Origin: Sphaerisporangium corydalis
GTDB lineage: Bacteria > Actinomycetota > Actinomycetes > Streptosporangiales > Streptosporangiaceae
DNA length: 64,000 nt
Direction of reading: 5' to 3'
NCBI RefSeq assembly: GCF_025506355.1
Contig: NZ_JANZYP010000019.1
Coordinates: forward strand, 1 to 64,000
Position numbers and translations under genes: made by a program
Notes under the pieces: model-generated
Database searches by the model: none
Told to the model about the DNA's origin: nothing
Seen by the model: the letters and a program-made list of their open reading frames with translations, nothing else
Shown: in pieces, positions 1 through 64,000 of the stretch
Position numbering within the stretch: the stretch's first letter is position 1
Layout of the letters: each line of letters starts with the position of its first letter

Positions 1-69
1 GGTAGCCGCCACCGGCAGACACGGCTCGATCAACGCCCACTCGGCATCGGTCACATCAAAACGCGCCAC
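1..69 (-). CDS. IS5-family transposase, N-terminal fragment
   Basis: Only the first 23 codons are inside the window. The frame starts at a GTG (69-67) and reads MARFDVTDAEWALIEPCLP, the typical beginning of actinobacterial IS5/IS4-like DDE transposases, whose N-terminal DUF4096-like region contains the 'DxEWxLIxPxLP' signature. The catalytic DDE residues would lie to the left of the window. The gene runs off the edge, so it cannot be judged intact or broken. It is oriented away from the synthetase gene that it appears to have cut. Confidence 0.65.
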   Translation of the reverse strand, partial: MARFDVTDAEWALIEPCLPVAAT

Positions 70-123
70 ATCCGAGTTCTACCAGCCACCGGGCCTCACC
101 TAGATCCGAACTCCGAACAGCTC
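1..123 (-). mobile_element. End of an IS5-family insertion sequence (partial)
   Basis: The left edge of the window holds the 5' part of a transposase reading leftwards plus about 54 bp of non-coding terminal DNA. The element appears to end near position 123, where a CTAG (123-126) leads directly into coding sequence of an acyl-CoA synthetase lacking its N-terminus. IS5-group elements commonly insert at short TA/CTAG-type targets, which fits. The other end lies outside the window, so the inverted repeat and target duplication cannot be confirmed. Confidence 0.6.
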
Positions 124-1884
124 CTAGTGCGGATCTGCCGCGACGCGGGCATGCGCCTGGTCGGGCCGAACTGCCTCGGCATCGTCAACACCGCCGCGTC
201 GCTCAACGCGAGCTTCCTGCCCGGGACGCCCTCGGCGGGACGGCTGGGCCTGATGTCGCAGTCCGGCGCCGTCGCCGCCGCGGTGATCGACCGCGCCGAG
301 GGGGTCGGGCTGGGCATCTCCTCGTTCGCCTCGGTCGGCAACAAGGCCGACGTCAGCGGCAACGACATGCTGGAGTTCTGGGAGGACGACCCGGCGACCG
401 AGGTCATCGCCCTGTACCTGGAGTCGTTCGGCAACCCGCGCCGGTTCGGCCGCATCGCCCGCCGGGTGAGCGGCAAGAAGCCGGTCCTGGTGGTCAAGAG
501 CGGGCGCGGCGGCGCCGGCGACCGCGCCGTACGGTCGCACACCGCCGCGGCGGCGACCCCGGACGCGGCCGTCGACGCGCTGCTGCGGGCCTCCGGCGTC
601 ATCAGGGAGGACAGCGTCCGCGACCTGCTGGACACCGCCAGGCTGCTGGTCCACCAGCCGCTTCCCAAGGGCGGGCGGGTCGCGATCGTGGGCAACTCCG
701 GCGGCCCGCAGGCCATGACCGCCGACGCCTGCGAGCAGCGGGGCCTGTCGGTCCCCGAGCTGTCCCCCGCCACCCGTGACGCGCTGAGCGCCGGGCTTCG
801 CGCGGCCGCGGCCGTCGGCAATCCGGTGGACGTGACCGCCGACGGCGAGGCCGCCGAGCTCGCGCACGCGATACGCACCGTGCTGGCCGACCCGGACGTG
901 GACGCCGTGCTGGTCGTCTACACCCCGCCGTTCGGCTCGGGGCCTGTGGCGACCAAGGAGGCGATCGACGCGGCCTCGCGTGGCTCGGGCAAGACCGTGC
1001 TGGCCTGCGTGCTCGGGGACGACGGGCTGATCGGCTCCCGCGTGCCGAGCTACGCCTTCCCCGAGCAGGCCGTCCACGCGCTCGGCCGCGCCGTGGAGTA
1101 CGCCGCGTGGCGCTCGCGCCCCGCCGACGTCGTCGTCGAGGTCCCTCCCGTGCACGCCCTGGCGGCGCGGGAGATCGTCGAGAGCGAACTGCGGGACCAC
1201 ACCCAGGGCGGGTGGCTCGACTATCCGGCCGCGGCCCGCCTGCTCGGCGCGTACGGGATCCGGGTGGCCGAGGCCGTCCCGGTCGGCGGGCGCGAAGCCG
1301 CCTGCGCGGCCGCCGCCCGGCTCGGCCCGCCCGTCGCGCTCAAGGCCACCGGCCCGGACCTGGTGCACAAGAGCGACGTCGGCGGGGTGCGGGTGAACCT
1401 GGACGGCGTCGAGGAGGTGGGGCGGGCCTACCAGGAGATGGCCGACCGGCTCGGGACCGCGATGACCGGCGCGCTGGTCCAGCGCATGGCCGCCGACGGC
1501 GTGGAGATGATCGTCGGCGGGGTGGCGCACGAGACCTTCGGGCCGCTGGTGATGGCCGGAATGGGCGGGGTGACGGCCGAGCTGCTGGCCGACCGCGCCT
1601 TCCGGGTCCCGCCGATCAGCGACGCGGACGCCGGGCGGATGCTGGGCGAACTGCGGTGCGAGCCGCTGCTGCGGGGCTACCGGGGCCGTCCCGTCGTGAA
1701 CACCGAGGAGCTGCGGGCGCAGATCGCCGGGGTGGGCCGCCTCATGGACGACATTCCCGAGGTGGCCGAGCTGGACCTCAACCCGGTGATCGTCACACCG
1801 GCCGGCGCGGTCGCGGTGGACGTCCGCGTCCGCCTCGCGCCCGCCGGGCCTCGTCCGTCCCCGTTCCTGCGCCGTCTCCGCTGA
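124..1884 (+). pseudogene. Acyl-CoA synthetase (NDP-forming), 5' end removed by IS insertion
   Basis: About 585 residues remain of a protein of the ADP-forming acetyl/acyl-CoA synthetase family. The visible part begins inside the CoA-binding domain (RDAGMRLVGPNCLGI). It continues through the succinyl-CoA-ligase-like region (LMSQSGAVAAAVID near residue 40; VKSGRGG and the SHTA His segment near 120-140, where the family forms a phospho-His). It ends with an ATP-grasp module (about 370-580; ALKATGPDLVHKSDVGG, MIVGG, ELDLNPVIV). Intact relatives have another 100-300 residues, including most of the CoA-binding domain and often a GNAT acetyltransferase domain. Here those are replaced by an IS5-type end. 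The first usable start would be GTG 127, giving a protein without the nucleotide-binding start, so loss of function is likely. In this setting such proteins are often lysine acetyltransferases of the Pat type. Confidence 0.75.
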
Positions 1885-1924
1885 CCGGCGCGCTTTTACA
1901 AGATCACTCAGAAGGAGAATGACC

Positions 1925-2356
1925 ATGAACGAGCGCGTTTCCGCACCGGTCCTGGAAGAGCTCGACGCCGAGGAGTGCCTGCGGCTCATCTCCCCGGGAG
2001 GCGTCGGCAGAGTGGCGTTCACCGGCTCCGCCGGGCCGGTGGTGATCCCGGTCAACTACACGATGCTCGGCTCGTCGGTGCTGTTCCGCACCGCCTTCGG
2101 CGGGCCGATGGACGAGGATCTGAGCACCGGCGTCAGGGGCGTCGAATTCAAGATCGCCTTCGAGGTGGACCACATCGACGCCGCGGCCAGGAAGGGGTGG
2201 AGCGTGCTGATCCAGGGGGCGGCGCACCGCGTCTCCTCCGAGGAGGAGCTCGCCACCGTGAGCTCCGCCGCGGTGGAACCCTGGGCCGGCGGTGAGCGGC
2301 GGCTCTACATCCGCGTCGACCCCGTACGGCTGACCGGCCGCCGCATCCGCCGCTGA
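1925..2356 (+). CDS. Pyridoxamine 5'-phosphate oxidase family protein (PPOX-1)
   Basis: A 143-residue FMN-binding split-barrel protein of the PPOX-like family found in actinobacterial hypoxia/stress loci. Recognisable parts are the N-terminal LEELDAEECLRLI helix, the strand GRVAFTGSAGPVVIPVNY (about 28-45), a GWSVLIQGAAHRVSS segment (about 79-93) and the basic end RRIRR. The start at ATG 1925 is preferred over ATG 1919 because GGAG (1914-1917) sits 7 nt before it. It lies 40 bp after the broken synthetase and about 160 bp before the response regulator. The substrate is unknown; family members bind flavin or F420 and reduce small molecules. A paralogue (PPOX-2) lies 1.2 kb downstream and has the same C-terminal GRRIRR. 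Confidence 0.85.
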   Translation: MNERVSAPVLEELDAEECLRLISPGGVGRVAFTGSAGPVVIPVNYTMLGSSVLFRTAFGGPMDEDLSTGVRGVEFKIAFEVDHIDAAARKGWSVLIQGAAHRVSSEEELATVSSAAVEPWAGGERRLYIRVDPVRLTGRRIRR

Positions 2357-2444
2357 CAGGCACCGCACGCGGCCCGCGAGATCGCGCGCAGGTCAGGGGC
2401 CTTCGCCGCGGCCCGGGCGGCCGGGACCTCCGGCCGTGCCGTGG

Positions 2445-2479
2445 AGGACTTCGGTCGTGTCGCGGAGGACTTCGGTCCC
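2445..2479 (+). promoter_or_regulatory. Two tandem DosR/DevR-box-like sites
   Basis: Two copies of a GGACTTCGGTC core lie 21 bp apart at 2445-2458 and 2466-2479. The second, AGGACTTCGGTCCC, matches the mycobacterial dormancy-box core GGGACTWWAGTCCC at 11 of 14 positions; the first is weaker on its right half. They end 38 bp before the start codon of a DosR-like regulator, so autoregulation is the simplest reading. The consensus is established knowledge; binding here is inference. Confidence 0.5.
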
Positions 2480-2517
2480 CTATCGCCGGAGGGCCGAGGG
2501 GGAATACCGTCCAAGAC

Positions 2518-3177
2518 ATGATTCGGGTGTTCCTGGTGGATGACCATGAAGTGGTACGGCGGGGCGTGGCGGCGCTGCTGAGCGTCGAGGACGATATCGA
2601 GGTCGTGGGCGAGGCCGGCACGGCGGAGTCGGCGGTGGCGCGCATCCCCGCACTCAAGCCGGACGTGGCGGTCCTGGACGTCCGGCTGCCCGACGGCAGC
2701 GGGGTGGACGTGTGCCGGGAGGTGCGCTCCCGCGTGCCGGGACTGGCCTGCCTCATGCTCACCTCCTACGCCGACGAGGAGGCCCTGTTCACGGCGGTGA
2801 TGGCCGGCGCCTCCGGGTACGTGCTCAAGCAGATCCACGGGTCGGACCTGGTGGGGGCGGTGCGCACGGTCGCGGCCGGTCAGTCGCTGCTGGACCCGGC
2901 CACCACCGCCACGATGCTGCGGCGCCTGCGCGACCAGGCCGGTCACAAGGACCCGCTGGCCGTGCTCACCGACCAGGAGCGGAACATCCTCGACCTGATC
3001 GGCGAGGGGATGACCAACCGCCAGATCGGCGAGCGGCTGTTCCTTGCCGAGAAGACCATCAAGAACTACGTGTCCAACGTGCTGAGCAAGCTCAACCTGC
3101 AACGCCGCACCCAGGTGGCGGCACTGTCCGCCCGCCTGAAGGCCGACCATCCGGCACCCAGGGACACGGAGAACTGA
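2518..3177 (+). CDS. DevR/DosR-like NarL-family response regulator
   Basis: A 219-residue two-component response regulator. The receiver domain (1-120) has the acidic pair VDD (7-9), the phospho-acceptor Asp54 (VAVLDVRLPDG), Thr82/Ser83 (LTSY) and Lys in GYVLK. The LuxR-type HTH (about 148-205) contains LTDQERNILDLIGEGMTNRQ and the recognition helix AEKTIKNYVSNVLSKL. These segments are strikingly like mycobacterial DosR (LTDQERxxL, FLAEKTVKNYVS). DosR activates hypoxia, NO and dormancy genes after phosphorylation by DosS/DosT. No histidine kinase is in the window, so the partner is elsewhere, perhaps left of the IS element. Its neighbours (PPOX proteins, Acg-type nitroreductase, CoA-ligase/Pat relic) are classic members of such a regulon. 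The stop codon lies inside the first unit of a tandem repeat. Confidence 0.88.
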   Translation: MIRVFLVDDHEVVRRGVAALLSVEDDIEVVGEAGTAESAVARIPALKPDVAVLDVRLPDGSGVDVCREVRSRVPGLACLMLTSYADEEALFTAVMAGASGYVLKQIHGSDLVGAVRTVAAGQSLLDPATTATMLRRLRDQAGHKDPLAVLTDQERNILDLIGEGMTNRQIGERLFLAEKTIKNYVSNVLSKLNLQRRTQVAALSARLKADHPAPRDTEN

Positions 3178-3354
3178 CCTTCCCCTGAGCCAGGGAGCAC
3201 CGCCCTTCCCGGGCGGGAGCACTGGCCTTCCCGGGGGCGCGAGCACCGCCCGTCCTGGGGCGGGGGCACTGGCCTTCCCGGGGCGGGAGCACCGCCTGTC
3301 CTGGGGCAGTGAGGAACGTCCTTCCGAGGGGCGGGGAGGACCGTCCTCCTGGCG
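3173..3354 (+). repeat. Degenerate 22-26 bp tandem repeat starting at the devR-like stop codon
   Basis: Units begin at about 3173, 3199, 3221, 3245, 3268, 3291, 3316 and 3340 and share an AC(T/C)GGCCTTCCCGGGGCGG-type sequence. The first unit, ACTGACCTTCCCC, contains the TGA (3175-3177) of the response regulator gene: the unit motif ACTGGCC corresponds to ACTGACC at the stop. The array runs straight into the 14-bp array that follows. Confidence 0.7.
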
Positions 3355-3494
3355 ACCGGTTCCGGCGGACCGGTTCCGGCGGACCGGTTCCGGCGGACCG
3401 GTTCCGGCGGACCGGTTCCGGCGGACCGGTTCCGGCGGACCGGTTCCGGCGGACCGGTTCCGGCGGACCGGTTCCGGCGGTCCGGTTCCGGCGG
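3355..3494 (+). repeat. 14-bp minisatellite, nine near-perfect copies plus a degenerate tenth
   Basis: The unit ACCGGTTCCGGCGG recurs exactly every 14 bp with ACCGGT at 3355, 3369, 3383, 3397, 3411, 3425, 3439, 3453 and 3467, followed by a variant copy at 3481 (TCCGGT). It fills the promoter space of PPOX-2 and stops about 65 bp before that gene's preferred start. Each unit carries the 6-bp palindrome ACCGGT and GGAC/GTTCC half-sites. There are no spacers, so it is not a CRISPR array. Confidence 0.9.
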
Positions 3495-3559
3495 AAGTTC
3501 CCGCCATGACGGGACCTTGGTCCCTTCCCGCCATGGTCGGCCCTCGTCAAGCTGGCGGG

Positions 3560-3967
3560 GTGAAAGTAGACTCGGCCGGCCTGCAGGTCCTCTCCCGCGA
3601 GGAATGCCTCGCGCTGCTCGCTTCGGTGCCGATCGGGCGGATCGTGTACACCGATCGCGCGCTCCCCGCCGTCCAGCCGGTGAACTTCCTGCTGGACGGG
3701 CAGCGGATCGTGCTCCGGACGGCCGCCGGCTCCAGGCTGGCCACCGCCGCCAGGGACACGATCGTCGCGTTCGAGGCGGACGAGTACGACGCCGGAACCC
3801 TGACCGGGTGGTCGGTCACCGCGGTCGGCCGCGCTCGTGCCACCGACGACCCCGAAGAGATCGCCCGCCTGTCGCGGCTCCCCCTGACCCCGTGGGCCCC
3901 GGGCGGTCGCGAGCACTTCATCGTGGTGCTCCCCGAACAGATCTCCGGCCGCCGCATCCGGCGCTAG
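3560..3967 (+). CDS. Pyridoxamine 5'-phosphate oxidase family protein (PPOX-2)
   Basis: About 135 residues, FMN-binding split barrel, homologous to PPOX-1. It shows LSREECLALLASVPIGRIVY near the N-terminus, VQPVNFLLDGQ, an AFEADEYD segment, GWSVTAVGRA and the same GRRIRR tail. GTG 3560 is chosen because homology begins just after it. An in-frame ATG at 3506 would add 18 residues read out of the minisatellite flank, unlike the paralogue. No good Shine-Dalgarno precedes GTG 3560, so the start is uncertain. It sits with the DosR-like regulator and Acg-type enzyme and is probably a hypoxia/redox stress flavoprotein of unknown substrate. Its last codons and stop form the first unit of an 18-19 bp tandem array. 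Confidence 0.8.
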   Translation: MKVDSAGLQVLSREECLALLASVPIGRIVYTDRALPAVQPVNFLLDGQRIVLRTAAGSRLATAARDTIVAFEADEYDAGTLTGWSVTAVGRARATDDPEEIARLSRLPLTPWAPGGREHFIVVLPEQISGRRIRR

Positions 3968-4081
3968 TGCCCGCGTCCGGCGCTGGTCCCCGCGCCCAGC
4001 GCTGGTCCCGCATCCGACGCCGGCCCCCGCGTCCGGCGCTGGTCCCGCGTCCGGCGCTGGTCCCGCGTCCGGCGGGCGCCG
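3953..4081 (+). repeat. 18-19 bp tandem repeat seeded by the PPOX-2 stop codon
   Basis: Units start at 3953, 3972, 3991, 4009, 4028, 4046 and 4064. The first unit is coding, containing the last codons and the TAG (3965-3967) of PPOX-2 (CGCATCCGGCGCTAGTGCC). Later units read CGCGTCCGGCGCTGGTCC with TAG changed to TGG. The array ends about 10 bp before the stop codon of the convergent nitroreductase gene. Confidence 0.85.
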
Positions 4082-4090
4082 CCGGCGGGG

Positions 4091-5083
4091 TCAGTCCCTG
4101 TCGACGACCTCCGAGGCGGGACGGCGGACACTGGAGGTTTCGGTGAGGGCCATGCCCAGCCTCATGATCATTTGCGGGTGCTCTCCCGACAGCAGGTGCC
4201 CGCGCAGGAATTCCCGGAGCTCACACATCTCCAGCGCCTGCGTGTGGAAGGCGGCCTGGACCCCGTGCGCCGACGCGTGCAGCAGGACGTGCTGGAGCGC
4301 CTGCCCGGCGGCCAGCCAGTCCTCAGGCCGGTCGGCCGGCGTGGTCAGCACCGCCACCAGCCCGGTCGACGTGGACATGCGCTGATCGTCCTCGCTGCCG
4401 CTCCAGCGGCTCCAGCCGTAGCCGCGCTGGGCGAAGTGCTGCGGATGGGTACGCCTCGGCTCGCTCGGGTAGCCATGCGCCGGGACGCCGTCCCGCCGTG
4501 CGCTGCCGGGAGGGCCGCTCCAGCGGATCAGCTCCAGGCTCAGCCCGCGGTCCTCGGCTTGTACGTCCTGGGCCGCGTTGGTGAGCGCGGCCAGCACGCG
4601 CACGGCGGCCTCCGACCGCACCGGCGTCAGGCGCGCCCCCTCCATGGCGGCCTGGGCGGTCAGTTCCTGGACCAGCTCGCCGGGGACGGGCGTGCCGCTG
4701 AACCCGGCACGATGGGTCCGGCGCCGCATGATCTCCTCGTACAGGGCGTGGCGGTGCTCGTCGGCCCGCGCGACCGCACCCGGCCGGACGGTCGCCAGCA
4801 GGAGCGGGCGGGCGGGATCGGGCAGCGTCCGCACGACCGGCTCGAAGCCCAGCTCGCCGAGCGCCGTACGCAGGTTGAACAGGGCCGCGCCGCAGCTGAT
4901 CGTCATCTGGCGCCCGGACTCGTCGGCGAGGCGAAGCCTGCGGTCGGGATCGCCGCGCAGGCTGATCTCCTCGCCGGACAGGGCGAACGACCACGGCTGG
5001 GTGTTGTGCACCGACGGCGCCCAGACCGCCGCCTCGACCGCCCCGTTCATCGCGAGGGCGACCTCACTCTTGCGCATGCTCAT
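4091..5083 (-). CDS. Acg-family FMN-dependent nitroreductase-like protein
   Basis: A 330-residue member of the Acg family, a split nitroreductase-fold group typical of DosR regulons (Acg/Rv2032 in mycobacteria), thought to bind and sequester FMN rather than act as ordinary nitroreductases. Diagnostic pieces are AAVWAPSVHNTQPWSF near the N-terminus, the ISCGAALFNLR segment, EIMRRRTHRAGF in the middle and HPQMIMRLGMA near the C-terminus. ATG 5083 is chosen because the AAGGGTGG sequence lies just upstream and the family begins close to this point; longer in-frame extension is non-conserved. It converges on PPOX-2 and diverges from the DoxX gene. The shared upstream region contains a weak DosR-box-like sequence (5119-5132). 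Confidence 0.85.
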   Translation of the reverse strand: MSMRKSEVALAMNGAVEAAVWAPSVHNTQPWSFALSGEEISLRGDPDRRLRLADESGRQMTISCGAALFNLRTALGELGFEPVVRTLPDPARPLLLATVRPGAVARADEHRHALYEEIMRRRTHRAGFSGTPVPGELVQELTAQAAMEGARLTPVRSEAAVRVLAALTNAAQDVQAEDRGLSLELIRWSGPPGSARRDGVPAHGYPSEPRRTHPQHFAQRGYGWSRWSGSEDDQRMSTSTGLVAVLTTPADRPEDWLAAGQALQHVLLHASAHGVQAAFHTQALEMCELREFLRGHLLSGEHPQMIMRLGMALTETSSVRRPASEVVDRD

Positions 5084-5250
5084 GGTCCACCCTTCTTCCG
5101 GCGCCGCGGCGACCGGCAGTGCCGAAGGTCCCGTCTTCACCGGGCAATCCGGCGGGACCGCCGCGGTCGTACGGCACTGCACGCCGACGCGGCGAAACGG
5201 TGTGATGAAGACGTACAAGAACAGTGACCTCCGCACTGAAAGGGCCAGTC

Positions 5251-5817
5251 ATGGCACTCGCCGAAGGGCGCCACCAGAGTGACGCCGCTCCCCGCACCCC
5301 CGTCGTGAAGGCCGAGTCCTCGCCGGTGACCAGGCCGTCGGCCGCCTATGCCTGGTCCGTCGCCCGTATCGCCCTCGGCTGGATCTTCCTGTGGGCCTTC
5401 CTCGACAAGATGTTCGGCTGGGGCTTCGCCACTCCCGCCGCCCGCTCCTGGATCAACGGGGGCAGCCCCACCACCGGATTCCTCAAGGGCACCGACGGCC
5501 ACGCGCTCGGCGGATTCTTCGGCGGCCTGGCCGGGCAGCCCTGGGTCGACTGGCTGTTCATGCTCGGCCTGCTCGGCATCGGCACCGCCCTCATCCTGGG
5601 CGCCGGAATGCGGATCGCCGCCGCCGCGGGCACCCTGCTCCTGGTGTTCATGTGGGCCGCCGAGCTGCCGCTGGCCTCCAACCCGTTCCTCGACGAGCAC
5701 ATCATCTACGCCATCGTGCTGGTCGGCCTGGCCCTGGCCGGCGCCGGGAACACCCTGGGCATCGGCGAGTGGTGGGGCCGCACCGACCTGGTCAGGCGCT
5801 ACCCCGTCCTGAAGTAG
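5251..5817 (+). CDS. DoxX family membrane protein
   Basis: A 188-residue integral membrane protein. After a hydrophilic N-terminus of about 35 residues there are four hydrophobic helices (VARIALGWIFLWAFLDKM; WLFMLGLLGIGTALILGAG; AAAGTLLLVFMWAAELPL; IYAIVLVGLALAGAG). The first carries the DoxX-typical R...GW.FLW..LDK pattern. DoxX/DoxD proteins are linked to thiosulphate:quinone oxidoreduction and to redox homeostasis complexes; the exact role here is unknown. ATG 5251 has GAAAGG upstream and is preferred to GTG 5224. It shares a divergent promoter region with the Acg-type gene and is followed by a strong terminator, so it is probably a single-gene transcript belonging to the dormancy locus. 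Confidence 0.82.
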   Translation: MALAEGRHQSDAAPRTPVVKAESSPVTRPSAAYAWSVARIALGWIFLWAFLDKMFGWGFATPAARSWINGGSPTTGFLKGTDGHALGGFFGGLAGQPWVDWLFMLGLLGIGTALILGAGMRIAAAAGTLLLVFMWAAELPLASNPFLDEHIIYAIVLVGLALAGAGNTLGIGEWWGRTDLVRRYPVLK

Positions 5818-5835
5818 ACCCCCACGGCACCACCC

Positions 5836-5868
5836 GGCGCCCGCCCTTCACCCCGAAGGGCGGGCGCC
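5836..5868 (+). terminator. Intrinsic-terminator-like hairpin after the DoxX gene
   Basis: A perfect 14-bp stem, GGCGCCCGCCCTTC (5836-5849) with its complement at 5855-5868 and a 5-nt loop ACCCC. It starts 18 bp after the stop codon and has no strong U-tract, as is usual in actinobacteria. Confidence 0.8.
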
Positions 5869-6019
5869 GTCGCGTTGCCCGCCTTCATGGCGCGAACTCG
5901 GCCCGGCCCTTCCCGAAGCCGCTCCGGCAACGCGACCCCTTTCAAGGGTGACGGCCCGCCCGTTCCCGGTCCGACGTCGGGGGCCTTGCCCTCGGTAGTA
6001 CGATCCCTCCCATATTCTC

Positions 6020-6037
6020 TGCGGACGACTGTCCGCA
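6020..6037. promoter_or_regulatory. Inverted repeat operator before the reductase gene
   Basis: TGCGGAC (6020-6026) and GTCCGCA (6031-6037) form a perfect 7-bp inverted repeat with a 4-bp spacer, 22 bp before ATG 6060; another GCGGAC half-site follows at 6040-6045. The size and symmetry suit a TetR-type regulator, but no such gene is adjacent. Confidence 0.5.
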
Positions 6038-6059
6038 CAGCGGACGAACGGTGGAGCGG

Positions 6060-7040
6060 ATGACGGAGAGCACGGCACCTATGCGCGCCGCACAGATCCA
6101 CGAGCCCGGCCGGCCACCGGCGGTGGCCGGTGTCCCCGTCCCCGTGCCCGGCCCCGGCGAGAAGCTCGTCGAGGTCCACGCCGCTCCCGTCACCCCGCTC
6201 GACCTGCTCTGCGCGACCGGCACGTCCTACTTCGGCAGGCCCGCCACGCCGTACGTGCCGGGCGTGCAGGGGGTGGGGACGGCAGGCGGGCGGCCGGTGT
6301 GGTTCCCGACGACGGCGGGGATGGCCCCGGGCGACGGGAGCATGGCCGAGTACGCCGTCGTGCCCGTGGCGGACCTCGTCGAGCTGCCGGAGGGCGCCGA
6401 CCCCGTCGCCGTCGCGGCCCTCGGGCTCTCCGCCGTCGCCGCTCACATGGCGCTGAGCATGCGCGGCGAGCTCGTGGCGGGCGAGCAGGTGCTGGTGCTC
6501 GGCGCCGGCGGGGTGGTCGGGCAGGCCGCCGTCCAGCTCGCCAGGCTCGCCGGGGCGCGCCGGATCGTCGCGGGCGCGCGCTCGGCGTCCGCGCGGGAAC
6601 GCGCGGAACGGGCCGGCGCAGACGCGGTCGTCGCGCTCGACACCGACGACGTGACCGAGCTGGCGGCCCGCTTCTCGGCCGCCGCCGACGGACCGGTCGA
6701 CCTGGTCCTCGACCCGCTTTTCGGGCCCCCGGCGGCGGCCGCGGCCCGTACCCTGCGCCCCGGCGGCCGGATGGTGAACCTCGGCAGTTCCGCCGCCGAG
6801 ACCTGCCCGCTCGACTCCGCCACCCTGCGCGGCAGGTCGCTGCGGCTGCTCGGGTACACGAACAACGAGCTGAGCGCCGAGCAGCGCGCGACCGCCATCA
6901 CCATGATCGCCGGACTGGTCGCACAGGGGCGACTGACCGTCGCCCACGAGACCGTCCCGCTCGCGGACGCCGAACACGCATGGACCCGCCAGTCCCGGGG
7001 CACCACCACCGGCCGAATCGTCCTCACCATGACCTCATGA
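6060..7040 (+). CDS. Medium-chain dehydrogenase/reductase, quinone-oxidoreductase type
   Basis: A 326-residue zinc-independent MDR protein. The N-terminal GroES-like domain (about 8-110) includes the VEVHAAPVTPLDLLCATG segment. The Rossmann domain carries the nucleotide-binding loop GAGGVVG (about 148-154), preferring NADPH in this family, and ends with the usual 'GR.V...' strand. The structural-zinc cysteines are absent, as in quinone oxidoreductase/enoyl-reductase members. ATG 6060 is favoured over GTG 6051, although neither has a strong ribosome site. Likely role: NADPH-dependent reduction of a quinone or conjugated carbonyl; the substrate is unknown. A palindromic operator stands just upstream, and the gene is followed by a long non-coding stretch, so it is probably monocistronic. 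Confidence 0.82.
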   Translation: MTESTAPMRAAQIHEPGRPPAVAGVPVPVPGPGEKLVEVHAAPVTPLDLLCATGTSYFGRPATPYVPGVQGVGTAGGRPVWFPTTAGMAPGDGSMAEYAVVPVADLVELPEGADPVAVAALGLSAVAAHMALSMRGELVAGEQVLVLGAGGVVGQAAVQLARLAGARRIVAGARSASARERAERAGADAVVALDTDDVTELAARFSAAADGPVDLVLDPLFGPPAAAAARTLRPGGRMVNLGSSAAETCPLDSATLRGRSLRLLGYTNNELSAEQRATAITMIAGLVAQGRLTVAHETVPLADAEHAWTRQSRGTTTGRIVLTMTS

Positions 7041-7060
7041 CGACCGCGCCTCAGCTGGGC

Positions 7061-7096
7061 GCATGGACGTCACTCGACGCATGGACGTCACTCGAC
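7061..7096 (+). repeat. Perfect 18-bp tandem duplication downstream of the reductase
   Basis: GCATGGACGTCACTCGAC occurs at 7061-7078 and again at 7079-7096. The unit also loosely resembles the end of the preceding gene (CATGACCTCATGACGAC, containing the TGA), so it may be a decayed example of the stop-codon-anchored repeats seen elsewhere in the window. Confidence 0.75.
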
Positions 7097-7335
7097 GCGA
7101 GGGAAGAAGTGTGTCACTGACTATGAGGTGATCGTCTGTCTGCCCGTGGTCTCGATGTGCGCCGATGCCGTCGATCCCGTACGCGGATCAAGAGGGTCTT
7201 AGTCGGCCTGCCGGGCTTTTCGAAAAGTCATCCGAAGCTTGTGTTCGCCGGTCACGCTGCTTGAATTATGAATTCTTTGAATTTACGGGGGATCAATCTT
7301 CCGGCTTACCATTCAGTTCGAGGCATTTCCTATCC

Positions 7336-7458
7336 TCAGTCCCAGGTGGTGCCGGGGGTCTTGGAGAAGGAGTCCCAGGTGGTGCCCGCAGCGCGGGAGT
7401 CCCAGGTGGTGCCGGCGGTGCGGGTGGAGGTGACCGGGGAGAAAGTGGAGTTCGTCAT
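7336..7458 (-). CDS. Possible 40-residue peptide with three GTTWD repeats
   Basis: Reading leftwards from ATG 7458, a 40-codon frame starts MTNSTFSPVTSTR and then contains GTTWDS, GTTWDS and a final GTTWD immediately before the stop. The three repeat cores are spaced by multiples of three (33 and 27 bp). The purine-rich AAGAGAACGAAA before the ATG could serve as a weak ribosome site. Short, repetitive, Thr/Trp/Asp-rich C-termini recall multi-core RiPP precursors, but no maturase gene is nearby. The plus strand is also open here (SQVVP repeats), so the coding strand is unproven. This is a candidate only. Confidence 0.25.
   Translation of the reverse strand: MTNSTFSPVTSTRTAGTTWDSRAAGTTWDSFSKTPGTTWD
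7338..7413. repeat. Three 16-bp direct repeats
   Basis: AGTCCCAGGTGGTGCC occurs identically at 7338-7353, 7371-7386 and 7398-7413, with non-identical spacers of 17 and 11 bp. Three copies with unequal short spacers do not make a CRISPR array. The repeats coincide with the GTTWD codons of the possible minus-strand peptide. Confidence 0.8.
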
Positions 7459-7717
7459 TTTCGTTCTCTTTTCTGGGAGGCTTTGTGTTCGTCCTTGTGA
7501 GTACAACTCTCCGGCAATTCCCGGCCTCGAACCAGACGAATGGACGGCAGCAAGCTGCCCGCCCCTGACCACTTCCTGCCACGCCTGACGCCCGCCCGCA
7601 CGGCACCCCCGCCGGCCCTGCGAAAACGCCCCCGGCCGGTCGGAAACTCGAAGATCGTTAAGTCACGCCGGGCGGGTAAGCTGGCCGCCGTCGCCCGCGA
7701 CGGTGAAGGAGCCGCCG

Positions 7718-8182
7718 ATGACCACCGACCCCACGATGACCCGGATCGGCCAGGGGGTGGAGTTGCACCACCACCAAGGTCAGCGCGACGCCGCTCGCGA
7801 CCTGTTCGCGCAGATCTGGGATGACATCGGCGGCGAGCAAGGCGACCCGCTGCATGTGTGCGTCCTCGCCCACTCGATGGCCGACGTGCAGGACGACGCG
7901 CACCAGGAGCTGATGTGGGATCTGCGAGCGCTCGCCGCCGCCGATCTGGTCACCGACGAACGGGTGGGCGAAGCCGGGGTGACGCTTTCGGTGGCCGGCC
8001 TGTACCCGTCGTTGCACCTCAATCTGAGCGATTGCTACCGCAAACTGGGCGACCTCCCCCACGCCCGCGAACACCTCCACCAGGCACGCACCCAAATCGA
8101 CGCACTCGCCGACGACGACTACGGGCGACTCATCAAAGACGGCCTGGAACGCCTGACCCAGCTACTGGACGACCCCACCTGA
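7718..8182 (+). CDS. Hypothetical TPR-like protein
   Basis: A 154-residue cytoplasmic protein. It starts at ATG 7718 behind a near-perfect ribosome site GAAGGAG (7704-7710, 7-nt spacing), so the in-frame GTG 7703 is not used. The sequence is alpha-helical: GVELHHHQGQRDAARDLFAQIWDD and LHLNLSDCYRKLGDLPHAREHL look like two tetratricopeptide-type helical hairpins, the second being the clearest TPR motif (LNLSDCYRKLGDLPHAREHL). Similar short proteins are widespread in actinomycetes without known function. No partner is evident: an SNase relic follows directly in another frame and a PLP enzyme lies on the opposite strand. Confidence 0.7.
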   Translation: MTTDPTMTRIGQGVELHHHQGQRDAARDLFAQIWDDIGGEQGDPLHVCVLAHSMADVQDDAHQELMWDLRALAAADLVTDERVGEAGVTLSVAGLYPSLHLNLSDCYRKLGDLPHAREHLHQARTQIDALADDDYGRLIKDGLERLTQLLDDPT

Positions 8183-8202
8183 CCACGCCCAGCGCATTCT
8201 CG

Positions 8203-8622
8203 GGTCGTTATTTGTTCTACGTGTGGAAGAGCGGCGGGACGTTCGTGAACCGCAGCCTGGTCCGCTACGGGTACGGCAAGGCGGTCCTGGTGGCGCCGAA
8301 CGACCGGTTCATCAAGGTGGTCCGCGGCGACCAGTCCAAGGCGAAGGCGGCCCGGTTACGGGTGTGGTCGGGCCGATGCGACACCGGGACCAATCCCAAT
8401 CCCAAGCCCACGCCCAAACCGACCCCGAAGCCGAAGCCCACGCCGAAACCGAAGCCGACCACGAAGCCCACGACCCCTCCCCCGCCACCGGGCGACGACC
8501 CCCGCTACCCCACCTGCGCCGAGGCCAACAAGCACGGTTACGGCCCGTACCGCCGGAACGTCGACCCCGAGTACAACTGGTACCAGGACCGCGACGGCGA
8601 CGGAGTCGTCTGCGAGCGCTGA
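8203..8622 (+). pseudogene. Truncated secreted nuclease: SNase C-terminus plus excalibur domain
   Basis: From 8203 the frame reads GRYLFYVWKSGGTFVNRSLV, the C-terminal third of a staphylococcal-nuclease-like thermonuclease. After a Cys comes a Pro/Lys/Thr spacer of repeated PKPTPKP-type units, then an excalibur calcium-binding domain (TCAEANKHGYGPY ... DRDGDGVVCER) with its DxDxDG loop. The signal peptide and the catalytic Arg-Glu-Arg part of the nuclease are absent. Homology starts about 20 bp after the stop of the preceding, unrelated gene. A frame can be opened upstream only by reading out of frame through that gene. This is a fragment left by recombination or deletion. Confidence 0.75.
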
Positions 8623-8644
8623 CGCTCCTCTCCCAGGTTCGATA

Positions 8645-9625
8645 TCAAGACGGTCGGCCGGGAGTCGGCCCGACCCAGCGGTGGTAGGCGTCCATGTCGA
8701 CGTTGCCGCCGCACACGATCGTGACCACGTGCCGGCCGGCGAAGCGTTCGCGGTCTTCGAGGATCGCGGCGACGCCGAGCGCGGCCGACGGTTCGACGAC
8801 AAGGCCGGCGTGGTCGAGGAGCATCCGCATGCCGGTGATGATCGACGTCTCCTGGACCAGGACGGCGTCGTCGGCGACCAGGAGGAGGTCGTCCAGTACG
8901 GCCGGGATGGGCCGCCGGCCGGCGACGCCGTCGGCGATGGTGTGGGTCGAGTCGGTGGTGACGACACGTCGCCGGCGCCACGAGCGGGTCATCGCCGGCG
9001 CGCCCAGCGGCTGGACGCAGATCACCTCGACGCCGGGCGCCAGGGCCTTGACCACGTGACCCACACCAGTGGCCAGCGCCCCGCCGCCGAGAGCGATCAG
9101 AACGGCGTCGAACGACGGCACGGCGTCCACCAGTTCCAGGCCGATGGTGGCCGCGCCCTCACAGGTCTCGATGTCCAGGCTGTCCTCGACCAGCCGGATG
9201 CCGTCGTACGACGCGATCGCCGCCGCCCGCTCGCGGGCCATGTCGAAGTCGCCGTCCACCAGCTCCAACCTGGCACCCAACGCACGGATCCGATCAAGCT
9301 TGACCGAGGGCGCGAAGCGCGATGCCACGACGGTGACCTCGATCCCCCGCCCACGACCGGACCAGGCGAGCGCCTGCCCAAGATTCCCCGCACTCGCACA
9401 CACCACGGCCCGCGCCCCACTGTCCGCGAGCAGGCTGGCGACCACCTCGGTACCACGAGCCTTGAAACTCCGCACCGGATTCGCCGTCTCCAGCTTGACA
9501 CTCACCACACACCCGAGACGGGCCCCCAGCCCCTCACACCGATACAACGGACTACCAAGAAAAACCGGATCGATAACCCCACGAGCCCCCCGAATCCGAG
9601 CAATATCAAGACGCGTCTCCCCCAT
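8645..9625 (-). CDS. PLP-dependent threonine dehydratase-like enzyme
   Basis: A 326-residue fold-type II PLP enzyme of the threonine/serine dehydratase group. It has the lysine motif NPVRSFKARG (Schiff-base Lys near residue 51), the substrate-binding CASAGNLGQALAW and the glycine-rich phosphate loop ALGGGALATGV. The C-terminal VVEPSAALGVAAILE and a VCGGN strand place it with serine/threonine dehydratases or racemases rather than cysteine synthases. No ACT domain follows, so it is not the feedback-regulated biosynthetic IlvA. ATG 9625 is chosen; the longer in-frame extension to 9733 reads through the end of a decayed IS256-type transposase (MALQLIQTAQDRW) and is not part of the enzyme. Convergent with the nuclease relic. 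Confidence 0.85.
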   Translation of the reverse strand: MGETRLDIARIRGARGVIDPVFLGSPLYRCEGLGARLGCVVSVKLETANPVRSFKARGTEVVASLLADSGARAVVCASAGNLGQALAWSGRGRGIEVTVVASRFAPSVKLDRIRALGARLELVDGDFDMARERAAAIASYDGIRLVEDSLDIETCEGAATIGLELVDAVPSFDAVLIALGGGALATGVGHVVKALAPGVEVICVQPLGAPAMTRSWRRRRVVTTDSTHTIADGVAGRRPIPAVLDDLLLVADDAVLVQETSIITGMRMLLDHAGLVVEPSAALGVAAILEDRERFAGRHVVTIVCGGNVDMDAYHRWVGPTPGRPS

Positions 9626-9630
9626 GACCC

Positions 9631-9850
9631 AGCAGCGTAGCCCCACATCCACTCGCGCGGACGAGCGCGACAAGTGGGGGCGATCGACCGCGCCCCAGCG
9701 GTCCTGAGCGGTCTGGATGAGCTGGAGTGCCATCGCCAGGCCAGCAGTTCGGCAGCCAGTTCCCTTGATTGCCTTTGTCCGGTCCGCACTGTGGCGAAGG
9801 TTGATTCGACCTGGTTTGTGGTGCGCAAATGCCCCTGATGCTGGATAAGT
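9631..9850 (-). pseudogene. Remnant of an IS256/Mutator-family transposase C-terminus
   Basis: Reading leftwards, pieces of the conserved IS256 C-terminus appear in different frames. HLRTTNQVESTFATVR (family: LRTTNPIESTFATVR) is in one frame, MALQLIQTAQDRWGAVDRPHL (family: MAFKLIESAQxRWRAVNAPHL) in a second and PPLVALVRASG in a third. At least two frameshifts separate them, and nothing of the catalytic DDE core is visible. The fragment directly abuts the start of the PLP enzyme gene. Confidence 0.75.
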
Positions 9851-10125
9851 GTTCGCACAGGGCCCGCAGCTCTTCGACGGCCCTCACTGATCTAGGCGAC
9901 GGCCGATGGGGCTTCGTCCACCTAGCTTCCGGTGATCTTCAGGCGTTACGCGCCCACGGCGGCAAATTCGCCAAGGAGCACCTCATCCGCACTTTAGTGG
10001 ATCATGAGGTTCGTGAAGGGCTCTGGGTGACGGTGGGCTCGGGTGACCAGTGGGTTTGGCTCTTCTCTTCCGGGACGATGTCGGCTGGCTCGGAGCGCTC
10101 ATGGCAAGGAGCCCTGCCGTTCTGA
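9829..10125 (+). CDS. Hypothetical protein (doubtful)
   Basis: An open frame of 98 codons from ATG 9829 with no recognisable family. The portion GRWGFVHLASGDLQALRAHG onward looks protein-like, but codon usage is less GC-biased than in surrounding genes, no ribosome site precedes the ATG and the first codons overlap the transposase remnant. A terminator-like hairpin overlaps its last codons, which slightly favours a real transcript. It may be the surviving 3' end of a longer gene. I assign no function. Confidence 0.3.
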   Translation: MPLMLDKCSHRARSSSTALTDLGDGRWGFVHLASGDLQALRAHGGKFAKEHLIRTLVDHEVREGLWVTVGSGDQWVWLFSSGTMSAGSERSWQGALPF

Positions 10126-10137
10126 GACGGCAGGGCT
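10110..10137 (+). terminator. Hairpin between convergent genes
   Basis: AGCCCTGCCGT (10110-10120) pairs perfectly with 10127-10137 around a 6-nt loop. On the plus side it is followed by TTCCCGTTCTT, moderately T-rich. It lies between the plus-strand hypothetical gene and the minus-strand membrane-anchored protein and may serve either. Confidence 0.65.
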
Positions 10138-10149
10138 TTCCCGTTCTTC

Positions 10150-10683
10150 TCAGAGAACCTGAGTGACCTTGGCCCTCAGCGCCGACGTGCAGGTCGGAGT
10201 CTGAATGGTCTCCTGGGCCGGCCTGCTTATCTCATCGCCAGTGACGTCTATCGCTCCCGTCGCGGGGTCCTGCCCACCGGAAATCTTGTAGGACACGGTG
10301 AATGTCTTGTCTTCGGGCAGCGAGTTGCCCGAATAGGCAAGTTGGGCACGATATGTGACTATGGCTCCAGCCGAACTGAAACACTCACTCTTGATCACCT
10401 TTATGGTGACCCTGAATTCGCTGGGCTTGGGTGTGTGATCCGCTGAGGGCTCCGCGCTCGCCTGCTCGGAAGCGGGCTCGTTATCGGCCGCAGGAACATT
10501 GGCCGTGGTCGCTATGGGCTTGCCCGATGATCCGGCTAAGCCAATACCGACTCCGCCGATACACCCGACCGCAAGCCCACCTACCAGAGCAAGGGCGAGG
10601 ACCATGCCGCTGAAACCCTTCTTCGGTGGCCGCTGCGGCTGTTGGAAATGTGTGACCTGCTGAGGGTTGTACTGGTGGGTCAT
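10150..10683 (-). CDS. Membrane-anchored or secreted protein of unknown function
   Basis: A 177-residue protein with a Gln/Pro-rich cytoplasmic head (MTHQYNPQQVTHFQQPQRPP, 1-20). A single hydrophobic helix follows (GMVLALALVGGLAVGCIGGVGIGLAG, about 26-51, partly quoted as VLALALVGGLAVGC), then a low-complexity Ala/Glu/Pro linker and an extracellular domain of about 95 residues with two cysteines. This is the layout of the many actinobacterial type II membrane proteins with a C-terminal beta-rich domain; I do not recognise the domain. Codon use is less GC-rich than that of neighbours, in keeping with the accessory character of the region. AGAAAG upstream of ATG 10683 is a possible ribosome site. 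Confidence 0.65.
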   Translation of the reverse strand: MTHQYNPQQVTHFQQPQRPPKKGFSGMVLALALVGGLAVGCIGGVGIGLAGSSGKPIATTANVPAADNEPASEQASAEPSADHTPKPSEFRVTIKVIKSECFSSAGAIVTYRAQLAYSGNSLPEDKTFTVSYKISGGQDPATGAIDVTGDEISRPAQETIQTPTCTSALRAKVTQVL

Positions 10684-11009
10684 CTGACTGCTTTCTGCAT
10701 GCTGTCGTAGGAGTCAGGCGGCCGGTACGACCGAGCACGAATTCTTTGCCGGGAAGGAGATCGGTGAGGTCCTTGCCGGCCAGGGCATCGTCTGATTCCA
10801 GCGAGTGGCTGACCGTGTCGTCTCCGTGGACGGGCAACGCACCCTGACGGGTTACCGCAGCGGTGATGTAGATACCAGATTGTGACCCATGGTGAGGATG
10901 TGGGCGCAGAGCGCCACGAGCCATTTCGGCTGCGGAATCAACGGATCTCGCCATTCAGAACAAGATCATCGGTCTCGGGCGGCGGAGATCAGCGAATCGG
11001 TGAGTCGGC
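10684..11009. other. 326-bp stretch without a convincing gene
   Basis: On the minus strand a frame from 10954 reads protein-like text with GC-rich third positions (for example ITAAVTRQGALPVHGDDTVS) but no start with a ribosome site, and it would run out of frame into the next gene. It may be the relic of a lost gene. Otherwise the stretch would contain only the promoter of the membrane-anchored protein. Confidence 0.4.
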
Positions 11010-11282
11010 TCATGGCGATGCCACGGTGTAGCCGATTCTCTGGCCGAGGGCGTCCTGCGCGGCCAGTTCGCTGGACAGGGACAACGCGTCCCATCGGGCG
11101 ATGGACGGTACCAGGCCGGCCGAGCGGTGGGACGGGAGTAGCGAGACGCGCCGGGTGGCCCACCAGCCGCCGAAGGTTCCGTCGGAGCGGGTGAAGCGGG
11201 TGATGTGCCACCCGGGGTAGGTCTGCTCCAGCACGGCGAACTGGGCATCCGCGCGCGACCCCGCAACCGCTGCCGTGGTCAC
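11010..11282 (-). CDS. Small hypothetical protein, second gene of a coupled pair
   Basis: A 90-residue protein with a VLEQTYPGWHITRF segment near the N-terminus and GGWWATRR in the middle. Proteins of this kind are regularly found next to XRE-type regulators in actinomycetes; their function is unknown. The GTG start (11282-11280) overlaps the TGA (11281-11279) of the preceding gene by the GTGA arrangement, so translation is coupled. No signal peptide or membrane segment is visible. A longer frame from 11333 would read back through the neighbour and is rejected. Confidence 0.7.
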   Translation of the reverse strand: MTTAAVAGSRADAQFAVLEQTYPGWHITRFTRSDGTFGGWWATRRVSLLPSHRSAGLVPSIARWDALSLSSELAAQDALGQRIGYTVASP

Positions 11283-11500
11283 GAGAAGCGCGCCAGTTCT
11301 GCCCGGGCCTCCTGCTCGGCGATGGCCCGGCACAACGCGATCTCGTCATCGGCGTCGACCGTACGCCAAGCGCCGGAAGCCTCGCCCGCCTCGTCGTACG
11401 CGCGCTCTCGGGTTGCCCAGAAACGGCCCGCGCTGCTGCGGAACACTCGCCAGCCGGTTGGGGTCGTCGCGCGATGCGAGATGGATCTGGACTCCTGCAT
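11279..11500 (-). CDS. Small hypothetical protein, first gene of a coupled pair
   Basis: A 73-residue protein, rich in Arg/Ala, with the conserved-looking core GWRVFRSSAGRFWATRE and a helical, acidic C-terminal half. ATG 11500 is well supported: GGAGG lies 8 nt upstream, whereas the alternative GTG 11515 is itself inside that ribosome site region. It heads a two-gene minus-strand unit, divergent from the XRE regulator gene at 11704. Small partner proteins of this kind often accompany actinobacterial XRE regulators (as DUF397 proteins do), but this one is not a recognisable DUF397 member. Function unknown. Confidence 0.7.
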   Translation of the reverse strand: MQESRSISHRATTPTGWRVFRSSAGRFWATRERAYDEAGEASGAWRTVDADDEIALCRAIAEQEARAELARFS

Positions 11501-11654
11501 GAGCCGGACCTCCACGTCCGATCAAGGAACCCACCAGGTGATCAACCCTGCCTCGTCGGGCTCCGCTTTCAGGTGACGTTGCGCTATCGGGGCAGCGCGG
11601 TGTGTAGACCTCTGTGCCATGCTGGTGGCGATCAGGCACGATTCCTAGGTCAGC

Positions 11655-11692
11655 GTTTTGGCCAGTTCGGATTGGCCAACGGTGTCCAAAAC
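11655..11692. promoter_or_regulatory. Inverted repeat in the divergent promoter of the XRE regulator
   Basis: GTTTTGG (11655-11661) is matched by CCAAAAC (11686-11692), and TTGGCCA occurs twice inside (11658-11664 and 11672-11678). The right arm ends 11 bp before ATG 11704, overlapping the ribosome-site region, so binding there could block expression of the regulator. Confidence 0.4.
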
Positions 11693-11703
11693 GAGGAGCC
11701 GGT

Positions 11704-13026
11704 ATGCCACGTGGTCCTGACGCGGTCGATGGATCGATCTCGCCTTGGCACTTACTGGGCGCAGCCCTGCGGCAGTGGCGGGAGCTGGCCGGTTTGACGC
11801 TCACTGAGACGGCGCCGAAGGTTCCGATAGATCCGTCGCTGCTGGCCAAGTGGGAGCGAGGGACACGACGGCCCGCCGAGGACGCCATGCGACGGCTTGA
11901 TCAAGCCCTCAACGCCGGCGGCATTCTGTTCACGATGTACGGGTTCGCGTTGGCCAACGAGACGCCACGACCATCCCCCGCAATCGCGGAGCGGTGGGAT
12001 GCTGAAACCATGGACGCACTCCGCCGGCAACTCCTTCTCGGTGGCTTCGCCGCAGCGGGCAGCGCCGCCTCCGCGCCGTTCCAGGACGGGCTGGAGCGGC
12101 TGAGGTCCGTCGTTGACCAGACTGTCGGCGATCCCGGCATCGACGACTTCGAAGAATTGGTGTGGGAGTACTCCCACGCGATCGTGGCACGCTCTCAGGT
12201 GGAAGTGCTCGGTGACTTGGCCGCTGATGTGCTCGCGCTCCAGAAGACCATGAACTGTGTGCCGCCCCGAGAAACCTCTCGGTGGTTGCGGGTCAACGCA
12301 CGTATGACGAACCTGCTGGCTCACACACTCGGGTCGACCGGATATGCCCGTGAGTCGCGCCACTGGTGGACGACTGCCCGCCGAGCGGCTGAACGAACCG
12401 GCGACCAGGACGTGCAAGCGGCGGCGTATGCCTCGGAAGCTGTGCAGGCGTTGCACGAGGACCGGCCGGCAGTGTTGGTGCTGGACCGCGCCGACAAGGC
12501 CTTGGCGCTGTCTGGGGGGCGGGCCTGTGTGGCTACGGTGGAGGCTCTCGGTGCTCGATCTCATGCGCTAACCCTGGCCGGCGATGTCGCGCAGGCGTGC
12601 GCCACGTTGGATGAGCAGGTACGGGTGTTCGAGCGTCTTCCCAGCGCTGTCACTTCGGATCTGCTGTCGGCCGAGGGGTGGCCGACGTTTCGGCTGCTCT
12701 ACTCCAGGTCCCTGGTGTTCACCCTGGCTGGGCACCCGAGCGCCGACCGTGCCCAGGAAGAGGCGCTGGCGTCCTACCCGGTAGGCCGACCGCGACAGCG
12801 CGCCCAGGTCGAACTGCACTGCGCCTACTCCGAGGTGCGGCGCGGCCATATCGACGATGGGCTCGGCCATGCCCGTAGGGTCCTGACCGGACTCGGGGAC
12901 AACGTCACCCGGTTCGTCCACCATATGGCTCTCGGGGTAGCCAACGCGGTGCCGGAGGTGGCTAATACGCGATCCTCTGTAGTCGAGTACCGCGACCTAC
13001 TCGCGCTCCCGGCCGGGAGAAATTGA
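11704..13026 (+). CDS. XRE-family transcriptional regulator with TPR-like C-terminus
   Basis: A 440-residue regulator. An N-terminal HTH (about 20-60; LRQWRELAGLTLTETA ... DPSLLAKWERGTRRP) is followed by a long helical region. The TPR-type repeats are clearest around ARESRHWWTTARRAAERTGD, AVLVLDRADKALALSGG and AQACATLDEQVRVFERL. This is the common actinomycete architecture of HTH plus tetratricopeptide signal-sensing region. Start ATG 11704 has GAGGAG upstream. It shares a divergent promoter with two small genes, and its stop overlaps the start of an acetyltransferase gene (TGATG), so the acetyltransferase is translationally coupled to the regulator. Ligand and targets are unknown. Confidence 0.85.
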   Translation: MPRGPDAVDGSISPWHLLGAALRQWRELAGLTLTETAPKVPIDPSLLAKWERGTRRPAEDAMRRLDQALNAGGILFTMYGFALANETPRPSPAIAERWDAETMDALRRQLLLGGFAAAGSAASAPFQDGLERLRSVVDQTVGDPGIDDFEELVWEYSHAIVARSQVEVLGDLAADVLALQKTMNCVPPRETSRWLRVNARMTNLLAHTLGSTGYARESRHWWTTARRAAERTGDQDVQAAAYASEAVQALHEDRPAVLVLDRADKALALSGGRACVATVEALGARSHALTLAGDVAQACATLDEQVRVFERLPSAVTSDLLSAEGWPTFRLLYSRSLVFTLAGHPSADRAQEEALASYPVGRPRQRAQVELHCAYSEVRRGHIDDGLGHARRVLTGLGDNVTRFVHHMALGVANAVPEVANTRSSVVEYRDLLALPAGRN

Positions 13027-13613
13027 TGGGGATCGTTTTCGAGCACAAGCATGATGGGGATGCCGTAGAGGTTCTGGACGACGAATACGTGATCCCCTAC
13101 CTGGAGATTCAGGCGGAGCCGCCGTACAACAGCAACCCGAACGCCTCCAGGGAGCGGTACTTGGAGCGGACTCGCCGGCAGGTCGGCAGCCCGGGGTTTC
13201 ACCTGGTGTCGGCCCGTGACGACGGCAGGCTGATCGGGTGGGCATTCGGGCTTCCGTTCGCTGCCGGCCGGTGGTGGGGCGGGAACACCACTCCCGCGCC
13301 TGAGGATGTGGTCGAAAGCGAGAAGTTCGCGGTCATCGAACTCAACGTGATCGCAGAGCGCCGCGGCCACGGGCACGGCAGGCGGCTGCTGGACGAACTG
13401 CTGGGGGCCCGGCCGGAGCCTTGGGCGACACTGCTAAGCCTGCCGAGAGCCCCGGCGCATGACATGTACGAGCACTTGGGGTGGCATGCCACCGGGACCA
13501 ACCAGCCGACACCGGACGCTGATGTCGCTGACGTGATGGTGCTCAAGCTCGGCGGTCCGCTCGCCGCCTCTCCTCGCGAAGGTCCGCTGTTTCAGCCCCG
13601 GCGGCCAGGGTGA
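13026..13613 (+). CDS. GNAT-family N-acetyltransferase
   Basis: A 195-residue acetyltransferase. The acetyl-CoA binding region is clear: VIELNVIAERRGHGHGRRLL (about 101-120), with the R-x-x-G-x-G loop RGHGHG, followed by a MYEHLGWHATG strand/helix typical of motif B. The N-terminal half supplies the acceptor site (FHLVSARDDGRLIGWAFG). ATG 13026 overlaps the TGA of the XRE regulator, with GGGAGA upstream inside that gene. The last 22 bp overlap the 3' end of the convergent sugar-reductase-like gene. The acceptor (antibiotic, small metabolite or protein) cannot be told from sequence. Confidence 0.85.
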   Translation: MGIVFEHKHDGDAVEVLDDEYVIPYLEIQAEPPYNSNPNASRERYLERTRRQVGSPGFHLVSARDDGRLIGWAFGLPFAAGRWWGGNTTPAPEDVVESEKFAVIELNVIAERRGHGHGRRLLDELLGARPEPWATLLSLPRAPAHDMYEHLGWHATGTNQPTPDADVADVMVLKLGGPLAASPREGPLFQPRRPG

Positions 13614-14437
13614 ACCTCACCCAGAAACCGTCGCGCGCCGCGGAGTTTGGTGTGGAGGTGTTGTTGGGTTGTGTGGCAGGTCAGGCGTACGTCCAAGGGG
13701 GCGGGGGAGGTGGTGTCGGCTCGGCGGCCTTTTGGGAGGCGGGACGGGTCGAGGCCGTCGCGGTGGGCTATGAGGAGGCCGAGTTCGTAGCGGCTCAGGG
13801 CGTCGGGGCCGGCGACGTGGTGGATGCCGTGGTGGTCGGAGGCGGCGAGTTCGAGGAGTGCGGCGGCGAGGTCGGTGACGTGTACGGGGCAGCGCACGTC
13901 GTCGGTGAACAGCGTTCCCTGCTTCCGGCCGGTGGCCAGGGCGTGCACCAGCGTCTCGTGCGCGGAGTCGCCGGCACCGATGATCAGGGAGGTCCGGGCT
14001 ATCACCGCGCCCGGCGCGATCGCGCTCACCGCCGTCTCGGCGGCGGCCTTGGCCGCGCCGTACGGGGTGATCGGGTCGGGGGCGCACGTCTCGTCGTAGT
14101 GGATCGCGGCGCCGGAGAAGACCGCGTCGCTGGACACGTGGACCAGGCGCCCGCCCGACGCGGAGGCGGCGAGGGCGACGTTGACGGCCCCGGTCGCCGT
14201 GGTCGCCCAGTCCGCCTGCCGGTAGGCGGCGTTGATGACCACATCGGGCTTGAACGCGCTGATCCGCGCGTCGACGTCATCTGGCCGGCGCACGTCGAGC
14301 GGGACCCACTCGACTCCGGCGGTCGCCGCTCCTGGCCGGGTCAGGTAGGTCGCGGCCACCTCCTCCCCGGCCGCCGAACACCGGCGGACGAGTTCGCGGC
14401 CGAGCAGACCGCTGCCACCGACGATGACGACCCTCAT
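13592..14437 (-). CDS. RmlD-like NAD(P)-dependent sugar-nucleotide reductase family protein
   Basis: A 281-residue short-chain-type protein of the dTDP-4-dehydrorhamnose reductase family. It has the Rossmann loop VGGSGLLGREL at the N-terminus, VVINAAYRQADWA, then LVHVSSDAVFSG and the catalytic YGAAKAAAE (Tyr-x-x-x-Lys). It ends with a domain-interface segment CPVHVTDLAAALLELA. No other rhamnose or deoxysugar genes are present, so the true substrate is open; stand-alone members include methionine-adenosyltransferase beta-like regulators. The start ATG 14437 is the natural beginning of the Rossmann fold (MRVVIVGGSG). Convergent overlap of 22 bp with the acetyltransferase gene. Confidence 0.82.
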   Translation of the reverse strand: MRVVIVGGSGLLGRELVRRCSAAGEEVAATYLTRPGAATAGVEWVPLDVRRPDDVDARISAFKPDVVINAAYRQADWATTATGAVNVALAASASGGRLVHVSSDAVFSGAAIHYDETCAPDPITPYGAAKAAAETAVSAIAPGAVIARTSLIIGAGDSAHETLVHALATGRKQGTLFTDDVRCPVHVTDLAAALLELAASDHHGIHHVAGPDALSRYELGLLIAHRDGLDPSRLPKGRRADTTSPAPLDVRLTCHTTQQHLHTKLRGARRFLGEVHPGRRG

Positions 14438-14490
14438 GGCCGGTCACCGTAGCCGATCGGCCGCGTGCGACCCTTGGCCGGGGCGCTGAA

Positions 14491-14588
14491 CCGGCCGATC
14501 GCCGAGAGGAATCGGCCGGTCGCCGAGGAGAATCGGCCGGTCGCCGAGGAGAACCGGCCCGGTCGCCGAGGGTGCGAGAGGCCGGTCA
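14491..14588 (+). repeat. 21-bp tandem repeat abutting the stop of pectate lyase 1
   Basis: Units with a CGGCCGGTCGCCGAGGAGAA consensus start at 14491, 14512, 14533 and 14554 (period 21). The end of the minus-strand pectate lyase gene (from about 14578, AGGCCGGTCACG) aligns as a fifth unit, with its stop (TCA, 14586-14588 on the plus strand) in place of TCG. Confidence 0.8.
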
Positions 14589-15701
14589 CGTGCCGATGCC
14601 GGCCTGGGGGCCCGCGTAGGTGCGCAGCAGCGTGGGGACCTGGGAGGCGGGGTCGAGGGTGTAGGGGTAGAACGAGCTCGGGGTGAACGCCGAACCGCCG
14701 GTCTCCTGCCGGCCGGTGGAGTTGACCACGATGCTGCCGGACTGGCGCAGTTGCGCGGCGTCGTCCCGGTAGTAGGGATCCTTGACGTTGTCGAAGTAGC
14801 CGTTCTCCAGCACCATCTTGGTCGCGCCCCGGGCGTAGTTCCCGTACGAGCTGATGTTCTGCAGGTAGTTGTCGTACAGGTGGGCGTAGGCGACGTTGTC
14901 GGTGCTCGGGTTGCGCTGGTTGTCGTCGTGGATCCAGTTGTGGTGGATCGTCATCCGCGAGGTGACGTTCGTGGTCCACCCGATGCCGAAGGCCTTGTTG
15001 TTCTCCGACAGCACGTTCCAGGACACGGTCAGGTAGGTGGTGTCCAGGCGGCTGTCGATCAGGCCGTCGTTCATGCGGGTGATGGTGTTGTGGTCGATCC
15101 AGACGTGGTGCGCGGTGTCCATCTGGATGCCGTCGTAGTCGAAGTCCTTGTCGTCGGGGTCGTCGGAGGCCACCCGGGTGTCGCGGATCGTGAGGTTCCG
15201 GATGATCACGTTGTGCACGCCACCGCCCAGGAAGAAGCCGCCGTTGACGATGTGCCCCCTGGTCCCGGCGCCGACGATCGTCTTGTCGGAGGCCACCCTG
15301 ATCTCGGTGCCGTAGGGGGTGACGGTGATCGCGCCGTCGACCCGGATGACGTACGCGGCCGAGGCGGTGGCGTACCTCACCAGGTCGGCGTACGTCGTGA
15401 CGGTGACCGTGGGGCCGGCCGCGCCGCCGGTCGTCGTGGTGTCGCCCATGCCGCTGGTGGAGGCGAACCCGTCCGCGTCGGCCGGCCAGACCCGCCCGGT
15501 GGGCGTCGGGCCGGGGGTGGCGGTGGGGCCGGAGACGAAGGTGAAGGCGAACTGCATGCGGGCGACGTCGGAGCAGGTCTCCTGGACGATCGGGTTGCCG
15601 CCCGCGGTCGAGCCGTCCTTGTCGCTCACGCACATCCCCGTGGCCATACCGCGGCCGGCCCACAGGCACCGAGGAAGACGCACCTCTGTTTTGTATGTCA
15701 A
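14586..15701 (-). CDS. Pectate lyase family 1, lacking its secretion signal (probably 5'-truncated)
   Basis: The body is a right-handed beta-helix PL1 lyase of the PelC kind: VIIRNLTIRDTR, HHVWIDHNTITRM and TIHHNWIHDDNQRNP. The Arg in NQRNP matches the catalytic Arg region of PL1 enzymes, but the second conserved Arg of that loop is not seen (STDN follows). Ahead of it is only the tail of a ricin-type lectin module (CVSDKDGSTAGGNPIVQETC). No signal peptide precedes it: the longest frame starts at a TTG (15701) in an AT-rich patch. Intact relatives are secreted, so the 5' end has likely been lost or is out of frame. A complete paralogue lies 3.5 kb away. Function, if expressed, would be cleavage of polygalacturonate by beta-elimination. 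Confidence 0.7.
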   Translation of the reverse strand: MTYKTEVRLPRCLWAGRGMATGMCVSDKDGSTAGGNPIVQETCSDVARMQFAFTFVSGPTATPGPTPTGRVWPADADGFASTSGMGDTTTTGGAAGPTVTVTTYADLVRYATASAAYVIRVDGAITVTPYGTEIRVASDKTIVGAGTRGHIVNGGFFLGGGVHNVIIRNLTIRDTRVASDDPDDKDFDYDGIQMDTAHHVWIDHNTITRMNDGLIDSRLDTTYLTVSWNVLSENNKAFGIGWTTNVTSRMTIHHNWIHDDNQRNPSTDNVAYAHLYDNYLQNISSYGNYARGATKMVLENGYFDNVKDPYYRDDAAQLRQSGSIVVNSTGRQETGGSAFTPSSFYPYTLDPASQVPTLLRTYAGPQAGIGT

Positions 15702-15962
15702 CTAAACAAACTAAATGACCATGACTGCGGTGGTCACGGCTGAAATTTTCACGCCGGTACGGTGCCGGACCGCACGCCGGCGGGGCCGCCCAGTAGAGCC
15801 GGGTTCGGTGCCGTACCAGGCGGGTTGCACCAGATCGGACCCGTCGCGGGCCCGCCACCGCCGAAGCGCCGAGAAGGCGGTGCCGGGGCGCGTCGTTGAC
15901 AGGCCGAGAGGGCGAACCCAGCATGAGGCCACTTCGATCAACACCCGTCGATGGGATTCCTG

Positions 15963-18026
15963 ATGAGGATTCGCCGACTTCCCGTCGTGGCCGCGACGGT
16001 GCTCACCGGGGCCGTCATGTCCATGGGGCCCGGCCTGCCGGCGGCGGGCGCGGCGCCCCCGCCCGTGACGGTCACGGTGAACGCACGGGCCGGGCTGGCC
16101 ACCGCTCCTGCCACCGGCCTGGGGGTCAATGACGCGATCTGGGACACCGAGCTCGGCACCACGGCCGTGTCCGATCTGCTGAAGACCGCCGGGGTACGGA
16201 TGATCCGGTACCCGGGCGGCTCCTACGCTGACATCTACCACTGGAAGACCCACACCGCGCCGGGCGGGTACGTCGCCCCGAACACCGACTTCGACACGTT
16301 CATGGCCGCCGTACGGCGGACCGGCGCCCAGCCGATGATCATCGCGAACTACGGCACCGGCACGCCCGAGGAGGCCGCCGACTGGGTCCGGTACGCCAAC
16401 GTGACCAAGTCCTACAGCGCCAAGTACTGGACGATCGGCAACGAGAACTACGGCAACGGCCACTACGGCTCCGCCTGGGAGGCCGACGAGCACGCCGACA
16501 AGCGGCCGGTCGCCTACGCCAACGCCGTCGTCGCGTTCGCCGACGCGATGAAGGCGGTCGACCCGTCCGTCAAGGTGGGCGCGGTGCTCACCACGCCCGC
16601 GAACTGGCCGGACGGGCTGGTCGGCGAGGGCGACTCGGCCACCTGGAACCAGACGGTGCTCTCCGTCGCCGGATCCAAGATCGATTTCGTGGACGTGCAC
16701 TGGTATCCGGGCGGCGGCACGGCGGCGGAGGCGCTGGCCAAACCGGAGCAGATCGACGACGCCGTCTACCTGCTGCGCCGGCAGATCGCCCAGTACGCCG
16801 GCGCGGGCGCCTCACGCATCGGCATCAGCCTCACCGAGCTGAACGTGGGCGTGGGCCAGAACACCCAGCCGGCCGCCCTGTTCCTCGCCGACGTCTACAG
16901 CGGGCTGCTGGAGAACGGCGTCTTCACCGTCAACTGGTGGAACGTGCACAACGGCATCGGGACGGTGTCCACCGTCGCCGGTCAGACTGACTACGGCGAC
17001 TTCGGCCTGCTCTCCAGCGCCGGCTGCACGGCCGACGGGACGACGTGCGAACCGGCGCTCAACACGCCCTTCGCGCCGTACCACGGGCTGGCGATGATGA
17101 ACGCCTTCGCCCGGCCGGGCGACCAGTTCCTGCGGGCGGGCACCGACCAGCCGCTGGTCACCGCGCACGCCGTCCGCCGCCGCGACGGCGACCTCGCCGT
17201 CCTGCTGGTGAACAAGGACCCGGTCAACTCCTACCAGGCCGGCATCGGCTACGCCGGGTACATTCCGGCCGCGGGCCCGCCCAAGGTGTACTCCTACCTC
17301 AACGGCGGCACCTCGGTCACCTCCGCCCAGACCGGTAGCGCGACCGGCCAGACGCTCCCGCCGTACTCGCTGACCACGATCGTGCTGCATCCGGCCGCCC
17401 AGAGCACCGGGGCGCCCGGGGCGCCGGGCCAGCCCGCCGCCGCCGCGGTCACCGACCGGACCGCCACCCTCTCCTGGCCCGCCGCCACCCCGGGCGACCG
17501 GCCGATCGCCAAGTACGAGGTGTACCGGCAGAACGGCGCGATCAGCGAGCAGCTCGGCGAGACCCCGGGCACCTCGCTGACCGCCGGGAACCTCGACCCC
17601 GGCACCCGGTACACCGTGAACGTGCTGGCCCGCGACACCGCGGGCAAGGTGTCGTGGGCCTCTCCCCCGCTCACCTTCGCCACCGGCAGCCCGGCGACCA
17701 GCACCTGCACGGTCCGGTACACCGACAACGACGACTGGGGCAGCGGCTACGTCGCCGGGGTGGACGTCACCAACACCGGCCCGCACGCCATCGACGGCTG
17801 GACGCTCACGTTCACCTGGCCGACCGGCCGGCAGCAGATGAACGGCGGCTGGAACGGCGACTGGCAGCAGAACGGCCGCACCGTCAAGGTCACCAGCCTC
17901 GCCACCAACGGCGGGCTCGCCGCGGGAGGGGGCACCGTGAACATCGGCTTCGTCGCCGGGTACAGCGGCCCCAACATCCTGCCGTCCGTGTTCACCCTCA
18001 ACGGCACGCTCTGCCACACCGCCTGA
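15963..18026 (+). CDS. Secreted clan GH-A glycoside hydrolase with Fn3 and CBM2 (arabinofuranosidase-like)
   Basis: A 687-residue secreted enzyme. Signal peptide 1-31 (MRIRRLPVVAATVLTGAVMS...). The catalytic TIM-barrel region spans about 38-470 with the clan GH-A pair: acid/base Glu161 in WTIGNENYG and nucleophile Glu292 in ISLTELNVG. Then comes an Fn3 domain (about 485-575) and a C-terminal CBM2 cellulose/xylan-binding module (about 580-687; cysteines near both ends, WGSGYVAGVDVTNTG, AIDGWTLTFTWP). The GNE context and overall layout resemble alpha-L-arabinofuranosidases, but the GH family is not certain. ATG 15963 is preferred over ATG 15951 because GGGA lies 6 nt before it and it starts a normal signal peptide. 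It sits among other secreted plant-wall enzymes. Confidence 0.82.
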   Translation: MRIRRLPVVAATVLTGAVMSMGPGLPAAGAAPPPVTVTVNARAGLATAPATGLGVNDAIWDTELGTTAVSDLLKTAGVRMIRYPGGSYADIYHWKTHTAPGGYVAPNTDFDTFMAAVRRTGAQPMIIANYGTGTPEEAADWVRYANVTKSYSAKYWTIGNENYGNGHYGSAWEADEHADKRPVAYANAVVAFADAMKAVDPSVKVGAVLTTPANWPDGLVGEGDSATWNQTVLSVAGSKIDFVDVHWYPGGGTAAEALAKPEQIDDAVYLLRRQIAQYAGAGASRIGISLTELNVGVGQNTQPAALFLADVYSGLLENGVFTVNWWNVHNGIGTVSTVAGQTDYGDFGLLSSAGCTADGTTCEPALNTPFAPYHGLAMMNAFARPGDQFLRAGTDQPLVTAHAVRRRDGDLAVLLVNKDPVNSYQAGIGYAGYIPAAGPPKVYSYLNGGTSVTSAQTGSATGQTLPPYSLTTIVLHPAAQSTGAPGAPGQPAAAAVTDRTATLSWPAATPGDRPIAKYEVYRQNGAISEQLGETPGTSLTAGNLDPGTRYTVNVLARDTAGKVSWASPPLTFATGSPATSTCTVRYTDNDDWGSGYVAGVDVTNTGPHAIDGWTLTFTWPTGRQQMNGGWNGDWQQNGRTVKVTSLATNGGLAAGGGTVNIGFVAGYSGPNILPSVFTLNGTLCHTA

Positions 18027-18036
18027 CCTCACGACG

Positions 18037-18063
18037 AAGGGCGCCGAGGATCTCGGCGCCCTT
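18037..18063 (+). terminator. Terminator after the CBM2 hydrolase
   Basis: Perfect 11-bp stem AAGGGCGCCGA (18037-18047) with 18053-18063 and a 5-nt loop, starting 10 bp after the stop codon. Confidence 0.8.
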
Positions 18064-18121
18064 CCTTGGCGTTCGCGGGCCCTTCCTTGGCGTCCGCCGA
18101 CCTTCCTGGCGTCCGCCGCCC
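18061..18121. repeat. 20-21 bp repeat, three copies, between convergent genes
   Basis: CTTCCTTGGCGTCCGCCG-like units start at 18061, 18082 and 18102. The first begins inside the descending arm of the terminator hairpin. The array fills the gap before the stop codon of pectate lyase 2. Confidence 0.65.
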
Positions 18122-18136
18122 TGGCGGTCCCGGACG

Positions 18137-19729
18137 TTACGGGATGGTGTCCGCGCCGCTGACGCCGGCGCCGGCCGAGGGCGGGGTGGCGGAGGCCGAG
18201 CCGGCCGAGTAGGAGTACGGCGGCGGCGAGACGCTGCCGTCGGCGCGGAGCCAGTCGCTCATGGTGCTGCCGCTGGAGTTGGCCCGCGTGATGGTGGCGA
18301 TGTCGTAGTGGTTGCTGGCGGTCCAGGTCAGCCGGGTGTCGCCGAAGTCCTGGGTGATGGTCTTGGCGCCCTTGACGTAGTTGCTCTCGGCGTAGATCCG
18401 GCCGCTCACGCCGAGGCCGAGGAAGTAGTCGCTGACGCTCACGTAGTTGGCGAACACGTGGGCGTACCCGAACCGCACCCGGGGGTGCCGGGTGGCCGAC
18501 CCGTCGAACCAGTTGTGGTGGTAGGTGACGTTCAGGTAGCCGGTGTCCTGGGCGCCGTTGCCGTCGCTGTGGCCGAGCAGCATCGACTTGTCGGTGCCAG
18601 CGAACCGGTTGTACGAGACCGTGGCCAGGTCGGACCCGCGTTTGATGTCCACCGAGCCGTCGTAGGCCGGGTAGAAGGTGTTGTGGTCGACCCACACGTG
18701 GTGGGAGTAGCACTGCACGTTGACCGAGTCGTCGGCCGAGTTCCTGAAGCTCAGGTTCCGGATGATCACGTTCTGCACGTGGGTGAACCTGTCCTTCTCG
18801 GCGGGGTCGCAGAGGTCGCCGCCCCACGCCACCTCGTCGGGGCCCCAGCCGTTCACGTCGAACCCGAACCCGTCGATCGTGGCGGTGGTCCCGACGCCGA
18901 TGATGGTCTTGTTCGACCCGACGTCCAGCATGTCCGCGCCGCCGCCGCTGATCGTGCCGGACACCCGGACGATCCTCGGCGCGTCGTCGGCGACGGCCGC
19001 CGCGAGCTGCGCGTAGGTGCCGACGGTCACCGTCGGGCCGCCCGACCCGCCGTTGGTGCCGGTGCGCCCGTACCCGGTCGTGGCCGCGAACCCCACCAGG
19101 CCGCTCGCGTTGCCTGGAGGGCTGCTCGTCGTGGGCGTCGGGGTCGGCGTCGGACCGGTCGGGGTGGCCGACGGGGTGGGGGACGTCGTCGGGCCGCCGC
19201 TCCCCGTCTCGAACCCCCACAGTTTTGTGGACACCGAGTCGCAGGAGTTCTGCTGTAACAGGGCGCCGGCCGAGGTGGCGTTGTCCTTGACGTTCAGGCA
19301 CTTGCCGCCGTTGGCGTTGACCACCCGGTACTGGGAGCCGGACACCGTGACGCTCCAGGTCTGGGACGCGGCGCCGGTGCAGGTCTCCTGCTGCACGGCC
19401 TTGCCCGCCGAGGTGCTGGCGTCCCTGACGCCGAGGCACTTGCCGCTGTGCGCGGCCACCAGCCGGTAGCCGCCGCTCACCGAGGTGAGCGTGAAGGTCT
19501 GCCCGGCGCCGGCGCAGGCGTTCTGCGTGAGCTGGACACCGTCCCCGGTGCTCCCGCCCGGCACTTCTGCGCACAGGCCGCTGCCCGCGTTGACCAGCCG
19601 GTAGCTCCCCCCGGCCACCGGGGCGGCGGCGGAGGCCGCCGAGGACATCGCCACCACCCCGGAGACCAGCAGGGCGCCGGCGGCCAGCAACGCACCGGGC
19701 CGCACACCCACCCTCATCGTTCCTGTCAT
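18137..19729 (-). CDS. Secreted pectate lyase (PL1) with N-terminal ricin-type lectin domain
   Basis: A 530-residue secreted lyase. Signal peptide about 1-35 (GALLAAGALLVSGVVAMSSA). A CBM13/ricin B beta-trefoil spans about 40-172 with three QxW-like repeats (CAEVPGG..., KCLGVRD..., KCLNVKD..., each followed by a QETC/QNSC element). A Pro/Thr-Ser linker covers about 178-205. The PL1 beta-helix (about 210-500) has VIIRNLSFRNSADD, HHVWVDHNTFYPAYDG and the Arg-rich catalytic loop TRHPRVRFG. The complete catalytic loop contrasts with the truncated paralogue at 14586. Role: degrading plant pectin outside the cell with Ca2+ assistance. The upstream region contains a perfect CACATATGTG palindrome, a possible operator. 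Confidence 0.88.
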   Translation of the reverse strand: MTGTMRVGVRPGALLAAGALLVSGVVAMSSAASAAAPVAGGSYRLVNAGSGLCAEVPGGSTGDGVQLTQNACAGAGQTFTLTSVSGGYRLVAAHSGKCLGVRDASTSAGKAVQQETCTGAASQTWSVTVSGSQYRVVNANGGKCLNVKDNATSAGALLQQNSCDSVSTKLWGFETGSGGPTTSPTPSATPTGPTPTPTPTTSSPPGNASGLVGFAATTGYGRTGTNGGSGGPTVTVGTYAQLAAAVADDAPRIVRVSGTISGGGADMLDVGSNKTIIGVGTTATIDGFGFDVNGWGPDEVAWGGDLCDPAEKDRFTHVQNVIIRNLSFRNSADDSVNVQCYSHHVWVDHNTFYPAYDGSVDIKRGSDLATVSYNRFAGTDKSMLLGHSDGNGAQDTGYLNVTYHHNWFDGSATRHPRVRFGYAHVFANYVSVSDYFLGLGVSGRIYAESNYVKGAKTITQDFGDTRLTWTASNHYDIATITRANSSGSTMSDWLRADGSVSPPPYSYSAGSASATPPSAGAGVSGADTIP

Positions 19730-20000
19730 GGTCAGGACTCCCTTCGCGGGTCTTCCCCTGGGGTGAGTTCACATATGTGGATGATGTCCAAAAGCGTGAA
19801 CGATCCACACGGTAAGGAGCCCTTTTCCTCCCGTCAACCCACCCCTCGTCCCCCTCCGATCCGCGCCCTGATCCCGCACCTCACCGCCCTGGCCGCCCGC
19901 CGGTGAAAAAGGAAACTTTCATCGGCCACCCCACCGGCGACGCGTACTCCCCCGCCCGCCGGGCGCGCCGCCGCCGCGAACGGCCGCCGCGAACGAGAAA
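19730..20000. other. Upstream region of pectate lyase 2
   Basis: About 270 bp with no gene. It holds the promoter region of the minus-strand lyase, including a palindrome at 19770-19779, and then GC-rich sequence up to the katG terminator. A CCGCCGCGAACGG-type direct repeat occurs near 19968-19995. Confidence 0.5.
19770..19779. promoter_or_regulatory. CACATATGTG palindrome upstream of pectate lyase 2
   Basis: A perfect 10-bp palindrome, unusually AT-rich for this DNA, 41 bp upstream of ATG 19729. It is a plausible regulator-binding site controlling the lyase; the regulator is unknown. Confidence 0.4.
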
Positions 20001-20034
20001 CGGCCAGGCGGGCCCGTCCGGGCCCGCCTGGCCG
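20001..20034 (-). terminator. katG terminator
   Basis: Perfect 15-bp stem CGGCCAGGCGGGCCC (20001-20015) with 20020-20034 and a 4-nt loop, starting 15 bp beyond the katG stop codon. Confidence 0.85.
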
Positions 20035-20049
20035 TCGTGGCCGGAACGG

Positions 20050-22305
<2,256 letters not shown>

Positions 22306-22315
22306 TCACGGGGTT

Positions 22316-22750
22316 TCAGGGAGTGCGGGTGGAGCAGTCGGGGCACAGGCCCCAGTAGATGACCTCGGCCTCGTCGATCGCGAAACCGTGACCGTCGGAC
22401 GCGGTGAGGCAGGGCGTCTCGCCGGCCGCGCAGTCGACGTCGGCGACGACACCGCAGGACCGGCACACGACGTGGTGGTGGTTGTCGCCGACACGCCCCT
22501 CGAAACGGGCCGGGCTGCCGGCCGGTTCGATGCGGCGGACGAGTCCCGCCGCGGTGAGCGCGTGCAGGGCCTCGTACACGGCCTGCAGGGAGACGTGGCC
22601 GACGCGGGCGCGCACCCCGGAGGCGAGCGCCTCGACGTCGAGGTGGTCACCGTCCCGGACGGTCTCGAGCAGTGCGACGCGGGCGGCCGTCACCCGCAGG
22701 CCGGCACCGCGCAGTTCCTCGGCGGTGGTCGGAGTCCGGGAGGCGGTCAT
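22316..22750 (-). CDS. furA: FurA-type peroxide-responsive repressor
   Basis: A 144-residue Fur-family repressor. The N-terminal winged helix (about 10-80) includes LRGAGLRVTAARVALLETV and VSLQAVYEALHALTAAGLV. The C-terminal dimerisation domain has the metal/His-rich DNHHHVVCRSCG and the second zinc pair CPDC near the end, giving a CxxC...CxxC structural zinc site. Immediate linkage to katG identifies it as the FurA/CatR type that senses peroxide through metal-catalysed oxidation rather than an iron-uptake regulator. ATG 22750 with AGGGTG upstream is preferred to the start 7 codons earlier. It probably represses its own promoter at the inverted repeat 22782-22799. Confidence 0.92.
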   Translation of the reverse strand: MTASRTPTTAEELRGAGLRVTAARVALLETVRDGDHLDVEALASGVRARVGHVSLQAVYEALHALTAAGLVRRIEPAGSPARFEGRVGDNHHHVVCRSCGVVADVDCAAGETPCLTASDGHGFAIDEAEVIYWGLCPDCSTRTP

Positions 22751-22781
22751 GGCGTCACACCCTAGCGCCACAAACGCGAAT

Positions 22782-22799
22782 GATTCAAGACAACGAATC
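22782..22799. promoter_or_regulatory. Putative FurA operator/promoter of furA-katG
   Basis: An AT-richer patch has GATTC (22782-22786) and GAATC (22795-22799) as an inverted repeat with 8-bp spacer, 32 bp upstream of the furA start. Its position and composition fit the autoregulatory FurA site known from other actinobacteria. Confidence 0.5.
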
Positions 22800-22866
22800 G
22801 TGCAAGGCTGGCTGCCGTACCGGCGAGGTTCGCCCCCCGATGGTGACCTCGGGAAAAGACAATGAA

Positions 22867-22893
22867 GCGGCCCCCGCGATGTGCGGGGGCCGC
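22867..22893 (-). terminator. Terminator of the polysaccharide deacetylase gene
   Basis: Perfect 11-bp stem GCGGCCCCCGC (22867-22877) with 22883-22893 and a 5-nt loop, about 30 bp beyond the minus-strand stop codon. Confidence 0.8.
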
Positions 22894-22922
22894 GTCGGAT
22901 ACCTGGTGGACCGGGGCCGGGC

Positions 22923-23954
22923 TCAGCCGGTCCGGCAGGAGACCGTAGGCCAGGTCCAGTCGCCGCCGTGCCGGACGGTGAAGCCGAAGGTGTTGCCGCT
23001 GCCGTTCGGCCGCATTGTCATGATCTTCCCGGTGCCGTCCCAGCTCGGGGTGCCGTTCCAGGTGGCGATGACCTGCTGCGCGCTGCGCAGCGTCACCGTG
23101 ACGATCCAGCTGCTGCTGCCCGAGACGCTCACCGACAGGTTGAACCGGTCGCTCCACTGCTGACCCGCGGTGACGGTGGCCGTGCAACTGCCGCCACCCG
23201 ACGTGGGCGTCGGAGTGCTGGTCGGCTGGGTGCCGCCGTCGGGCGCCACGGCCCTGCCGGTGGAGGGCGAGATCATGCCGGCGCACAGGTTGCGGCTGCT
23301 CAGGTTCGCCGCGATCTGCGGGATCGCCTGGAGCGTGGTCGCGTACTGGTCGTGCATCAGGATGATCTGGCCGTTCTGCAGCCGCCCGGCGGCCTGCACG
23401 ATCGCGGAGGTGCTGGCGCCGTTCCAGTCCTGGGAGTCGACGTCCCAGATGATCTCGGTGAGGCCGAGCTGCTGTTCGACCGACCGGAGCGTCGCGTTGG
23501 TCTCGCCGTAGGGCGGGCGGAACAGCCGGGGCGCGGTTCCGGTGGCCTGCTGGATGGTCGCCTGGGTCTGCTGGAGCTCCGACTGGATCTGGGAGCTGCT
23601 CATGTTGACGAGGTGAGGGTGGGTCCAGCTGTGGTTGCCGATCCACATGCCGGCGTCTCGCTGGGCCCGGACCAGGGCCTGGTTGTTCTGGGCGTTCTGC
23701 CCGATGTTGAACATGGTGGCCCGTAAGCCGTTCTGCCGTAGCGCGTTCAGCAGATTGCTGGTGTTGCTGGGGTTCGGTCCGTCGTCGTAAGTGAGTCCGA
23801 CATATCCGGCGCTGCAGGCGGCGGCCTGGGCCGCGGGTGAGGAGGTCACAGCCAACGCCGCGCCGAGAATCGCGAGAAGGCCCACCACGAATGAGATCCG
23901 GATGCGCGAGCGGCGTGCTCGGCCGGTGCCGGCGATGGCCGCATTGTCGATCAT
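22923..23954 (-). CDS. Secreted polysaccharide deacetylase (CE4) with CBM2
   Basis: A 343-residue secreted enzyme. N-terminal signal/anchor about 19-47. The NodB/CE4 domain (about 48-235) has motif 1 TYDDGP (55-60; catalytic base and metal Asp), motif 2 HSWTH (108-112; metal His pair), motif 3 RPPYG (146-150), WDVDSQDW and the ILMHD catalytic-acid motif. After a Pro/Thr linker comes a CBM2 module (about 250-343). A CE4 catalytic domain fused to CBM2 in a plant-wall gene neighbourhood points to an acetylxylan esterase rather than a peptidoglycan deacetylase. ATG 23954 has GGAGG 7 nt upstream. The promoter region contains a TTGACA box and inverted repeats of the kind known from xylan-controlled genes. 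Confidence 0.88.
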   Translation of the reverse strand: MIDNAAIAGTGRARRSRIRISFVVGLLAILGAALAVTSSPAAQAAACSAGYVGLTYDDGPNPSNTSNLLNALRQNGLRATMFNIGQNAQNNQALVRAQRDAGMWIGNHSWTHPHLVNMSSSQIQSELQQTQATIQQATGTAPRLFRPPYGETNATLRSVEQQLGLTEIIWDVDSQDWNGASTSAIVQAAGRLQNGQIILMHDQYATTLQAIPQIAANLSSRNLCAGMISPSTGRAVAPDGGTQPTSTPTPTSGGGSCTATVTAGQQWSDRFNLSVSVSGSSSWIVTVTLRSAQQVIATWNGTPSWDGTGKIMTMRPNGSGNTFGFTVRHGGDWTWPTVSCRTG

Positions 23955-24104
23955 TCTTGTTCCTCCACTGGAACATCGAGCTGAACGGTGGGGCACACGT
24001 ACGGCCGCGGCGTAGACGTACGGAAACGCGCGGAACCACGGCTGGTCGCGCGGTTCCTTCGCTGGTCACCCGGGTGAGGCGAGCAGAGCCCTGTCTGCTG
24101 CCTC

Positions 24105-24133
24105 ATTCTGGATAGGGGTGTGAAATGTGTCAA
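24105..24133 (-). promoter_or_regulatory. Sigma-70-type promoter of the deacetylase gene
   Basis: On the minus strand TTGACA (24133-24128) is followed after exactly 17 bp by CAGAAT (24110-24105). The -35 is a perfect consensus; the -10 matches 4 of 6. The predicted transcript has a leader of about 145 nt. Confidence 0.6.
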
Positions 24134-24142
24134 GAAACGCAT

Positions 24143-24222
24143 GAAAGATTTCGGGCAGGTTAACCGGTTTAGCCCATGTCAAAGCCCACACAGTGCAATG
24201 AATGGTTCCGAAACCTTTCGGA
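24143..24222. promoter_or_regulatory. Cluster of inverted repeats upstream of the deacetylase promoter
   Basis: TTCCGAAA-cc-TTTCGGAA (24205-24222) is a perfect 8-bp inverted repeat with a 2-bp spacer. GAAA-ga-TTTC occurs at 24143-24152 and the palindrome AACCGGTT at 24162-24169. CGAAA-N-TTTCG-type palindromes are known operators of xylan-utilisation genes in streptomycetes (BxlR-type LacI regulators). The CE4-CBM2 gene is the only gene whose promoter lies here. Confidence 0.55.
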
Positions 24223-24263
24223 AAGCCACCCGGCACGCCATTCCTGGTGAACCGCGCCAGGGA

Positions 24264-24833
24264 TCAGGCCGGCGGCCAGTTCCTGAGGACGGAGTCGAGT
24301 GCGTCCAGGGTCCTGCGCCACGAGGCGTCCGCCTCGCGGGGGTGGTGGGAGAACCCGCCCGCCGTCTCCAGGCTCACGTACCCGTGAAAGGTGCTGTGGA
24401 GCATCCGCACCGCGTCCGTCTGGTCGGGCTCCGGCAGGTCGTAACCGCGCAGGATCGCCCGGGTCATCTCCGCGTGCCGGCGCGCGGGGACGGCCGCCGG
24501 GCCGCCGGGGTCGATCTCGACCTGCGCCGCGGCGTACCGCCCCGGATGCTCCTTGGCGTACTCCCTGTAGGCGTTCGCGAAGGCCACCAGCGCGTCCTTG
24601 CCCGCCCGGCCGGCCAGGGCGGCGGCGGCCCTGTCGGCGAGCTCGGTCAGGGCCAGCGCGGCCAACCGGACCCTCAGGTCCCGCGCGTCCCTGATGTGGA
24701 AGTACAGCGCCGCGGGCTTGACGCCGAAACCGCGCGCGAGCGCCGAGACGGTCACGTTCTGGAAGCCGATCTCGTCGGCCAGGTCCGCCGCCGCCTGGGT
24801 CAGGCGCTCCGCCGTCACTCCCGCGCGTGCCAT
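24264..24833 (-). CDS. TetR-family transcriptional regulator (WHG-domain type)
   Basis: A 189-residue repressor. The N-terminal HTH (about 5-55; LADEIGFQNVTVSALARGFG ... ALYFHIRDARDL) is characteristic, the recognition helix being replaced by the VKPAALYFHI form. The C-terminal ligand domain has the TetR_C_33/WHG-like pattern (AFANAYREYAKEHPGRY; MLHSTFHGYVSLETAGGF). It is divergent from the FBP-domain gene and shares a short intergenic region with a perfect inverted repeat (24866-24879) near the start codon, so it probably represses itself and that neighbour. The ligand is unknown. Confidence 0.88.
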   Translation of the reverse strand: MARAGVTAERLTQAAADLADEIGFQNVTVSALARGFGVKPAALYFHIRDARDLRVRLAALALTELADRAAAALAGRAGKDALVAFANAYREYAKEHPGRYAAAQVEIDPGGPAAVPARRHAEMTRAILRGYDLPEPDQTDAVRMLHSTFHGYVSLETAGGFSHHPREADASWRRTLDALDSVLRNWPPA

Positions 24834-24865
24834 CCGCCGCCCTTCTCGCCCGCTTACAGCTTTTA

Positions 24866-24879
24866 AGTATTTGCATACT
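24866..24879. promoter_or_regulatory. TetR operator candidate
   Basis: AGTAT-ttgc-ATACT, a perfect 5-bp inverted repeat with a 4-bp spacer, lies between the divergent TetR and FBP-domain genes in the only AT-rich part of the gap. Confidence 0.55.
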
Positions 24880-24907
24880 ACTCGTAGGGAGGCTAGCGTC
24901 GCCGCTC

Positions 24908-25405
24908 ATGAGACCCGTCACCGAGCGCGACATCCGCTCGTCATTCGTCAACTGCTCCAAGGGGGAGACCCAGCGCCTCAACCTCCCGAGGGACCTCGCG
25001 GACCATCCATGGGAGGACCTCGACTTCCTCGGTTGGCGGGATCCGGGCGCGCCCGACCGCGCCTACCTGGTGGCCGAGCGCGACGGCCCGCTCGTCGGCA
25101 TCGCGCTGCGGGCGACCTCCGGGGGCTCGCGCGGCTTCACCGCGCGCAGCATGTGCTCGCTGTGCCTGACCACGCACACCGGCGGCGGCGTGGCCCTGAT
25201 GACCGCGCGCCGGACCGGCGAGGCCGGTCGCCAGGGCAACTCGGTCGGGCAGTACCTGTGCACCGACCTGGCCTGCTCCCTCTACACGCGCGGGAAGAAA
25301 GAGGCCGCGGGGGCCGGTGTCGTCGACGAGACCCTCACCCTGGAGCAGAAGATCGCCCGCACCCGGGCCCACCTGTACTCCTTCCTGGGCAAGGTCGTCG
25401 CCTGA
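24908..25405 (+). CDS. FBP-domain (FusB-like zinc finger) protein
   Basis: A 165-residue protein related to the FBP/FusB C-terminal zinc-finger family, whose staphylococcal member binds elongation factor G and rescues it from fusidic acid. The treble-clef zinc ligands are visible: SMCSLCLTTH and, 35-40 residues later, CTDLACSLY. The N-terminal part (ITERDIR-like: VTERDIRSSFVNCSKGE) matches the actinobacterial form of the family. ATG 24908 is used; the best purine stretch (GGGAGG, 24887-24892) is about 15 nt away, longer than usual. Divergent from, and probably controlled by, the TetR regulator. A translation-related role is inferred from the family only. Confidence 0.78.
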   Translation: MRPVTERDIRSSFVNCSKGETQRLNLPRDLADHPWEDLDFLGWRDPGAPDRAYLVAERDGPLVGIALRATSGGSRGFTARSMCSLCLTTHTGGGVALMTARRTGEAGRQGNSVGQYLCTDLACSLYTRGKKEAAGAGVVDETLTLEQKIARTRAHLYSFLGKVVA

Positions 25406-25471
25406 CCACGCGAGCCGGGGAACACGGGCACGGCCCCGTCGCCACCGAGCCACCTCAGGCGGGGACGGTGT

Positions 25472-25945
25472 TCACGACCGGCCTTCGACCGCGTTCTCGT
25501 ACGCGAGCAGTGTGTCGATGAACATCCGCCGCTGGGCGGGTGTCAGCGGTTCGAGCGCCTGGCGCCAGGCGACGGCACCGCGTGCCAGCCAGGCGTCGAT
25601 GGCCGGCCGTTCGGCGTCGGCGATGCTGACGATCCTGCGGCGCCGGTCGTCGTCGTCCTCCTGCCGTCGCAGGATGCCCTTACGGCTGAGCTCGCCGACC
25701 ATCAGGCTCGCCGTCGTCGGCGCGACCTCCAGGCGGGCGGCCAGCTCGTTCACCGTCATCGGCCCGTCGAACAGCAGGTACGACAGCAGCGACAGGTGCC
25801 TCGGCCCCAGCGCCAGGGACTGGAGTTCGTCGGGGACGGGAACCCGTTTCACCCGCCCGATCATGCGCGGCATGAGCAGCAGCAGCGCCCGGATCGCGTC
25901 GTCGACGCTCGGACCGGCACCGTCCGGCCGGCGTTCGGTTGACAT
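25472..25945 (-). CDS. MarR-family transcriptional regulator
   Basis: A 157-residue winged-helix repressor. The core (about 50-125) shows LGPRHLSLLSYLLFDGPMTV, the recognition helix region VAPTTASLMVGELSRKG and the wing QEDDDDRRRRIVSI with the DxRxR-type wing motif of MarR proteins. Dimerisation helices flank it. ATG 25945 is chosen over upstream ATGs because GGGAG stands 7 nt before it. It is divergent from the NmrA-like oxidoreductase gene; the shared region carries TTTGCT/AGCAAA repeats, so control of that redox gene by an electrophile or phenolic ligand is a reasonable inference. Confidence 0.88.
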   Translation of the reverse strand: MSTERRPDGAGPSVDDAIRALLLLMPRMIGRVKRVPVPDELQSLALGPRHLSLLSYLLFDGPMTVNELAARLEVAPTTASLMVGELSRKGILRRQEDDDDRRRRIVSIADAERPAIDAWLARGAVAWRQALEPLTPAQRRMFIDTLLAYENAVEGRS

Positions 25946-25968
25946 CTTCCGGCTCCCTCCCATATACA

Positions 25969-26002
25969 TTTGCTACCAAACATATTTTGCTGCCAAAGCA
26001 AA
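25969..26002. promoter_or_regulatory. MarR operator candidate with direct and inverted repeats
   Basis: TTTGCTACCAAA (25969-25980) recurs as TTTGCTGCCAAA (25986-25997), period 17. The second copy pairs with AGCAAA (25997-26002) to give a 6-bp inverted repeat with a 5-bp spacer. All lie between the divergent MarR and NmrA-like genes, immediately upstream of the MarR ribosome site. Confidence 0.55.
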
Positions 26003-26102
26003 TCAGCTTTGAGCTCATCGTAGCCGAGGACCCCTCTCGCCGAGCGTCGCTCGTCCGCCGCTCACCGGGTTGCGGGCAGCCCGGCGGCCGAACAGGGGCG
26101 AC

Positions 26103-26948
26103 ATGACCATCCTCGTAACCGGGGCCCGGGGCAACATCGGCGGCCGCGTCATCGCCAAGCTGGCCGAAGGCGGGCACCGCGTGCGCGGCTCGGCCCGGGA
26201 CGCGGCGGCGGTGCGGCCGCCTTCGGGTGCTGTCGCCGTCGAACTGGACATCACCCGCCCGCACAACGCGAAGGAGGCGTTACGGGACGTCGACGCGGTC
26301 TTCCTCTACCCCACGCGCGGTGACGCCGGCGCCTTCCTCACGGCCGCGCGCGAGGCGGGCGTGCGCCACGTCGTGCTGCTGTCCTCACCCGCGGCCTACG
26401 AGGCGGGCGAGTACGACCGGCCCATCGGGCTCGTCCACCGCGCGGCGGAACGGTCGCTGGAGGAGTCGGGCCTGCGCCACACCGTGGTGTATCCGAGCTG
26501 GCTGGCCACGAACGCGTTCCGCGACTGGGGCGAGCGGATCCGCGCCCGGGAGAGCGTCGGCATCGCCTACCCCGACGCGCAGGTCTCGCCCATCCACCTC
26601 GACGACGTCGCCGAGGTGGCCGCGGAGCTGCTCACCCGGGACACGCATCGCGGCAGGATGCACGTGCTCACCGGTCCGGAGTCACTGCGCCTGCGCGACG
26701 TCGCCGGCATCCTCGGCGACGTCCTCGGCACCCCCATCCCGGTCGAGGAGCTGACCCGCGAGCAGGCCCTGGCCCGGCGCGCCCCCTGGATGCCCGAACC
26801 GGTCCTGGAGGTGCTGCTGGACGTCGCCGCCGCGGCCGTCGGCGTACCTGCTCCCCTCACCAACACCGTCGAACGGATCACCGGCCACCCCGGCCGTACG
26901 TTCGGTGAATGGGCCCATGCCGATCGCGCCCGCTTCGAGGCGGGGTAG
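26103..26948 (+). CDS. NmrA-like NAD(P)H-binding oxidoreductase
   Basis: A 281-residue atypical short-chain dehydrogenase. The Rossmann loop VTGARGNIGG (5-14) has the NmrA/TIR-like form GxxGxxG. Further features are AVFLYPTRGDAG, VRHVVLLSSPAAYEAG and a C-terminal half containing HRGRMHVLTGPESLRLRDVA, as in NmrA/HSCARG and quinone oxidoreductase 2 families that bind NAD(P) and act as redox sensors or reductases. ATG 26103 is used, with GGGGCGAC before it; the frame extends upstream to 26070 without a better start. Divergent from the MarR gene. Confidence 0.83.
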   Translation: MTILVTGARGNIGGRVIAKLAEGGHRVRGSARDAAAVRPPSGAVAVELDITRPHNAKEALRDVDAVFLYPTRGDAGAFLTAAREAGVRHVVLLSSPAAYEAGEYDRPIGLVHRAAERSLEESGLRHTVVYPSWLATNAFRDWGERIRARESVGIAYPDAQVSPIHLDDVAEVAAELLTRDTHRGRMHVLTGPESLRLRDVAGILGDVLGTPIPVEELTREQALARRAPWMPEPVLEVLLDVAAAAVGVPAPLTNTVERITGHPGRTFGEWAHADRARFEAG

Positions 26949-26985
26949 GGCGCTCGATCCGCTGGACGTCCAGGACGCCGCCGCG

Positions 26986-27321
26986 CTATCCGGTGTGACC
27001 TGCCAGGCCGCCCCTCGCCTGGCGGGTGGTGAGGGCGTCGAGCAGGCCGGGGAACGCCTCGTCCATCTCGGCGCGGCGCAGGGCGTTCATCCGCGAGGTC
27101 CCGACGTAGTACTGCCGGATCAGGCCCGCCTCGCGCAGCGTCTTGAAGTGGTGGGTGGCGGTGGACTTGCTGACCGGCATGTCGAACGCGCCGCACTTGA
27201 CGTCCTCGGCCGCGGCGTCGAGCTGCGTGACGATGCTCCGGCGAACCGGATCGACGAGGGCCTCCAGCACCTGCTGGAGGTCGAACTGCGACACCTCTGG
27301 GTGCGGCGGCGTACGTCCCAT
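26986..27321 (-). CDS. ArsR-family helix-turn-helix regulator
   Basis: A 111-residue winged-helix protein. ALVDPVRRSIVTQLDA opens the domain; PVSKSTATHHFKTLREAGLIRQ is the ArsR-type recognition region, followed by a short wing. The CVCDLC metal motif of classic ArsR is not present, so it probably senses a non-metal signal. It is divergent from the MDR reductase gene at 27414, and a 7-bp inverted repeat (AGTACGA/TCGTACT) brackets the promoter between them. Convergent with the NmrA-like gene, with a short CTGGACGTCCAG palindrome (26962-26973) in the gap. Confidence 0.87.
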   Translation of the reverse strand: MGRTPPHPEVSQFDLQQVLEALVDPVRRSIVTQLDAAAEDVKCGAFDMPVSKSTATHHFKTLREAGLIRQYYVGTSRMNALRRAEMDEAFPGLLDALTTRQARGGLAGHTG

Positions 27322-27329
27322 GGGCCAAT

Positions 27330-27365
27330 AGTACGATACTCATCAAGTTTGACAGCGGTCGTACT
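27330..27365. promoter_or_regulatory. Divergent promoter with ArsR operator candidate
   Basis: AGTACGA (27330-27336) and TCGTACT (27359-27365) form an inverted repeat spaced by 22 bp that encloses a perfect -35 hexamer TTGACA (27349-27354) reading towards the MDR gene. A weak -10 (GACATT) follows at 27373-27378. Confidence 0.55.
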
Positions 27366-27413
27366 TCCGCGCGACATTGGATCACGTTCACCAGCGGGCG
27401 GAAGGACGATGTG

Positions 27414-28412
27414 ATGGCGCGGACGGTGCGGTTCCACGAGGTCGGCGGGCCGGAGGTCATGCGGCTGGAGGATCTGGAGCCGGGCGAACCGGGACCGGGC
27501 GAGGTGCGGATCCGGGTGGACGCCATCGGGATCAACAGGGCCGAGGCGCTGTTCCGGAGCGGCCGGTACATCGAGCCGGTCGAGCGGCTGCCCGCACGGC
27601 TCGGCGCCGAGGCCGCCGGTGTGGTCGAGGCGGTCGGCCCCGGCGTGACCGGGTTCGCGGAGGGGCAGGCGGTCAGCAGCGTGCCGGCCTTCTCGCAGAA
27701 CGACTACGGCGTCTACGCCGAGCGCGCGATCGTCCCCGCCGCCGCGCTCCTGCCCCGCCCCGACGGGGTGGACGCGGTGGCCGGTGCCTCGGTGTGGATG
27801 CCCTACCTCACCGCGTACGGCGCCCTGGTGGAGGTGGGGTCGATGCGCGCGGGCGACGTGGTGGCGCTGAACGCCGCCTCCAGCGGCGTCGGCCTGGCCG
27901 CCATCCACACCGCCAACCGGGTCGGGGCCATGCCGATCGCCGTCACCCGCACCGGCGAGAAGAAGGAACGGCTGCTCAAGGAGGGCGCGGCCGAAGTGAT
28001 CGTCTCCGGCGAGGAGGACGTGCCGGCCAGGCTGCTGTCCCTGACGGGCGGCAGGGGCGTCGAGCACGTTCTCGACGCCGTCGCCGGGCCGGGCGTGACC
28101 GGCCTGGCGCGCGCGGTGGCCCCGGGCGGCACGCTGTTCCTGTACGGGGCGCTGAGCGGGGAGCCGACGCCGTATCCGGGATTCACCTTGGGCATGCCCG
28201 CGCTCAACGTGCGCACCTACACGGTGCTGGAGACCACCAAGGACCCCCGGCGGCTGCGTCGCGCGGCGGCGTTCGTCGCCTCGGGCCTGCGTACCGGGGC
28301 CTTCCGGCCGGTGGTGGACCGCCTGTTCCCCCTGGAGGAGATCGTGCGGGCCCACCGGCACATGGAGTCCGGCGACCGCTTCGGCAAGATCGTGGTCACC
28401 GTGGCCCACTGA
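27414..28412 (+). CDS. Zinc-independent MDR quinone/enone reductase
   Basis: A 332-residue MDR protein of the quinone oxidoreductase type. GroES-like N-terminus with VDAIGINRAEALFRSG and LGAEAAGVVEAVGPGV; Rossmann loop ALNAASSGVGLAAI (about residues 145-158). No structural zinc cysteine cluster. The tail has RAHRHMESGDRFGKIVVTV as in this family. ATG 27414 with GAAGGA 7 nt upstream is better than the adjacent GTG. The divergent ArsR gene and the operator-like repeat suggest inducible expression, probably for detoxifying quinones or alpha,beta-unsaturated carbonyls with NADPH; the substrate is not known. Confidence 0.85.
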   Translation: MARTVRFHEVGGPEVMRLEDLEPGEPGPGEVRIRVDAIGINRAEALFRSGRYIEPVERLPARLGAEAAGVVEAVGPGVTGFAEGQAVSSVPAFSQNDYGVYAERAIVPAAALLPRPDGVDAVAGASVWMPYLTAYGALVEVGSMRAGDVVALNAASSGVGLAAIHTANRVGAMPIAVTRTGEKKERLLKEGAAEVIVSGEEDVPARLLSLTGGRGVEHVLDAVAGPGVTGLARAVAPGGTLFLYGALSGEPTPYPGFTLGMPALNVRTYTVLETTKDPRRLRRAAAFVASGLRTGAFRPVVDRLFPLEEIVRAHRHMESGDRFGKIVVTVAH

Positions 28413-28539
28413 CACCCGCCAGCGCGCCCGGCCGGACGACAGACGCACGACAGACGCACGACAGCGGGACCGGCTACCTTCTCCGCGAGCCGCGAAGATC
28501 ACTTCTGCGGACCGAACCCCAGAAAGAGGAACAGGTAGC

Positions 28540-29673
28540 TTGACCGCGAGAAGACCATTCACCATCACCACGCTGGTCGGCGTCATGGCGGCGGGGTGGG
28601 TAGCGGTGTCGAATCCGGCCGCCGTCGCGTCGGCCGCCACCGTGGCGGACTCGGCCCGGACGATCCCCGCACCGGCCACGGCGGTCCGGCACGCCAAGGT
28701 CGTGGACACCCTGTCGTACTTTCTCAACACGCGTAAGCGGGCGTTGACCGGCGGCCACGCGATCAGCCAGACGTACGACGGCCCGCGGGCCTATTTGGTG
28801 AAGTGGGCGGCCGACGCCTACGAGACCTACACCTACGACGCCAAATACATCTACCTGAGAGAGGACCACAGCGGCTCCCCCGTACCGGGCAGCTACACGT
28901 TCACCAACGGCCGGTGGATGAAGCGCTCGATGGCCGTCGGTGAACGCATCTCGGTGAAGAACAACTACATCCAGTCGTTCTCGTTCGGCACCGGCGGCTG
29001 CACCCCGACCACGCGCGGTTTCTACCCGTACACCAATGTGCTGGAAGCGCGGCTGCCCAAATACGACCTGGGCGGCACCGTCGGCGTTCAGGACGTCATC
29101 GTGCTGAGGTACGACTACGGCTACCCCGGCGGAGCCGACATCTACGAGAAGATGTACTACGCCAAGGGCCTGGGCCTGGTGAAGTGGGAGGAGTACCAGG
29201 ACGACAAGGTGGTCCACTCCTCGACGTTCAACCGCTATTCGGCCGACCCCCTGGTCGAGCCGGACCTGCGAACCGAATGCGCCGGCACCCCCCTGCCGCC
29301 GTCCCCTGACACGCCCCCGCTTCCGGCGTCCGTGCCCGCGTTCGTCGACATGCTCTACAGCTGCGTGCTGGACGTCGAGGAGCCGGACGACCCGGGCTTC
29401 AACCTCTGGGTCAAGCAACTCCGCACCGGCGTCCTCACCGTGCCGCAAACGTACACGGCATTCTTCGGCTACCAGAAGACCACCATCTCCAACGAACAGT
29501 TCGCCCGCAAACTCTACGGCTGCATCCTGTTCCGCACCCCAGGCTCCGACGGCATGACCGGCGTCCTGACCGCCCTCAAAGCAGGCACCACCCGCACCGA
29601 CCTCGTCAGCGGCGTACTGAAGTCGGCCGAATTCAATTCAGGGTTACTGCCGAGGTTGGAAGCGCTGCGCTAG
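28540..29673 (+). CDS. Secreted protein with C-terminal DUF4214-like domain
   Basis: A 377-residue exported protein. Signal peptide about 1-33 (ITTLVGVMAAGWVAVSNPAA), then a Tyr/Lys-rich domain of about 210 residues that I do not recognise (YETYTYDAKYIYLREDHSG; VLRYDYGYPGGADIYEKMYY). After a Pro linker a C-terminal region (about 265-372) looks like DUF4214: FVDMLYSCVLDVEEPDDPGF, LWVKQLRTG and a final VLKSAEF. DUF4214 domains usually occur in surface or glycan-associated proteins. The start codon is TTG (28540), with GAGGAA about 10 nt upstream; no ATG or GTG gives a complete signal peptide. The gene stands alone. An 11-bp repeat ACGACAGACGC lies upstream (about 28437-28465). Confidence 0.65.
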   Translation: MTARRPFTITTLVGVMAAGWVAVSNPAAVASAATVADSARTIPAPATAVRHAKVVDTLSYFLNTRKRALTGGHAISQTYDGPRAYLVKWAADAYETYTYDAKYIYLREDHSGSPVPGSYTFTNGRWMKRSMAVGERISVKNNYIQSFSFGTGGCTPTTRGFYPYTNVLEARLPKYDLGGTVGVQDVIVLRYDYGYPGGADIYEKMYYAKGLGLVKWEEYQDDKVVHSSTFNRYSADPLVEPDLRTECAGTPLPPSPDTPPLPASVPAFVDMLYSCVLDVEEPDDPGFNLWVKQLRTGVLTVPQTYTAFFGYQKTTISNEQFARKLYGCILFRTPGSDGMTGVLTALKAGTTRTDLVSGVLKSAEFNSGLLPRLEALR

Positions 29674-29687
29674 CCAGGCCGGTCAGG

Positions 29688-30638
29688 TCAGGTCAGTAGG
29701 ACGATTTTGCCGCGGGCGTGGTGGGTTTCGCTTAGTTCGTGGGCGGCGGGGGCTTCGGTGAGGGGGAAGGTGGCGGCGATCGGGATGTGGAGGCGGCCCT
29801 CTTCGGCGAGGGTGGTGGCGATCGCGAGGCCGTGGGACGCCAGGGGGTCGGCGGCTCCGATGATCGTGTCCGTTTCGCCGGCGGGGGCTCCGTGCGACAG
29901 GTGGACGCCGTGGGCGGCCGCGGTGAAGTCGGGGGCGATCGTGACCACGCGCGCGGGGTCGCCGGCGATGGCGACCAGGTCGGGGAGCGCCCCTCCCGCG
30001 CAGTCGAACACCGCGTCCACGCCGCCGGGGGCCAGCGCGCGGATCCGTTCGACGAGCCCCGGCCCGTACGTCGCCGGCTCGGCGCCGAGGGAACGCAGGA
30101 AGTCGTGGTTGCGCTCGCTCGCGGTGCCGATGACGGTGGCGCCTCGCGCGAGCGCGAGCTGGACGGCGACGGTGCCGGCCCCGCCGGCCGCGCCCTGTAC
30201 GAGCACGGTGTCCCCGGCGCCGACCGCGAGCCGGTCGAGGACCCGGGTGCCGGTCTCGACGTTGCCCGCGGCGCCGCCCGCCTCCGCCCAGCTCCACGCG
30301 GCCGGTTTGGGCGCCCAGTAGGCCAGGACCGCGAAGTCGGCGTTGGCGCCGCGCACGGCCGAGTCGGCCATGCCGAACACCTCGTCGCCGACGCCCACAT
30401 CCGTGACGCCGTCGCCGACCTCGTCCACCACTCCCGCGGCGTCGAACCCGGTCCGGTACGGGAACGTCGTGGGTATCACGTCGCGCATGGTCCCTGAGCG
30501 GATGTAGGTCTCCCCGGGCGAGATCCCGGAGGCACGTACGGCGATGCGGATCTCGCCTGGTCCGGCGTGCGGCGCCGCCACCTCGGCGACGTGCAGGACG
30601 CCGGGCGGGCCGTATTCGGTGAACTGGATCGCTCTCAT
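29688..30638 (-). CDS. MDR quinone/enone reductase
   Basis: A 316-residue zinc-independent medium-chain reductase. It has VRASGISPGETYIRSG and the TGFDAAGVVDEVGDGV strand in the GroES domain and the nucleotide loop GAAGGAGTVAVQLA (about 148-161). The last strand is HHARGKIVLLT. It is the third MDR protein in the window and the only one divergently paired with a TetR-type gene; the gap holds a 6-bp inverted repeat with 8-bp spacer, so it is probably the main target of that repressor. The start MRAIQFTEYG is the normal start of the family. Confidence 0.87.
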   Translation of the reverse strand: MRAIQFTEYGPPGVLHVAEVAAPHAGPGEIRIAVRASGISPGETYIRSGTMRDVIPTTFPYRTGFDAAGVVDEVGDGVTDVGVGDEVFGMADSAVRGANADFAVLAYWAPKPAAWSWAEAGGAAGNVETGTRVLDRLAVGAGDTVLVQGAAGGAGTVAVQLALARGATVIGTASERNHDFLRSLGAEPATYGPGLVERIRALAPGGVDAVFDCAGGALPDLVAIAGDPARVVTIAPDFTAAAHGVHLSHGAPAGETDTIIGAADPLASHGLAIATTLAEEGRLHIPIAATFPLTEAPAAHELSETHHARGKIVLLT

Positions 30639-30649
30639 GCGCCGACGTT

Positions 30650-30669
30650 AACGGAGCACCCCGTCCGTT
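30650..30669. promoter_or_regulatory. TetR operator candidate between the MDR and TetR genes
   Basis: AACGGA (30650-30655) and TCCGTT (30664-30669) form a perfect inverted repeat with an 8-bp spacer in the 39-bp gap between the two start codons. Confidence 0.5.
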
Positions 30670-30677
30670 TGGCTAAA

Positions 30678-31310
30678 GTGAGAGCGGTGACGCCCCAAGT
30701 GGTAACGAAGCTCCGCTCGGACGCCCGCGACAACCGCGAGCGCATCCTCGCGGTCGCCCGCGCGGCCTTCGCCGCCGAGGGCCTCGAGGTGCCGATCCGG
30801 GAGATCGCCCGGCGGGCCGAGGTCGGCGTCGCGACGGTCTACCGGCACTTCCAGACCAAGGAGGCGCTGCTGGCCGAGGCCTTCGCCGAGCAGATGGCCT
30901 CGTGCTCGGCGGTCGTGGAGGAGGGCCTGGCCGCGGGCGACCCGTGGAGCGGGTTCCGCCTGGTGATCGAGAGGCTCATGGAGATGCACGCCCTCGACCG
31001 GGGCTTCGCCCGCGCGTTCACCTCCCAGCCCTCCCCGGCCGCCGGCCTCGCCGAGGACCGCGACCGCACGCTGCGCCTGCTGCTCGAACTGGTGCGGCGC
31101 GCGAAGGAGGCGGGCTCCCTTCGGGGGGATTTCGTGCTGGAGGACATCAGCCTGGCGTTGATGGCGAACGAGGGCATCCGCGTCGAGCCGCCCGAGATGC
31201 GGGTGGCGGCGTCGCGCCGCTTCGCGGCCCTGATGATCCAGTCGTTCCAGGCCGAGCCTGTCCCGGCCCCGCTTCCGCCGGCCGTCCGGCTGCCGCTGTC
31301 CAGGGGGTAG
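30678..31310 (+). CDS. TetR-family transcriptional regulator
   Basis: About 210 residues. HTH region DNRERILAVARAAFAAEGLE ... IREIARRAEVGVATVYRHFQ with the canonical recognition helix VGVATVYRHF, followed by an all-helical ligand domain. Starts GTG 30678 or GTG 30687 are both possible; neither has a clear ribosome site, and the short distance to the operator suggests a leaderless or near-leaderless mRNA. Divergent from the MDR reductase and probably its repressor. A long hairpin terminator follows the stop codon. Confidence 0.86.
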   Translation: MRAVTPQVVTKLRSDARDNRERILAVARAAFAAEGLEVPIREIARRAEVGVATVYRHFQTKEALLAEAFAEQMASCSAVVEEGLAAGDPWSGFRLVIERLMEMHALDRGFARAFTSQPSPAAGLAEDRDRTLRLLLELVRRAKEAGSLRGDFVLEDISLALMANEGIRVEPPEMRVAASRRFAALMIQSFQAEPVPAPLPPAVRLPLSRG

Positions 31311-31343
31311 CGAGGAATCCGTGATCATTCCGTGGGCCGCCAG

Positions 31344-31374
31344 GTGACGGCCTCCGGCCGGTGGAGGCCGTCAC
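31344..31374 (+). terminator. Terminator after the TetR gene
   Basis: Perfect 12-bp stem GTGACGGCCTCC (31344-31355) with 31363-31374 and a 7-nt loop. Confidence 0.8.
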
Positions 31375-31380
31375 CCCCTT

Positions 31381-31427
31381 AAGCAACTTGCGTTGACTAA
31401 CTTCGGATTAGTCAACTAGGGTTGCTT
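31381..31427. promoter_or_regulatory. Nested perfect palindromes upstream of the serine hydrolase
   Basis: An inner inverted repeat GTTGACTAA (31392-31400) / TTAGTCAAC (31408-31416) with a 7-bp spacer is enclosed by an outer pair AAGCAA (31381-31386) / TTGCTT (31422-31427). The outer arm ends two bases before the ATG, so any bound protein would cover promoter and start codon. The TTGACT in the left inner arm could double as a -35 element. Confidence 0.65.
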
Positions 31428-31429
31428 AC

Positions 31430-32485
31430 ATGCACACGAACGACTTACCAGTCCCCTCCGGCGCGCCGGCCGCCCCCGGTGTCTCCGAGGCCGACCGTGG
31501 CCATCCCGAGATCCAGCGCCTGCTCGACCAGGCCGTGGCCGGCGGCGGCGGGCCCGGCATCGTCGCCGAGATCAGATCGGGCACCTCGACGCCGTGGTTC
31601 GGCGCGGCGGGGGTGGCCGACCTGGCGACCGGTCGCGAGCGCCGGCCGGGCGAGCACTTCCGCATCGGCAGCTTCACCAAGGCGTTCACCGGCACGGTGG
31701 TCCTGGGGCTGGTGGCCGACGGCGCCCTGACCCTGGACGACACGGTGGCCAGGTGGCTGCCCGGCGTCGTGGAGGAGCACCTCGGCGCGGACGGCACCAC
31801 GATCACCGTCAGACGGCTGCTCAACCACACCAGTGGGCTTCCCGACGCCATCCTCGACCAGGAGACCCCGCCTGCCGAGGCACCCGGCACACGCTTCATC
31901 TACTCCAAGGTCAACTACAACCTCGCGGGAATGATCGTCGAGCACGTGACCGGCTCGACGCTCGCGGACCAGATCGAGAGCCGCGTCGCCGTGCCGCTGG
32001 GCCTGACCGGGACCTACCTTCCCGGCGCCGGCAACACCCTCCGCGAGCCGCACGCCCGCCACTACAGCCGGGAGGAGGAACCCGGTCACGACGTGAAGAT
32101 CCACGACGTGACCGAGGCGGATCTGAGCTGGGCCTGGGCCGCAGGCGGCATGGTCTCGACGACCTCGGACCTGCACCGTTTCCTGGTCGCCCTGCTCGGC
32201 GGCGACCTCCTCCCGCCCGCGCAGCAGGAGGAGATGTTCACCACCGTCTCGACGGAGGGCTCGGACTGGGTCCCCGACACCGGGTACGGCCTCGGCGTCT
32301 ACTCCCAGACGCTCCCCTGCGGGATCACGCTCTGGGGCGGCGGCGGTTTCATCAAGGGCTCGATGACGTACGCGATGGGCGACCGGCAGGGCACCCGCAC
32401 CCTGGTGAGCAACCTGAACGGCGACTGGAACGACTTCCTGCCCACCTTCACCGACCTCCTGGACACGCACTTCCACCCCCGGTGA
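31430..32485 (+). CDS. Serine hydrolase, beta-lactamase/transpeptidase family
   Basis: A 351-residue class C beta-lactamase-like (penicillin-binding fold) protein. The nucleophile motif SxxK is SFTK (Ser81, Lys84; RIGSFTKAFTG), and LLNHTSGLPD follows in the usual place. The second motif, normally Y-x-N in YSN..Y.LLG, reads YSKVNYNLAG (157-166), with Lys at the Asn position. The third motif region is WGGGGFIKG rather than KTG/HxG. No signal peptide is seen, so it may be cytoplasmic, typical of esterase or D-aminopeptidase members. The gene begins directly behind nested palindromes and is therefore tightly controlled, although no regulator of suitable orientation is adjacent. Substrate unknown. 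Confidence 0.82.
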   Translation: MHTNDLPVPSGAPAAPGVSEADRGHPEIQRLLDQAVAGGGGPGIVAEIRSGTSTPWFGAAGVADLATGRERRPGEHFRIGSFTKAFTGTVVLGLVADGALTLDDTVARWLPGVVEEHLGADGTTITVRRLLNHTSGLPDAILDQETPPAEAPGTRFIYSKVNYNLAGMIVEHVTGSTLADQIESRVAVPLGLTGTYLPGAGNTLREPHARHYSREEEPGHDVKIHDVTEADLSWAWAAGGMVSTTSDLHRFLVALLGGDLLPPAQQEEMFTTVSTEGSDWVPDTGYGLGVYSQTLPCGITLWGGGGFIKGSMTYAMGDRQGTRTLVSNLNGDWNDFLPTFTDLLDTHFHPR

Positions 32486-32511
32486 CCTCGTCCAATCGGC
32501 CGGGCGCGTCG

Positions 32512-33033
32512 TCATGGTTCGCAGCGGACCAGGTCGCCGTGGAGGAAGACGTCCCGGGCGGTCGTGGTGTTCTTCTCGCCTCCGGCCCAGGTCAGCACCT
32601 CCCCGGGCTCAAGGGCCGCGAGGTCCTCGGCCGTGAAGGGCACCCGTCCGTTCAGGCCCCTGTTCCGGACGCCGCCGTTGACGCCGGCGACGTAGGGGAC
32701 GCCTTTTCGCAGCTCGGTGAGGGTGCCGCCCGTGGACACCCAGCCCTCGGGCGGGTCCTGGAAGACCCGGATGTCGCGCACCCCCGCGGTCCAGCCGCCG
32801 TTGTGCACGCTCCACGCGGCGGCCTCCCCGTCATCGCCGGTGTCGGCGATGACGGAGAAGTCCCGCGCCAGGTAGCCGGGGCACCCGGCCAGCAGCAGCC
32901 GCGCGCCGCCGCCTTCGAGGCGTTCGACGGCGAGGACGCCCTTCGGTGCGGGCGTGCAGCCCGCGCCGGAGAAGGCCAGGGCGAGCAGGGCCACGGCCGC
33001 GTACCCGAGCCCTCGTCTTCTCCCGCGCGTCAT
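32512..33033 (-). CDS. Small lipoprotein downstream of the RHS gene (possible immunity protein)
   Basis: A 173-residue exported protein with a basic head (MTRGRRRGLGY), a hydrophobic segment AAVALLALAFSGAG and a Cys at residue 26. This is a near-lipobox (SGAGC lacks the usual Leu at -3), suggesting membrane anchoring after lipidation. The mature part is compact, with further cysteines (LLLAGCPGYL and a C-terminal LVRCEP) and a WSVHNGGWTAGVRDIRVF segment; I do not recognise the family. ATG 33033 is preceded by AGAAGGGG. It begins 59 bp after the RHS stop codon on the same strand. Position directly behind a polymorphic-toxin-like gene is where immunity genes lie, but this is positional inference only. 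Confidence 0.6.
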   Translation of the reverse strand: MTRGRRRGLGYAAVALLALAFSGAGCTPAPKGVLAVERLEGGGARLLLAGCPGYLARDFSVIADTGDDGEAAAWSVHNGGWTAGVRDIRVFQDPPEGWVSTGGTLTELRKGVPYVAGVNGGVRNRGLNGRVPFTAEDLAALEPGEVLTWAGGEKNTTTARDVFLHGDLVRCEP

Positions 33034-33092
33034 CGTTCCCCTTCTCTTACGGAGCCGACCCGAAGCCTGCGAGACCGGCTGGAAAGTGTTTC

Positions 33093-36000
33093 CTACGGGA
33101 TCGGCCCGAAGTGCACGGGCGCCCATTGTGTGTAGTCGCCCCAGAACAGGTTGGCGTCCACTTCGAACTTGTTGGCGGCCGCGGAGTTACCGTACTTGCG
33201 CTTCGAGACCCCGGCGGCCGTCGTGTACCTGGCGATGAAGTCGGTCGCCGAGACGGAGTTCGCCCACTGCCTGGAGTGCACGGCCTCGTGCCGTTCCAGG
33301 TCCGGCCCGAACTCGTCCGCCACCTCGCGGCCGGCGACCTGGGCGATGTCGTCCCGGCGCTGCTTCTCGTCGTGGAGCCTCTGCTGGTAGTCCTTCTTGG
33401 AGTACGGGTAGAACAGGACGTCCCCGACCGTCATCGGCTGGTCCAACCCCGGCGAGCCGCCGTAACAGACGTACTGCCGGGAATGCCGCTCGCAGCCCAT
33501 GTGGCCGAAGCCCGGCAGCACGGTGAACGTCAGGGCCAGCGCGTTCGCGCCGTTGGCGTTGTTGCCCCAGTGGAACGGGTGCCACAGCAGGGCGGTCAGC
33601 AGGTTGACCTTGCCGGTCCCGTGGCAGAAGCACCCGCCGGGCGGCGGCTTCGGTGCCCGGTTCGGCGTCGGGGACGGCCGGGGCCTGGGCTTCTTGTGCT
33701 TGGGCGGGGTGGCCCTGCCCGTCTTCGGGTCGTAGCCGACATCCTCCTGCACCTTCTTCGTGCAGTACTTCAGGTCGTACTGGCAGGAGTTGGGCTTGGA
33801 CCCGATCTCCTCGCCCGTCGGGTCGCTGAAGGTGGCCGGGTTGTCGTTCCCGTACGAGTAGCCGTTGAGCGACTGGCTCTGGTCGGTGGACAGGACGGGG
33901 TCGACGCTCAGGAACCTGCCGATCACCGGGTCGTACATGCGGGCCCCGACGTAGGTCAGCCCGGTGTCGGGATCGGCGGGTTTGCCGAGGAACCCCTTGT
34001 CGTCGGGCCAGCCGCCGCCGGTCGCGGTGCCGCGCGGCCCGCCGAACGGGGTGGTGTAGCGCTTGCTGACGGCCTGGCCGCTCGCCTCGACCGCCAGCGA
34101 CGACGTGCCGTGCGCGTCGCCCGCGAGGAAGGAGACCTTGTTCGTCCCGCCCTGCGTGGTGCGCACCGCGAGCACCTGGGAGTCCGCCGCGTAGAAGCGG
34201 GTGCCCCAGGTGGTGACGGCGCTTCCCGTCTTCTTGGAGTGGATCTCGGTGGCGCCGAGGTACAGCACGCTCTCCCCGTCGCCCACGGCCCGGCGGATCA
34301 GCAGGGACCCGTCGGCGTCGTACAGGTAGGCGGTCGTTCGGGCCCCTTGGGTGAGGGTGGCGATGCGGCCCTGCGCGTCCCAGGTCAGCACCTGGCCGTC
34401 GCGCGTGTGCGTGTTCCCTGACTTGTCGTAGGAGTAGGTGGCGGGCGCCGTGGCGCAGGAGCCGGCCGTGACCGCGGTGAGGGCGTGCCGCTTGGCGGCG
34501 TCGCCGTAACAGTAGGTCGAGGTGGTGGCGGTGGACCCGTTGTACCGCGTCTCCGTGGCCCGGAGGCCCGCGCTGGTGTAGGTGTACCCGGTGCGATACG
34601 GGGCCGCGCCGCCCAGGGTCGTGCCGGTGCAGTCGTCGGTGGCCGGCGTCCACGCCTCGGTCAGGCGGCGCTGGCCGTCGTAGCCGAAGCACTGGAAGTC
34701 GGTCCCGCCCCCGCCGTCCTGGGTCGGGGTGTCGGCGATCTCGGTGACGTTGCCCGCGTCGTCGTAGTGGTAGGTCAGGTCCTGCGGCTTGACCGGCGCC
34801 GACTGGGGCATGGTCACGAAGGACCTGGTCAGCCGGTCGGTCCCCTCCTCGAAGGTGTTGTTGATGTAGGTCTTCTTGGCGTCGGTGGCCCCCGACAGGC
34901 CGAGGGTGAACTGCTGGGCCTGCCCGAGCGCGTCGTAGGAGGCCGTCTGGAGGTAGTCGCTGGTGCCGGTGATCCCGGCGACCTGCCCCGTCGGCGTGTA
35001 GGTCAGGCCGACGGTCTCGCCGGCCAGGCCCCCGGCGGCGGGCTGGGTGGAGTTCTTCAGGGTGCCGTCGAGGTTGTAGTCGCTGCCGAAGGTGTAGGAG
35101 GACTTCACCGCCCCCGAGGTGACCAGCGGGTCGTCCGGTGCGATGTCGATCTCGGTGCTGGTCGCGCGGTACTGCGGGTCGTAGGCGAGGACCTTCCTGG
35201 TGTACGCCTTGCCCGCGACCCCGCCGTCGTAGCTTGTCGCGGAGGTCAGCTGGCCCGGCGCCACCGTGTCGTAGGTCCAGGCGGCGAGCTTGCCCGCGTC
35301 GGTGCGGGCCCCGGACCACAGCCCGGTCTTGCGGCCGAGATCGTCGTAGCCGTACAGCAGCACCGAGCCGTTGGCGCCGGTGACCGTGTCGGTCTGGTCG
35401 AGCGCGTCGTACTTGACGGTGCTCGCGCCCTTGTCGGGGTCGGTGATGCCGGTCCGCCGCCCGAACAGGTCGTAGGTGTAGGACCAGACGGCGCCGTCGG
35501 GGCCGGTGACGGCACGCTGGTCGCCGCCGGGCGTGTAGGTGAAAGCGGTGGAGACGTAGCCGCTGGACGACTGGGAGCCGTACCCGGTGTCGGCGGGCGA
35601 GGGCGAGTTGTACTCGCGGCTCTCGACGGTGCGCCCCAGCGCGTCGGTGATGGTGCGGGAGGCCTTGCCGCCGGTGACCGCGGTGGTGGCGGTGGAGTCA
35701 CCGGTGTAGGTGGCCGTGGTCGACCACTTGCGCACCCCGAACGTGGAGAACGTGCTGGTGGTCTGACGTCCCGCGCCGTCGAAGACGACGCTCGTCTGCT
35801 TGGGCGCCTGGCCGTACTCCTCCCGGGTGTAGACGGCGTTCGGCGTCTGCTTGGAGTCGAAGATGTCGGTGTAGGTCTCGTAGGCCAGGCCGCGCGCGTC
35901 GTAGCGGGTGTCGGAGAGCAGCCGGCCGCCGTTCGGCGTGGGCGCCTGCGTCTGCATGGGCCGCAGCAGCGAGTCGAAGATCTGGTACGACCAGGTCGCG

Positions 36001-39000
36001 GTGGTGGACGACTTGACGGTCCCGGTCCCGATCGACGGCGCCTTGCCGCGCTGGAACACGTAGGAGTAGGTGAGGCTGGCGCTCTGGCCGCCGTCCTTGC
36101 TCCGGTCGGGCAGCCACACCCCGGTCAGCCTGCCGAGGCCGTCGTAGGTCTGCTCGGTCTTGGCGTCGCCCGGGTCGTAGGTGCGCACCGGCAGGCCGCG
36201 CGTCCCGTCGAGGAAGGTGGTGACCTTCTGCTGCTTGACGTTGGTGACCACGGTCTTGGCGGGGACGCCCGCGCCGGCCGGCGTGTAGGCGGTGGTGGTG
36301 GGGTGGCCGCCCGCGTCGGTGACGACCAGCGGCCTGCCCAGCGTGTCGAAGGTGGTCTTGTCCGTGCGCTGCCAGCCGGTCGGCGGGCGGTCGTCGCCGG
36401 TGACGGCCGCCGGGTAGCCGGTGGCCCGCCCCGTCCAGGACTCCTCGCCCTTGGTGGGCTTCTGGCTCGCCGACCAGCCGGTGGCGGCGGCGTTGTCGTA
36501 GACGGTGGCGACGTCGGACAGCACGTCGCCCGGGGCGGTGCCGTCGGCGGGCAGCGACAGGCCGGCCTCACTCACCGAGCAGGCGCGCCCGACCTCGCGC
36601 GTGCGGGAGACGAGCGAGGTGATGCCCTTGCCGTCGTCGCGCGCGTACCAGGTCCGGGTGCAGGTCTCGTCGCCGCTCTTGGCGGTGTCGCCCGTGGCGT
36701 CCTGCCTGACCGCCATGCCGTAGCCGTCGTACGTCGTGGAGGTGGTGGTGGTGCGCCAGGTCTTGGGGACGGTGAGGTAGGTGTGCCGCGACGTCCTGCC
36801 GGTGCGCACGTAGTACGCCTCGGTGTCGGCGTACGACTTGTGCTGGGTCGCGGTCCTGGCCGACCAGGGGTCGTCGACCGTGACGTCGACCGGGGCGGAA
36901 CCGTCGTAGGTGATCACCTCGCGGGGGACGCCCGCGTACTGCCCGGCGTCGGTGAGGTCGGGGACGTCGAGCCCGGTGAGGTCGGTCCCGGGCACCGAGA
37001 CGGCGCGCCGCCTGTCGGGGTCGACCGTCCTCGGGCTGCCGGCTTTGAGCAGCCGGTCGCCGTTCATGCCCTGCATGTAGACCGAGACGCTCTTGCCCCG
37101 GGTCTCGCCGAGGGCGCCGGTGTACGTGGTGACCTGCTGGTAGCCGCGCCACGTCGACCAGGTGCGCTCGTCGGCCGGGGTGAACGGGCTGTCGTCGTAG
37201 TGCCAGGCCGGCTTCTGGTAGTCGTAGGAGTACTCGGCCGGCGGGTTGTCCCCCGCCGGGTCGGCGGTGTTCACCGCGATCACGCGGTACTTGTTGAACC
37301 AGTCGACGGACGCGTCGGTGGCGCCGTTGACGTGCCAGAACTGCGGGTAGCAGGACAGCGAGGCGTTGTCGTCCTCCGCCTTCGGCATCTGCGAGCCGCG
37401 CACGCACTCGGGTTCGTTGTAGGAGACCGTGGTGATCGCGCCGGTCTCCGAGGTGACCGTCTCGACGCGCGGCCTGGTCAGCGGCAGGATGTTGCCGCCG
37501 CCCGGCTGGGTGCCGCCGGCGACCCGGTTGGGCCGGGTCAGGTAGGTGAACGAGACCGGGTCGAGCGGCAGGGGCGCGCCCGAGCCGGCGGTGGAGCCGG
37601 TGCGCACGATCGAGACCAGGGTCAGCGTCTGGTCGGAGGAGTTGCCGATGTCGCCGCCGTCCAGGTACTTCTGGGTGAACGCCCAGGAGTCGACCGGCTT
37701 GTACGCGGTCCCCGACAGGACCGATGACTCGATCTTCACCAGCCGTTCGCGGGAGAAGAAGGCGGGGCCCTCGGGAAGGCAGTCGGCCTTGGCCTCGTCT
37801 TTCGAGCAGATGCTGTCGAAGGGGACGTCGGGCCAGTTCTGCGCGGTGGCCTTGGTCAGGCTGGAGCAGTCGGCGGCCGTGCAGCGCTCGCTGTAGGAGA
37901 ACGTCACCCTGTCGGGGGCGTCTGCGGTGAACAGGGTGTCCGATCGCTGCCCGTAGAGGATCTTGTCGAGGTGGCCGCCGCGCGTGTAGACCGCGCTCGC
38001 GGTGTCGGACTTGTTCTTGCGGTAGTAGTTCGTCTCGGGCGTGTACCAGTACGACATGGCGTTGCCGTGGGTGTCCTCGACGTAGTCGAGGTTCCACCGC
38101 CACGCCTGGGTGACGGCGCGGTCGGCGAAGGCGTCGCCCTTGGTGTACCCGGGCTCGCCGGAGTCGTCGCCGTACACCGGGACCGTCCACACCGAGTTGG
38201 TGCGCTGCGTGCCCGCGCCGCTCAGCTTGTTGAGGCCGAACACGTACTTGGTGCCGTCCCCGGTGACGACGGTCCAGTACTCCCCGTCGTCGTCGCCGTT
38301 GTCGGCGCCCGGGGAGCGGGTGACGGTGGAGGCGTCGTCGTTCCTCAGCCGCCACCTGCCGGTTGTGTCGTCCTTGACGAGCTCGCTCGACCTGCCGTCG
38401 AGCACCAGTGAGGCGTTGTCGTACTTCCAGCACTCGTCGTACTGCTTGTCGTGGCCGTCCTCGTCGCAGGAGGCGTACTGGCGGTCGATGTAGGAGGTGG
38501 CCGCCAGGTCGAAGCCCTCGCCGACCGAGGTGCCCTGGTTGTTGCTGGTCGCCGTGTGCCCGTCGACGCCGCCCGAGTCGTAGGACAGGTCGAGGGAGGG
38601 CGCGGGTCCGGCGGCGGGCTCGACCGGGGTCATCGGATAGGACCAGGTGAAGGAGCCGGCGCCGCCGCCCGCCTCCCAGGTGGACGACGCGGCCAGCGGT
38701 GTGGCCGCGAAGTTCCCCGATCCGTCGGGGGCCTCGCCGCCCACGCCTGCGGCGTCGGCGGCCACGGCCAGCACGGCCGGTGACGCGCCGAGGGTGACCG
38801 GCGCGGAGAGGGTCTGCGCGGTGTAGGCGTTCACCGAGTCCAGGGGGGTCCGCGTGCGGCACTCCGCCAGCTCAGGGGTGGTCAGCGCGCAGGCGGGGAG
38901 CAGCGCGAGCCGGAGCCGGCCGCTCCAGCCGCCGCCGTAGGTGGAGGCGAAGGAGGCGTAGCCGACGCTCAGGTCCGCCTGGCCCGGGGCCGGGGCCGAC

Positions 39001-39425
39001 ACGGTCAGCAGCACGCCGTCCACTCCGGCGGCCTCGGTGGCCGCGCGGCCGAGCACCTGGACGCGGGCCGGGCCGGGGGCGGCGCCGGCCTTCGGTGCCA
39101 GGGTGACGGGCAGCCCGCCCACGGTGACGCCCGCCGCGCCGGCGGGGACCTGTGCCGCGCCGGCGTCCGGCCACCGGGTGGCCGCGCGTTCCCTGGCCGC
39201 CCGGCCGGCCGAGGCGTCGTCGCGTGCCCTGGACGCGGCGGCGTGCTCGCGGGACTTCTTGGCCCCGGTCGCGTCCATGGCCCTGACCTCGCTGACCCGT
39301 TGCCTCGGCACGGCGGGGGCGCCGGGTGGACCGGCCGCGTACGCCACCGGCGTCACTCCCACGGGTAATGACATCGCCACCGCCATCGCGGCCACCAGGG
39401 CAGCACGTATTCCAGGCGCGCTCAT
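33093..39425 (-). CDS. Giant secreted RHS-repeat protein with a variable C-terminal HExxH domain
   Basis: A 2110-residue protein. Sec signal peptide 1-30 (ALVAAMAVAMSLPVGVTPVA). A long N-terminal beta-rich region is followed by many YD/RHS repeats from about residue 1000 (for example GVWSYTYDLFGRRTGITDP, partly: YTYDLFGRRTGI; GYDDLGRKTGLW; YLYDADGSLLIRR). The RHS-associated core is near 1800-1870 (FLGKPADPDTGLTYVGARMY; NGYSYGNDNPATFSDPTGEE). The last about 239 residues are unlike the repeats: a Pro-rich linker, Cys-rich CFCHGTGK and a helical domain with HEAVHSRQW (His2046, Glu2047, His2050) and a later FEVDAN (Glu2088). HExxHxxQ with a distal Glu is the signature of a zincin metallopeptidase, so the tip is a candidate toxin or effector domain. 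GGAGG lies 8 nt before ATG 39425. Neighbours: LamG protein upstream, lipoprotein downstream. Confidence 0.9.
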   Translation of the reverse strand: MSAPGIRAALVAAMAVAMSLPVGVTPVAYAAGPPGAPAVPRQRVSEVRAMDATGAKKSREHAAASRARDDASAGRAARERAATRWPDAGAAQVPAGAAGVTVGGLPVTLAPKAGAAPGPARVQVLGRAATEAAGVDGVLLTVSAPAPGQADLSVGYASFASTYGGGWSGRLRLALLPACALTTPELAECRTRTPLDSVNAYTAQTLSAPVTLGASPAVLAVAADAAGVGGEAPDGSGNFAATPLAASSTWEAGGGAGSFTWSYPMTPVEPAAGPAPSLDLSYDSGGVDGHTATSNNQGTSVGEGFDLAATSYIDRQYASCDEDGHDKQYDECWKYDNASLVLDGRSSELVKDDTTGRWRLRNDDASTVTRSPGADNGDDDGEYWTVVTGDGTKYVFGLNKLSGAGTQRTNSVWTVPVYGDDSGEPGYTKGDAFADRAVTQAWRWNLDYVEDTHGNAMSYWYTPETNYYRKNKSDTASAVYTRGGHLDKILYGQRSDTLFTADAPDRVTFSYSERCTAADCSSLTKATAQNWPDVPFDSICSKDEAKADCLPEGPAFFSRERLVKIESSVLSGTAYKPVDSWAFTQKYLDGGDIGNSSDQTLTLVSIVRTGSTAGSGAPLPLDPVSFTYLTRPNRVAGGTQPGGGNILPLTRPRVETVTSETGAITTVSYNEPECVRGSQMPKAEDDNASLSCYPQFWHVNGATDASVDWFNKYRVIAVNTADPAGDNPPAEYSYDYQKPAWHYDDSPFTPADERTWSTWRGYQQVTTYTGALGETRGKSVSVYMQGMNGDRLLKAGSPRTVDPDRRRAVSVPGTDLTGLDVPDLTDAGQYAGVPREVITYDGSAPVDVTVDDPWSARTATQHKSYADTEAYYVRTGRTSRHTYLTVPKTWRTTTTSTTYDGYGMAVRQDATGDTAKSGDETCTRTWYARDDGKGITSLVSRTREVGRACSVSEAGLSLPADGTAPGDVLSDVATVYDNAAATGWSASQKPTKGEESWTGRATGYPAAVTGDDRPPTGWQRTDKTTFDTLGRPLVVTDAGGHPTTTAYTPAGAGVPAKTVVTNVKQQKVTTFLDGTRGLPVRTYDPGDAKTEQTYDGLGRLTGVWLPDRSKDGGQSASLTYSYVFQRGKAPSIGTGTVKSSTTATWSYQIFDSLLRPMQTQAPTPNGGRLLSDTRYDARGLAYETYTDIFDSKQTPNAVYTREEYGQAPKQTSVVFDGAGRQTTSTFSTFGVRKWSTTATYTGDSTATTAVTGGKASRTITDALGRTVESREYNSPSPADTGYGSQSSSGYVSTAFTYTPGGDQRAVTGPDGAVWSYTYDLFGRRTGITDPDKGASTVKYDALDQTDTVTGANGSVLLYGYDDLGRKTGLWSGARTDAGKLAAWTYDTVAPGQLTSATSYDGGVAGKAYTRKVLAYDPQYRATSTEIDIAPDDPLVTSGAVKSSYTFGSDYNLDGTLKNSTQPAAGGLAGETVGLTYTPTGQVAGITGTSDYLQTASYDALGQAQQFTLGLSGATDAKKTYINNTFEEGTDRLTRSFVTMPQSAPVKPQDLTYHYDDAGNVTEIADTPTQDGGGGTDFQCFGYDGQRRLTEAWTPATDDCTGTTLGGAAPYRTGYTYTSAGLRATETRYNGSTATTSTYCYGDAAKRHALTAVTAGSCATAPATYSYDKSGNTHTRDGQVLTWDAQGRIATLTQGARTTAYLYDADGSLLIRRAVGDGESVLYLGATEIHSKKTGSAVTTWGTRFYAADSQVLAVRTTQGGTNKVSFLAGDAHGTSSLAVEASGQAVSKRYTTPFGGPRGTATGGGWPDDKGFLGKPADPDTGLTYVGARMYDPVIGRFLSVDPVLSTDQSQSLNGYSYGNDNPATFSDPTGEEIGSKPNSCQYDLKYCTKKVQEDVGYDPKTGRATPPKHKKPRPRPSPTPNRAPKPPPGGCFCHGTGKVNLLTALLWHPFHWGNNANGANALALTFTVLPGFGHMGCERHSRQYVCYGGSPGLDQPMTVGDVLFYPYSKKDYQQRLHDEKQRRDDIAQVAGREVADEFGPDLERHEAVHSRQWANSVSATDFIARYTTAAGVSKRKYGNSAAANKFEVDANLFWGDYTQWAPVHFGPIP

Positions 39426-39496
39426 GACGCAACCTCCTCAAGAGGACGAACATTAAGGCCGGCCGACAGACCGGAAGAAAGCAGATGTGCCGGAGG

Positions 39497-39523
39497 GCGG
39501 GGACCGGGGTCGCCGGTCCCCGC
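39497..39523 (-). terminator. Hairpin between the LamG and RHS genes
   Basis: Perfect 11-bp stem GCGGGGACCGG (39497-39507) with 39513-39523 and a 5-nt loop. It lies 7 bp beyond the LamG stop codon and 72 bp before the RHS start, so it could terminate or reduce read-through between the two. Confidence 0.65.
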
Positions 39524-39530
39524 GCCACCG

Positions 39531-42500
39531 TCAGTCGCCGATGACGGCGTCCATCTGGTCGGAATCGGACATGGCGCCCGCCCAGAGCCGCAGGTCGCTG
39601 ATCCGCGCCGGAAGGAAGTACTTCCAGGAGGTCCCGCCGAAGCCCTTGCCGGCGGCGAACTCACCCGAACCCGGGGTCGCGGTGTACACCATGTCGAGGT
39701 CGTTCTGTTCGTGGCCGACGTAGAGCCGCACGACCGTCCCGGTGGGGGCCAGGGCGTCGTACACGCCGGTCAGCCGGACGGGGCTGTCCAGGCTCGCCTC
39801 CTCGTCGGAGCTCACCCAGGTCCTGGTGCCGTCCTTGGCGACCCGGCCGAACCGCCAGAAGCCGACCGGGACGCTGATCTCGTCACCGTCGTCGTCGAGC
39901 CGGGTCTCCTTGCCGGTCAGCTCGAACCAGATCCCCCACGAGGTGCCGTCCGCGGTGCGCTGCCCGGCCACCTGGCCGATGGACCCGATCGGCATCGCGA
40001 GGACCTTGTCCCGGTCGAGTTCGACCTTGGTGGTCACCGTGAAGGAGCCGGTGTCGTCGACGACCGAACCGGGGGTGGTGGCCGCGTCGTCCACGCCGTC
40101 CAGGGCCAGGCTCTCGCCGTCCAGCGACGCGCCGTCGGCCAGCGTCAGCGGGCGGCCGTATCCGGAGAGCGTGTCGGGCAGCGTGGCCCCGGTGGCGCCC
40201 GCGGGATCCCAGTCCGCGACCAGTTCCACGTCGTTGTCGCCCGTGGCCGCCGACTCCGACCGCGCCTCCTTCGCGATCTCCTCAGGGGTCAGGACGCGCT
40301 GCCAGGCGGCGACCTCGTCGATGGAGCCCGGGAAGTAGTACTGGAAGGTGCCGGCCCACTTGTACCGGCCGATCTCCAGCGGGCCGGTGGCCGACCACGA
40401 GCCGGCCGCGGTGGTGGTGCCCTGGAGCAGGCCGTTGAGGTAGAGGCTCAGGCGCTGCGTGGCCGGGTCGTAGGTGCCGGCCAGGTGGGTCCAGGCGTTC
40501 ACCTGGGCCGCGTTGTCCTTCGCGCACACCCCGGAGTACGCCTTGCCGTTCGCCTCGTCCTTCTCCTTGACCCCGAAGCAGTAGGACACGCGGTCCTTGT
40601 CGTAGTACAGGTTGAAGGGCGTGTAGCCTCCGGCGCCGTCCTGCGACAGCACGATGCCGTGGGAGGTGGTCTTGTCGATCCGCGCCCAGGCCGCGACCGT
40701 GTAGGCCGAGCGCGTCTCCAGCACCGGTCCGGGGGTGGCCGCGTACCCCGTGGTGCCGTTCAGGCTCAGCCCCTTGTCCGGCCCGGTGGCCGGCAGCTCG
40801 CCGCGGCGGCCCCGCCCGTCCCGTACGGCGCCGGCGGACGGCGTGGCGTTGTGGCCCGCCACGCCGGTGGCGTCGACGGCGGCCCCGCCGTCCTCGTCGA
40901 AGTGCCAGCGGCCGACGGGCCCGGAGCCCGCGGCGACCAGGAAGTCCACGACGGTGGTGGCGCCGTCCCTGCCGACGTTGTCCCTGGCGCGGACGTACAG
41001 GCTGATCGTGCCGGACGCCGGCGGGGTGATCACGGGCTTGACCGTGGACCCCGTGATCGGCGCCGACCAGGCCGGGCTGGTGGACAGGCGGTACTGGTAC
41101 GACACGTTGCCGGCGTCGCCGGCCGCAGGCGCGAACGTGAACGCCGAACCCTGCCCGGGGCCGCCGGCCGGCGCGCAGGCCGTGGTGGTGCACGCGGTGT
41201 ACGGGGCGCCGGGCGTGACCACGGGCGCCTTCGGCGCGGTCGGGTCGACCTTGAAGTAGCACCATCCGACGGTGGTGTCGTTGGAGGGGCCGGACACGAA
41301 CTTGGTGTAGTTGCTGTAGTAGGAGCGCGTCCACGCCCGGTAGCGGTACAGCACCCCTTCGGTCAGCATGGGCGCCGACCTAGTGACCTTCACGTTGTCG
41401 CCGACGTGCCCGGTCGTCGGCTGCTCGGTGATGGCCATGGCGTCTGCCCAGGTGGTGCCGCTCTTCTTGGCGATGTGCATCCCGGCCCGCAGCATCGCCC
41501 CCGGCTCGCCGCCCGGGGCGGTCTGCGGGACCGCCGCCAGCAGGGGCGTGGGGTCGGAGACGACCGCGGGCGCGGTCTCCTTGGTCTCGCAGATCGTGCC
41601 GGAGCCGGTCACCAGGCCGATCCCGGTCGCCGCCGCCGGCACCCCCACGTAGTCCACGACGAGCACGGCGTCGTTCCTGAACCGCTTCCAGGCGGAGGTG
41701 TCGCTCTCGTCGTGCGCGCGCACCTCCAGCGTCAGCTTGGAGAACTTGCCCGCCGCGAAGTCCTGCACGGTCGGGGTCAGGTTCTCGTTGGGTTCGGCGG
41801 AGTTGTCGGCGAAGTCGATCGGCGCGGCCGGCTGGTCCGGGTCGCACGCCGAGCCCCGGCCCGCCGACACGTCGCGGTCGACCATCCAGTCCAGCTCCTT
41901 GGGCCGGCCCGCCCAGGTCGTGGACGACGAGACGTTGTTGGTGCGGACGAGGTCGACCCACCGGGGTGAGCACTGGAACGCCCACGGCTCGGTAACGCGG
42001 AACGTCGCGCTCAGCACCCGCTTGCCCTTGAGACTGGCCGGCGAGAACTGGAAGTACAGCCGCTGGGTGTAGCCGGGCCCGCAGTAGTAGCCCTGCCAGG
42101 TGCCGCAGTGGCCGGCGCCCTCCCCCTGGTTGCCGGAGCCGTTGCCCCAGTTGTAGGACGTGTAGCCGTCCGAGCGCAGCAACGTCCTGTCGGTCTCGCC
42201 CCAGGTGACGCTCGGGTCGATGTAGACGGGGTAGGCGGCCTGGTCTTGCTGCTGGAGCAGCGTGACGTCGGGGACCAGGGTGAGGGTGTCCTCACCGACC
42301 TGGATGGGCAGTTCGGCGTGCCCGGCGCCGGGGGCCGGGCCGTCGGCGGCGTCCGCCTCCGTGGTGGCGTCCGTGGTGGCGGCGAGCGCGCGCCCGGCGG
42401 GCCGCTTCGCCGCGCCGGCCTGGCCCGCGGCGGCGTCGCCGGTGGAGTCCCACATGGCGGCGGGCGGCGAGGTGAACACCTCGGTGGCGTTCCCGTCGCT

Positions 42501-43202
42501 CGCGGACATGCCGCCGTCCTCGGTCTGCTCCACCTTCAGCCCGGAGGACGTGACCGCGTACTGGATCCGCCTGAGCGCGGGGTTGGCCGCGGCCGCCGCG
42601 GTCGTGACCACCAGGACCTGGCGGAAACCCTCGGTCGTCGCGGTCATCCTGAGGTCGACGCCGGGCAGCACGCCCGGGTAGGTGGCGTTCGGCCCGTCCA
42701 GCACCGGCGCCGGGAGGGTGCCCGGCCAGCCGAGCGACAGGGTCCGGCCGTCACGCGTCATCGTGACGAGCCGGGCGCCGTCGCCGCCCCCGGAGAAGGC
42801 GATCCGCACGGCGGCGGCGCGTGGCCCGACGCTTCCGTCGGCGTGCCGTTCGAGCGTGTCGTCGGGCGGCACCCACGCGCCGTCCGTTCCCTTGACCCGG
42901 ACGGGCACGCTGGACTGTTCCAGGCGGAACGAGCCGCCGTCAGGGTTGGCGTAGGTGGTGGTGAACTCGGTCCTGGCCGAGGTCACCTCGACCGGCTCCC
43001 CGGTCTCGGCGGCCCGGCCCGACGCCCGCCGCGCCTCGGTGAGCCGCCCGGCGGCACCATCGGGAGCGGCCCGCCTCACGCCGTCCGCCGTCGCGACGGC
43101 GGGACCGTCCGCCGAGGCGGCGGGGACCCCCGCCGTCAGCAACGCCCCCGCCACGGCCACGGCGGCGGCCACCCGCCGGCCCCGTGCCGTACCCCCGGCC
43201 AT
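39531..43202 (-). CDS. Secreted LamG-domain protein upstream of the RHS gene
   Basis: A 1223-residue exported protein. Signal peptide about 1-32 (RRVAAAVAVAGALLTAGVPA). The N-terminal about 300 residues form a beta-rich region (LEQSSVPVRVKGTDGAWVPP) found in many actinobacterial LamG/RHS partner proteins. A central region with DNRxxx-like carbohydrate-binding folds and an Fn3-like stretch follows (about 630-760). Two concanavalin-like LamG domains come last: about 770-1000 (SAYTVAAWARIDKTTSHGIV; RLSLYLNGLLQG; PLEIGRYKW; SIDEVAAWQRVLTPEEI) and about 1020-1223 (GSFTVTTKVELDRD; RISDLRLWAGAMSDSD). LamG domains bind glycans or proteins. ATG 43202 is chosen because it starts the signal peptide and GAGGGG is 7 nt upstream. 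It precedes RHS proteins so often in actinomycetes that a joint surface role is likely. Confidence 0.87.
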   Translation of the reverse strand: MAGGTARGRRVAAAVAVAGALLTAGVPAASADGPAVATADGVRRAAPDGAAGRLTEARRASGRAAETGEPVEVTSARTEFTTTYANPDGGSFRLEQSSVPVRVKGTDGAWVPPDDTLERHADGSVGPRAAAVRIAFSGGGDGARLVTMTRDGRTLSLGWPGTLPAPVLDGPNATYPGVLPGVDLRMTATTEGFRQVLVVTTAAAAANPALRRIQYAVTSSGLKVEQTEDGGMSASDGNATEVFTSPPAAMWDSTGDAAAGQAGAAKRPAGRALAATTDATTEADAADGPAPGAGHAELPIQVGEDTLTLVPDVTLLQQQDQAAYPVYIDPSVTWGETDRTLLRSDGYTSYNWGNGSGNQGEGAGHCGTWQGYYCGPGYTQRLYFQFSPASLKGKRVLSATFRVTEPWAFQCSPRWVDLVRTNNVSSSTTWAGRPKELDWMVDRDVSAGRGSACDPDQPAAPIDFADNSAEPNENLTPTVQDFAAGKFSKLTLEVRAHDESDTSAWKRFRNDAVLVVDYVGVPAAATGIGLVTGSGTICETKETAPAVVSDPTPLLAAVPQTAPGGEPGAMLRAGMHIAKKSGTTWADAMAITEQPTTGHVGDNVKVTRSAPMLTEGVLYRYRAWTRSYYSNYTKFVSGPSNDTTVGWCYFKVDPTAPKAPVVTPGAPYTACTTTACAPAGGPGQGSAFTFAPAAGDAGNVSYQYRLSTSPAWSAPITGSTVKPVITPPASGTISLYVRARDNVGRDGATTVVDFLVAAGSGPVGRWHFDEDGGAAVDATGVAGHNATPSAGAVRDGRGRRGELPATGPDKGLSLNGTTGYAATPGPVLETRSAYTVAAWARIDKTTSHGIVLSQDGAGGYTPFNLYYDKDRVSYCFGVKEKDEANGKAYSGVCAKDNAAQVNAWTHLAGTYDPATQRLSLYLNGLLQGTTTAAGSWSATGPLEIGRYKWAGTFQYYFPGSIDEVAAWQRVLTPEEIAKEARSESAATGDNDVELVADWDPAGATGATLPDTLSGYGRPLTLADGASLDGESLALDGVDDAATTPGSVVDDTGSFTVTTKVELDRDKVLAMPIGSIGQVAGQRTADGTSWGIWFELTGKETRLDDDGDEISVPVGFWRFGRVAKDGTRTWVSSDEEASLDSPVRLTGVYDALAPTGTVVRLYVGHEQNDLDMVYTATPGSGEFAAGKGFGGTSWKYFLPARISDLRLWAGAMSDSDQMDAVIGD

Positions 43203-43287
43203 GGTCTGTCCCCTCGCCCACGAACGTCTTTTCAAGATCGGGCACTTCCTTAGGTTCGTTCTGGTTCATGCGGGCTCATCCGGCGTG

Positions 43288-46200
43288 CTAGCGCAGGTCG
43301 AACGCCCTGGTCGTGGTCTGGACGACGCGGTCGCCCGCGGTGTCCCAGGCCTCGGCCCTGAGGCTGACCGCGCCCTTGGTGAGAGCGAGCCTGGGGTAGG
43401 TCAGCGAGGCGGTGAACGTGCCGTCGTGGTCGCGGCGGATGTCGACCGGCCGCCAGTTCGCGCCGTCGTCGGTGCTGGCCCACAGCTTCAGGCCGGCGAT
43501 GGCGGGCATGCGCCCGGTGCTCTGCGAGTGGTAGGCGCTCACCGTGAAGGTGTGCCGGCTCCCGGCGGGCACCGTGTTGTCCAGCGCGACGCTCGCGGTC
43601 ATGTCGTAGGACACGAACACCACCGGTTCCGGCCGGCACGGCGCGGTGGCGCCGTACAGGGTGCCCGCGCAGACGACGCCGGGGAGCACGGTGTCCTTGG
43701 CCACCGCCGCGGAACCGAAACTCCACTCGGTGTGCGTCCGCAAGGAGGTGTCGTCGAGCGCCAGCCGGTAGGAACCGGCCGCCTCCGGCAGCGTGAACGA
43801 GGGGAACCCCGACGTGCCGGCGGGGACCTCCACGCCGTCCTTGTACAGGTGCACGCCGCCGATCCACGACCCGCCGAACTGGTCGTGCCCGCCGATGTGG
43901 GTGAAGTTGGGCCACAGGGTGTCGCCCTGCCGGCAGACCGAGCACAGCGAGATGATGTTCTGCGTGCCGGGCGGGGCCTTCGGGTCGGGCAGCTTGGCGA
44001 CCCGGTCCGGCACGGTCACCGTGCCCGGCATGAACGGCCCGGCGTTCCAGTGCCGGGTGAGGTGCGCCGGACGGTCCCACACGTCGAGCGTCAGGGGGTT
44101 CTCGGTGCCGGCGGCGCTCGCGTTGCCGATGTCGAGCGCCTCGGCGTCGAGCGGGCCGATGTACTCGCGGCGGGTTCCCGGCCCCTTCAGCACCGGCAGG
44201 AAGGAGGGGAAGTACAACATCTGCTTCATCCTCATCGGCACCGAGCTGGCGTAGACGTCGGCGGGCGTGCCGGAGTGGTAGTACGCGTCCACCGTCGCCA
44301 GCCGCCGGTCGGTGAGCCTGTAGTGCAGCGAGGCGGGCACGCGCCCCTCCTCGATGGGGTGCAGCGCGTAGGCGTAGGACGAGTCCGGCGTGCCCTTCAC
44401 GGTGACCGTGACCGGCTCGGCCGCCAGCCGCTTGAGCAGCGCCCGGGCCTCGGCGGGGGGAAGCGTCACGTACGGGATGCCGATGGTCGTCGAGGGGTCG
44501 GCGTCGGTGGGGTACACGCCCTCGGGGATGGTCGGCCCGCCGAAGCAGGAGCCGAGCGCCCCGGACGGCCACAGCAGGACGCCGGCCGCGCCCGCGTCCT
44601 TGAGGTCGTGGAACCGGTCGATCCGGCCGGCGCACTCCTGGCCGTCGTCGAGCAGCGCGAGTCTGCCCTTGAGGTCGAGCCCGGCGAGGTCCTGCGGGGT
44701 GCCGGTCCCGGCGTCGACGAGCCGGGCCGTCAGCGTGCCGTCGAAGGGGATCTGGCCGTCCATGAGGCCCCCGTTGGGGGTGGTCCCGTCGTGCGGCCAG
44801 ATCTCCGGGTGCAGCGTCAGCGGGTGGCGCCCGCCCACCTCCATGGTCACCTCCGGGGCGGTCAGCGCCCAGCTCGAGGTGTAGAGGAACCCGCCCTTCC
44901 GCACCGGCCTGGTGGGGTTCACCCACTGCCGGATGAACGTGGCCGCCACCTCGTAGCCGCCCCAGATGTCGCCGTCCGTCGTGGTCCGCTGGTAGAAGGT
45001 GTACGCGCCCAGCGCCGGGGTGACGGCCGACGGCCGGGGCGTGTCGAAGGTGATCTGGCGGAGGTCGCGCGCGTCGAGGGTGACCTCGGTGTCCCCGTCG
45101 ACCGTGACCTCCGGCGCGATCATCCACGCGTCGTTCTGGGTGTACGCCGAGGGGTCGATCCACATGTACGACTCGGTGACGCTGTAGGTGCCCTTCGGCA
45201 CCAGCACCTTGCTCACGCCCGTCGACACGTGCTGGGCCCGCGAGGACATCGAGCCTCGGCCGCCGGACACGTCGAGCACGTCGAGCAGGCTCGCGTCGGC
45301 GGGGGCGCCGTCGCGGCCGAGGGTGCGGATGGTCAGCGCCACCTTGGGCGGCTCGCGGAGCAGGCCGACGGGCGTGGTCAGGTGGACCCCGTGGCCGTCG
45401 GTCGCGGTCACGGCGCCCGTGTAGGTGCCGGCCGCGAGCGCGGCCACGTCCAGAGTGAGGGTGGCCGTCGCGGTCCCGCCCGCCGGGATCGTCACGGTCG
45501 CGTCCGCGGTGAGCGCGCCCGGGGGCGCGGCCCGCCCGTCGAGGGTCGCCAGCGTGGGGGTCAGGGTGAGGGTCACCGGCTGGTCGGCCAGGTTGCCGTA
45601 GGTGAGGCGCTTGGCGATCGGGGCGCTGCCCTCGGGCACCAGGCCGTAGTCGGCGCTCGGCGTGGCGGCGTGGACCTGCTGGGCGACCGCGGTCCCGACG
45701 TCCAGGCGTCCCGCGCCACGCTCGTAGACGGTCAGGCCGACGTCCTTGGCGGTGCTCATCAGCGCGGCCTTGAGTTGCGGCCCCGTCCAGCCGGGGTGCC
45801 GCTGCGCCAGGATCGCCGCGGCGCCGGAGACGTGCGGGGTGGCCATCGAGGTGCCCGACAGCGTGGTGTAGGAGTCGTCGACCGGGGTGCCGAGACCGGT
45901 GCCCGCCGCGCGGGCGGCGACGATGTTCTGACCCGGCGCCGCGATGTCCGGCTTGAGCGCCCCGTCGAGCAGGGGGCCGCGACTGGAGTACGACGAGAGC
46001 TTGTCGCTCTTGTCGGTGGAGGCGACCGTCAGCGCCGACGCGGCGACGCCCGGCGTCTCGATCGTCTCGTCGGCGCCGCTGTTGCCTGCGGCGATGACGA
46101 ACAGCGTGCCCGTGGAGGCGGTCAGGTCGTCGACCGCCTGGGTGAGGGGGTCGCCGCCGTCGGTCGCCTGGCCGCCGATGCTGATGCTGACGACCCGCGC

Positions 46201-47208
46201 GCCGCTGGAGGCGGCCCACTGCATGCCGTCGATCACCGAGCTCCAGTCGCCGGACCCGGAGTCGTCGAGGACCTTCCCGATGACGAGTTTCACGCCGGGG
46301 GCGACGCCCTTGTACCTGCCGCCGGAGGCGGCGCCGCTGCCGGTGATGATGGAGGCCACGTGCGTGCCGTGCCCGTTGCCGTCGGCCACCGGCACGCCCG
46401 GGACGAACGACCTCTCCTCGACGACCTTGCCGGCCAGGTCCGGGTGGGTCTCGTCGATGCCGGTGTCCAGGATGGCGACCTTGACGCCGGTGCCGTCGTA
46501 CCCGGCGGCCCACGCCTGCGGGGCGCCGATCAGCGGCACGCTCTGGTCGAGGTCGGCCTTGACCTTCCTGTCCAGCCACAGGTGCGCGAGCCCCGCGCCG
46601 AGCGTGCGGGCCGTCGCGTCCTGGCCGTGCACGGCCGACCAGAAGGCGGCGGTGCCGGCGTGCGGGACCGAGAGGGCGGCGCCGTGGACGCTGTCGAGCG
46701 TCCGGGTCGGCGTGCTGGCGGGGAGCGCGTCGGCCGCGCCTTGGATCGCCGCCCTGCCGGTGCCGGGGTACTGCACGATCACCGGTGTCCCGGACGCCTG
46801 GTCGTCGGCGTAGCCGTTCTCGGCCAGGTACTTCACGTCGAACAGCTCCCGGTCGAGCCGGCCCGCCGCGATGAGCGGCAGCGCGTCGTCGGGGTAGACG
46901 TAGAAGCCGCCGGGGCCGGCCATGCCCCGGAAGACCGGCAGGCGGTGGCCGGGCCTCGGGGCGGCCTTGGCCTGGAAGCCGTAGTGGCCGCCGCCGGCGT
47001 CGGTGAGCGTCACCTGGTCGCCGGTGATCAGGGTGACGACGTGCCTGCCCGGCTTGACGCCGTCGAGCGATATCGGCGCGAGGGGGGTCGCCGGGGACCG
47101 GTCGCCGTCGTTCGCCGTGGCGGGCGGCGCGGGCGACGCCACCGCCATGGCGATCACCATCGCGGCCGCGGCCGGCCCGCGCCTCAGCGGGCCTTTCGGG
47201 ATCTTCAT
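43288..47208 (-). CDS. Secreted S8 (subtilisin-like) serine peptidase, multidomain
   Basis: A 1306-residue exported peptidase. Signal peptide about 1-32 (AAAAMVIAMAVASPAPP), then a propeptide (about 50-215). The catalytic domain (about 225-500) has Asp248 (VAILDTGID), His280 (GNGHGTHVAS), the oxyanion Asn in AAGNSG and Ser454 (LSGTSMATPH), all intact. A beta-sandwich-rich C-terminal half of about 800 residues follows, with a PA-like insert near 830-880 (DAGAAGVLLWPSGALG). Large S8 peptidases of this form are secreted or cell-wall associated. It begins about 14 kb before the end of a continuous minus-strand block containing the LamG and RHS genes (85 bp gap to LamG, no hairpin seen), so it may process those proteins. 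A possible 34-codon ORF lies just upstream. Confidence 0.92.
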   Translation of the reverse strand: MKIPKGPLRRGPAAAAMVIAMAVASPAPPATANDGDRSPATPLAPISLDGVKPGRHVVTLITGDQVTLTDAGGGHYGFQAKAAPRPGHRLPVFRGMAGPGGFYVYPDDALPLIAAGRLDRELFDVKYLAENGYADDQASGTPVIVQYPGTGRAAIQGAADALPASTPTRTLDSVHGAALSVPHAGTAAFWSAVHGQDATARTLGAGLAHLWLDRKVKADLDQSVPLIGAPQAWAAGYDGTGVKVAILDTGIDETHPDLAGKVVEERSFVPGVPVADGNGHGTHVASIITGSGAASGGRYKGVAPGVKLVIGKVLDDSGSGDWSSVIDGMQWAASSGARVVSISIGGQATDGGDPLTQAVDDLTASTGTLFVIAAGNSGADETIETPGVAASALTVASTDKSDKLSSYSSRGPLLDGALKPDIAAPGQNIVAARAAGTGLGTPVDDSYTTLSGTSMATPHVSGAAAILAQRHPGWTGPQLKAALMSTAKDVGLTVYERGAGRLDVGTAVAQQVHAATPSADYGLVPEGSAPIAKRLTYGNLADQPVTLTLTPTLATLDGRAAPPGALTADATVTIPAGGTATATLTLDVAALAAGTYTGAVTATDGHGVHLTTPVGLLREPPKVALTIRTLGRDGAPADASLLDVLDVSGGRGSMSSRAQHVSTGVSKVLVPKGTYSVTESYMWIDPSAYTQNDAWMIAPEVTVDGDTEVTLDARDLRQITFDTPRPSAVTPALGAYTFYQRTTTDGDIWGGYEVAATFIRQWVNPTRPVRKGGFLYTSSWALTAPEVTMEVGGRHPLTLHPEIWPHDGTTPNGGLMDGQIPFDGTLTARLVDAGTGTPQDLAGLDLKGRLALLDDGQECAGRIDRFHDLKDAGAAGVLLWPSGALGSCFGGPTIPEGVYPTDADPSTTIGIPYVTLPPAEARALLKRLAAEPVTVTVKGTPDSSYAYALHPIEEGRVPASLHYRLTDRRLATVDAYYHSGTPADVYASSVPMRMKQMLYFPSFLPVLKGPGTRREYIGPLDAEALDIGNASAAGTENPLTLDVWDRPAHLTRHWNAGPFMPGTVTVPDRVAKLPDPKAPPGTQNIISLCSVCRQGDTLWPNFTHIGGHDQFGGSWIGGVHLYKDGVEVPAGTSGFPSFTLPEAAGSYRLALDDTSLRTHTEWSFGSAAVAKDTVLPGVVCAGTLYGATAPCRPEPVVFVSYDMTASVALDNTVPAGSRHTFTVSAYHSQSTGRMPAIAGLKLWASTDDGANWRPVDIRRDHDGTFTASLTYPRLALTKGAVSLRAEAWDTAGDRVVQTTTRAFDLR

Positions 47209-47314
47209 CGGGTCTCCTGGGAGCGGGAAAGGTCATGCCGGCCGTCGCACGGGCAGAGGGGGCTCGTCGCACGGGCGGGCGGGGGACGCAAGCGGGCCGT
47301 GCCCGGCGGCGGGG

Positions 47315-47419
47315 TCACAGGGGTTCGTAGTCGTCGGCCCCGGATCCCGGACGCCCCTGCTCCTCACCCGAAGGCTCGTCGGAGTACTCGTCCGAGAGCT
47401 CTTCCGGGGGCATGTTCAT
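47315..47419 (-). CDS. Possible 34-residue acidic peptide upstream of the S8 peptidase
   Basis: From ATG 47419 (or ATG 47413, two codons later) a short frame begins MNMPPEELSDEYSDEPSGEE and ends with ADDYEPL at TGA 47315. Eleven of its 34 residues are Asp/Glu and it has no hydrophobic stretch. No clear ribosome site precedes the first ATG, though GC-rich third positions agree with translation. It could be a leader peptide, a small regulator or chance. It is on the same strand as, and 106 bp upstream of, the peptidase. Confidence 0.3.
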   Translation of the reverse strand: MNMPPEELSDEYSDEPSGEEQGRPGSGADDYEPL

Positions 47420-47505
47420 GGGGAGAGTTTCGGGTCACCCGGAATCGCTTGTCATGCGGCAGATGACCTAATGAATGGAACACGGCCGCGCTGACGCGGG
47501 CGCGG

Positions 47506-47640
47506 TGATGACCGGGCCGATCCCGGCGGGTTCGATCTTGGCGGGGGCCGACTCGGCGGCTCGATCGTGAAGGGTCGAATCGGCGACTCGGTCATGACAG
47601 GGCCGATCCCGGCGGCTCGATCGAAATGACCGGGTCGATC
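47506..47640 (+). repeat. Degenerate 27-30 bp repeat downstream of the LAL regulator
   Basis: Four to five imperfect units of the kind ATGACAGGGCCGATCCCGGC followed by GGCTCGATC are recognisable between 47506 and 47640. They fill the gap between the possible acidic peptide's promoter and the stop codon of the minus-strand LAL regulator. Unit boundaries are blurred. Confidence 0.5.
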
Positions 47641-47670
47641 CCCCGGTCCCCCGGTGCCGGACAGGCAGGG

Positions 47671-50600
47671 TCAGGACACGACGCCGGACTCGATCGCGCT
47701 CACCGCGAGCGCCGTGCGCGAGGTGACGCCGAGCTTGCGCATCGCCGAGTTCACCTGCGCGGCGACGGTCTTCGGCGAGCGCGACAGGATGGTGGCGACC
47801 TCCCGGTTCGTCGCGCCGGTCGCGACCAGCCTGACGACCTCCAGCTCCCGGGGCGAGAGCTGGTCGCCGTAGCCGCGCCGCCCGCGCCCGCGCGGCTCGA
47901 CGCCCTGGTCACGCAGCATGCGCGCCACCCGGTCGGCCGCCGCACGCGCGCCCAGGGCGGTCAGCGCCTCGAGCACCGCCCGCGCCAGGGACGTGGCCGC
48001 CTCGGTCTCCCCCGCGCGCAGCAGGCAGCCGGCCTGCCGCTCCCGCGCGAGCAGCATGTCGTACGGGCGCGGCAGCCACCGCCAGACCTCCGCCGCCTCC
48101 GCGTACGCATCGGCCGCGCGGGCGTACGCGCCCGCCGCCCCGCGCACGCCCGTACGATCCGGCGCCGTCCCCGCGACCGGCGCCGTCCCCGCGACCGGCT
48201 GCTCCGGAGTCGTGGCCGCGCCCGCCGCTTCCGGAGTCGTGGCCGCCGCGGCGGCGCGGCCCTCGGCCAGGACGGCGCGGCTCAGGGCCACCGCGGCCTC
48301 GGGTGCCGGCGCCTCCCGGCCGTGCGTCCACGCGGCGAACGCGTCGATCATCCCGGCGGCCTCGTCCGCGCGCCCGGCCATGACGAGCGCGTGGACGTGG
48401 ACGGGCGCGAGCTCGGCGGCCCAGAGCCAGACCCCCTTGCGCGCGATCAGCCGCATCGGCTCCCCGGTGACGCGCAGGGCCCCCTCGGCGTCGCCCCGCG
48501 CGAGGAGCGACCGGGCCAGCGCGGCGGCCGGTTCGGCGACCACCTCCGAGCCGAGGTGCCGGCGCGCGTCGGTGAACACGAGCGTGAACTGCTCGCCCGC
48601 GCCGGGCGCGCCGGTCGCCTCCCCCAGCAGGGCGCGGACCAGCACCGCCTCCAGCCGCGTCACCGGCTGGATCTCCGGGTCGCCCGCCAGGGCATCGGCG
48701 CGCTCCGCCAGCCCCTGCCAGTCGCCGGTGAACCAGTCCAGGTGGAGCCGGGTCACGGCGATCGTCTGCGCGTAGCGCGGGAACTGGTACTGCTCGGCCA
48801 TCGCCGCGCCCGTCGCGAGATGCCGGGCGGCGTCGGCGTACCGGCCCCAGCGGACCCCGGCGTCGCCGAGGTTCAGGTGCCCCTTGCCGTGCCGCCTGGC
48901 CTCGCCGGCGGTGGCCGCGACGCTGGGGATCCTCGCGCCCTCCGACCATCCTGACTCCTCACCGAGGAGCACCAGGGCGCCGACGCGTTCCACCAGGAGG
49001 TCCTGGCGCTCGGCCTCCGGCAGCGACTCGGCCGCCGGGACCGCGCGGCGCAGCCAGCGCAGGTGCCGGGACACCGGCGCAGTGCTCTCCCTCGGCCAGC
49101 CGAGGATGGTCATGGCCTTGGCGGCCCGGTAGGAGCCGTCCGGCAGGTGGCGCACGGCCGTGGCGAGCTCGCTCCACCCGGACTCGAAGTCCTCCATGAG
49201 GGTGAGGACGCGGCCGAGCTCGTAGCGGATCTCGGCCGCCTCGACGGGCGACGGCCCCAGGGACTCCAGCGCGGTCCTGAGCGAGGCGGCCAGCACGCGG
49301 AAGCGTTCGTCGCCCATGAACGTGGTGAAGGGCATCTTGGCCGCCAGCCGGGCGACGCCGGTGGCGGGCACGTCTGGGTGGGTGATGAGCTCGTACAGCA
49401 GGGTCTCGCCACCGGCGGCGTCCGCGGTGGCCAGGGCCAGGTCGGCCGCCCGCTCGGCGTACCTCATCCAGGCGGCCACCTCCCCCGCCTCGCGGAAGTG
49501 GCGGGCGAGCCGGAACACCGGCGCCGTCGCGCGGGCCGCCAGGGCGTGACCGGCCCGCAGGTGCATCACGCGGCGGTCCGGGCCCGGGGTCGCCTCGTAC
49601 ACCGCCCTCGCGGCGAGCGCGTGCCGGAACTCCAGCAGGCCGCCGTCCTCGCGCAGCAGCCCGCAGGCCGCGGCCTCCGCGACACCGGCCTCCGCCTCCG
49701 GCGCGGGCGCGGCGATCACGGCGCCCAGCGTGGCGGCGTCCTCCGGGGCGGCCAGCACGGCCGCGGCCCGCAGCACGGCCCTGGCGGGGGCGCTCAGCCG
49801 GCCGACCCGTTCGAGCACCGCGTCGCGCACCGTCGGGGGGACGTCGATGTCGCTGAGCCTGCGGCGCACCCATTCGCCGTCGCGGCGGGCCAGGTCGGCG
49901 CGGTCGTGCAGCAGGCGCACCGACTCCTCGACGGCCAGCGGGATGCCGTCGGTGTGCTGGTGCAGCAGCGCGGCGAACTCCGGCGATACCGGCTCGTCGT
50001 CCAGCATCGAGGACACCAGCCGGCCGGTGTCGGCCACGTCGAGCGGCCCGACGGCCAGGCGCAGCCGCGCGGTGCCCGCCGGCGGCCGGGACGACAGCCG
50101 CAGCAGCAGCGAGCCCGGGGGCACGTCCTCGGGGCGGTAGGTCACCACGAGGCTGATGGGCTGCGGGTGCCGGGCGACGAGGAACAGCAGGAACTCCAGC
50201 GTCGCGTCGTCGGCCCAGTGGACGTCCTCGACCGCGAGGACCGACACCCGGAGCCGGTCGAGGACCTCGGCGAGCGCGCGGAAGAGCCGGTGCTGGACCG
50301 CGCGGGCGTCGTCGAGCTGGTCCGGCGCCGGCGGCAGGTCGCCCGCCCACTCGGGGAACAGCGGCCGCAGCGCCCCGGCGAGCGCGCTCAGCCGCAGCCC
50401 GCCGACCCGGTCGGTCCCCTGGCGCAGCGCGTCCACGATCGGCCCGAGCGTGTACGGCTCGCGGAAGGGGGGACACCAGGCGACCAGGCTGCGGTGCCGG
50501 CCGGCGACCGGGGAGCCGAGGAACTCGCGCAGGAGGCGGCTCTTGCCGACCCCGGCCTCCCCCTCGACCAGGACGATGGCCGGTCCCCTGGCCAGCGCCT

Positions 50601-50694
50601 GCCCGAAGGCCGCGAGCTCGGGCTCGCGCCCGATGAGCGCGGGCACCGACATCAGGCGTGAGGCGCCGGACTCGGGCGTGGCCGCAGCGGTCAT
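47671..50694 (-). CDS. LAL-type LuxR regulator with N-terminal AAA ATPase
   Basis: A 1007-residue large ATP-binding LuxR regulator. The AAA/NACHT-like domain opens with IGREPELAAFGQAL, followed by Walker A GEAGVGKS (45-52) and a Walker B-like VLAVEDVHWADD (about 160-171). A long helical, TPR-like middle (about 350-930) precedes a C-terminal LuxR HTH (about 945-1000; LSPRELEVVRLVATGATNRE, SRSPKTVAAQVNSAMRKLGV). ATG 50694 is used, with GGGAG 7 nt upstream; the frame continues upstream without a better start. Divergent from the peptide-type ABC importer, which it may regulate in response to a nutrient. LAL proteins of the MalT type respond to inducers with ATP. Confidence 0.92.
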   Translation of the reverse strand: MTAAATPESGASRLMSVPALIGREPELAAFGQALARGPAIVLVEGEAGVGKSRLLREFLGSPVAGRHRSLVAWCPPFREPYTLGPIVDALRQGTDRVGGLRLSALAGALRPLFPEWAGDLPPAPDQLDDARAVQHRLFRALAEVLDRLRVSVLAVEDVHWADDATLEFLLFLVARHPQPISLVVTYRPEDVPPGSLLLRLSSRPPAGTARLRLAVGPLDVADTGRLVSSMLDDEPVSPEFAALLHQHTDGIPLAVEESVRLLHDRADLARRDGEWVRRRLSDIDVPPTVRDAVLERVGRLSAPARAVLRAAAVLAAPEDAATLGAVIAAPAPEAEAGVAEAAACGLLREDGGLLEFRHALAARAVYEATPGPDRRVMHLRAGHALAARATAPVFRLARHFREAGEVAAWMRYAERAADLALATADAAGGETLLYELITHPDVPATGVARLAAKMPFTTFMGDERFRVLAASLRTALESLGPSPVEAAEIRYELGRVLTLMEDFESGWSELATAVRHLPDGSYRAAKAMTILGWPRESTAPVSRHLRWLRRAVPAAESLPEAERQDLLVERVGALVLLGEESGWSEGARIPSVAATAGEARRHGKGHLNLGDAGVRWGRYADAARHLATGAAMAEQYQFPRYAQTIAVTRLHLDWFTGDWQGLAERADALAGDPEIQPVTRLEAVLVRALLGEATGAPGAGEQFTLVFTDARRHLGSEVVAEPAAALARSLLARGDAEGALRVTGEPMRLIARKGVWLWAAELAPVHVHALVMAGRADEAAGMIDAFAAWTHGREAPAPEAAVALSRAVLAEGRAAAAATTPEAAGAATTPEQPVAGTAPVAGTAPDRTGVRGAAGAYARAADAYAEAAEVWRWLPRPYDMLLARERQAGCLLRAGETEAATSLARAVLEALTALGARAAADRVARMLRDQGVEPRGRGRRGYGDQLSPRELEVVRLVATGATNREVATILSRSPKTVAAQVNSAMRKLGVTSRTALAVSAIESGVVS

Positions 50695-51090
50695 GGCCGG
50701 GCTCCCAACCGTGGGGTCACGGCCCGGGAGACCGCTGCCCGGTGCCGGTGGTCTCCTCGGGAAGCACAGCGCCGGACGTGCCCTCGGGCCACGAACGGGA
50801 CCGGGCCGGCACTGGAAGACCTGCCGATACCCGAATTCGATCATCCTAATGCCCGGTGCCCGCGCCGCGCCAGGCAGCCCCGAATCAGGCATTTCCCACT
50901 ATTCATGTAGGATTCCCGCAGTGAGGTGGTAATGGGGGCGGTACGCCGCCACCAGCACCGATCCCTCCCCCACAGAGCAGCAACCACCGGGCCCCGCGCC
51001 CGGCGACGCGCGCCGCGACCGCTCGCACCCCCGGCGAGCCCGCGGCCGTCTCGTACCAACGGCCGTACGGCTGTCGACCAGGAGAAACCA
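50695..51090. promoter_or_regulatory. 396-bp divergent regulatory region with possible leader ORF
   Basis: This separates the LAL regulator from the importer. A TAGGAT (50908-50913) could be the -10 of the importer. GAGGTGG just before ATG 50932 is a credible ribosome site for an in-frame upstream segment starting MGAVRRHQHRSLPHRAATTG that would run into the binding-protein frame without a stop. The real lipoprotein start is GTG 51091. A CCGGGC/GCCCGG hairpin near 50990-51007 and the palindrome GCCGTACGGC near 51062 follow. Confidence 0.35.
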
Positions 51091-52632
51091 GTGAACAGGA
51101 AGACGACGTCGCTCTTCGGCGCCGCGGCCGCGCTCGCCCTCGCACTGACCGCCTGCGGCGGTGGCGGGACCGGCGGCACAGGAACGGACGCGGGGCCGAA
51201 CAGCGGCGCCCCGGCGGCGGCCTCGTCCGACCCGGACGCGACGATCGGGATCGGTTCGCTCTACGAGCCGCAGAACCTCGACAACACCGCCGGCGGCGGG
51301 CAGGGCATCACCGAGGCGTTCAACGGCAACGTCTACGAGGGCCTGTTCCGGCTCACCGACGACGGCAAGGTCGAGAACCTGCTGGCCGAGGACTACAAGG
51401 TCGCGCCGGACGGCCTGACCTACACCTTCACCCTGCGCGACGGCGTGAAGTTCCACTCGGGCGAGCCGCTCACCTCGGCGGACGTGAAGTACAGCATCGA
51501 GAAGGTCACCGCGAAGGACTCCCAGTCCGCCCGCAAGAGCAGCTTCGAGGTGATCAAGAAGATCGCGACCCCCGACGAGCGCACGGTCACCGTGACGCTG
51601 TCGAGCAAGTCGATCTCCTTCGTGTACAACCTCAGCTACATCTGGATCATCGACCACAAGGCGACGGGGCTCACGACCACGGAGGCCGGCACCGGGCCGT
51701 ACAAGCTCGGGACCTGGAAGCGCGGCGCCTCGCTGACCCTGGACCGCTTCCCGGGCTACTGGGGCACACCCGCCACCAACAAGCAGGTGGTGTTCCACTA
51801 CTACACCGACGCCAGCGCGCTCAACAACGCGCTGCTGACCAACGCGGTCGACGTCGTGACCAGCGAGCAGAGCCCTGACGCCCTGGAGCAGTTCAAGAAC
51901 AACGGCGACTACAAGGTCAACGACGGGCACTCGACGACCAAGCTGCTCCTGGCCTTCAACGACCGCGAGGCGCCCTTCGACAAGCCGCTGGTCCGCAAGG
52001 CCGTCACCTCCGCGATCGACAACAAGAAGCTGCTCAACTCCATCTGGGGCGAGTACGGCACGCTGATCGGCTCGATGGTGCCGCCCACCGACCCCTGGTA
52101 CGAGGACCTCACCAAGGTCAACCCGTACGACCTGAACCTGGCCAAGAAGGAACTCGCCGACGCCGGGTACCCGAACGGATTCGCCTTCACGCTGGACACC
52201 CCGAACTACGACCCCCACCCCACAGCGGCCACGTTCGTGAAGTCGGAGCTCGCCAAGGTCGGCATCACCGTGAAGATCAACGTCATCACGGCCGACGAGT
52301 GGTACACCAAGGTCTACAAGAACCGTGACTTCGCCGCCACGCTCCAGGAGCACGTCAACGACCGCGACGTCGTCTGGTACGGCGACCCGGACTTCTACTG
52401 GGGGTACGACGAGCCGCAGGTCACCGCCTGGGTGAAGCAGGCCGAGCGGTCCGACACGGCCGAGGGGCAGACCGCCCTGCTGAAGAAGGTCAACGAGAAG
52501 ATCGCCGCCGACGCCGCCAGCGACTGGCTCTACCTCTACCCGCAGATCGTCGTCGCCTCGTCCAAACTGTCCGGCTACCCGCTGAACGGCCTCAACTCCC
52601 AGTTCTACGCCTACACCATCAAGAAGAACTGA
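51091..52632 (+). CDS. Family 5 extracellular solute-binding lipoprotein of an ABC importer
   Basis: A 513-residue peptide/nickel-type binding protein (SBP_bac_5). The signal ends in the lipobox LALTAC with Cys at about residue 22, followed by a Gly-rich spacer. Mature-domain signs are IGSLYEPQNLDNTAGGGQGI, FNGNVYEGLFRLTDDGKVEN, the LTYTFTLRDGVKFHSGEPLT signature of family 5 proteins and, near the end, the AADASDWLYLYPQIVV-type region. GTG 51091 has GGAG 6 nt upstream. It is the first gene of a five-gene importer (binding protein, two permeases, two ATPases). The ligand (peptide, opine, glutathione or similar) cannot be read from sequence. A hairpin after the gene probably raises its share of protein relative to the permeases. 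Confidence 0.92.
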   Translation: MNRKTTSLFGAAAALALALTACGGGGTGGTGTDAGPNSGAPAAASSDPDATIGIGSLYEPQNLDNTAGGGQGITEAFNGNVYEGLFRLTDDGKVENLLAEDYKVAPDGLTYTFTLRDGVKFHSGEPLTSADVKYSIEKVTAKDSQSARKSSFEVIKKIATPDERTVTVTLSSKSISFVYNLSYIWIIDHKATGLTTTEAGTGPYKLGTWKRGASLTLDRFPGYWGTPATNKQVVFHYYTDASALNNALLTNAVDVVTSEQSPDALEQFKNNGDYKVNDGHSTTKLLLAFNDREAPFDKPLVRKAVTSAIDNKKLLNSIWGEYGTLIGSMVPPTDPWYEDLTKVNPYDLNLAKKELADAGYPNGFAFTLDTPNYDPHPTAATFVKSELAKVGITVKINVITADEWYTKVYKNRDFAATLQEHVNDRDVVWYGDPDFYWGYDEPQVTAWVKQAERSDTAEGQTALLKKVNEKIAADAASDWLYLYPQIVVASSKLSGYPLNGLNSQFYAYTIKKN

Positions 52633-52651
52633 CCGGCGCCTCCCCTCCCCC

Positions 52652-52676
52652 CGTGCCAGGGCCTCGCCTTGGCACG
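52652..52676 (+). terminator. Imperfect hairpin between binding protein and permease genes
   Basis: CGTGCCAGGG (52652-52661) pairs with CCTTGGCACG (52667-52676) with one mismatch and a 5-nt loop. Position after a binding-protein gene is typical of partial terminators or mRNA-stabilising stems. Confidence 0.5.
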
Positions 52677-52707
52677 AGGGTCGTTCCACCCCGATGATCG
52701 GTTTGCG

Positions 52708-53673
52708 ATGACCACCTACCTGCTGCGACGCCTGGCCTTCCTGGTCGTCTCGCTCCTGCTGGCCGCAGCGGTGCTGTTCCTGCTGCTGCGCCTGCTGCCG
52801 GGCGACCCGGCCAACTCGCTCCTGACGATCGGCGCCGACCCCGGCCAGATCGCCGCGGCGCGCCACCAGATCGGGTCGGACCGCCCGTTGCCTCAGCAGT
52901 TCGTCACCTGGCTCGGGCAGATGGCGACGTTCGACCTCGGCGAATCGTTCATCAGCACCCTTCCCGTCGGCCCGGAGATCGCCGCACGGCTCGTGGTGAC
53001 CGTCCCGCTCACGCTGCTGGCCTTCCTGCTGGCCGTCGTCGTCGCCGTGCCGGTCGGGTTCCTCGCGGCCCACCGCGCGAACCGCTGGTACGGGCCGCTG
53101 CTCAACGGGGTGTCGCAGTTCGGCATCGCGGTCCCGGTGTTCTGGCTGGGCATGCTGCTGATCACGTCGTTCGCCCTGTACTTCCACCTGCTGCCCGCCG
53201 GAGGCTTCCCGCAGGACGACTGGGCCGACCCGGCCGACGCGCTCACCTCGCTCCTCCTGCCCGTCGTCACCATCGCCCTGGTGATGTCCGCCTCGCTCAT
53301 CCGGTACGTCCGCTCCGCCACCCTGGACGTGCTCGACAGTGACTACCTGCGGACGTTCCGCGCGCTGGGCTCGTCGTTCACCGGGGCGATGTGGCGCCAC
53401 GGCCTGCGCAACGCGGCCGTCCCCGTGATCTCCATCCTGGGCATCGAGCTGGCCACCACGTTCCTCGGCGCGGTCGTGGTGGAAAGCGTGTTCGCCCTGC
53501 CGGGGCTAGGCAGCATGCTCGCCAAGGGGATCGCGCAGCACGACTACCCGATCGTCCAAGGGGTGCTGTTCGTCAGCACCTTCGGCGTGCTGGTGATCGG
53601 TTTCCTCGCCGACCTCGCCCAACGCCTCATCGACCCCCGCCTACGCGGCACCACCACGCGGAGCGCCCGATGA
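52708..53673 (+). CDS. ABC importer permease, DppB-like
   Basis: A 321-residue inner-membrane permease with six predicted helices (first: AFLVVSLLLAAAVLFLLLRL). Family signs include RLLPGDPANSLL just after the first helix and the EAA-loop region RTFRALGSSFTGAMWRHGLR, which contacts the ATPase. LPGLGSMLAKGIAQHDYPIVQG near the C-terminus is typical of DppB/OppB. ATG 52708 is chosen by homology; no clear ribosome site precedes it. The stop TGA (53671-53673) overlaps the ATG of a tiny ORF in the pattern ATGA. The last codons read TRSAR and are copied at the end of that tiny ORF. Confidence 0.9.
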   Translation: MTTYLLRRLAFLVVSLLLAAAVLFLLLRLLPGDPANSLLTIGADPGQIAAARHQIGSDRPLPQQFVTWLGQMATFDLGESFISTLPVGPEIAARLVVTVPLTLLAFLLAVVVAVPVGFLAAHRANRWYGPLLNGVSQFGIAVPVFWLGMLLITSFALYFHLLPAGGFPQDDWADPADALTSLLLPVVTIALVMSASLIRYVRSATLDVLDSDYLRTFRALGSSFTGAMWRHGLRNAAVPVISILGIELATTFLGAVVVESVFALPGLGSMLAKGIAQHDYPIVQGVLFVSTFGVLVIGFLADLAQRLIDPRLRGTTTRSAR

Positions 53674-53735
53674 ACATCCCCCTGCCTCTCGCCGTGCCCA
53701 CACACCGCCCGAACCTCACGCGGAGCGCACGATGA
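53670..53735 (+). CDS. 21-codon junction ORF (duplicated gene boundary)
   Basis: Starts at ATG 53670, overlapping the DppB-like stop (ATGA), and stops at TGA 53733-53735, overlapping the ATG (53732) of the DppC-like gene in the same ATGA pattern. Its last five residues TRSAR equal the last five of the preceding permease, because 21 bp around that gene's end (53655-53675) recur with one mismatch at 53717-53737. Ribosomes could therefore pass by termination-reinitiation across all three frames. A functional peptide is unlikely; it looks like a duplication relic kept in frame. Confidence 0.45.
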   Translation: MNIPLPLAVPTHRPNLTRSAR

Positions 53736-54703
53736 ACGCTCCCGAACCTCCCGTGCAGCCCCTGACGAGCACGCCCCCGCCCGAACCTCTCGCGGAACCC
53801 CTGACGAGCACGCCCCCGCCCGAACCTCTTGCGGAGCGCCTGACGAGCACGCTCCTGCCCGAGCCCTTCGGCGGCCGGCGCAGGACGGGCGGGCGCCGGT
53901 CGCCGACCCTGGTGATCGGATGCCTGCTCGCCGGGGCGATCGTCGCCGTCGCCGTCGTCTCACTGTTCTGGCTGCCGTTCCCCCCCGACGACACCTCCGG
54001 CGGACGGCTCGCGCCCCCCGGCCCGCCCCACCTGCTCGGCACCGACAAACTCGGCCGCGACCTGCTCACCCAACTGATGATCGGCGCCAGGATCGCGCTG
54101 ACGGCCGGGATCGGATCGGTCGCCCTGGGCGGGGTGCTGGGTGTCGCCGCCGGGCTGCCGGCGGGGTTCGCCACCCGGTGGCTGGACGACACCATCGCCG
54201 CCCTGCTCGACATCCTCATCGCCTTTCCCACGCTGCTGCTCGCCATGCTGCTGGTCGCGGCGCGGGAGGCGTCCCTCGGCTCGGCCGTCCTGGCGATCGG
54301 GCTGGCGATGTCGGCGATCGTGGCACGGCTGACACGGGTGCTCGTCAAAAGGGTGCTGGCCCAGGACTTCATCACCGCGTCCCGCACCTCAGGGACCTCG
54401 TGGCCGCGCGTGGTCGCCGAGCACGTCCTCCCCAACATCTGGCCCACGTTGCTGGTCAACCTCGCCCTCCAGCTCGGCCTCGCCGTACTGGCCGAGGCGA
54501 GCCTGTCGTACCTCGGGCTCGGCGCACCGCCGCCGAACGCCTCCTGGGGACGGATGCTGCAGGAGGCGCAGTCCACCGTGCTGACCGCACCACTCGGCGC
54601 CGTCGCCCCCGGCCTGCTCCTCATCATGCTGGTCGTCGGCGTCAACCTCGTCGCCGACGGCCTCAGAGACGTCGCCGACCCCACCCGCAGGAGAAGCCGA
54701 TGA
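53732..54703 (+). CDS. ABC importer permease, DppC-like, with repeat-bearing N-terminus
   Basis: A 323-residue inner-membrane permease. The cytoplasmic N-terminus contains three 13-residue repeats of PEPLAEPLTSTPP type (about 4-45), encoded by 39-bp DNA repeats. After the first helix come the DppC-type signs PPGPPHLLGTDKLGRDLLTQ and the EAA loop FITASRTSGTSWPRVVAEHV. It ends with SYLGLGAPPPNASWGRMLQE and a last helix. ATG 53732 overlaps the stop of the tiny junction ORF; the TGA (54701-54703) overlaps the ATG of the ATPase gene, which also has AGGAG upstream. The repeats share words with the junction duplication just upstream, suggesting local slippage. Confidence 0.9.
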   Translation: MNAPEPPVQPLTSTPPPEPLAEPLTSTPPPEPLAERLTSTLLPEPFGGRRRTGGRRSPTLVIGCLLAGAIVAVAVVSLFWLPFPPDDTSGGRLAPPGPPHLLGTDKLGRDLLTQLMIGARIALTAGIGSVALGGVLGVAAGLPAGFATRWLDDTIAALLDILIAFPTLLLAMLLVAAREASLGSAVLAIGLAMSAIVARLTRVLVKRVLAQDFITASRTSGTSWPRVVAEHVLPNIWPTLLVNLALQLGLAVLAEASLSYLGLGAPPPNASWGRMLQEAQSTVLTAPLGAVAPGLLLIMLVVGVNLVADGLRDVADPTRRRSR

Positions 54704-55554
54704 ACCCGCCCGGCGCGTCCGGTGGCGGGAAGAAGGGCGGGGCCGGTGTGCTGGAGGTCATCGGGCTCACGGTGAGGTCGGGGGAGGGCCGTGCGCTCGT
54801 CTCTGATCTGTCCTTCGCGATCGAGCCCGGTGCCCGCCTCGGGCTGATCGGCGAATCCGGTTCGGGCAAGTCGCTGACCGCACTGGCGATCATGGGCCTG
54901 TTGCCGGCCGGGATGACCGTCTCGGGGAGCATCGTGCTGGACGCGCCCGGGCTCGCACGGACCGACGTCATCGGCGCGGCGGAACGTCACCTGAAGGGCC
55001 TGCGCGGCCGGGGCGCGACCGTCGTCTTCCAGGAACCGCTGACGGCGCTGGACCCGCTCATGAAGATCGGCCGCCAGCTCGCCGAACCGCTGCGGCGCGT
55101 ACGCGGGCTGCGGGGCGCCGCCCTCCGCCGGGCCGTCGTCACCGCGCTCGAAGAGGTCAGGCTGCCCACCCCGGGCCGCGTCGCGAAGGCGTATCCGCAC
55201 GAGATCTCCGGTGGCCAGCGTCAGCGGGTGGCCATCGCCATGGCCCTCGCCTGCGAGCCGGCCCTGCTGATCGCCGACGAGCCCACCACCGCGCTCGACG
55301 TGACCGTCCAGGCCGAGGTGCTGGCGCTCCTGGACGGCCTGGTGACCGCGCGCGGGATGGCGCTGCTGTTCATCAGCCACGATCTCGCGGTCGTGTCGAG
55401 CGTCACCGACCACGTGATCGTCCTCAAGGACGGCGTCGCCGTGGAGACCGGCGACGTCCTCGACATCGTCACCAGCCCGCGGCACCCCTACACCCGCGAC
55501 CTGGTCACCAGCGCCCGCCGCCTCGACAGCGCCCTCGACTGGACCCACCCGTGA
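54700..55554 (+). CDS. ABC importer ATPase, DppD-like
   Basis: A 284-residue nucleotide-binding subunit. Walker A GESGSGKS (about 51-58), Q-loop VVFQEPLTALDPLM, ABC signature ISGGQRQRVAIAMALA and Walker B LLIADEPTTALD followed by the H-loop FISHDLAVV. The C-terminal extension of peptide-type ATPases is short, ending LDWTHP. It starts at ATG 54700 (ATGA overlap with the permease, AGGAG upstream). Its end overlaps a GTG (GTGA, 55551-55554) that opens another tiny junction ORF. Confidence 0.93.
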   Translation: MNPPGASGGGKKGGAGVLEVIGLTVRSGEGRALVSDLSFAIEPGARLGLIGESGSGKSLTALAIMGLLPAGMTVSGSIVLDAPGLARTDVIGAAERHLKGLRGRGATVVFQEPLTALDPLMKIGRQLAEPLRRVRGLRGAALRRAVVTALEEVRLPTPGRVAKAYPHEISGGQRQRVAIAMALACEPALLIADEPTTALDVTVQAEVLALLDGLVTARGMALLFISHDLAVVSSVTDHVIVLKDGVAVETGDVLDIVTSPRHPYTRDLVTSARRLDSALDWTHP

Positions 55555-55625
55555 CCCCGCCACGCCCCCGATCGGAATCGGCCTTGACCACCCGCCAGCC
55601 CGACCTTGACCGGACCCACCCGTGA
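55551..55625 (+). CDS. 24-codon junction ORF (second duplicated gene boundary)
   Basis: Starts at GTG 55551 overlapping the DppD-like stop (GTGA) and stops at TGA 55623-55625, overlapping GTG 55622 of the DppF-like gene in the same GTGA pattern. It ends in DRTHP, copying the DWTHP end of the preceding ATPase, because GGACCCACCCGTGACC (55541-55556) recurs at 55612-55627. It has the same architecture as the junction ORF at 53670, built from unrelated sequence. Confidence 0.45.
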   Translation: MTPPRPRSESALTTRQPDLDRTHP

Positions 55626-56410
55626 CCGCCGCCGTCCTCGCGGCCCAGGGCGTCGGGTTCGCGTACCGCGGCTCGGGTCCCGTGCTCGCCGACGTCTCCG
55701 TCGAGGTCACCCCGGGGCGCGGCGTGGCGCTGGTCGGCGAGTCGGGCGCCGGCAAGACCACCCTCCTGCGCCTGCTGCTCGGCCTGGCACGGCCCACCAG
55801 CGGCCGGATCGTCTTCGACGGCGCGGAACTCTCCCCACGGGACCGCGCCCAGATGCGGGCCTTCCGGCGCGGCGTGCAGACCGTCTTCCAGGACCCGTAC
55901 TCCTCACTCGACCCGAGGCAACGCGTGGGCAGGATCGTCGCCGAACCCCTGCGCTCCCTCGGCCTCCCCACCACCCGCCCGGCGAGCATGGACGAGCACG
56001 TCGCCGCGGCGCTGGAGGCCGTCGGGCTGGCGCCGGAGACCGCTCGCCGTTACCCGCACGAGTTCTCCGGCGGGCAGCGTCAGCGCATCGCCATCGCGCG
56101 GGCGATCGTGTGCGAGCCCCGCGTCCTGCTCGCGGACGAGCCCGTCAGCGCCCTGGACGTCTCGACCCGGGTGCGCATCGTCGACCTGCTGGCGGAGCTG
56201 CGCGAAACACGCGGTCTCACCGTCGTCATGGTCTCGCACGACCTGGCCGTGGTCGCCACCCTGTGCCAGCACACGGCCGTACTCGAACAGGGCCGCATCG
56301 TCGAGCAGGGCGACACCGCCGCCGTCCTCGGCTCCCCCCGCCACCCCTACACCCGCCGCCTCATCGGCAGCGTCCCCCGCCTCCCCCACCGCCCACCGGC
56401 CAACCCCTAG
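55622..56410 (+). CDS. ABC importer ATPase, DppF-like
   Basis: A 262-residue nucleotide-binding subunit pairing with the DppD-like protein. Walker A GESGAGKT (about 39-46), Q-loop TVFQDPYSSLDPRQ, signature FSGGQRQRIAIARAI, Walker B VLLADEPVSALD and H-loop VSHDLAVV. The C-terminal RHPYTRRLIGSVP is the peptide-ATPase tail in short form. Start GTG 55622 overlaps the stop of the junction ORF. It is the last gene of the importer operon; the next genes are on the minus strand. Confidence 0.92.
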   Translation: MTAAVLAAQGVGFAYRGSGPVLADVSVEVTPGRGVALVGESGAGKTTLLRLLLGLARPTSGRIVFDGAELSPRDRAQMRAFRRGVQTVFQDPYSSLDPRQRVGRIVAEPLRSLGLPTTRPASMDEHVAAALEAVGLAPETARRYPHEFSGGQRQRIAIARAIVCEPRVLLADEPVSALDVSTRVRIVDLLAELRETRGLTVVMVSHDLAVVATLCQHTAVLEQGRIVEQGDTAAVLGSPRHPYTRRLIGSVPRLPHRPPANP

Positions 56411-56465
56411 CCGAACCCGGGAATCCGCCGCCTCACGTTCCCGCGCCGTGCCGCCGGAATGGCCG

Positions 56466-57431
56466 TCAGCCGAGTTCGGCGATCAGGCGGCGCAGGGTGT
56501 GGAAGGCGGGTTTGGGGGAGTAGTCATCGCGGAGAACGCCGAACCGGTGGAAGAGGTCGTCCTTGGAGCTGTCGGCGTCGCGGAGGGTGAACAGTTCCCA
56601 GTGGGTGACGTTCAGGTCCGCGCGCAGCGCGTGCACGGTGCGGACGATGCTCTCCAGGACGGCCGCCTGCCGTTCCTCGGAACGGTCGGGGCCGGTCGGC
56701 CAGCCGTTCTCGCAGATCCGGATCGGCACCGAGGCGGGGATGCCCGCCGTCGCCAGGTCACGCTCCCGGAAGTCGCGCAGCAGCCCTTCCACAACGACCG
56801 GAAGCTCGTCCAGGCTCAGCCGAGGGCCGAACACGTCCGGGTAGATGTCGATCCCCGCGTAGTCGAGCGACGCCGCGAACTCCGCCCCGCCCGAGTCGCG
56901 GATCTCGGCCCAGAAACCGCTCGCCGCCGGATCGATGTCCGGGACCACCGCGAACCCGATCTCCGCCGTCGCCCCCGCCTCCCGCTTCGCCGCCGCGCCC
57001 GCCAGCACCCCGCGCACCAGAGCGTCCCGCGCGCCGGGGAACGCCCCGTCCCCGGCGGCTCCGGCCCAGGTCAGGTTGGGCTCGCCGGTGACCTGGAGCG
57101 CGGCGAACCGCCGCCCGTGCCGGGCCACCACCTGCGACACGAACGAGGCCCAGGCCGCCACGTCACCACCGGGATCCCGGTAGCACAGCACCAGGTCCAA
57201 CGGCACGCCGATCGCGGCGAACTGCGCCACCTGCGCGTTCACCTCATCGGTCGAGCCGGGTCCGGACCAGACCACGTACATCCGGGGTAGCAGGGCCTTG
57301 CCGTCCCCCTGGAGTTCGCCGAGCGCGCGCCCGATCGCCTCGAAGTCGTCCGGCGGACCCACGGCGAGCCCGTCAGGTCCCCCGGCCATCCCCAGCGGAA
57401 AGACCCCGAATGTCAAGGGAGTGGTGGTCAT
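56466..57431 (-). CDS. Glycoside-hydrolase-like (beta/alpha)8 protein of unassigned family
   Basis: A 321-residue protein without signal peptide. The layout suggests a clan GH-A TIM barrel: LQVTGEPNLTW places a Glu (residue 117) at the end of the strand-4 region and IRICENGWPTGP a Glu (241) at the strand-7 region, the usual acid/base and nucleophile positions. GIDIYPDVFGP, and THWELFTLRDADSS near the end, resemble barrel loops of GH-A enzymes. The family cannot be named. The start MTTTPLTFGVFPLG fits the first beta-strand. It ends 55 bp after the importer operon on the opposite strand and lies beside a WYL regulator. Confidence 0.6.
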   Translation of the reverse strand: MTTTPLTFGVFPLGMAGGPDGLAVGPPDDFEAIGRALGELQGDGKALLPRMYVVWSGPGSTDEVNAQVAQFAAIGVPLDLVLCYRDPGGDVAAWASFVSQVVARHGRRFAALQVTGEPNLTWAGAAGDGAFPGARDALVRGVLAGAAAKREAGATAEIGFAVVPDIDPAASGFWAEIRDSGGAEFAASLDYAGIDIYPDVFGPRLSLDELPVVVEGLLRDFRERDLATAGIPASVPIRICENGWPTGPDRSEERQAAVLESIVRTVHALRADLNVTHWELFTLRDADSSKDDLFHRFGVLRDDYSPKPAFHTLRRLIAELG

Positions 57432-57445
57432 GTCCCGATCCTAGA

Positions 57446-58414
57446 TCATTCCCCCGGGGTGCCGGCCGACAATAGTCTCCGTGCCAGGACGTGGCAGCGT
57501 TCGCGCAGTTCCGGGGGGTCGAGTATCTCGAAGTCGTGGCCCAGCAGGAGCATGTGCATGAGCACGAAGTCGAGGCCGGCGGCGCCGCTGAGCACTTCAC
57601 AGCGCTCGGTCCCTCGCGGGTGGACGACGGCCGCCGACGCCGGGATCTGCGCGCGAACCGTGCCGGCCGGCGCGTGCACGAGGAAGCGCGCCTGGTGCCG
57701 GTAGACGCGGCTCGCCACGCCCTCCTGCACGTACGCCGCCGCGTCGGGCGCCGGGCGCGGGCGGAAGCGCCAGGTCCGTGCGGTCACGCCGGTCATGCGG
57801 TCGAGGCGGAAGCTGCGCCAGCCGTCGCGGTCGAGGTCGTAGGCGAGGAGGTACCAGCGCCGGTCGGAGACGACCAGGCGGTAGGGCTCGGCCCGCCGCC
57901 GGCCCACCTCGCCGCCGGACGGGTAGCCGAAGCCGGTCTCGACCTCGTCGCGGCAGGCTCTGGCCAGCGTCATGAGCACCTCGGGGTCGACCGGCGCGCG
58001 GCCCCCGCCGAAGGACTCCACCGAGCCGGACAGCGTGCGCACCTCGTGCCGCAACCGCGTGGGCAGCATCCGGTCGAGCTTGGTCAGCGCACGGAGCGCG
58101 GCGTCGCCGGCGACCGCGCCGCTCGCGCCGGCGAGGAGCGAGACGACGGTGGCGATCGCCTCCTCGTCGTCCAGGAGCAGCGGCGGCAGGTCCTGCCCCG
58201 CCCCGAGCCGGTAGCCGCCGCCGACGCCCTGGCCGGCGTGAACCGGGTAGCCGAGCGCGCGCAGCCGCCCGACGTCGCGCCGGACCGTGCGCGGTGTGAC
58301 CCCGAGCCGGTCGGCGAGTTCGGGGCCGGTCCAGACCTGGCGCTGCTGCAGCAGCCCGAGCAAGGTGAGGACCCGCTCGGTCGTACCCCGTTCGTCGCCA
58401 CTCGCCCCGTTCAT
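57446..58414 (-). CDS. WYL-domain transcriptional regulator (YafY type)
   Basis: A 322-residue regulator. DeoR/HTH_11-like winged helix at the N-terminus (about 10-65; VLTLLGLLQQRQVWTGPELA, RLGVTPRTVRRDVGRLRALG). A WYL domain (about 140-230) contains YRLVVSDRRWYLLAYDLDR and the SFRLDRMTGV element, then a WCX C-terminal extension. WYL domains bind nucleotides or other small ligands. ATG 58414 has AAGGTGG upstream. It is divergent from the DinB-VOC pair (62-bp gap), its likely target, as WYL regulators commonly control adjacent DinB/VOC genes in actinomycetes. Confidence 0.9.
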   Translation of the reverse strand: MNGASGDERGTTERVLTLLGLLQQRQVWTGPELADRLGVTPRTVRRDVGRLRALGYPVHAGQGVGGGYRLGAGQDLPPLLLDDEEAIATVVSLLAGASGAVAGDAALRALTKLDRMLPTRLRHEVRTLSGSVESFGGGRAPVDPEVLMTLARACRDEVETGFGYPSGGEVGRRRAEPYRLVVSDRRWYLLAYDLDRDGWRSFRLDRMTGVTARTWRFRPRPAPDAAAYVQEGVASRVYRHQARFLVHAPAGTVRAQIPASAAVVHPRGTERCEVLSGAAGLDFVLMHMLLLGHDFEILDPPELRERCHVLARRLLSAGTPGE

Positions 58415-58475
58415 ACCGCCACCTTGCCAGAGATAGCGGACCGATCCTGTCCGCCTGGGGTGCCAGAGTGGCCCC

Positions 58476-59072
58476 ATGGACGCAGACCAACTCGACTGGA
58501 ACCGCGCACTGCGTGAGCAGTGGGAGTTCCATTGGAACCATCAGCTCCGGGACCGGCTCGGCGGCCTCACCGACGAGGAGTACTTCTGGTCGCCGGTGCC
58601 GGACGCCTGGAGCGTGCGGCCGCGCGGCACCTCGACGGCTCCCCTGCGGCTCGGTGCCGGGGACTTCACGATCGACTACGCCTTCCCCCCGCCGGTCCCC
58701 GCGGTGTTCACCACGATCGCCTGGCGGCTCGGCCACGTCATCGCCGGGGTGCTCGCCGCGCGCAACGCGGCGCACTTCGGCGCGCCGGCGGCGTCGCACG
58801 ACACCTGGGAGTACGCCGGCGACGCGGCCACCGCGCTCGGCCAGCTCGACACCCAGCTCGACGTCTGGCTGGCCGGGGTGCGCGGCATCGGCGAAGCCGG
58901 GCTGCGGGTCCCGGTCGGCGCCAAGGAGCCCTACCCCGAGGCGCCGATGGCCGACCTGGTGCTGCACATCCACCGCGAGCTGATCCACCACCTGTCCGAG
59001 GTCTGCCTGCTGCGCGACCTCTACCTGCACACGACGACCACCACCACTGCCACGAAAGAGGCGATCCGATGA
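58476..59072 (+). CDS. DinB-family protein
   Basis: A 198-residue four-helix-bundle protein of the DinB/YfiT metalloenzyme-like group. Metal-binding histidines are expected in WEFHWNHQLRDRL, RLGHVIAG and HIHRELIHHLSEVC. DinB-like proteins include mycothiol-, bacillithiol- or glutathione-dependent S-transferases; in actinomycetes a mycothiol-dependent role is plausible. The stop overlaps the ATG of the following VOC gene (ATGA), so the two are translationally coupled. The C-terminal run TTTTTTATKEAIR is low-complexity. Divergent from the WYL regulator. Confidence 0.85.
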   Translation: MDADQLDWNRALREQWEFHWNHQLRDRLGGLTDEEYFWSPVPDAWSVRPRGTSTAPLRLGAGDFTIDYAFPPPVPAVFTTIAWRLGHVIAGVLAARNAAHFGAPAASHDTWEYAGDAATALGQLDTQLDVWLAGVRGIGEAGLRVPVGAKEPYPEAPMADLVLHIHRELIHHLSEVCLLRDLYLHTTTTTTATKEAIR

Positions 59073-59530
59073 GCCGCGAGATCCAGGTCACCTTCGACGC
59101 CCACGACCCGCGTGCGCTGTCCTCCTTCTGGCGGGACGTGCTGGGCTACGTCATCCCCGGCCCGCCCGGGGCCGACCTGCCCGAGGGCGCCGACGCGCTG
59201 GCCGCGTGGGACGAGTTCCTCGCGCGGATCGGCGTACCGGAGGACCAGCGCGACAGCAGGTCGGCCATCGAGGACCCCGCCGGGCACGGCCCCCGGGTGT
59301 TCTTCCAGCGGGTGCCGGAGGACAAGGTCGTGAAGAACCGCGTCCACCTCGACGTCCGTGCGGCTCCCGGGCTGCAGGGGGAGGAGCGGATGGCGGCGCT
59401 GGAGGCCGAGTGCGCCCGGCTCGTCGCCCTGGGCGCGACGCGGGAGCGCCGCCACGAGCCCGCTCCCCCCTTGGAGGCCGGGCACATCATGATGGCCGAC
59501 CCCGAGGGCAACGAGTTCTGCCTGGACTGA
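59069..59530 (+). CDS. VOC-superfamily (glyoxalase-like) protein
   Basis: A 153-residue vicinal-oxygen-chelate protein. The opening IQVTFDAHDPRALSSFWRDV is typical of the Glyoxalase_6 subfamily. VFFQRVPEDKVVKNRVHLDV carries the His of a metal-binding strand and the end IMMADPEGNEFCLD has the Glu. It is translationally coupled to the DinB gene. The pair probably detoxifies or modifies a small thiol-reactive compound; substrate unknown. Confidence 0.88.
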   Translation: MSREIQVTFDAHDPRALSSFWRDVLGYVIPGPPGADLPEGADALAAWDEFLARIGVPEDQRDSRSAIEDPAGHGPRVFFQRVPEDKVVKNRVHLDVRAAPGLQGEERMAALEAECARLVALGATRERRHEPAPPLEAGHIMMADPEGNEFCLD

Positions 59531-59547
59531 CGCGGCGGCTCGTACAC

Positions 59548-59587
59548 GTCATGCCGGGACGTGCGCCGTCATGCCGGGACGTGCGCC
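59548..59587. repeat. 20-bp tandem duplication covering the stop of the membrane-protein gene
   Basis: GTCATGCCGGGACGTGCGCC occurs at 59548-59567 and again at 59568-59587. The second copy contains the stop codon (TCA on the plus strand, 59569-59571) and last codons of the minus-strand gene at 59569; the first copy is an untranslated duplicate just beyond it. Confidence 0.85.
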
Positions 59588-59934
59588 CGGGTGCGGCGGG
59601 AGGCCAGGACCCGGCTGAGCTGGAGGACGCTCATGCCGAACATCAGCACGCCCAGGGGGACGTGCAGGGTCCGCGCGTGCGCGATGCCCAGCGCGATCTG
59701 CGCCAGCGTGATCCCGAAGAACCCGGCCGCGTACAGGATGGGCCCGGGCGGGCCGCCGCCCGGCCGCCACGCCAGGAGCGCGACGGCCAGGTGCGCCATC
59801 GTGACGAAGAACACCGTGTACGCGCCGGCACTGTGGAAGGTGTGCCCGCCGGGCAGCGACAGCAGCAGCCCGGCGGTGATCGCCTGGACGAAGAGGGCCA
59901 GGGTCTGCAGGGTGATCGCGACACGCAGGAACAT
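59569..59934 (-). CDS. Small integral membrane protein
   Basis: A 121-residue protein with four hydrophobic helices (AITLQTLALFVQAITAGLLL; YTVFFVTMAHLAVALLAW; PILYAAGFFGITLAQIALGI; LGVLMFGMSVLQLSRVLA). HSAGAY and an RTLHVPLG turn lie between helices. It resembles small DoxX-like or cytochrome-assembly-like actinobacterial membrane proteins, without a confident family. Start ATG 59934 has GGAGG 5 nt upstream. Its final codons and stop are duplicated immediately downstream (20-bp tandem repeat). Confidence 0.72.
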   Translation of the reverse strand: MFLRVAITLQTLALFVQAITAGLLLSLPGGHTFHSAGAYTVFFVTMAHLAVALLAWRPGGGPPGPILYAAGFFGITLAQIALGIAHARTLHVPLGVLMFGMSVLQLSRVLASRRTRAHVPA

Positions 59935-60015
59935 GAGTGCCTCCTGGACGGCGGACGGCGGCGATCCGCGTGCTGGATGGTGGGTCGGTAGTCCGACGAC
60001 ACGGCCACCGGGAAT

Positions 60016-60038
60016 GTGAGGCGGCGCGCCCGCCTCAC
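60016..60038 (-). terminator. Hairpin covering the stop of the SnoaL gene
   Basis: GTGAGGCGG (60016-60024) pairs perfectly with 60030-60038 around CGCGC. The right arm includes the minus-strand stop codon (60035-60037). Confidence 0.6.
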
Positions 60039-60469
60039 ATCTCGATCACGCCGAGCTGCCGCATCTGTGACAGCAGGTCGACGACCCCCCAGGTCTCGGC
60101 GATCCGGCCGTCCGCGAAGCGGAAGATGAAGATCTCCTGGTAGGTGATCGATCTGCCGGTCGGTGGCACGCCCATGTACTCGCCCTGGTGGGTCCCGGTG
60201 ACCGTGTTCCGGTAGACCACCTTGTCCCCCTGGACGATCATGTCCTCGACCGCGATGTGCAGGTCGGGGAAGGCCCGCAGGAGCCTGGTGAACACCTCCT
60301 TCAGTGCCGCCGCCCCCGTCGCCCCGATCGGCACCGGCGTGCGGACCAGCACGTCCGGCTCGGCGAGCTCGTCGATCGTCTTGGAGATGAGTTCCATATC
60401 GCCGGTGTTGACGGCCTCGTGGAGGCGGCTGAACGACGCGGTGCCGCCGGCCGGCTGTGCTGCTGACAT
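60035..60469 (-). CDS. SnoaL-like ester cyclase/polyketide-cyclase family protein
   Basis: A 144-residue NTF2-fold protein. Family signs are FSRLHEAVNTGDMELISKTI, LLRAFPDLHIAVEDMIVQGD, the TGTHQGEYMGVPPTGRSITY strand pair and a final FIFRFADGRIAETWGVVD. SnoaL members cyclise polyketides or hydrate/degrade small molecules; with no biosynthetic cluster nearby the substrate is open. ATG 60469 has AGGAG upstream. Same strand as the YceI gene (about 70 bp downstream of it) and possibly cotranscribed. Confidence 0.86.
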   Translation of the reverse strand: MSAAQPAGGTASFSRLHEAVNTGDMELISKTIDELAEPDVLVRTPVPIGATGAAALKEVFTRLLRAFPDLHIAVEDMIVQGDKVVYRNTVTGTHQGEYMGVPPTGRSITYQEIFIFRFADGRIAETWGVVDLLSQMRQLGVIEM

Positions 60470-60537
60470 GTGCTTTCTCCTGGTTCGATGGGAACGTTCG
60501 GTGGACCGGCCGCCGAGGTGCGGCGGCCCGTCCTGGG

Positions 60538-61104
60538 TCACTTCTGGAGGACGGCCTCGATCTCGAGGCTGATCGACACCTGGTCGCCGACCACGACCTC
60601 ACCGCCGCCCATCGGGACGGCGGTCCCGATGCCGAAGTCGCGCCGGTTGATCAGCGCGGTCACCGAGAAGCCGGCCCGCTGCCCGCCGAACGGATCGGGC
60701 CCGAACCCGTTCACCTCGGCGGCCAGCGGCACCCGCCGGGTGACGCCGTGCAACGTCAGCTCACCGTCGACGACCCAGCCGTCGCCGGCGCGCCCGACGC
60801 CGGTGGAGCGGTAGGTCATCGCCGGGTACGTCTCGACCTCCAGGAAGTCGGCGGAGCGGAGGTGGCGGTCACGGGGTCCGTAGCCGGTGTCGACGGACGC
60901 CAGGTCGATCGTCGCGGTGACCGACGAGGACAGCGGGTCCGCGCCGGTGACGATCGTGACGTCGTAACCGGTGAACCGGCCGCGCGCCTTGCCGACCATG
61001 AGGTGCCGGACGGAGAAGGCGATCTCGGAGTGCACCGGGTCGGCCTTCCAGGTGCCGGCCGTGTAGCCGGGGACCGCGATGGTCGCGGGAAGGTGTTCGC
61101 TCAT
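60538..61104 (-). CDS. YceI-family protein
   Basis: A 188-residue lipocalin-like polyisoprenoid-binding protein. TAGTWKADPVHSEIAFSVRH is the hallmark start of YceI domains. The middle has SVDTGYGPRDRHLRSADFLE, and DGELTLHGVTRRVPLAAEV is also diagnostic. No signal peptide, so the cytoplasmic actinobacterial form. It lies downstream of the sigma-factor gene on the same strand, separated by a tandem repeat array, and may be one of its targets. Confidence 0.92.
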   Translation of the reverse strand: MSEHLPATIAVPGYTAGTWKADPVHSEIAFSVRHLMVGKARGRFTGYDVTIVTGADPLSSSVTATIDLASVDTGYGPRDRHLRSADFLEVETYPAMTYRSTGVGRAGDGWVVDGELTLHGVTRRVPLAAEVNGFGPDPFGGQRAGFSVTALINRRDFGIGTAVPMGGGEVVVGDQVSISLEIEAVLQK

Positions 61105-61157
61105 GTCCAGGCGACGAACGGGCACCCGCCCAGGGGACACCCCGGGTCGCACGTCTT

Positions 61158-61247
61158 CGAGGCTCTGGGTCGCGAGGCCCTGGGTCGCGAGACGCTGGGA
61201 CGCGAGGCGCTGGGACGCGAGGCGCTGGGACGCGAGGCGCTGGGTCA
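61158..61247 (+). repeat. 15-bp tandem repeat starting at the sigma-factor stop codon
   Basis: CGAGGCGCTGGGACG-type units start every 15 bp at 61158, 61173, 61188, 61203, 61218 and 61233. The last unit contains the sigma-factor stop (TCA, 61245-61247 on the plus strand). A further, diverged copy (CGAGGCGCCGGGTCAGG) is coding at 61256 inside the gene. Confidence 0.85.
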
Positions 61248-62408
61248 GAACCCTTCGAGGCGCCGGGTCAGGAACCGCCGCTCGGGAGTGGAGGTGGCCA
61301 GGTCGAGCGCGCGCCGGTAGGCCGCGCGGGCCTCGTCGTCGCGGCCGAGCCGCCGCAGCAACTCCCCCCGGGTCGAGTGGAAATAGAGGTATCCGCCCAG
61401 GTCGAGCACCTCGACGGCGTCCAGCGCCGCGGCGGGGTCGCCGGCCTGGGCGAGCGCCACGGCGCGGTTGAGCTCGACCACCGGCGAGCCGGTGAGGGCG
61501 GCCAGCCGCCGGTACAACCCGGCGACCTGCCCCCAGTCGATCCGCTCCCGCGCCTGCAGTGAGGCGATCGCGGCCTGGACGACGTAGGCGCCGCGACCGC
61601 CCAGCGCGATCGCCCGGTCGAGCATCGCCCGTCCTTCGGCGATCTGGCCGGTGTCCCACAGCGACCGGTCCTGGTCGTCGAGCAGGACGAGGTCCTCGCC
61701 GGCGAACCGGGCGCGCCGCCGGGCGTGGTGGATCATCATCAGCGCGAGCAGCCCGTGCGCCTCCGGCTCGTCCGGCATGAGCCCGGCGAGCACCCGGCCG
61801 AGGCGGATGGCCTCGGCGCCGAGGTCGACCCGGCCGCTGTAGCCCTCGTTGTAGATCAGGTAGACGACGGCGAGCACCGCGTCGAGGCGGTCGGCGAGCA
61901 GGGGCGCACCGGGGACCGAGAACGGGATCCCGGTCGCCTTGATCTTGGCCTTGGCGCGGGACAGGCGGCGTTTCATGGTCTCCTCCGGGACCAGGAACGC
62001 CCGGGCGATGTCGGCGGTCGCGAGGCCGCCGAGGGCCCGCAGCGTGAGCGCCACCTGCCCCTCCAGCGGCAGCGCCGGGTGGCAGCACGTGAAGATCAGT
62101 TCGAGCCGTTCGTCCTTGATCACGGTGTCGTCCGATTCGTCCATGACCGCCTCCGGCACCGGCAGCAGGTGGATCTTCTCGGCCAGGGTGCGTTCCCGGC
62201 GGATCCGGTCGATCGCCCGGTTACGGGCCGTCGTCACCAGCCACGCGCCCGGGTTGGCGGGCGGGCCCGAGGCGGGCCAGCGTTCCGCCGCGATGGCGAA
62301 CGCCTCCTGCGCCGCCTCCTCGGCCCTGTCGAAGTCGCCGAAGCACCCGACCAGGGAGGCCAGCACCCGGCCCCACTGGTCACGGAAGACCTCCTCCAGC
62401 GCGGTCAG
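61245..62408 (-). CDS. SigJ/ECF-like RNA polymerase sigma factor with C-terminal extension, CTG start likely
   Basis: A 387-residue sigma factor of the ECF group that carries a DUF6596/TPR-like C-terminal half and is always paired with a YCII-domain protein. Region 2: LVGCFGDFDRAEEAAQEAFA and GAWLVTTARNRAIDRIRRER. Region 4: LTLRALGGLATADIARAFLV, PEETMKRRLSRAKAKIK. The extension includes LIYNEGYSG and LLRRLGRDDEARAAYRRALD. The natural start of the family (xTALEEVFRDQWGRVLA) falls on CTG 62408, which overlaps the YCII stop as CTGA; no in-frame ATG or GTG exists nearby, only far upstream inside the YCII gene. Translation by coupling from a CTG is therefore the best reading. Confidence 0.85.
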   Translation of the reverse strand: MTALEEVFRDQWGRVLASLVGCFGDFDRAEEAAQEAFAIAAERWPASGPPANPGAWLVTTARNRAIDRIRRERTLAEKIHLLPVPEAVMDESDDTVIKDERLELIFTCCHPALPLEGQVALTLRALGGLATADIARAFLVPEETMKRRLSRAKAKIKATGIPFSVPGAPLLADRLDAVLAVVYLIYNEGYSGRVDLGAEAIRLGRVLAGLMPDEPEAHGLLALMMIHHARRRARFAGEDLVLLDDQDRSLWDTGQIAEGRAMLDRAIALGGRGAYVVQAAIASLQARERIDWGQVAGLYRRLAALTGSPVVELNRAVALAQAGDPAAALDAVEVLDLGGYLYFHSTRGELLRRLGRDDEARAAYRRALDLATSTPERRFLTRRLEGF

Positions 62409-62743
62409 CGTGGCACCACCGGCCTGACCTCGACCGCGCCGCCGAGCCGGGCGGCCGGGATGCGGGCCGCCAGCTCGATGGCCTCGTCCAGGTCGGCCGC
62501 CTCGACCAGGTAGATGCCGCCGAGCACCTCCTTGGTGTCGGCGAACGGTCCGTCGGTCATCAGCGTCCGGCCACCGGCCACCCGCACGCTGGTCGCCGTC
62601 TCGGCGGACCGCAGCTGCGCGGCCACGAGGCACCGGGGGTCATCGGCCAGCGCCGCGTAATCGGCGTAGGCCGCTTCCTGGTCCTCGCCGGGCAGCGCCT
62701 CGCCGTAGCCGGGCTCGATATAGATCATCAGGGCGTACTGCAT
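62405..62743 (-). CDS. YCII-domain protein paired with the sigma factor
   Basis: A 112-residue ferredoxin-like-fold protein. YALMIYIEPGYGEALPGEDQ, VRVAGGRTLMTDGPFADTKE and LGGIYLVEAADLDEAIELAA are typical of the YCII/DGPF family (DGPF motif seen). Such proteins are regularly encoded immediately before SigJ/ECF-type sigma factors, presumably as sensors or modulators. ATG 62743. Its stop overlaps the proposed CTG start of the sigma factor (CTGA). Confidence 0.92.
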   Translation of the reverse strand: MQYALMIYIEPGYGEALPGEDQEAAYADYAALADDPRCLVAAQLRSAETATSVRVAGGRTLMTDGPFADTKEVLGGIYLVEAADLDEAIELAARIPAARLGGAVEVRPVVPR

Positions 62744-62883
62744 CGCGGCCTCCCGGGACGTTGGGCTCTCACCTCTACGACGAACGAGCGGCGGCGCGGG
62801 GGACACCACCGAGGTGCGCAATCCATGACAGTCCACGACGCTACTCGAAGGGCCCCCGAACACGAGATGACCTTGAGGCAGGG

Positions 62884-63630
62884 TCAGGGGGTCGATGACC
62901 TTGAGGTCGGGTCGAGGAGGACGGCCTCCAGGTCGTCGAGGCCGGCCAGGGTCTCGCCGAGTTTCTCGCGCTCGGCTTCGGAGAGGGTGAGCGCGCGTGC
63001 CCGGGCGAGGGCGTCGCGGGCGGCGGTGGTGTCTTCGGCACGGAGTGCGAGCTCGGTGCGATAGGCCAGGGCTTCCACCAGGTCGGTGACCGGCGCCGAC
63101 CCGCGGTGCCTGGTCAGCGCGCTGTCCAGGATCCGGGCGGCCTGCCGGGTGTCGCCCTTGGAGTCGCCCAGCACGACCGCGTTCCGCATGGCCTTCGCGA
63201 GTTGGCTGGCCGGTTCGTCGGTGTCGTCGTCCGCCGCGGCGGTGTTGTGGAAGATCCGGATCCAGTTGCCGCCGGGGTCGACGACCGAGAAGCCGGCGAC
63301 GCCACCGACGTTCTTCCGCTTGCGTGGCCTGGTCATCCGCGGGATGCCGGAGACCAGGAGCTTGCCGTGGACCTTGCGCATGCCGGCCGCGAACGCCTCG
63401 AACAGCGCCCCGGTGTCGGACACGAGGACCACGCAACTGCCGTAGGAGTCCTCGGGTCTGAAGTCCGGAATGCCGAAGAACTGCAGCTGGAGGTCTTCTC
63501 GCTTCAGGCCCACGCACGGATACGGGCGGAGCTGGTAGTAGGTCCGGTCGAAGCCCAGCATGGTGTAGAACTCGACGATCTCGTCGATCGACCGGCAAGG
63601 GAGCAGCGGCACAGTGATCTCGTTGGCCAT
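62884..63630 (-). CDS. VOC-family protein with helical C-terminal extension
   Basis: A 248-residue protein. The N-terminal VOC domain (about 1-120) begins ITVPLLPCRSIDEIVEFYTM and contains YQLRPYPCVGLKREDLQLQF, and the end strand VVDPGGNWIRIF. The following about 120 residues are helical with TPR-like text (GDTRQAARILDSALTRH; LRAEDTTAARDALARARALT), an unusual fusion for this family. Start ATG 63630 (GGAG 4 nt upstream) is preferred to ATG 63633. Bleomycin-resistance-like or glyoxalase-like activity is possible. It lies 44 bp after a PadR-like regulator gene on the same strand, which may control it. Confidence 0.82.
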   Translation of the reverse strand: MANEITVPLLPCRSIDEIVEFYTMLGFDRTYYQLRPYPCVGLKREDLQLQFFGIPDFRPEDSYGSCVVLVSDTGALFEAFAAGMRKVHGKLLVSGIPRMTRPRKRKNVGGVAGFSVVDPGGNWIRIFHNTAAADDDTDEPASQLAKAMRNAVVLGDSKGDTRQAARILDSALTRHRGSAPVTDLVEALAYRTELALRAEDTTAARDALARARALTLSEAEREKLGETLAGLDDLEAVLLDPTSRSSTP

Positions 63631-63674
63631 CATTCTCCGTTTCGACAGGGCGGGTTGAGTCGTGCGGCGGGTCC

Positions 63675-64000
63675 CTATTCGATCGGTGCGGGGACCTCGC
63701 CGGCCATGGTGAACGCGCCTTCTTCGAGGCGGCGGATCAGCCGATGGGTCCAAGTGGCGCCGTAGTCGGCGGTGGTCAACCACAGCGTCAGTACCTCACC
63801 GACCGGACCCCAGGTGTCCAGGTCGGTGCCCGCGGGCAAGTGCGCGGTGACGCTCTCGCGCCACGCGTCCATCGCTCGCGCACGCTCGCGCAACATCTGC
63901 AGAGCCTGATCGCGGGGCAGATCCTCGATCAGGCCGACGGCGCCAGCCAGCACGTCCAGGCTCGGCTGGCGGTCGGACAGCGCCTGGCGCAGCAGGGCGA
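63675..64000 (-). CDS. PadR-like regulator, C-terminal part (runs off the window)
   Basis: The minus-strand frame is open from the right edge of the window to the stop at 63675 (108 codons visible). The text LPRDQALQMLRERARAMDAW, followed by an all-helical end with WTHRLIRRLEEGAF, resembles the C-terminal dimerisation domain (VirR-like) of PadR regulators. The DNA-binding N-terminus is outside the window, so the assignment is tentative. It is located directly upstream of, and on the same strand as, the VOC protein gene. Confidence 0.5.
   Translation of the reverse strand, partial: ALLRQALSDRQPSLDVLAGAVGLIEDLPRDQALQMLRERARAMDAWRESVTAHLPAGTDLDTWGPVGEVLTLWLTTADYGATWTHRLIRRLEEGAFTMAGEVPAPIE

Follow-up and report, generated by a model that had tools for sequence, protein, structure and literature searches.

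Does the giant RHS protein encoded in this stretch of Sphaerisporangium corydalis DNA end in a metallopeptidase toxin, and is the small gene behind it the matching immunity gene? The question was raised by a reading of the letters of the window, that is, of the whole stretch of 64,000 nucleotides, made without database searches (the sequence-only reading), which had proposed that a zincin-like C-terminal tip and an adjacent lipoprotein form a toxin-immunity pair. The features of the locus, in window positions, are as follows.

39531..43235, reverse strand: LamG-domain partner, 1234 aa, upstream of the RHS gene and in the same direction; Pfam Laminin_G_3, E 3.2e-36
33093..39425, reverse strand: RHS protein, 2110 aa; Pfam RHS_repeat, NCBIfam Rhs_assc_core and YD_repeat_2x; signal-like N-terminus by eye
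33813..34052, reverse strand: RHS-associated core region, ending in DPTG; TIGR03696 at residues 1792-1871; expected self-cleavage boundary
33096..33812, reverse strand: C-terminal tip, residues 1872-2110; a basic/proline linker, then a zincin-like domain from residue 1930
33267..33290, reverse strand: HEAVHSRQ, residues 2046-2053; predicted zinc-binding and catalytic motif; HEAVHS.QW is invariant in 9 of 9 tips
33150..33167, reverse strand: FEVDAN, residues 2087-2092; predicted third zinc ligand Glu2088; all 9 tips and all 11 aligned stand-alone relatives have the F and the E
32512..33033, reverse strand: small exported protein, 173 aa, with probable lipobox Cys26; candidate immunity protein, encoded after the tip in all 9 genomes that have it

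The coordinates and motifs of the sequence-only reading proved right: there is an RHS ORF of 2110 aa with a tip of 239 aa containing HEAVHSRQ and FEVDAN, and a small exported ORF (173 aa, 32512-33033) begins 59 bp downstream of the RHS stop, with its ATG at 33033. The LamG gene lies 105 bp upstream of the RHS gene in the same direction, and a third-position G+C of 0.92-0.97 supports the LamG, RHS and lipoprotein ORFs as genes. The RHS protein has the make-up of an RHS polymorphic toxin, with RHS/YD repeats (PF05593, E 2.2e-07; TIGR01643, E 2.6e-14) and an RHS-associated core (TIGR03696, E 4.2e-18, residues 1792-1871) that ends in DPxG. Since the TIGR03696 match ends at residue 1871, the core stops where the tip starts, and DPTG at 1868-1871 thus delimits the tip as residues 1872-2110. 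Self-cleavage after DPTG is predicted from known RHS proteins. As in RHS toxins, the segment directly after the core is variable: it diverges faster than the core, it has undergone localised replacement, and distant cores carry other tails.

The tip holds the only HExxH in the 2110 residues, and 0.017 copies would be expected in it from its composition; with the motif invariant in 9 of 9 tips (that of the window and eight relatives 54-64% identical to it), a chance origin of HEAVH was ruled out. HEAVHS, the following QW, the distal FE and four cysteines are invariant in all nine. The tip profile also weakly matches small stand-alone actinobacterial proteins; of these 20 matches, 14 were recovered by a filter for HExxH and a distal FE, the one in genome G042 was read by hand, and L074, L085, L087, L088 and L090 were not recovered. 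The 11 stand-alone proteins that were aligned have HExxHxxQ and NxFE in common, and profile-profile comparison of eight of the nine tips with these 11 (hhalign) gave a probability of 98.5 and an E of 1.8e-15 over 122 columns, while 50 column-shuffled control profiles reached a probability of 1.0 at most. HExxH with a conserved distal Glu, as expected of a gluzincin-type sequence, is found in all nine tips and in all 11 aligned stand-alone relatives. As judged by sequence, the tip is a zincin.

In this respect the earlier proposal of a zincin holds on invariant residues and on profile homology, but not on structure: the AlphaFold2 model of the tip, made from nine sequences, has a mean pLDDT of 59.8, too poor to judge the geometry of a zinc site, and Foldseek found no match to this model at E 0.001. 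No solved structure was hit below E 0.3 when the profiles of the tip, the lipoprotein and the stand-alone proteins were used as queries. A likeness of the weak model to BlaR1 (VIA-align, two entries; best Z 2.2, rmsd 5.7, 104 aligned) was not counted as evidence, and DUF1459, reported in two of the nine tips with a best E of 0.029, was set aside as below the cut-off. The order of elements in the weak model (strands at 69-71 and 74-77, a helix at 114-126 with HEAVH and a helix at 157-161 with FE) resembles the published outline of the PVC-metallopeptidases.

We take PF13699 (eCIS_core) to be the PVC-metallopeptidase domain, and DUF4157 to be its former name. When scanned with this model, none of the nine tips matched, and the curated Pfam cut-off was not reached; four of the seven stand-alone relatives scanned did match (E 0.00046-0.14, 12.7-20.7 bits), all below the 22-bit cut-off. 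The signature of the PVC-metallopeptidases, HExxHxxQ-E in the available part of Zhang et al. 2012 (PMC3482391), is present, with HEAVHSxQ and FE in all nine tips. The PVC domain is usually N-terminal, whereas the zincin here is C-terminal on an RHS protein. RHS proteins with metallopeptidase tips have been described already (Zhang et al. 2012, PMC3482391), and the tip resembles the Tox-MPTase1-5 tips of that collection, as far as the portion available describes them, in being an HExxH metallopeptidase placed after RHS repeats. The Pfam Tox-MPTase models matched none of the tips, and a single stand-alone relative reached Tox-MPTase4, at E 0.21.

The small downstream protein is probably exported, with a probable lipobox Cys26 that is invariant in 8 of 8 aligned lipoproteins and in two distant relatives. 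The putative lipobox in the window has Gly at -3, a departure from the usual consensus. The model of this protein (pLDDT 75.7) resembles FnIII sandwiches with Z up to 7.3 (rmsd 3.2, 91 aligned), values within the range that the tool calls common, and Foldseek gave no match to it at E 0.001. NPCBM_assoc was reported for three of eight lipoproteins (best E 0.045) and was set aside as below the cut-off.

The linkage of the two proteins was followed across the bacterial family of the window, Streptosporangiaceae. The tip was found strongly in 9 of 341 genomes, and the lipoprotein profile picked out the same nine and no others, with the lipoprotein gene directly downstream of the tip each time; these searches scored part of the first-look candidates in most genomes (10 or 11 each), a depth at which weak, distant copies of either could be missed. 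The co-occurrence for which the sequence-only reading had called is therefore present, and in 9 of 9 cases the linked gene is a candidate immunity gene. Contigs of Microbispora catharanthi and M. rosea are among those carrying the tip, and a LamG relative stands beside the RHS gene in 8 of the 8 other tip-bearing genomes. A weak match in the family-wide tip search, in G062, is a stand-alone zincin. In 10 other genomes of the window's genus, the searches found no tip and no lipoprotein of the close form, so the distribution of the block is patchy; one genome of this genus, G004, has a distant lipoprotein relative. Several other contexts for the pair were considered and rejected. The tip has no match in plasmids, phages or viral contigs, as cargo of such elements would; an operon extended to the S8 subtilase or the beta-lactamase-like gene upstream is not seen, since tblastn found neither of these in the DNA examined around the other eight loci; and no known defence system matched.

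The RHS cores were compared at 30 loci, including that in G221, with tails other than the tip judged by eye. Ten cores, that of the window among them, are at least 84% identical; nine carry the tip, and in the tenth, that of G230, the contig ends within the same linker. The next core is 60% identical and, together with 19 more distant ones, has another tail, two of these 20 being cut by a contig end. No other RHS core with this tip was found in 341 genomes of the family and 296 of the class, at the same depth of candidate scoring, at which weak, distant copies could be missed. With the tip on 9 of 9 complete close cores and on 0 of 20 distant ones, exchange for an unrelated tip is not seen on this core. 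The exchangeable tip of the sequence-only reading thus stands as far as replacement within one core lineage is concerned (see below), but not as a tip that moves between RHS cores. That reading had also said what would count against it, namely a tip that is shared by all RHS orthologues and has no lipoprotein linked to it. The first half holds for 9 of 9 close orthologues that are complete; the second does not, since each of the nine has the lipoprotein gene beside it.

Within this lineage, change is faster in the tip than in the core. Identity at the protein level is 79-95% for the core and 54-97% for the tip over 36 pairs, and 60-95% for the lipoprotein over 28 pairs, G402 having been left out of the lipoprotein alignment, identities and dN/dS for a shifted frame over the lipobox region. 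Three pairs were picked for closer comparison after the identities had been seen, and their p values are uncorrected. Between G226 and G105, DNA identity falls from 1433/1500 at the end of the core to 421/531 in the tip and 449/525 in the lipoprotein gene, and is 711/758 in the downstream flank, so that tip and lipoprotein have both diverged between near-identical flanks in a pattern like that of cassette exchange. Synonymous differences between the same two genomes affect 40 of 119 sites in the tip and 46 of 458 in the core (p 3e-9), and between G105 and G220 they affect 45 of 122 and 31 of 456 (p 2e-15). Such an excess at synonymous sites suggests that the tip was replaced by recombination and did not only change fast. 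In G220 and G105 the tip is identical at 408 of 531 positions and the lipoprotein gene at 509 of 531, which indicates that here the tip changed without the lipoprotein.

In the third pair, G408 and G402, we count 64 nonsynonymous to 11 synonymous differences in the tip, and 54 to 40 in the core (p 9e-5), and the nonsynonymous rate of the tip exceeds the synonymous rate with a one-sided p of 0.054; for this last comparison G105/G226 and G105/G220 are far from significance. Enrichment of nonsynonymous differences in the tip over the core has a p of 0.008 in G105/G226 and of 0.28, not significant, in G105/G220. The excess of amino-acid change in the tip is therefore not general across pairs. Overall, the tip has dN/dS below 1 in 35 of 36 pairs. 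In 31 of 36 pairs the DNA past the lipoprotein gene falls short of 55% identity; the lipoprotein has thus been kept where the flanking DNA has not. Divergence of tip and lipoprotein is correlated (rho 0.59 over 28 non-independent pairs), and each correlates more strongly with the core (0.76 for the tip, 0.86 for the lipoprotein); no co-evolution specific to the two is therefore detected.

Beyond the close form, a wider lipoprotein profile matched in 33 of 200 genomes of the order, including the nine and G042. Of 32 further places, 20 were read and none had an RHS or tip match, the other 12 being mostly weaker; the lipoprotein family is thus larger than its role here. G042, which belongs to another genus of the family, has weak matches to the tip profile (E 1.2e-4) and to the window lipoprotein (E 8.8e-4) next to each other, the tip-like gene coming immediately ahead of what is a distant relative of the lipoprotein. 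This interrupted frame contains HExxHxxQW, then a stop codon, and beyond it N-x-F-E...N-x-x-W-G-x-Y, a pattern shared with the tips; in the 12 kb covered at this locus, nothing matched an RHS core at E 1. To judge from these frames, the G042 locus looks like a decayed stand-alone cassette.

The closest functional parallels come from type VI secretion, in which VgrG2b/PA0261 and Tpe1-Tpi1 are metallopeptidase effector-immunity pairs (PMC6899460, available in part, as for the following statements on VgrG2b). The C-terminal zincin of VgrG2b shows its toxicity in the periplasm but does no harm in the cytoplasm, a change of its catalytic Glu abolishes toxicity, and it is neutralised by the exported protein PA0261, whose homologues in Enterobacteriaceae are predicted lipoproteins (PMC6899460). 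VgrG2b and the tip both have a C-terminal HExxH with a distal Glu (H935, E936, H939 and E983 in VgrG2b; H2046, E2047, H2050 and E2088 here). Many relatives are classified as DUF4157, and a small exported immunity protein, here a candidate, is encoded downstream (PMC6899460). Unlike VgrG2b, a type VI spike protein of Gram-negative bacteria, the tip here sits on an RHS protein, not on a VgrG, and in an actinomycete; neither the tip profile nor that of the stand-alone proteins significantly matched the sequence of any solved structure. Teneurin-like proteins of Gram-positive and Gram-negative bacteria, as described in the available part of PMC13018210, combine an RHS/YD shell, self-cleavage and a variable C-terminal toxin, with a downstream immunity gene in almost all cases. 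The toxin of the pair described there is an ADP-ribosyltransferase, and that of the present locus would be a zincin; the teneurin-like proteins illustrate how an RHS-type shell goes together with an immunity gene. A lipoprotein as immunity protein also has a precedent in Imm65, the predicted lipoprotein immunity to Tox-JAB-1, the only such case in the collection of PMC3482391 as far as that source was available; the candidate here is likewise a predicted lipoprotein, but its partner is not a Tox-JAB-1. Pfam scans of our lipoprotein named no family and so showed up no relation to Imm65.

From the observed anatomy of the locus, its conservation, the linkage in every copy found and the accelerated, recombining evolution of the tip, we consider it probable that the locus encodes a polymorphic RHS toxin whose zincin tip acts on the envelope and whose immunity protein is the lipoprotein, in the manner of VgrG2b/PA0261. 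To this extent the toxin-immunity interpretation of the sequence-only reading is partly supported. The RHS protein and its LamG partner, to judge from their signal-like N-termini, would be exported. As in known RHS proteins, the RHS shell would enclose the tip and cut itself after DPTG, and the tip would be released at a rival cell. Given the invariant residues and the homology, the freed tip may act as a gluzincin-like zinc protease (His2046, His2050, Glu2088), which would cleave an outer-face protein of rival cells in a zinc-dependent manner. The lipoprotein, on the outer face of the producer's membrane, would bind the tip and so shield the producer and its kin. We speculate further, and put this below an even chance, that the system is a secreted LamG and RHS weapon of single-membrane actinomycetes, which would kill rivals by zinc-dependent proteolysis at the outer membrane face; its immunity lipoprotein would come from a large family of household lipoproteins, among which there may be further orphan immunity genes.

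Other explanations start from the same observations. Instead of being a toxin, the zincin might serve the RHS machinery as a peptidase for release or processing, with the lipoprotein as an anchor or assembly partner, as most PVC-metallopeptidase domains are described as releasing peptidases in the available part of PMC3482391 and the wider lipoprotein family occurs without RHS. However, the zincin is the last domain and has nothing after it to release, its rapid change relative to the core would be unusual for a processing part, and the same source regards some versions, often C-terminal ones, as likely to be toxins in addition (PMC3482391); we regard this explanation as quite unlikely. Still less credible, and in our view highly improbable, is an inactive and drifting tip, linked to the lipoprotein only through inheritance of one LamG-RHS-lipoprotein block. 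The nine loci do form one block with the same gene order, the G402 lipoprotein frame is shifted over the lipobox region and the tip-like gene of G042 is interrupted. Yet all nine tips are open with invariant active-site residues, the dN/dS of the tip is below 1 in all but one of the 36 pairs, and the lipoprotein persists although the DNA beyond it is mostly dissimilar (under 55% identity in 31 of 36 pairs).

The tip may also be a toxin whose immunity protein is not the lipoprotein, the latter being a co-transcribed household lipoprotein that was recruited from a large family of the actinobacteria, or else a delivery partner. The absence of RHS and tip matches at 20 of 20 wider-family loci fits this account, as do the replaced tip of G220 beside a lipoprotein gene still 509/531 identical to that of G105 and the lack of tip-lipoprotein co-evolution beyond that with the core. 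Against it, the close form of the lipoprotein adjoins the tip in 9 of 9 genomes and occurs in no other of the 341, it has diverged along with the tip between conserved flanks in G226 and G105, and the pair recurs in G042 without an RHS core. These data make a bystander or delivery role unlikely.

Neither the tip nor the lipoprotein reached a named family in Pfam, NCBIfam or PHROGs, and the two window proteins reached none in PADLOC. A literature search, partial in coverage and with subscription literature mostly outside it, met no description of the pair. If the proposed toxin-immunity pair is real, the envelope-acting zincin strategy of type VI effectors extends to actinomycetes, where no outer membrane is known to enclose the target. 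A metallopeptidase RHS tip would also gain a linked immunity protein; the table of Zhang et al. 2012 (PMC3482391), in the part of that paper available, gives no immunity family for Tox-MPTase1-5, in contrast to the candidate immunity gene linked to the tip in 9 of 9 genomes here. Since tip variants occur naturally on almost identical cores, specificity can be tested directly, as can the question of whether one lipoprotein covers the two tip variants of G220 and G105.

Weak matches to the profile of the tip, the zincin-like C-terminal part of the RHS protein, led to small stand-alone actinobacterial zincins (L073-L092, together with L025) that share the pattern HEARHxxQWA...NxFERxAGLxDGGY. None of the seven of these scanned reached any Pfam cut-off, and none of the three scanned matched an NCBIfam family. 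A further tip-like gene, accompanied by a relative of the candidate immunity lipoprotein, lies in another genus of the family:

L093 (G042:C40), about 5866-6541, interrupted tip-like gene and adjoining distant lipoprotein relative

No RHS core was found in the 12 kb of sequence retrieved here. The gene and its neighbor may represent an orphan cassette in decay.

The candidate immunity protein is itself akin to small lipoproteins of Streptosporangiaceae that form a wide family (L134-L153), with varied upstream genes and at most three matches per genome. At one of these loci (L140, in genome G221), the lipoprotein is preceded, at a distance of about 1.3 kb, by a frame of 133 residues whose end, by eye, resembles a fragment of an RHS core; a tblastn search with the RHS core from the window returned no match there at E 1e-5. 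Among the copies of the block itself, the lipoprotein frame directly 3′ of the RHS stop in G402 (L032) is shifted across the lipobox region relative to its eight relatives, reflecting either an assembly error or a real change.

In the window, the block is flanked by the following genes:

31430-32485, plus strand, serine beta-lactamase-family protein, convergent with the lipoprotein gene across a gap of 26 bp
43288-47208, minus strand, S8 subtilase of 1306 aa, separated from the downstream LamG gene by 52 bp
47671-50892, minus strand, large LuxR-type regulator, beyond the S8 subtilase gene

In the sequence retrieved around each of the remaining eight copies of the block, neither the subtilase nor the regulator turned up, and the serine beta-lactamase-family gene was not found beside those copies. 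At 50899-55989, two long minus-strand frames (833 and 757 aa) match no Pfam family and are atypical in their G+C by codon position; the plus-strand frame 50926-52632 seems more like a gene.
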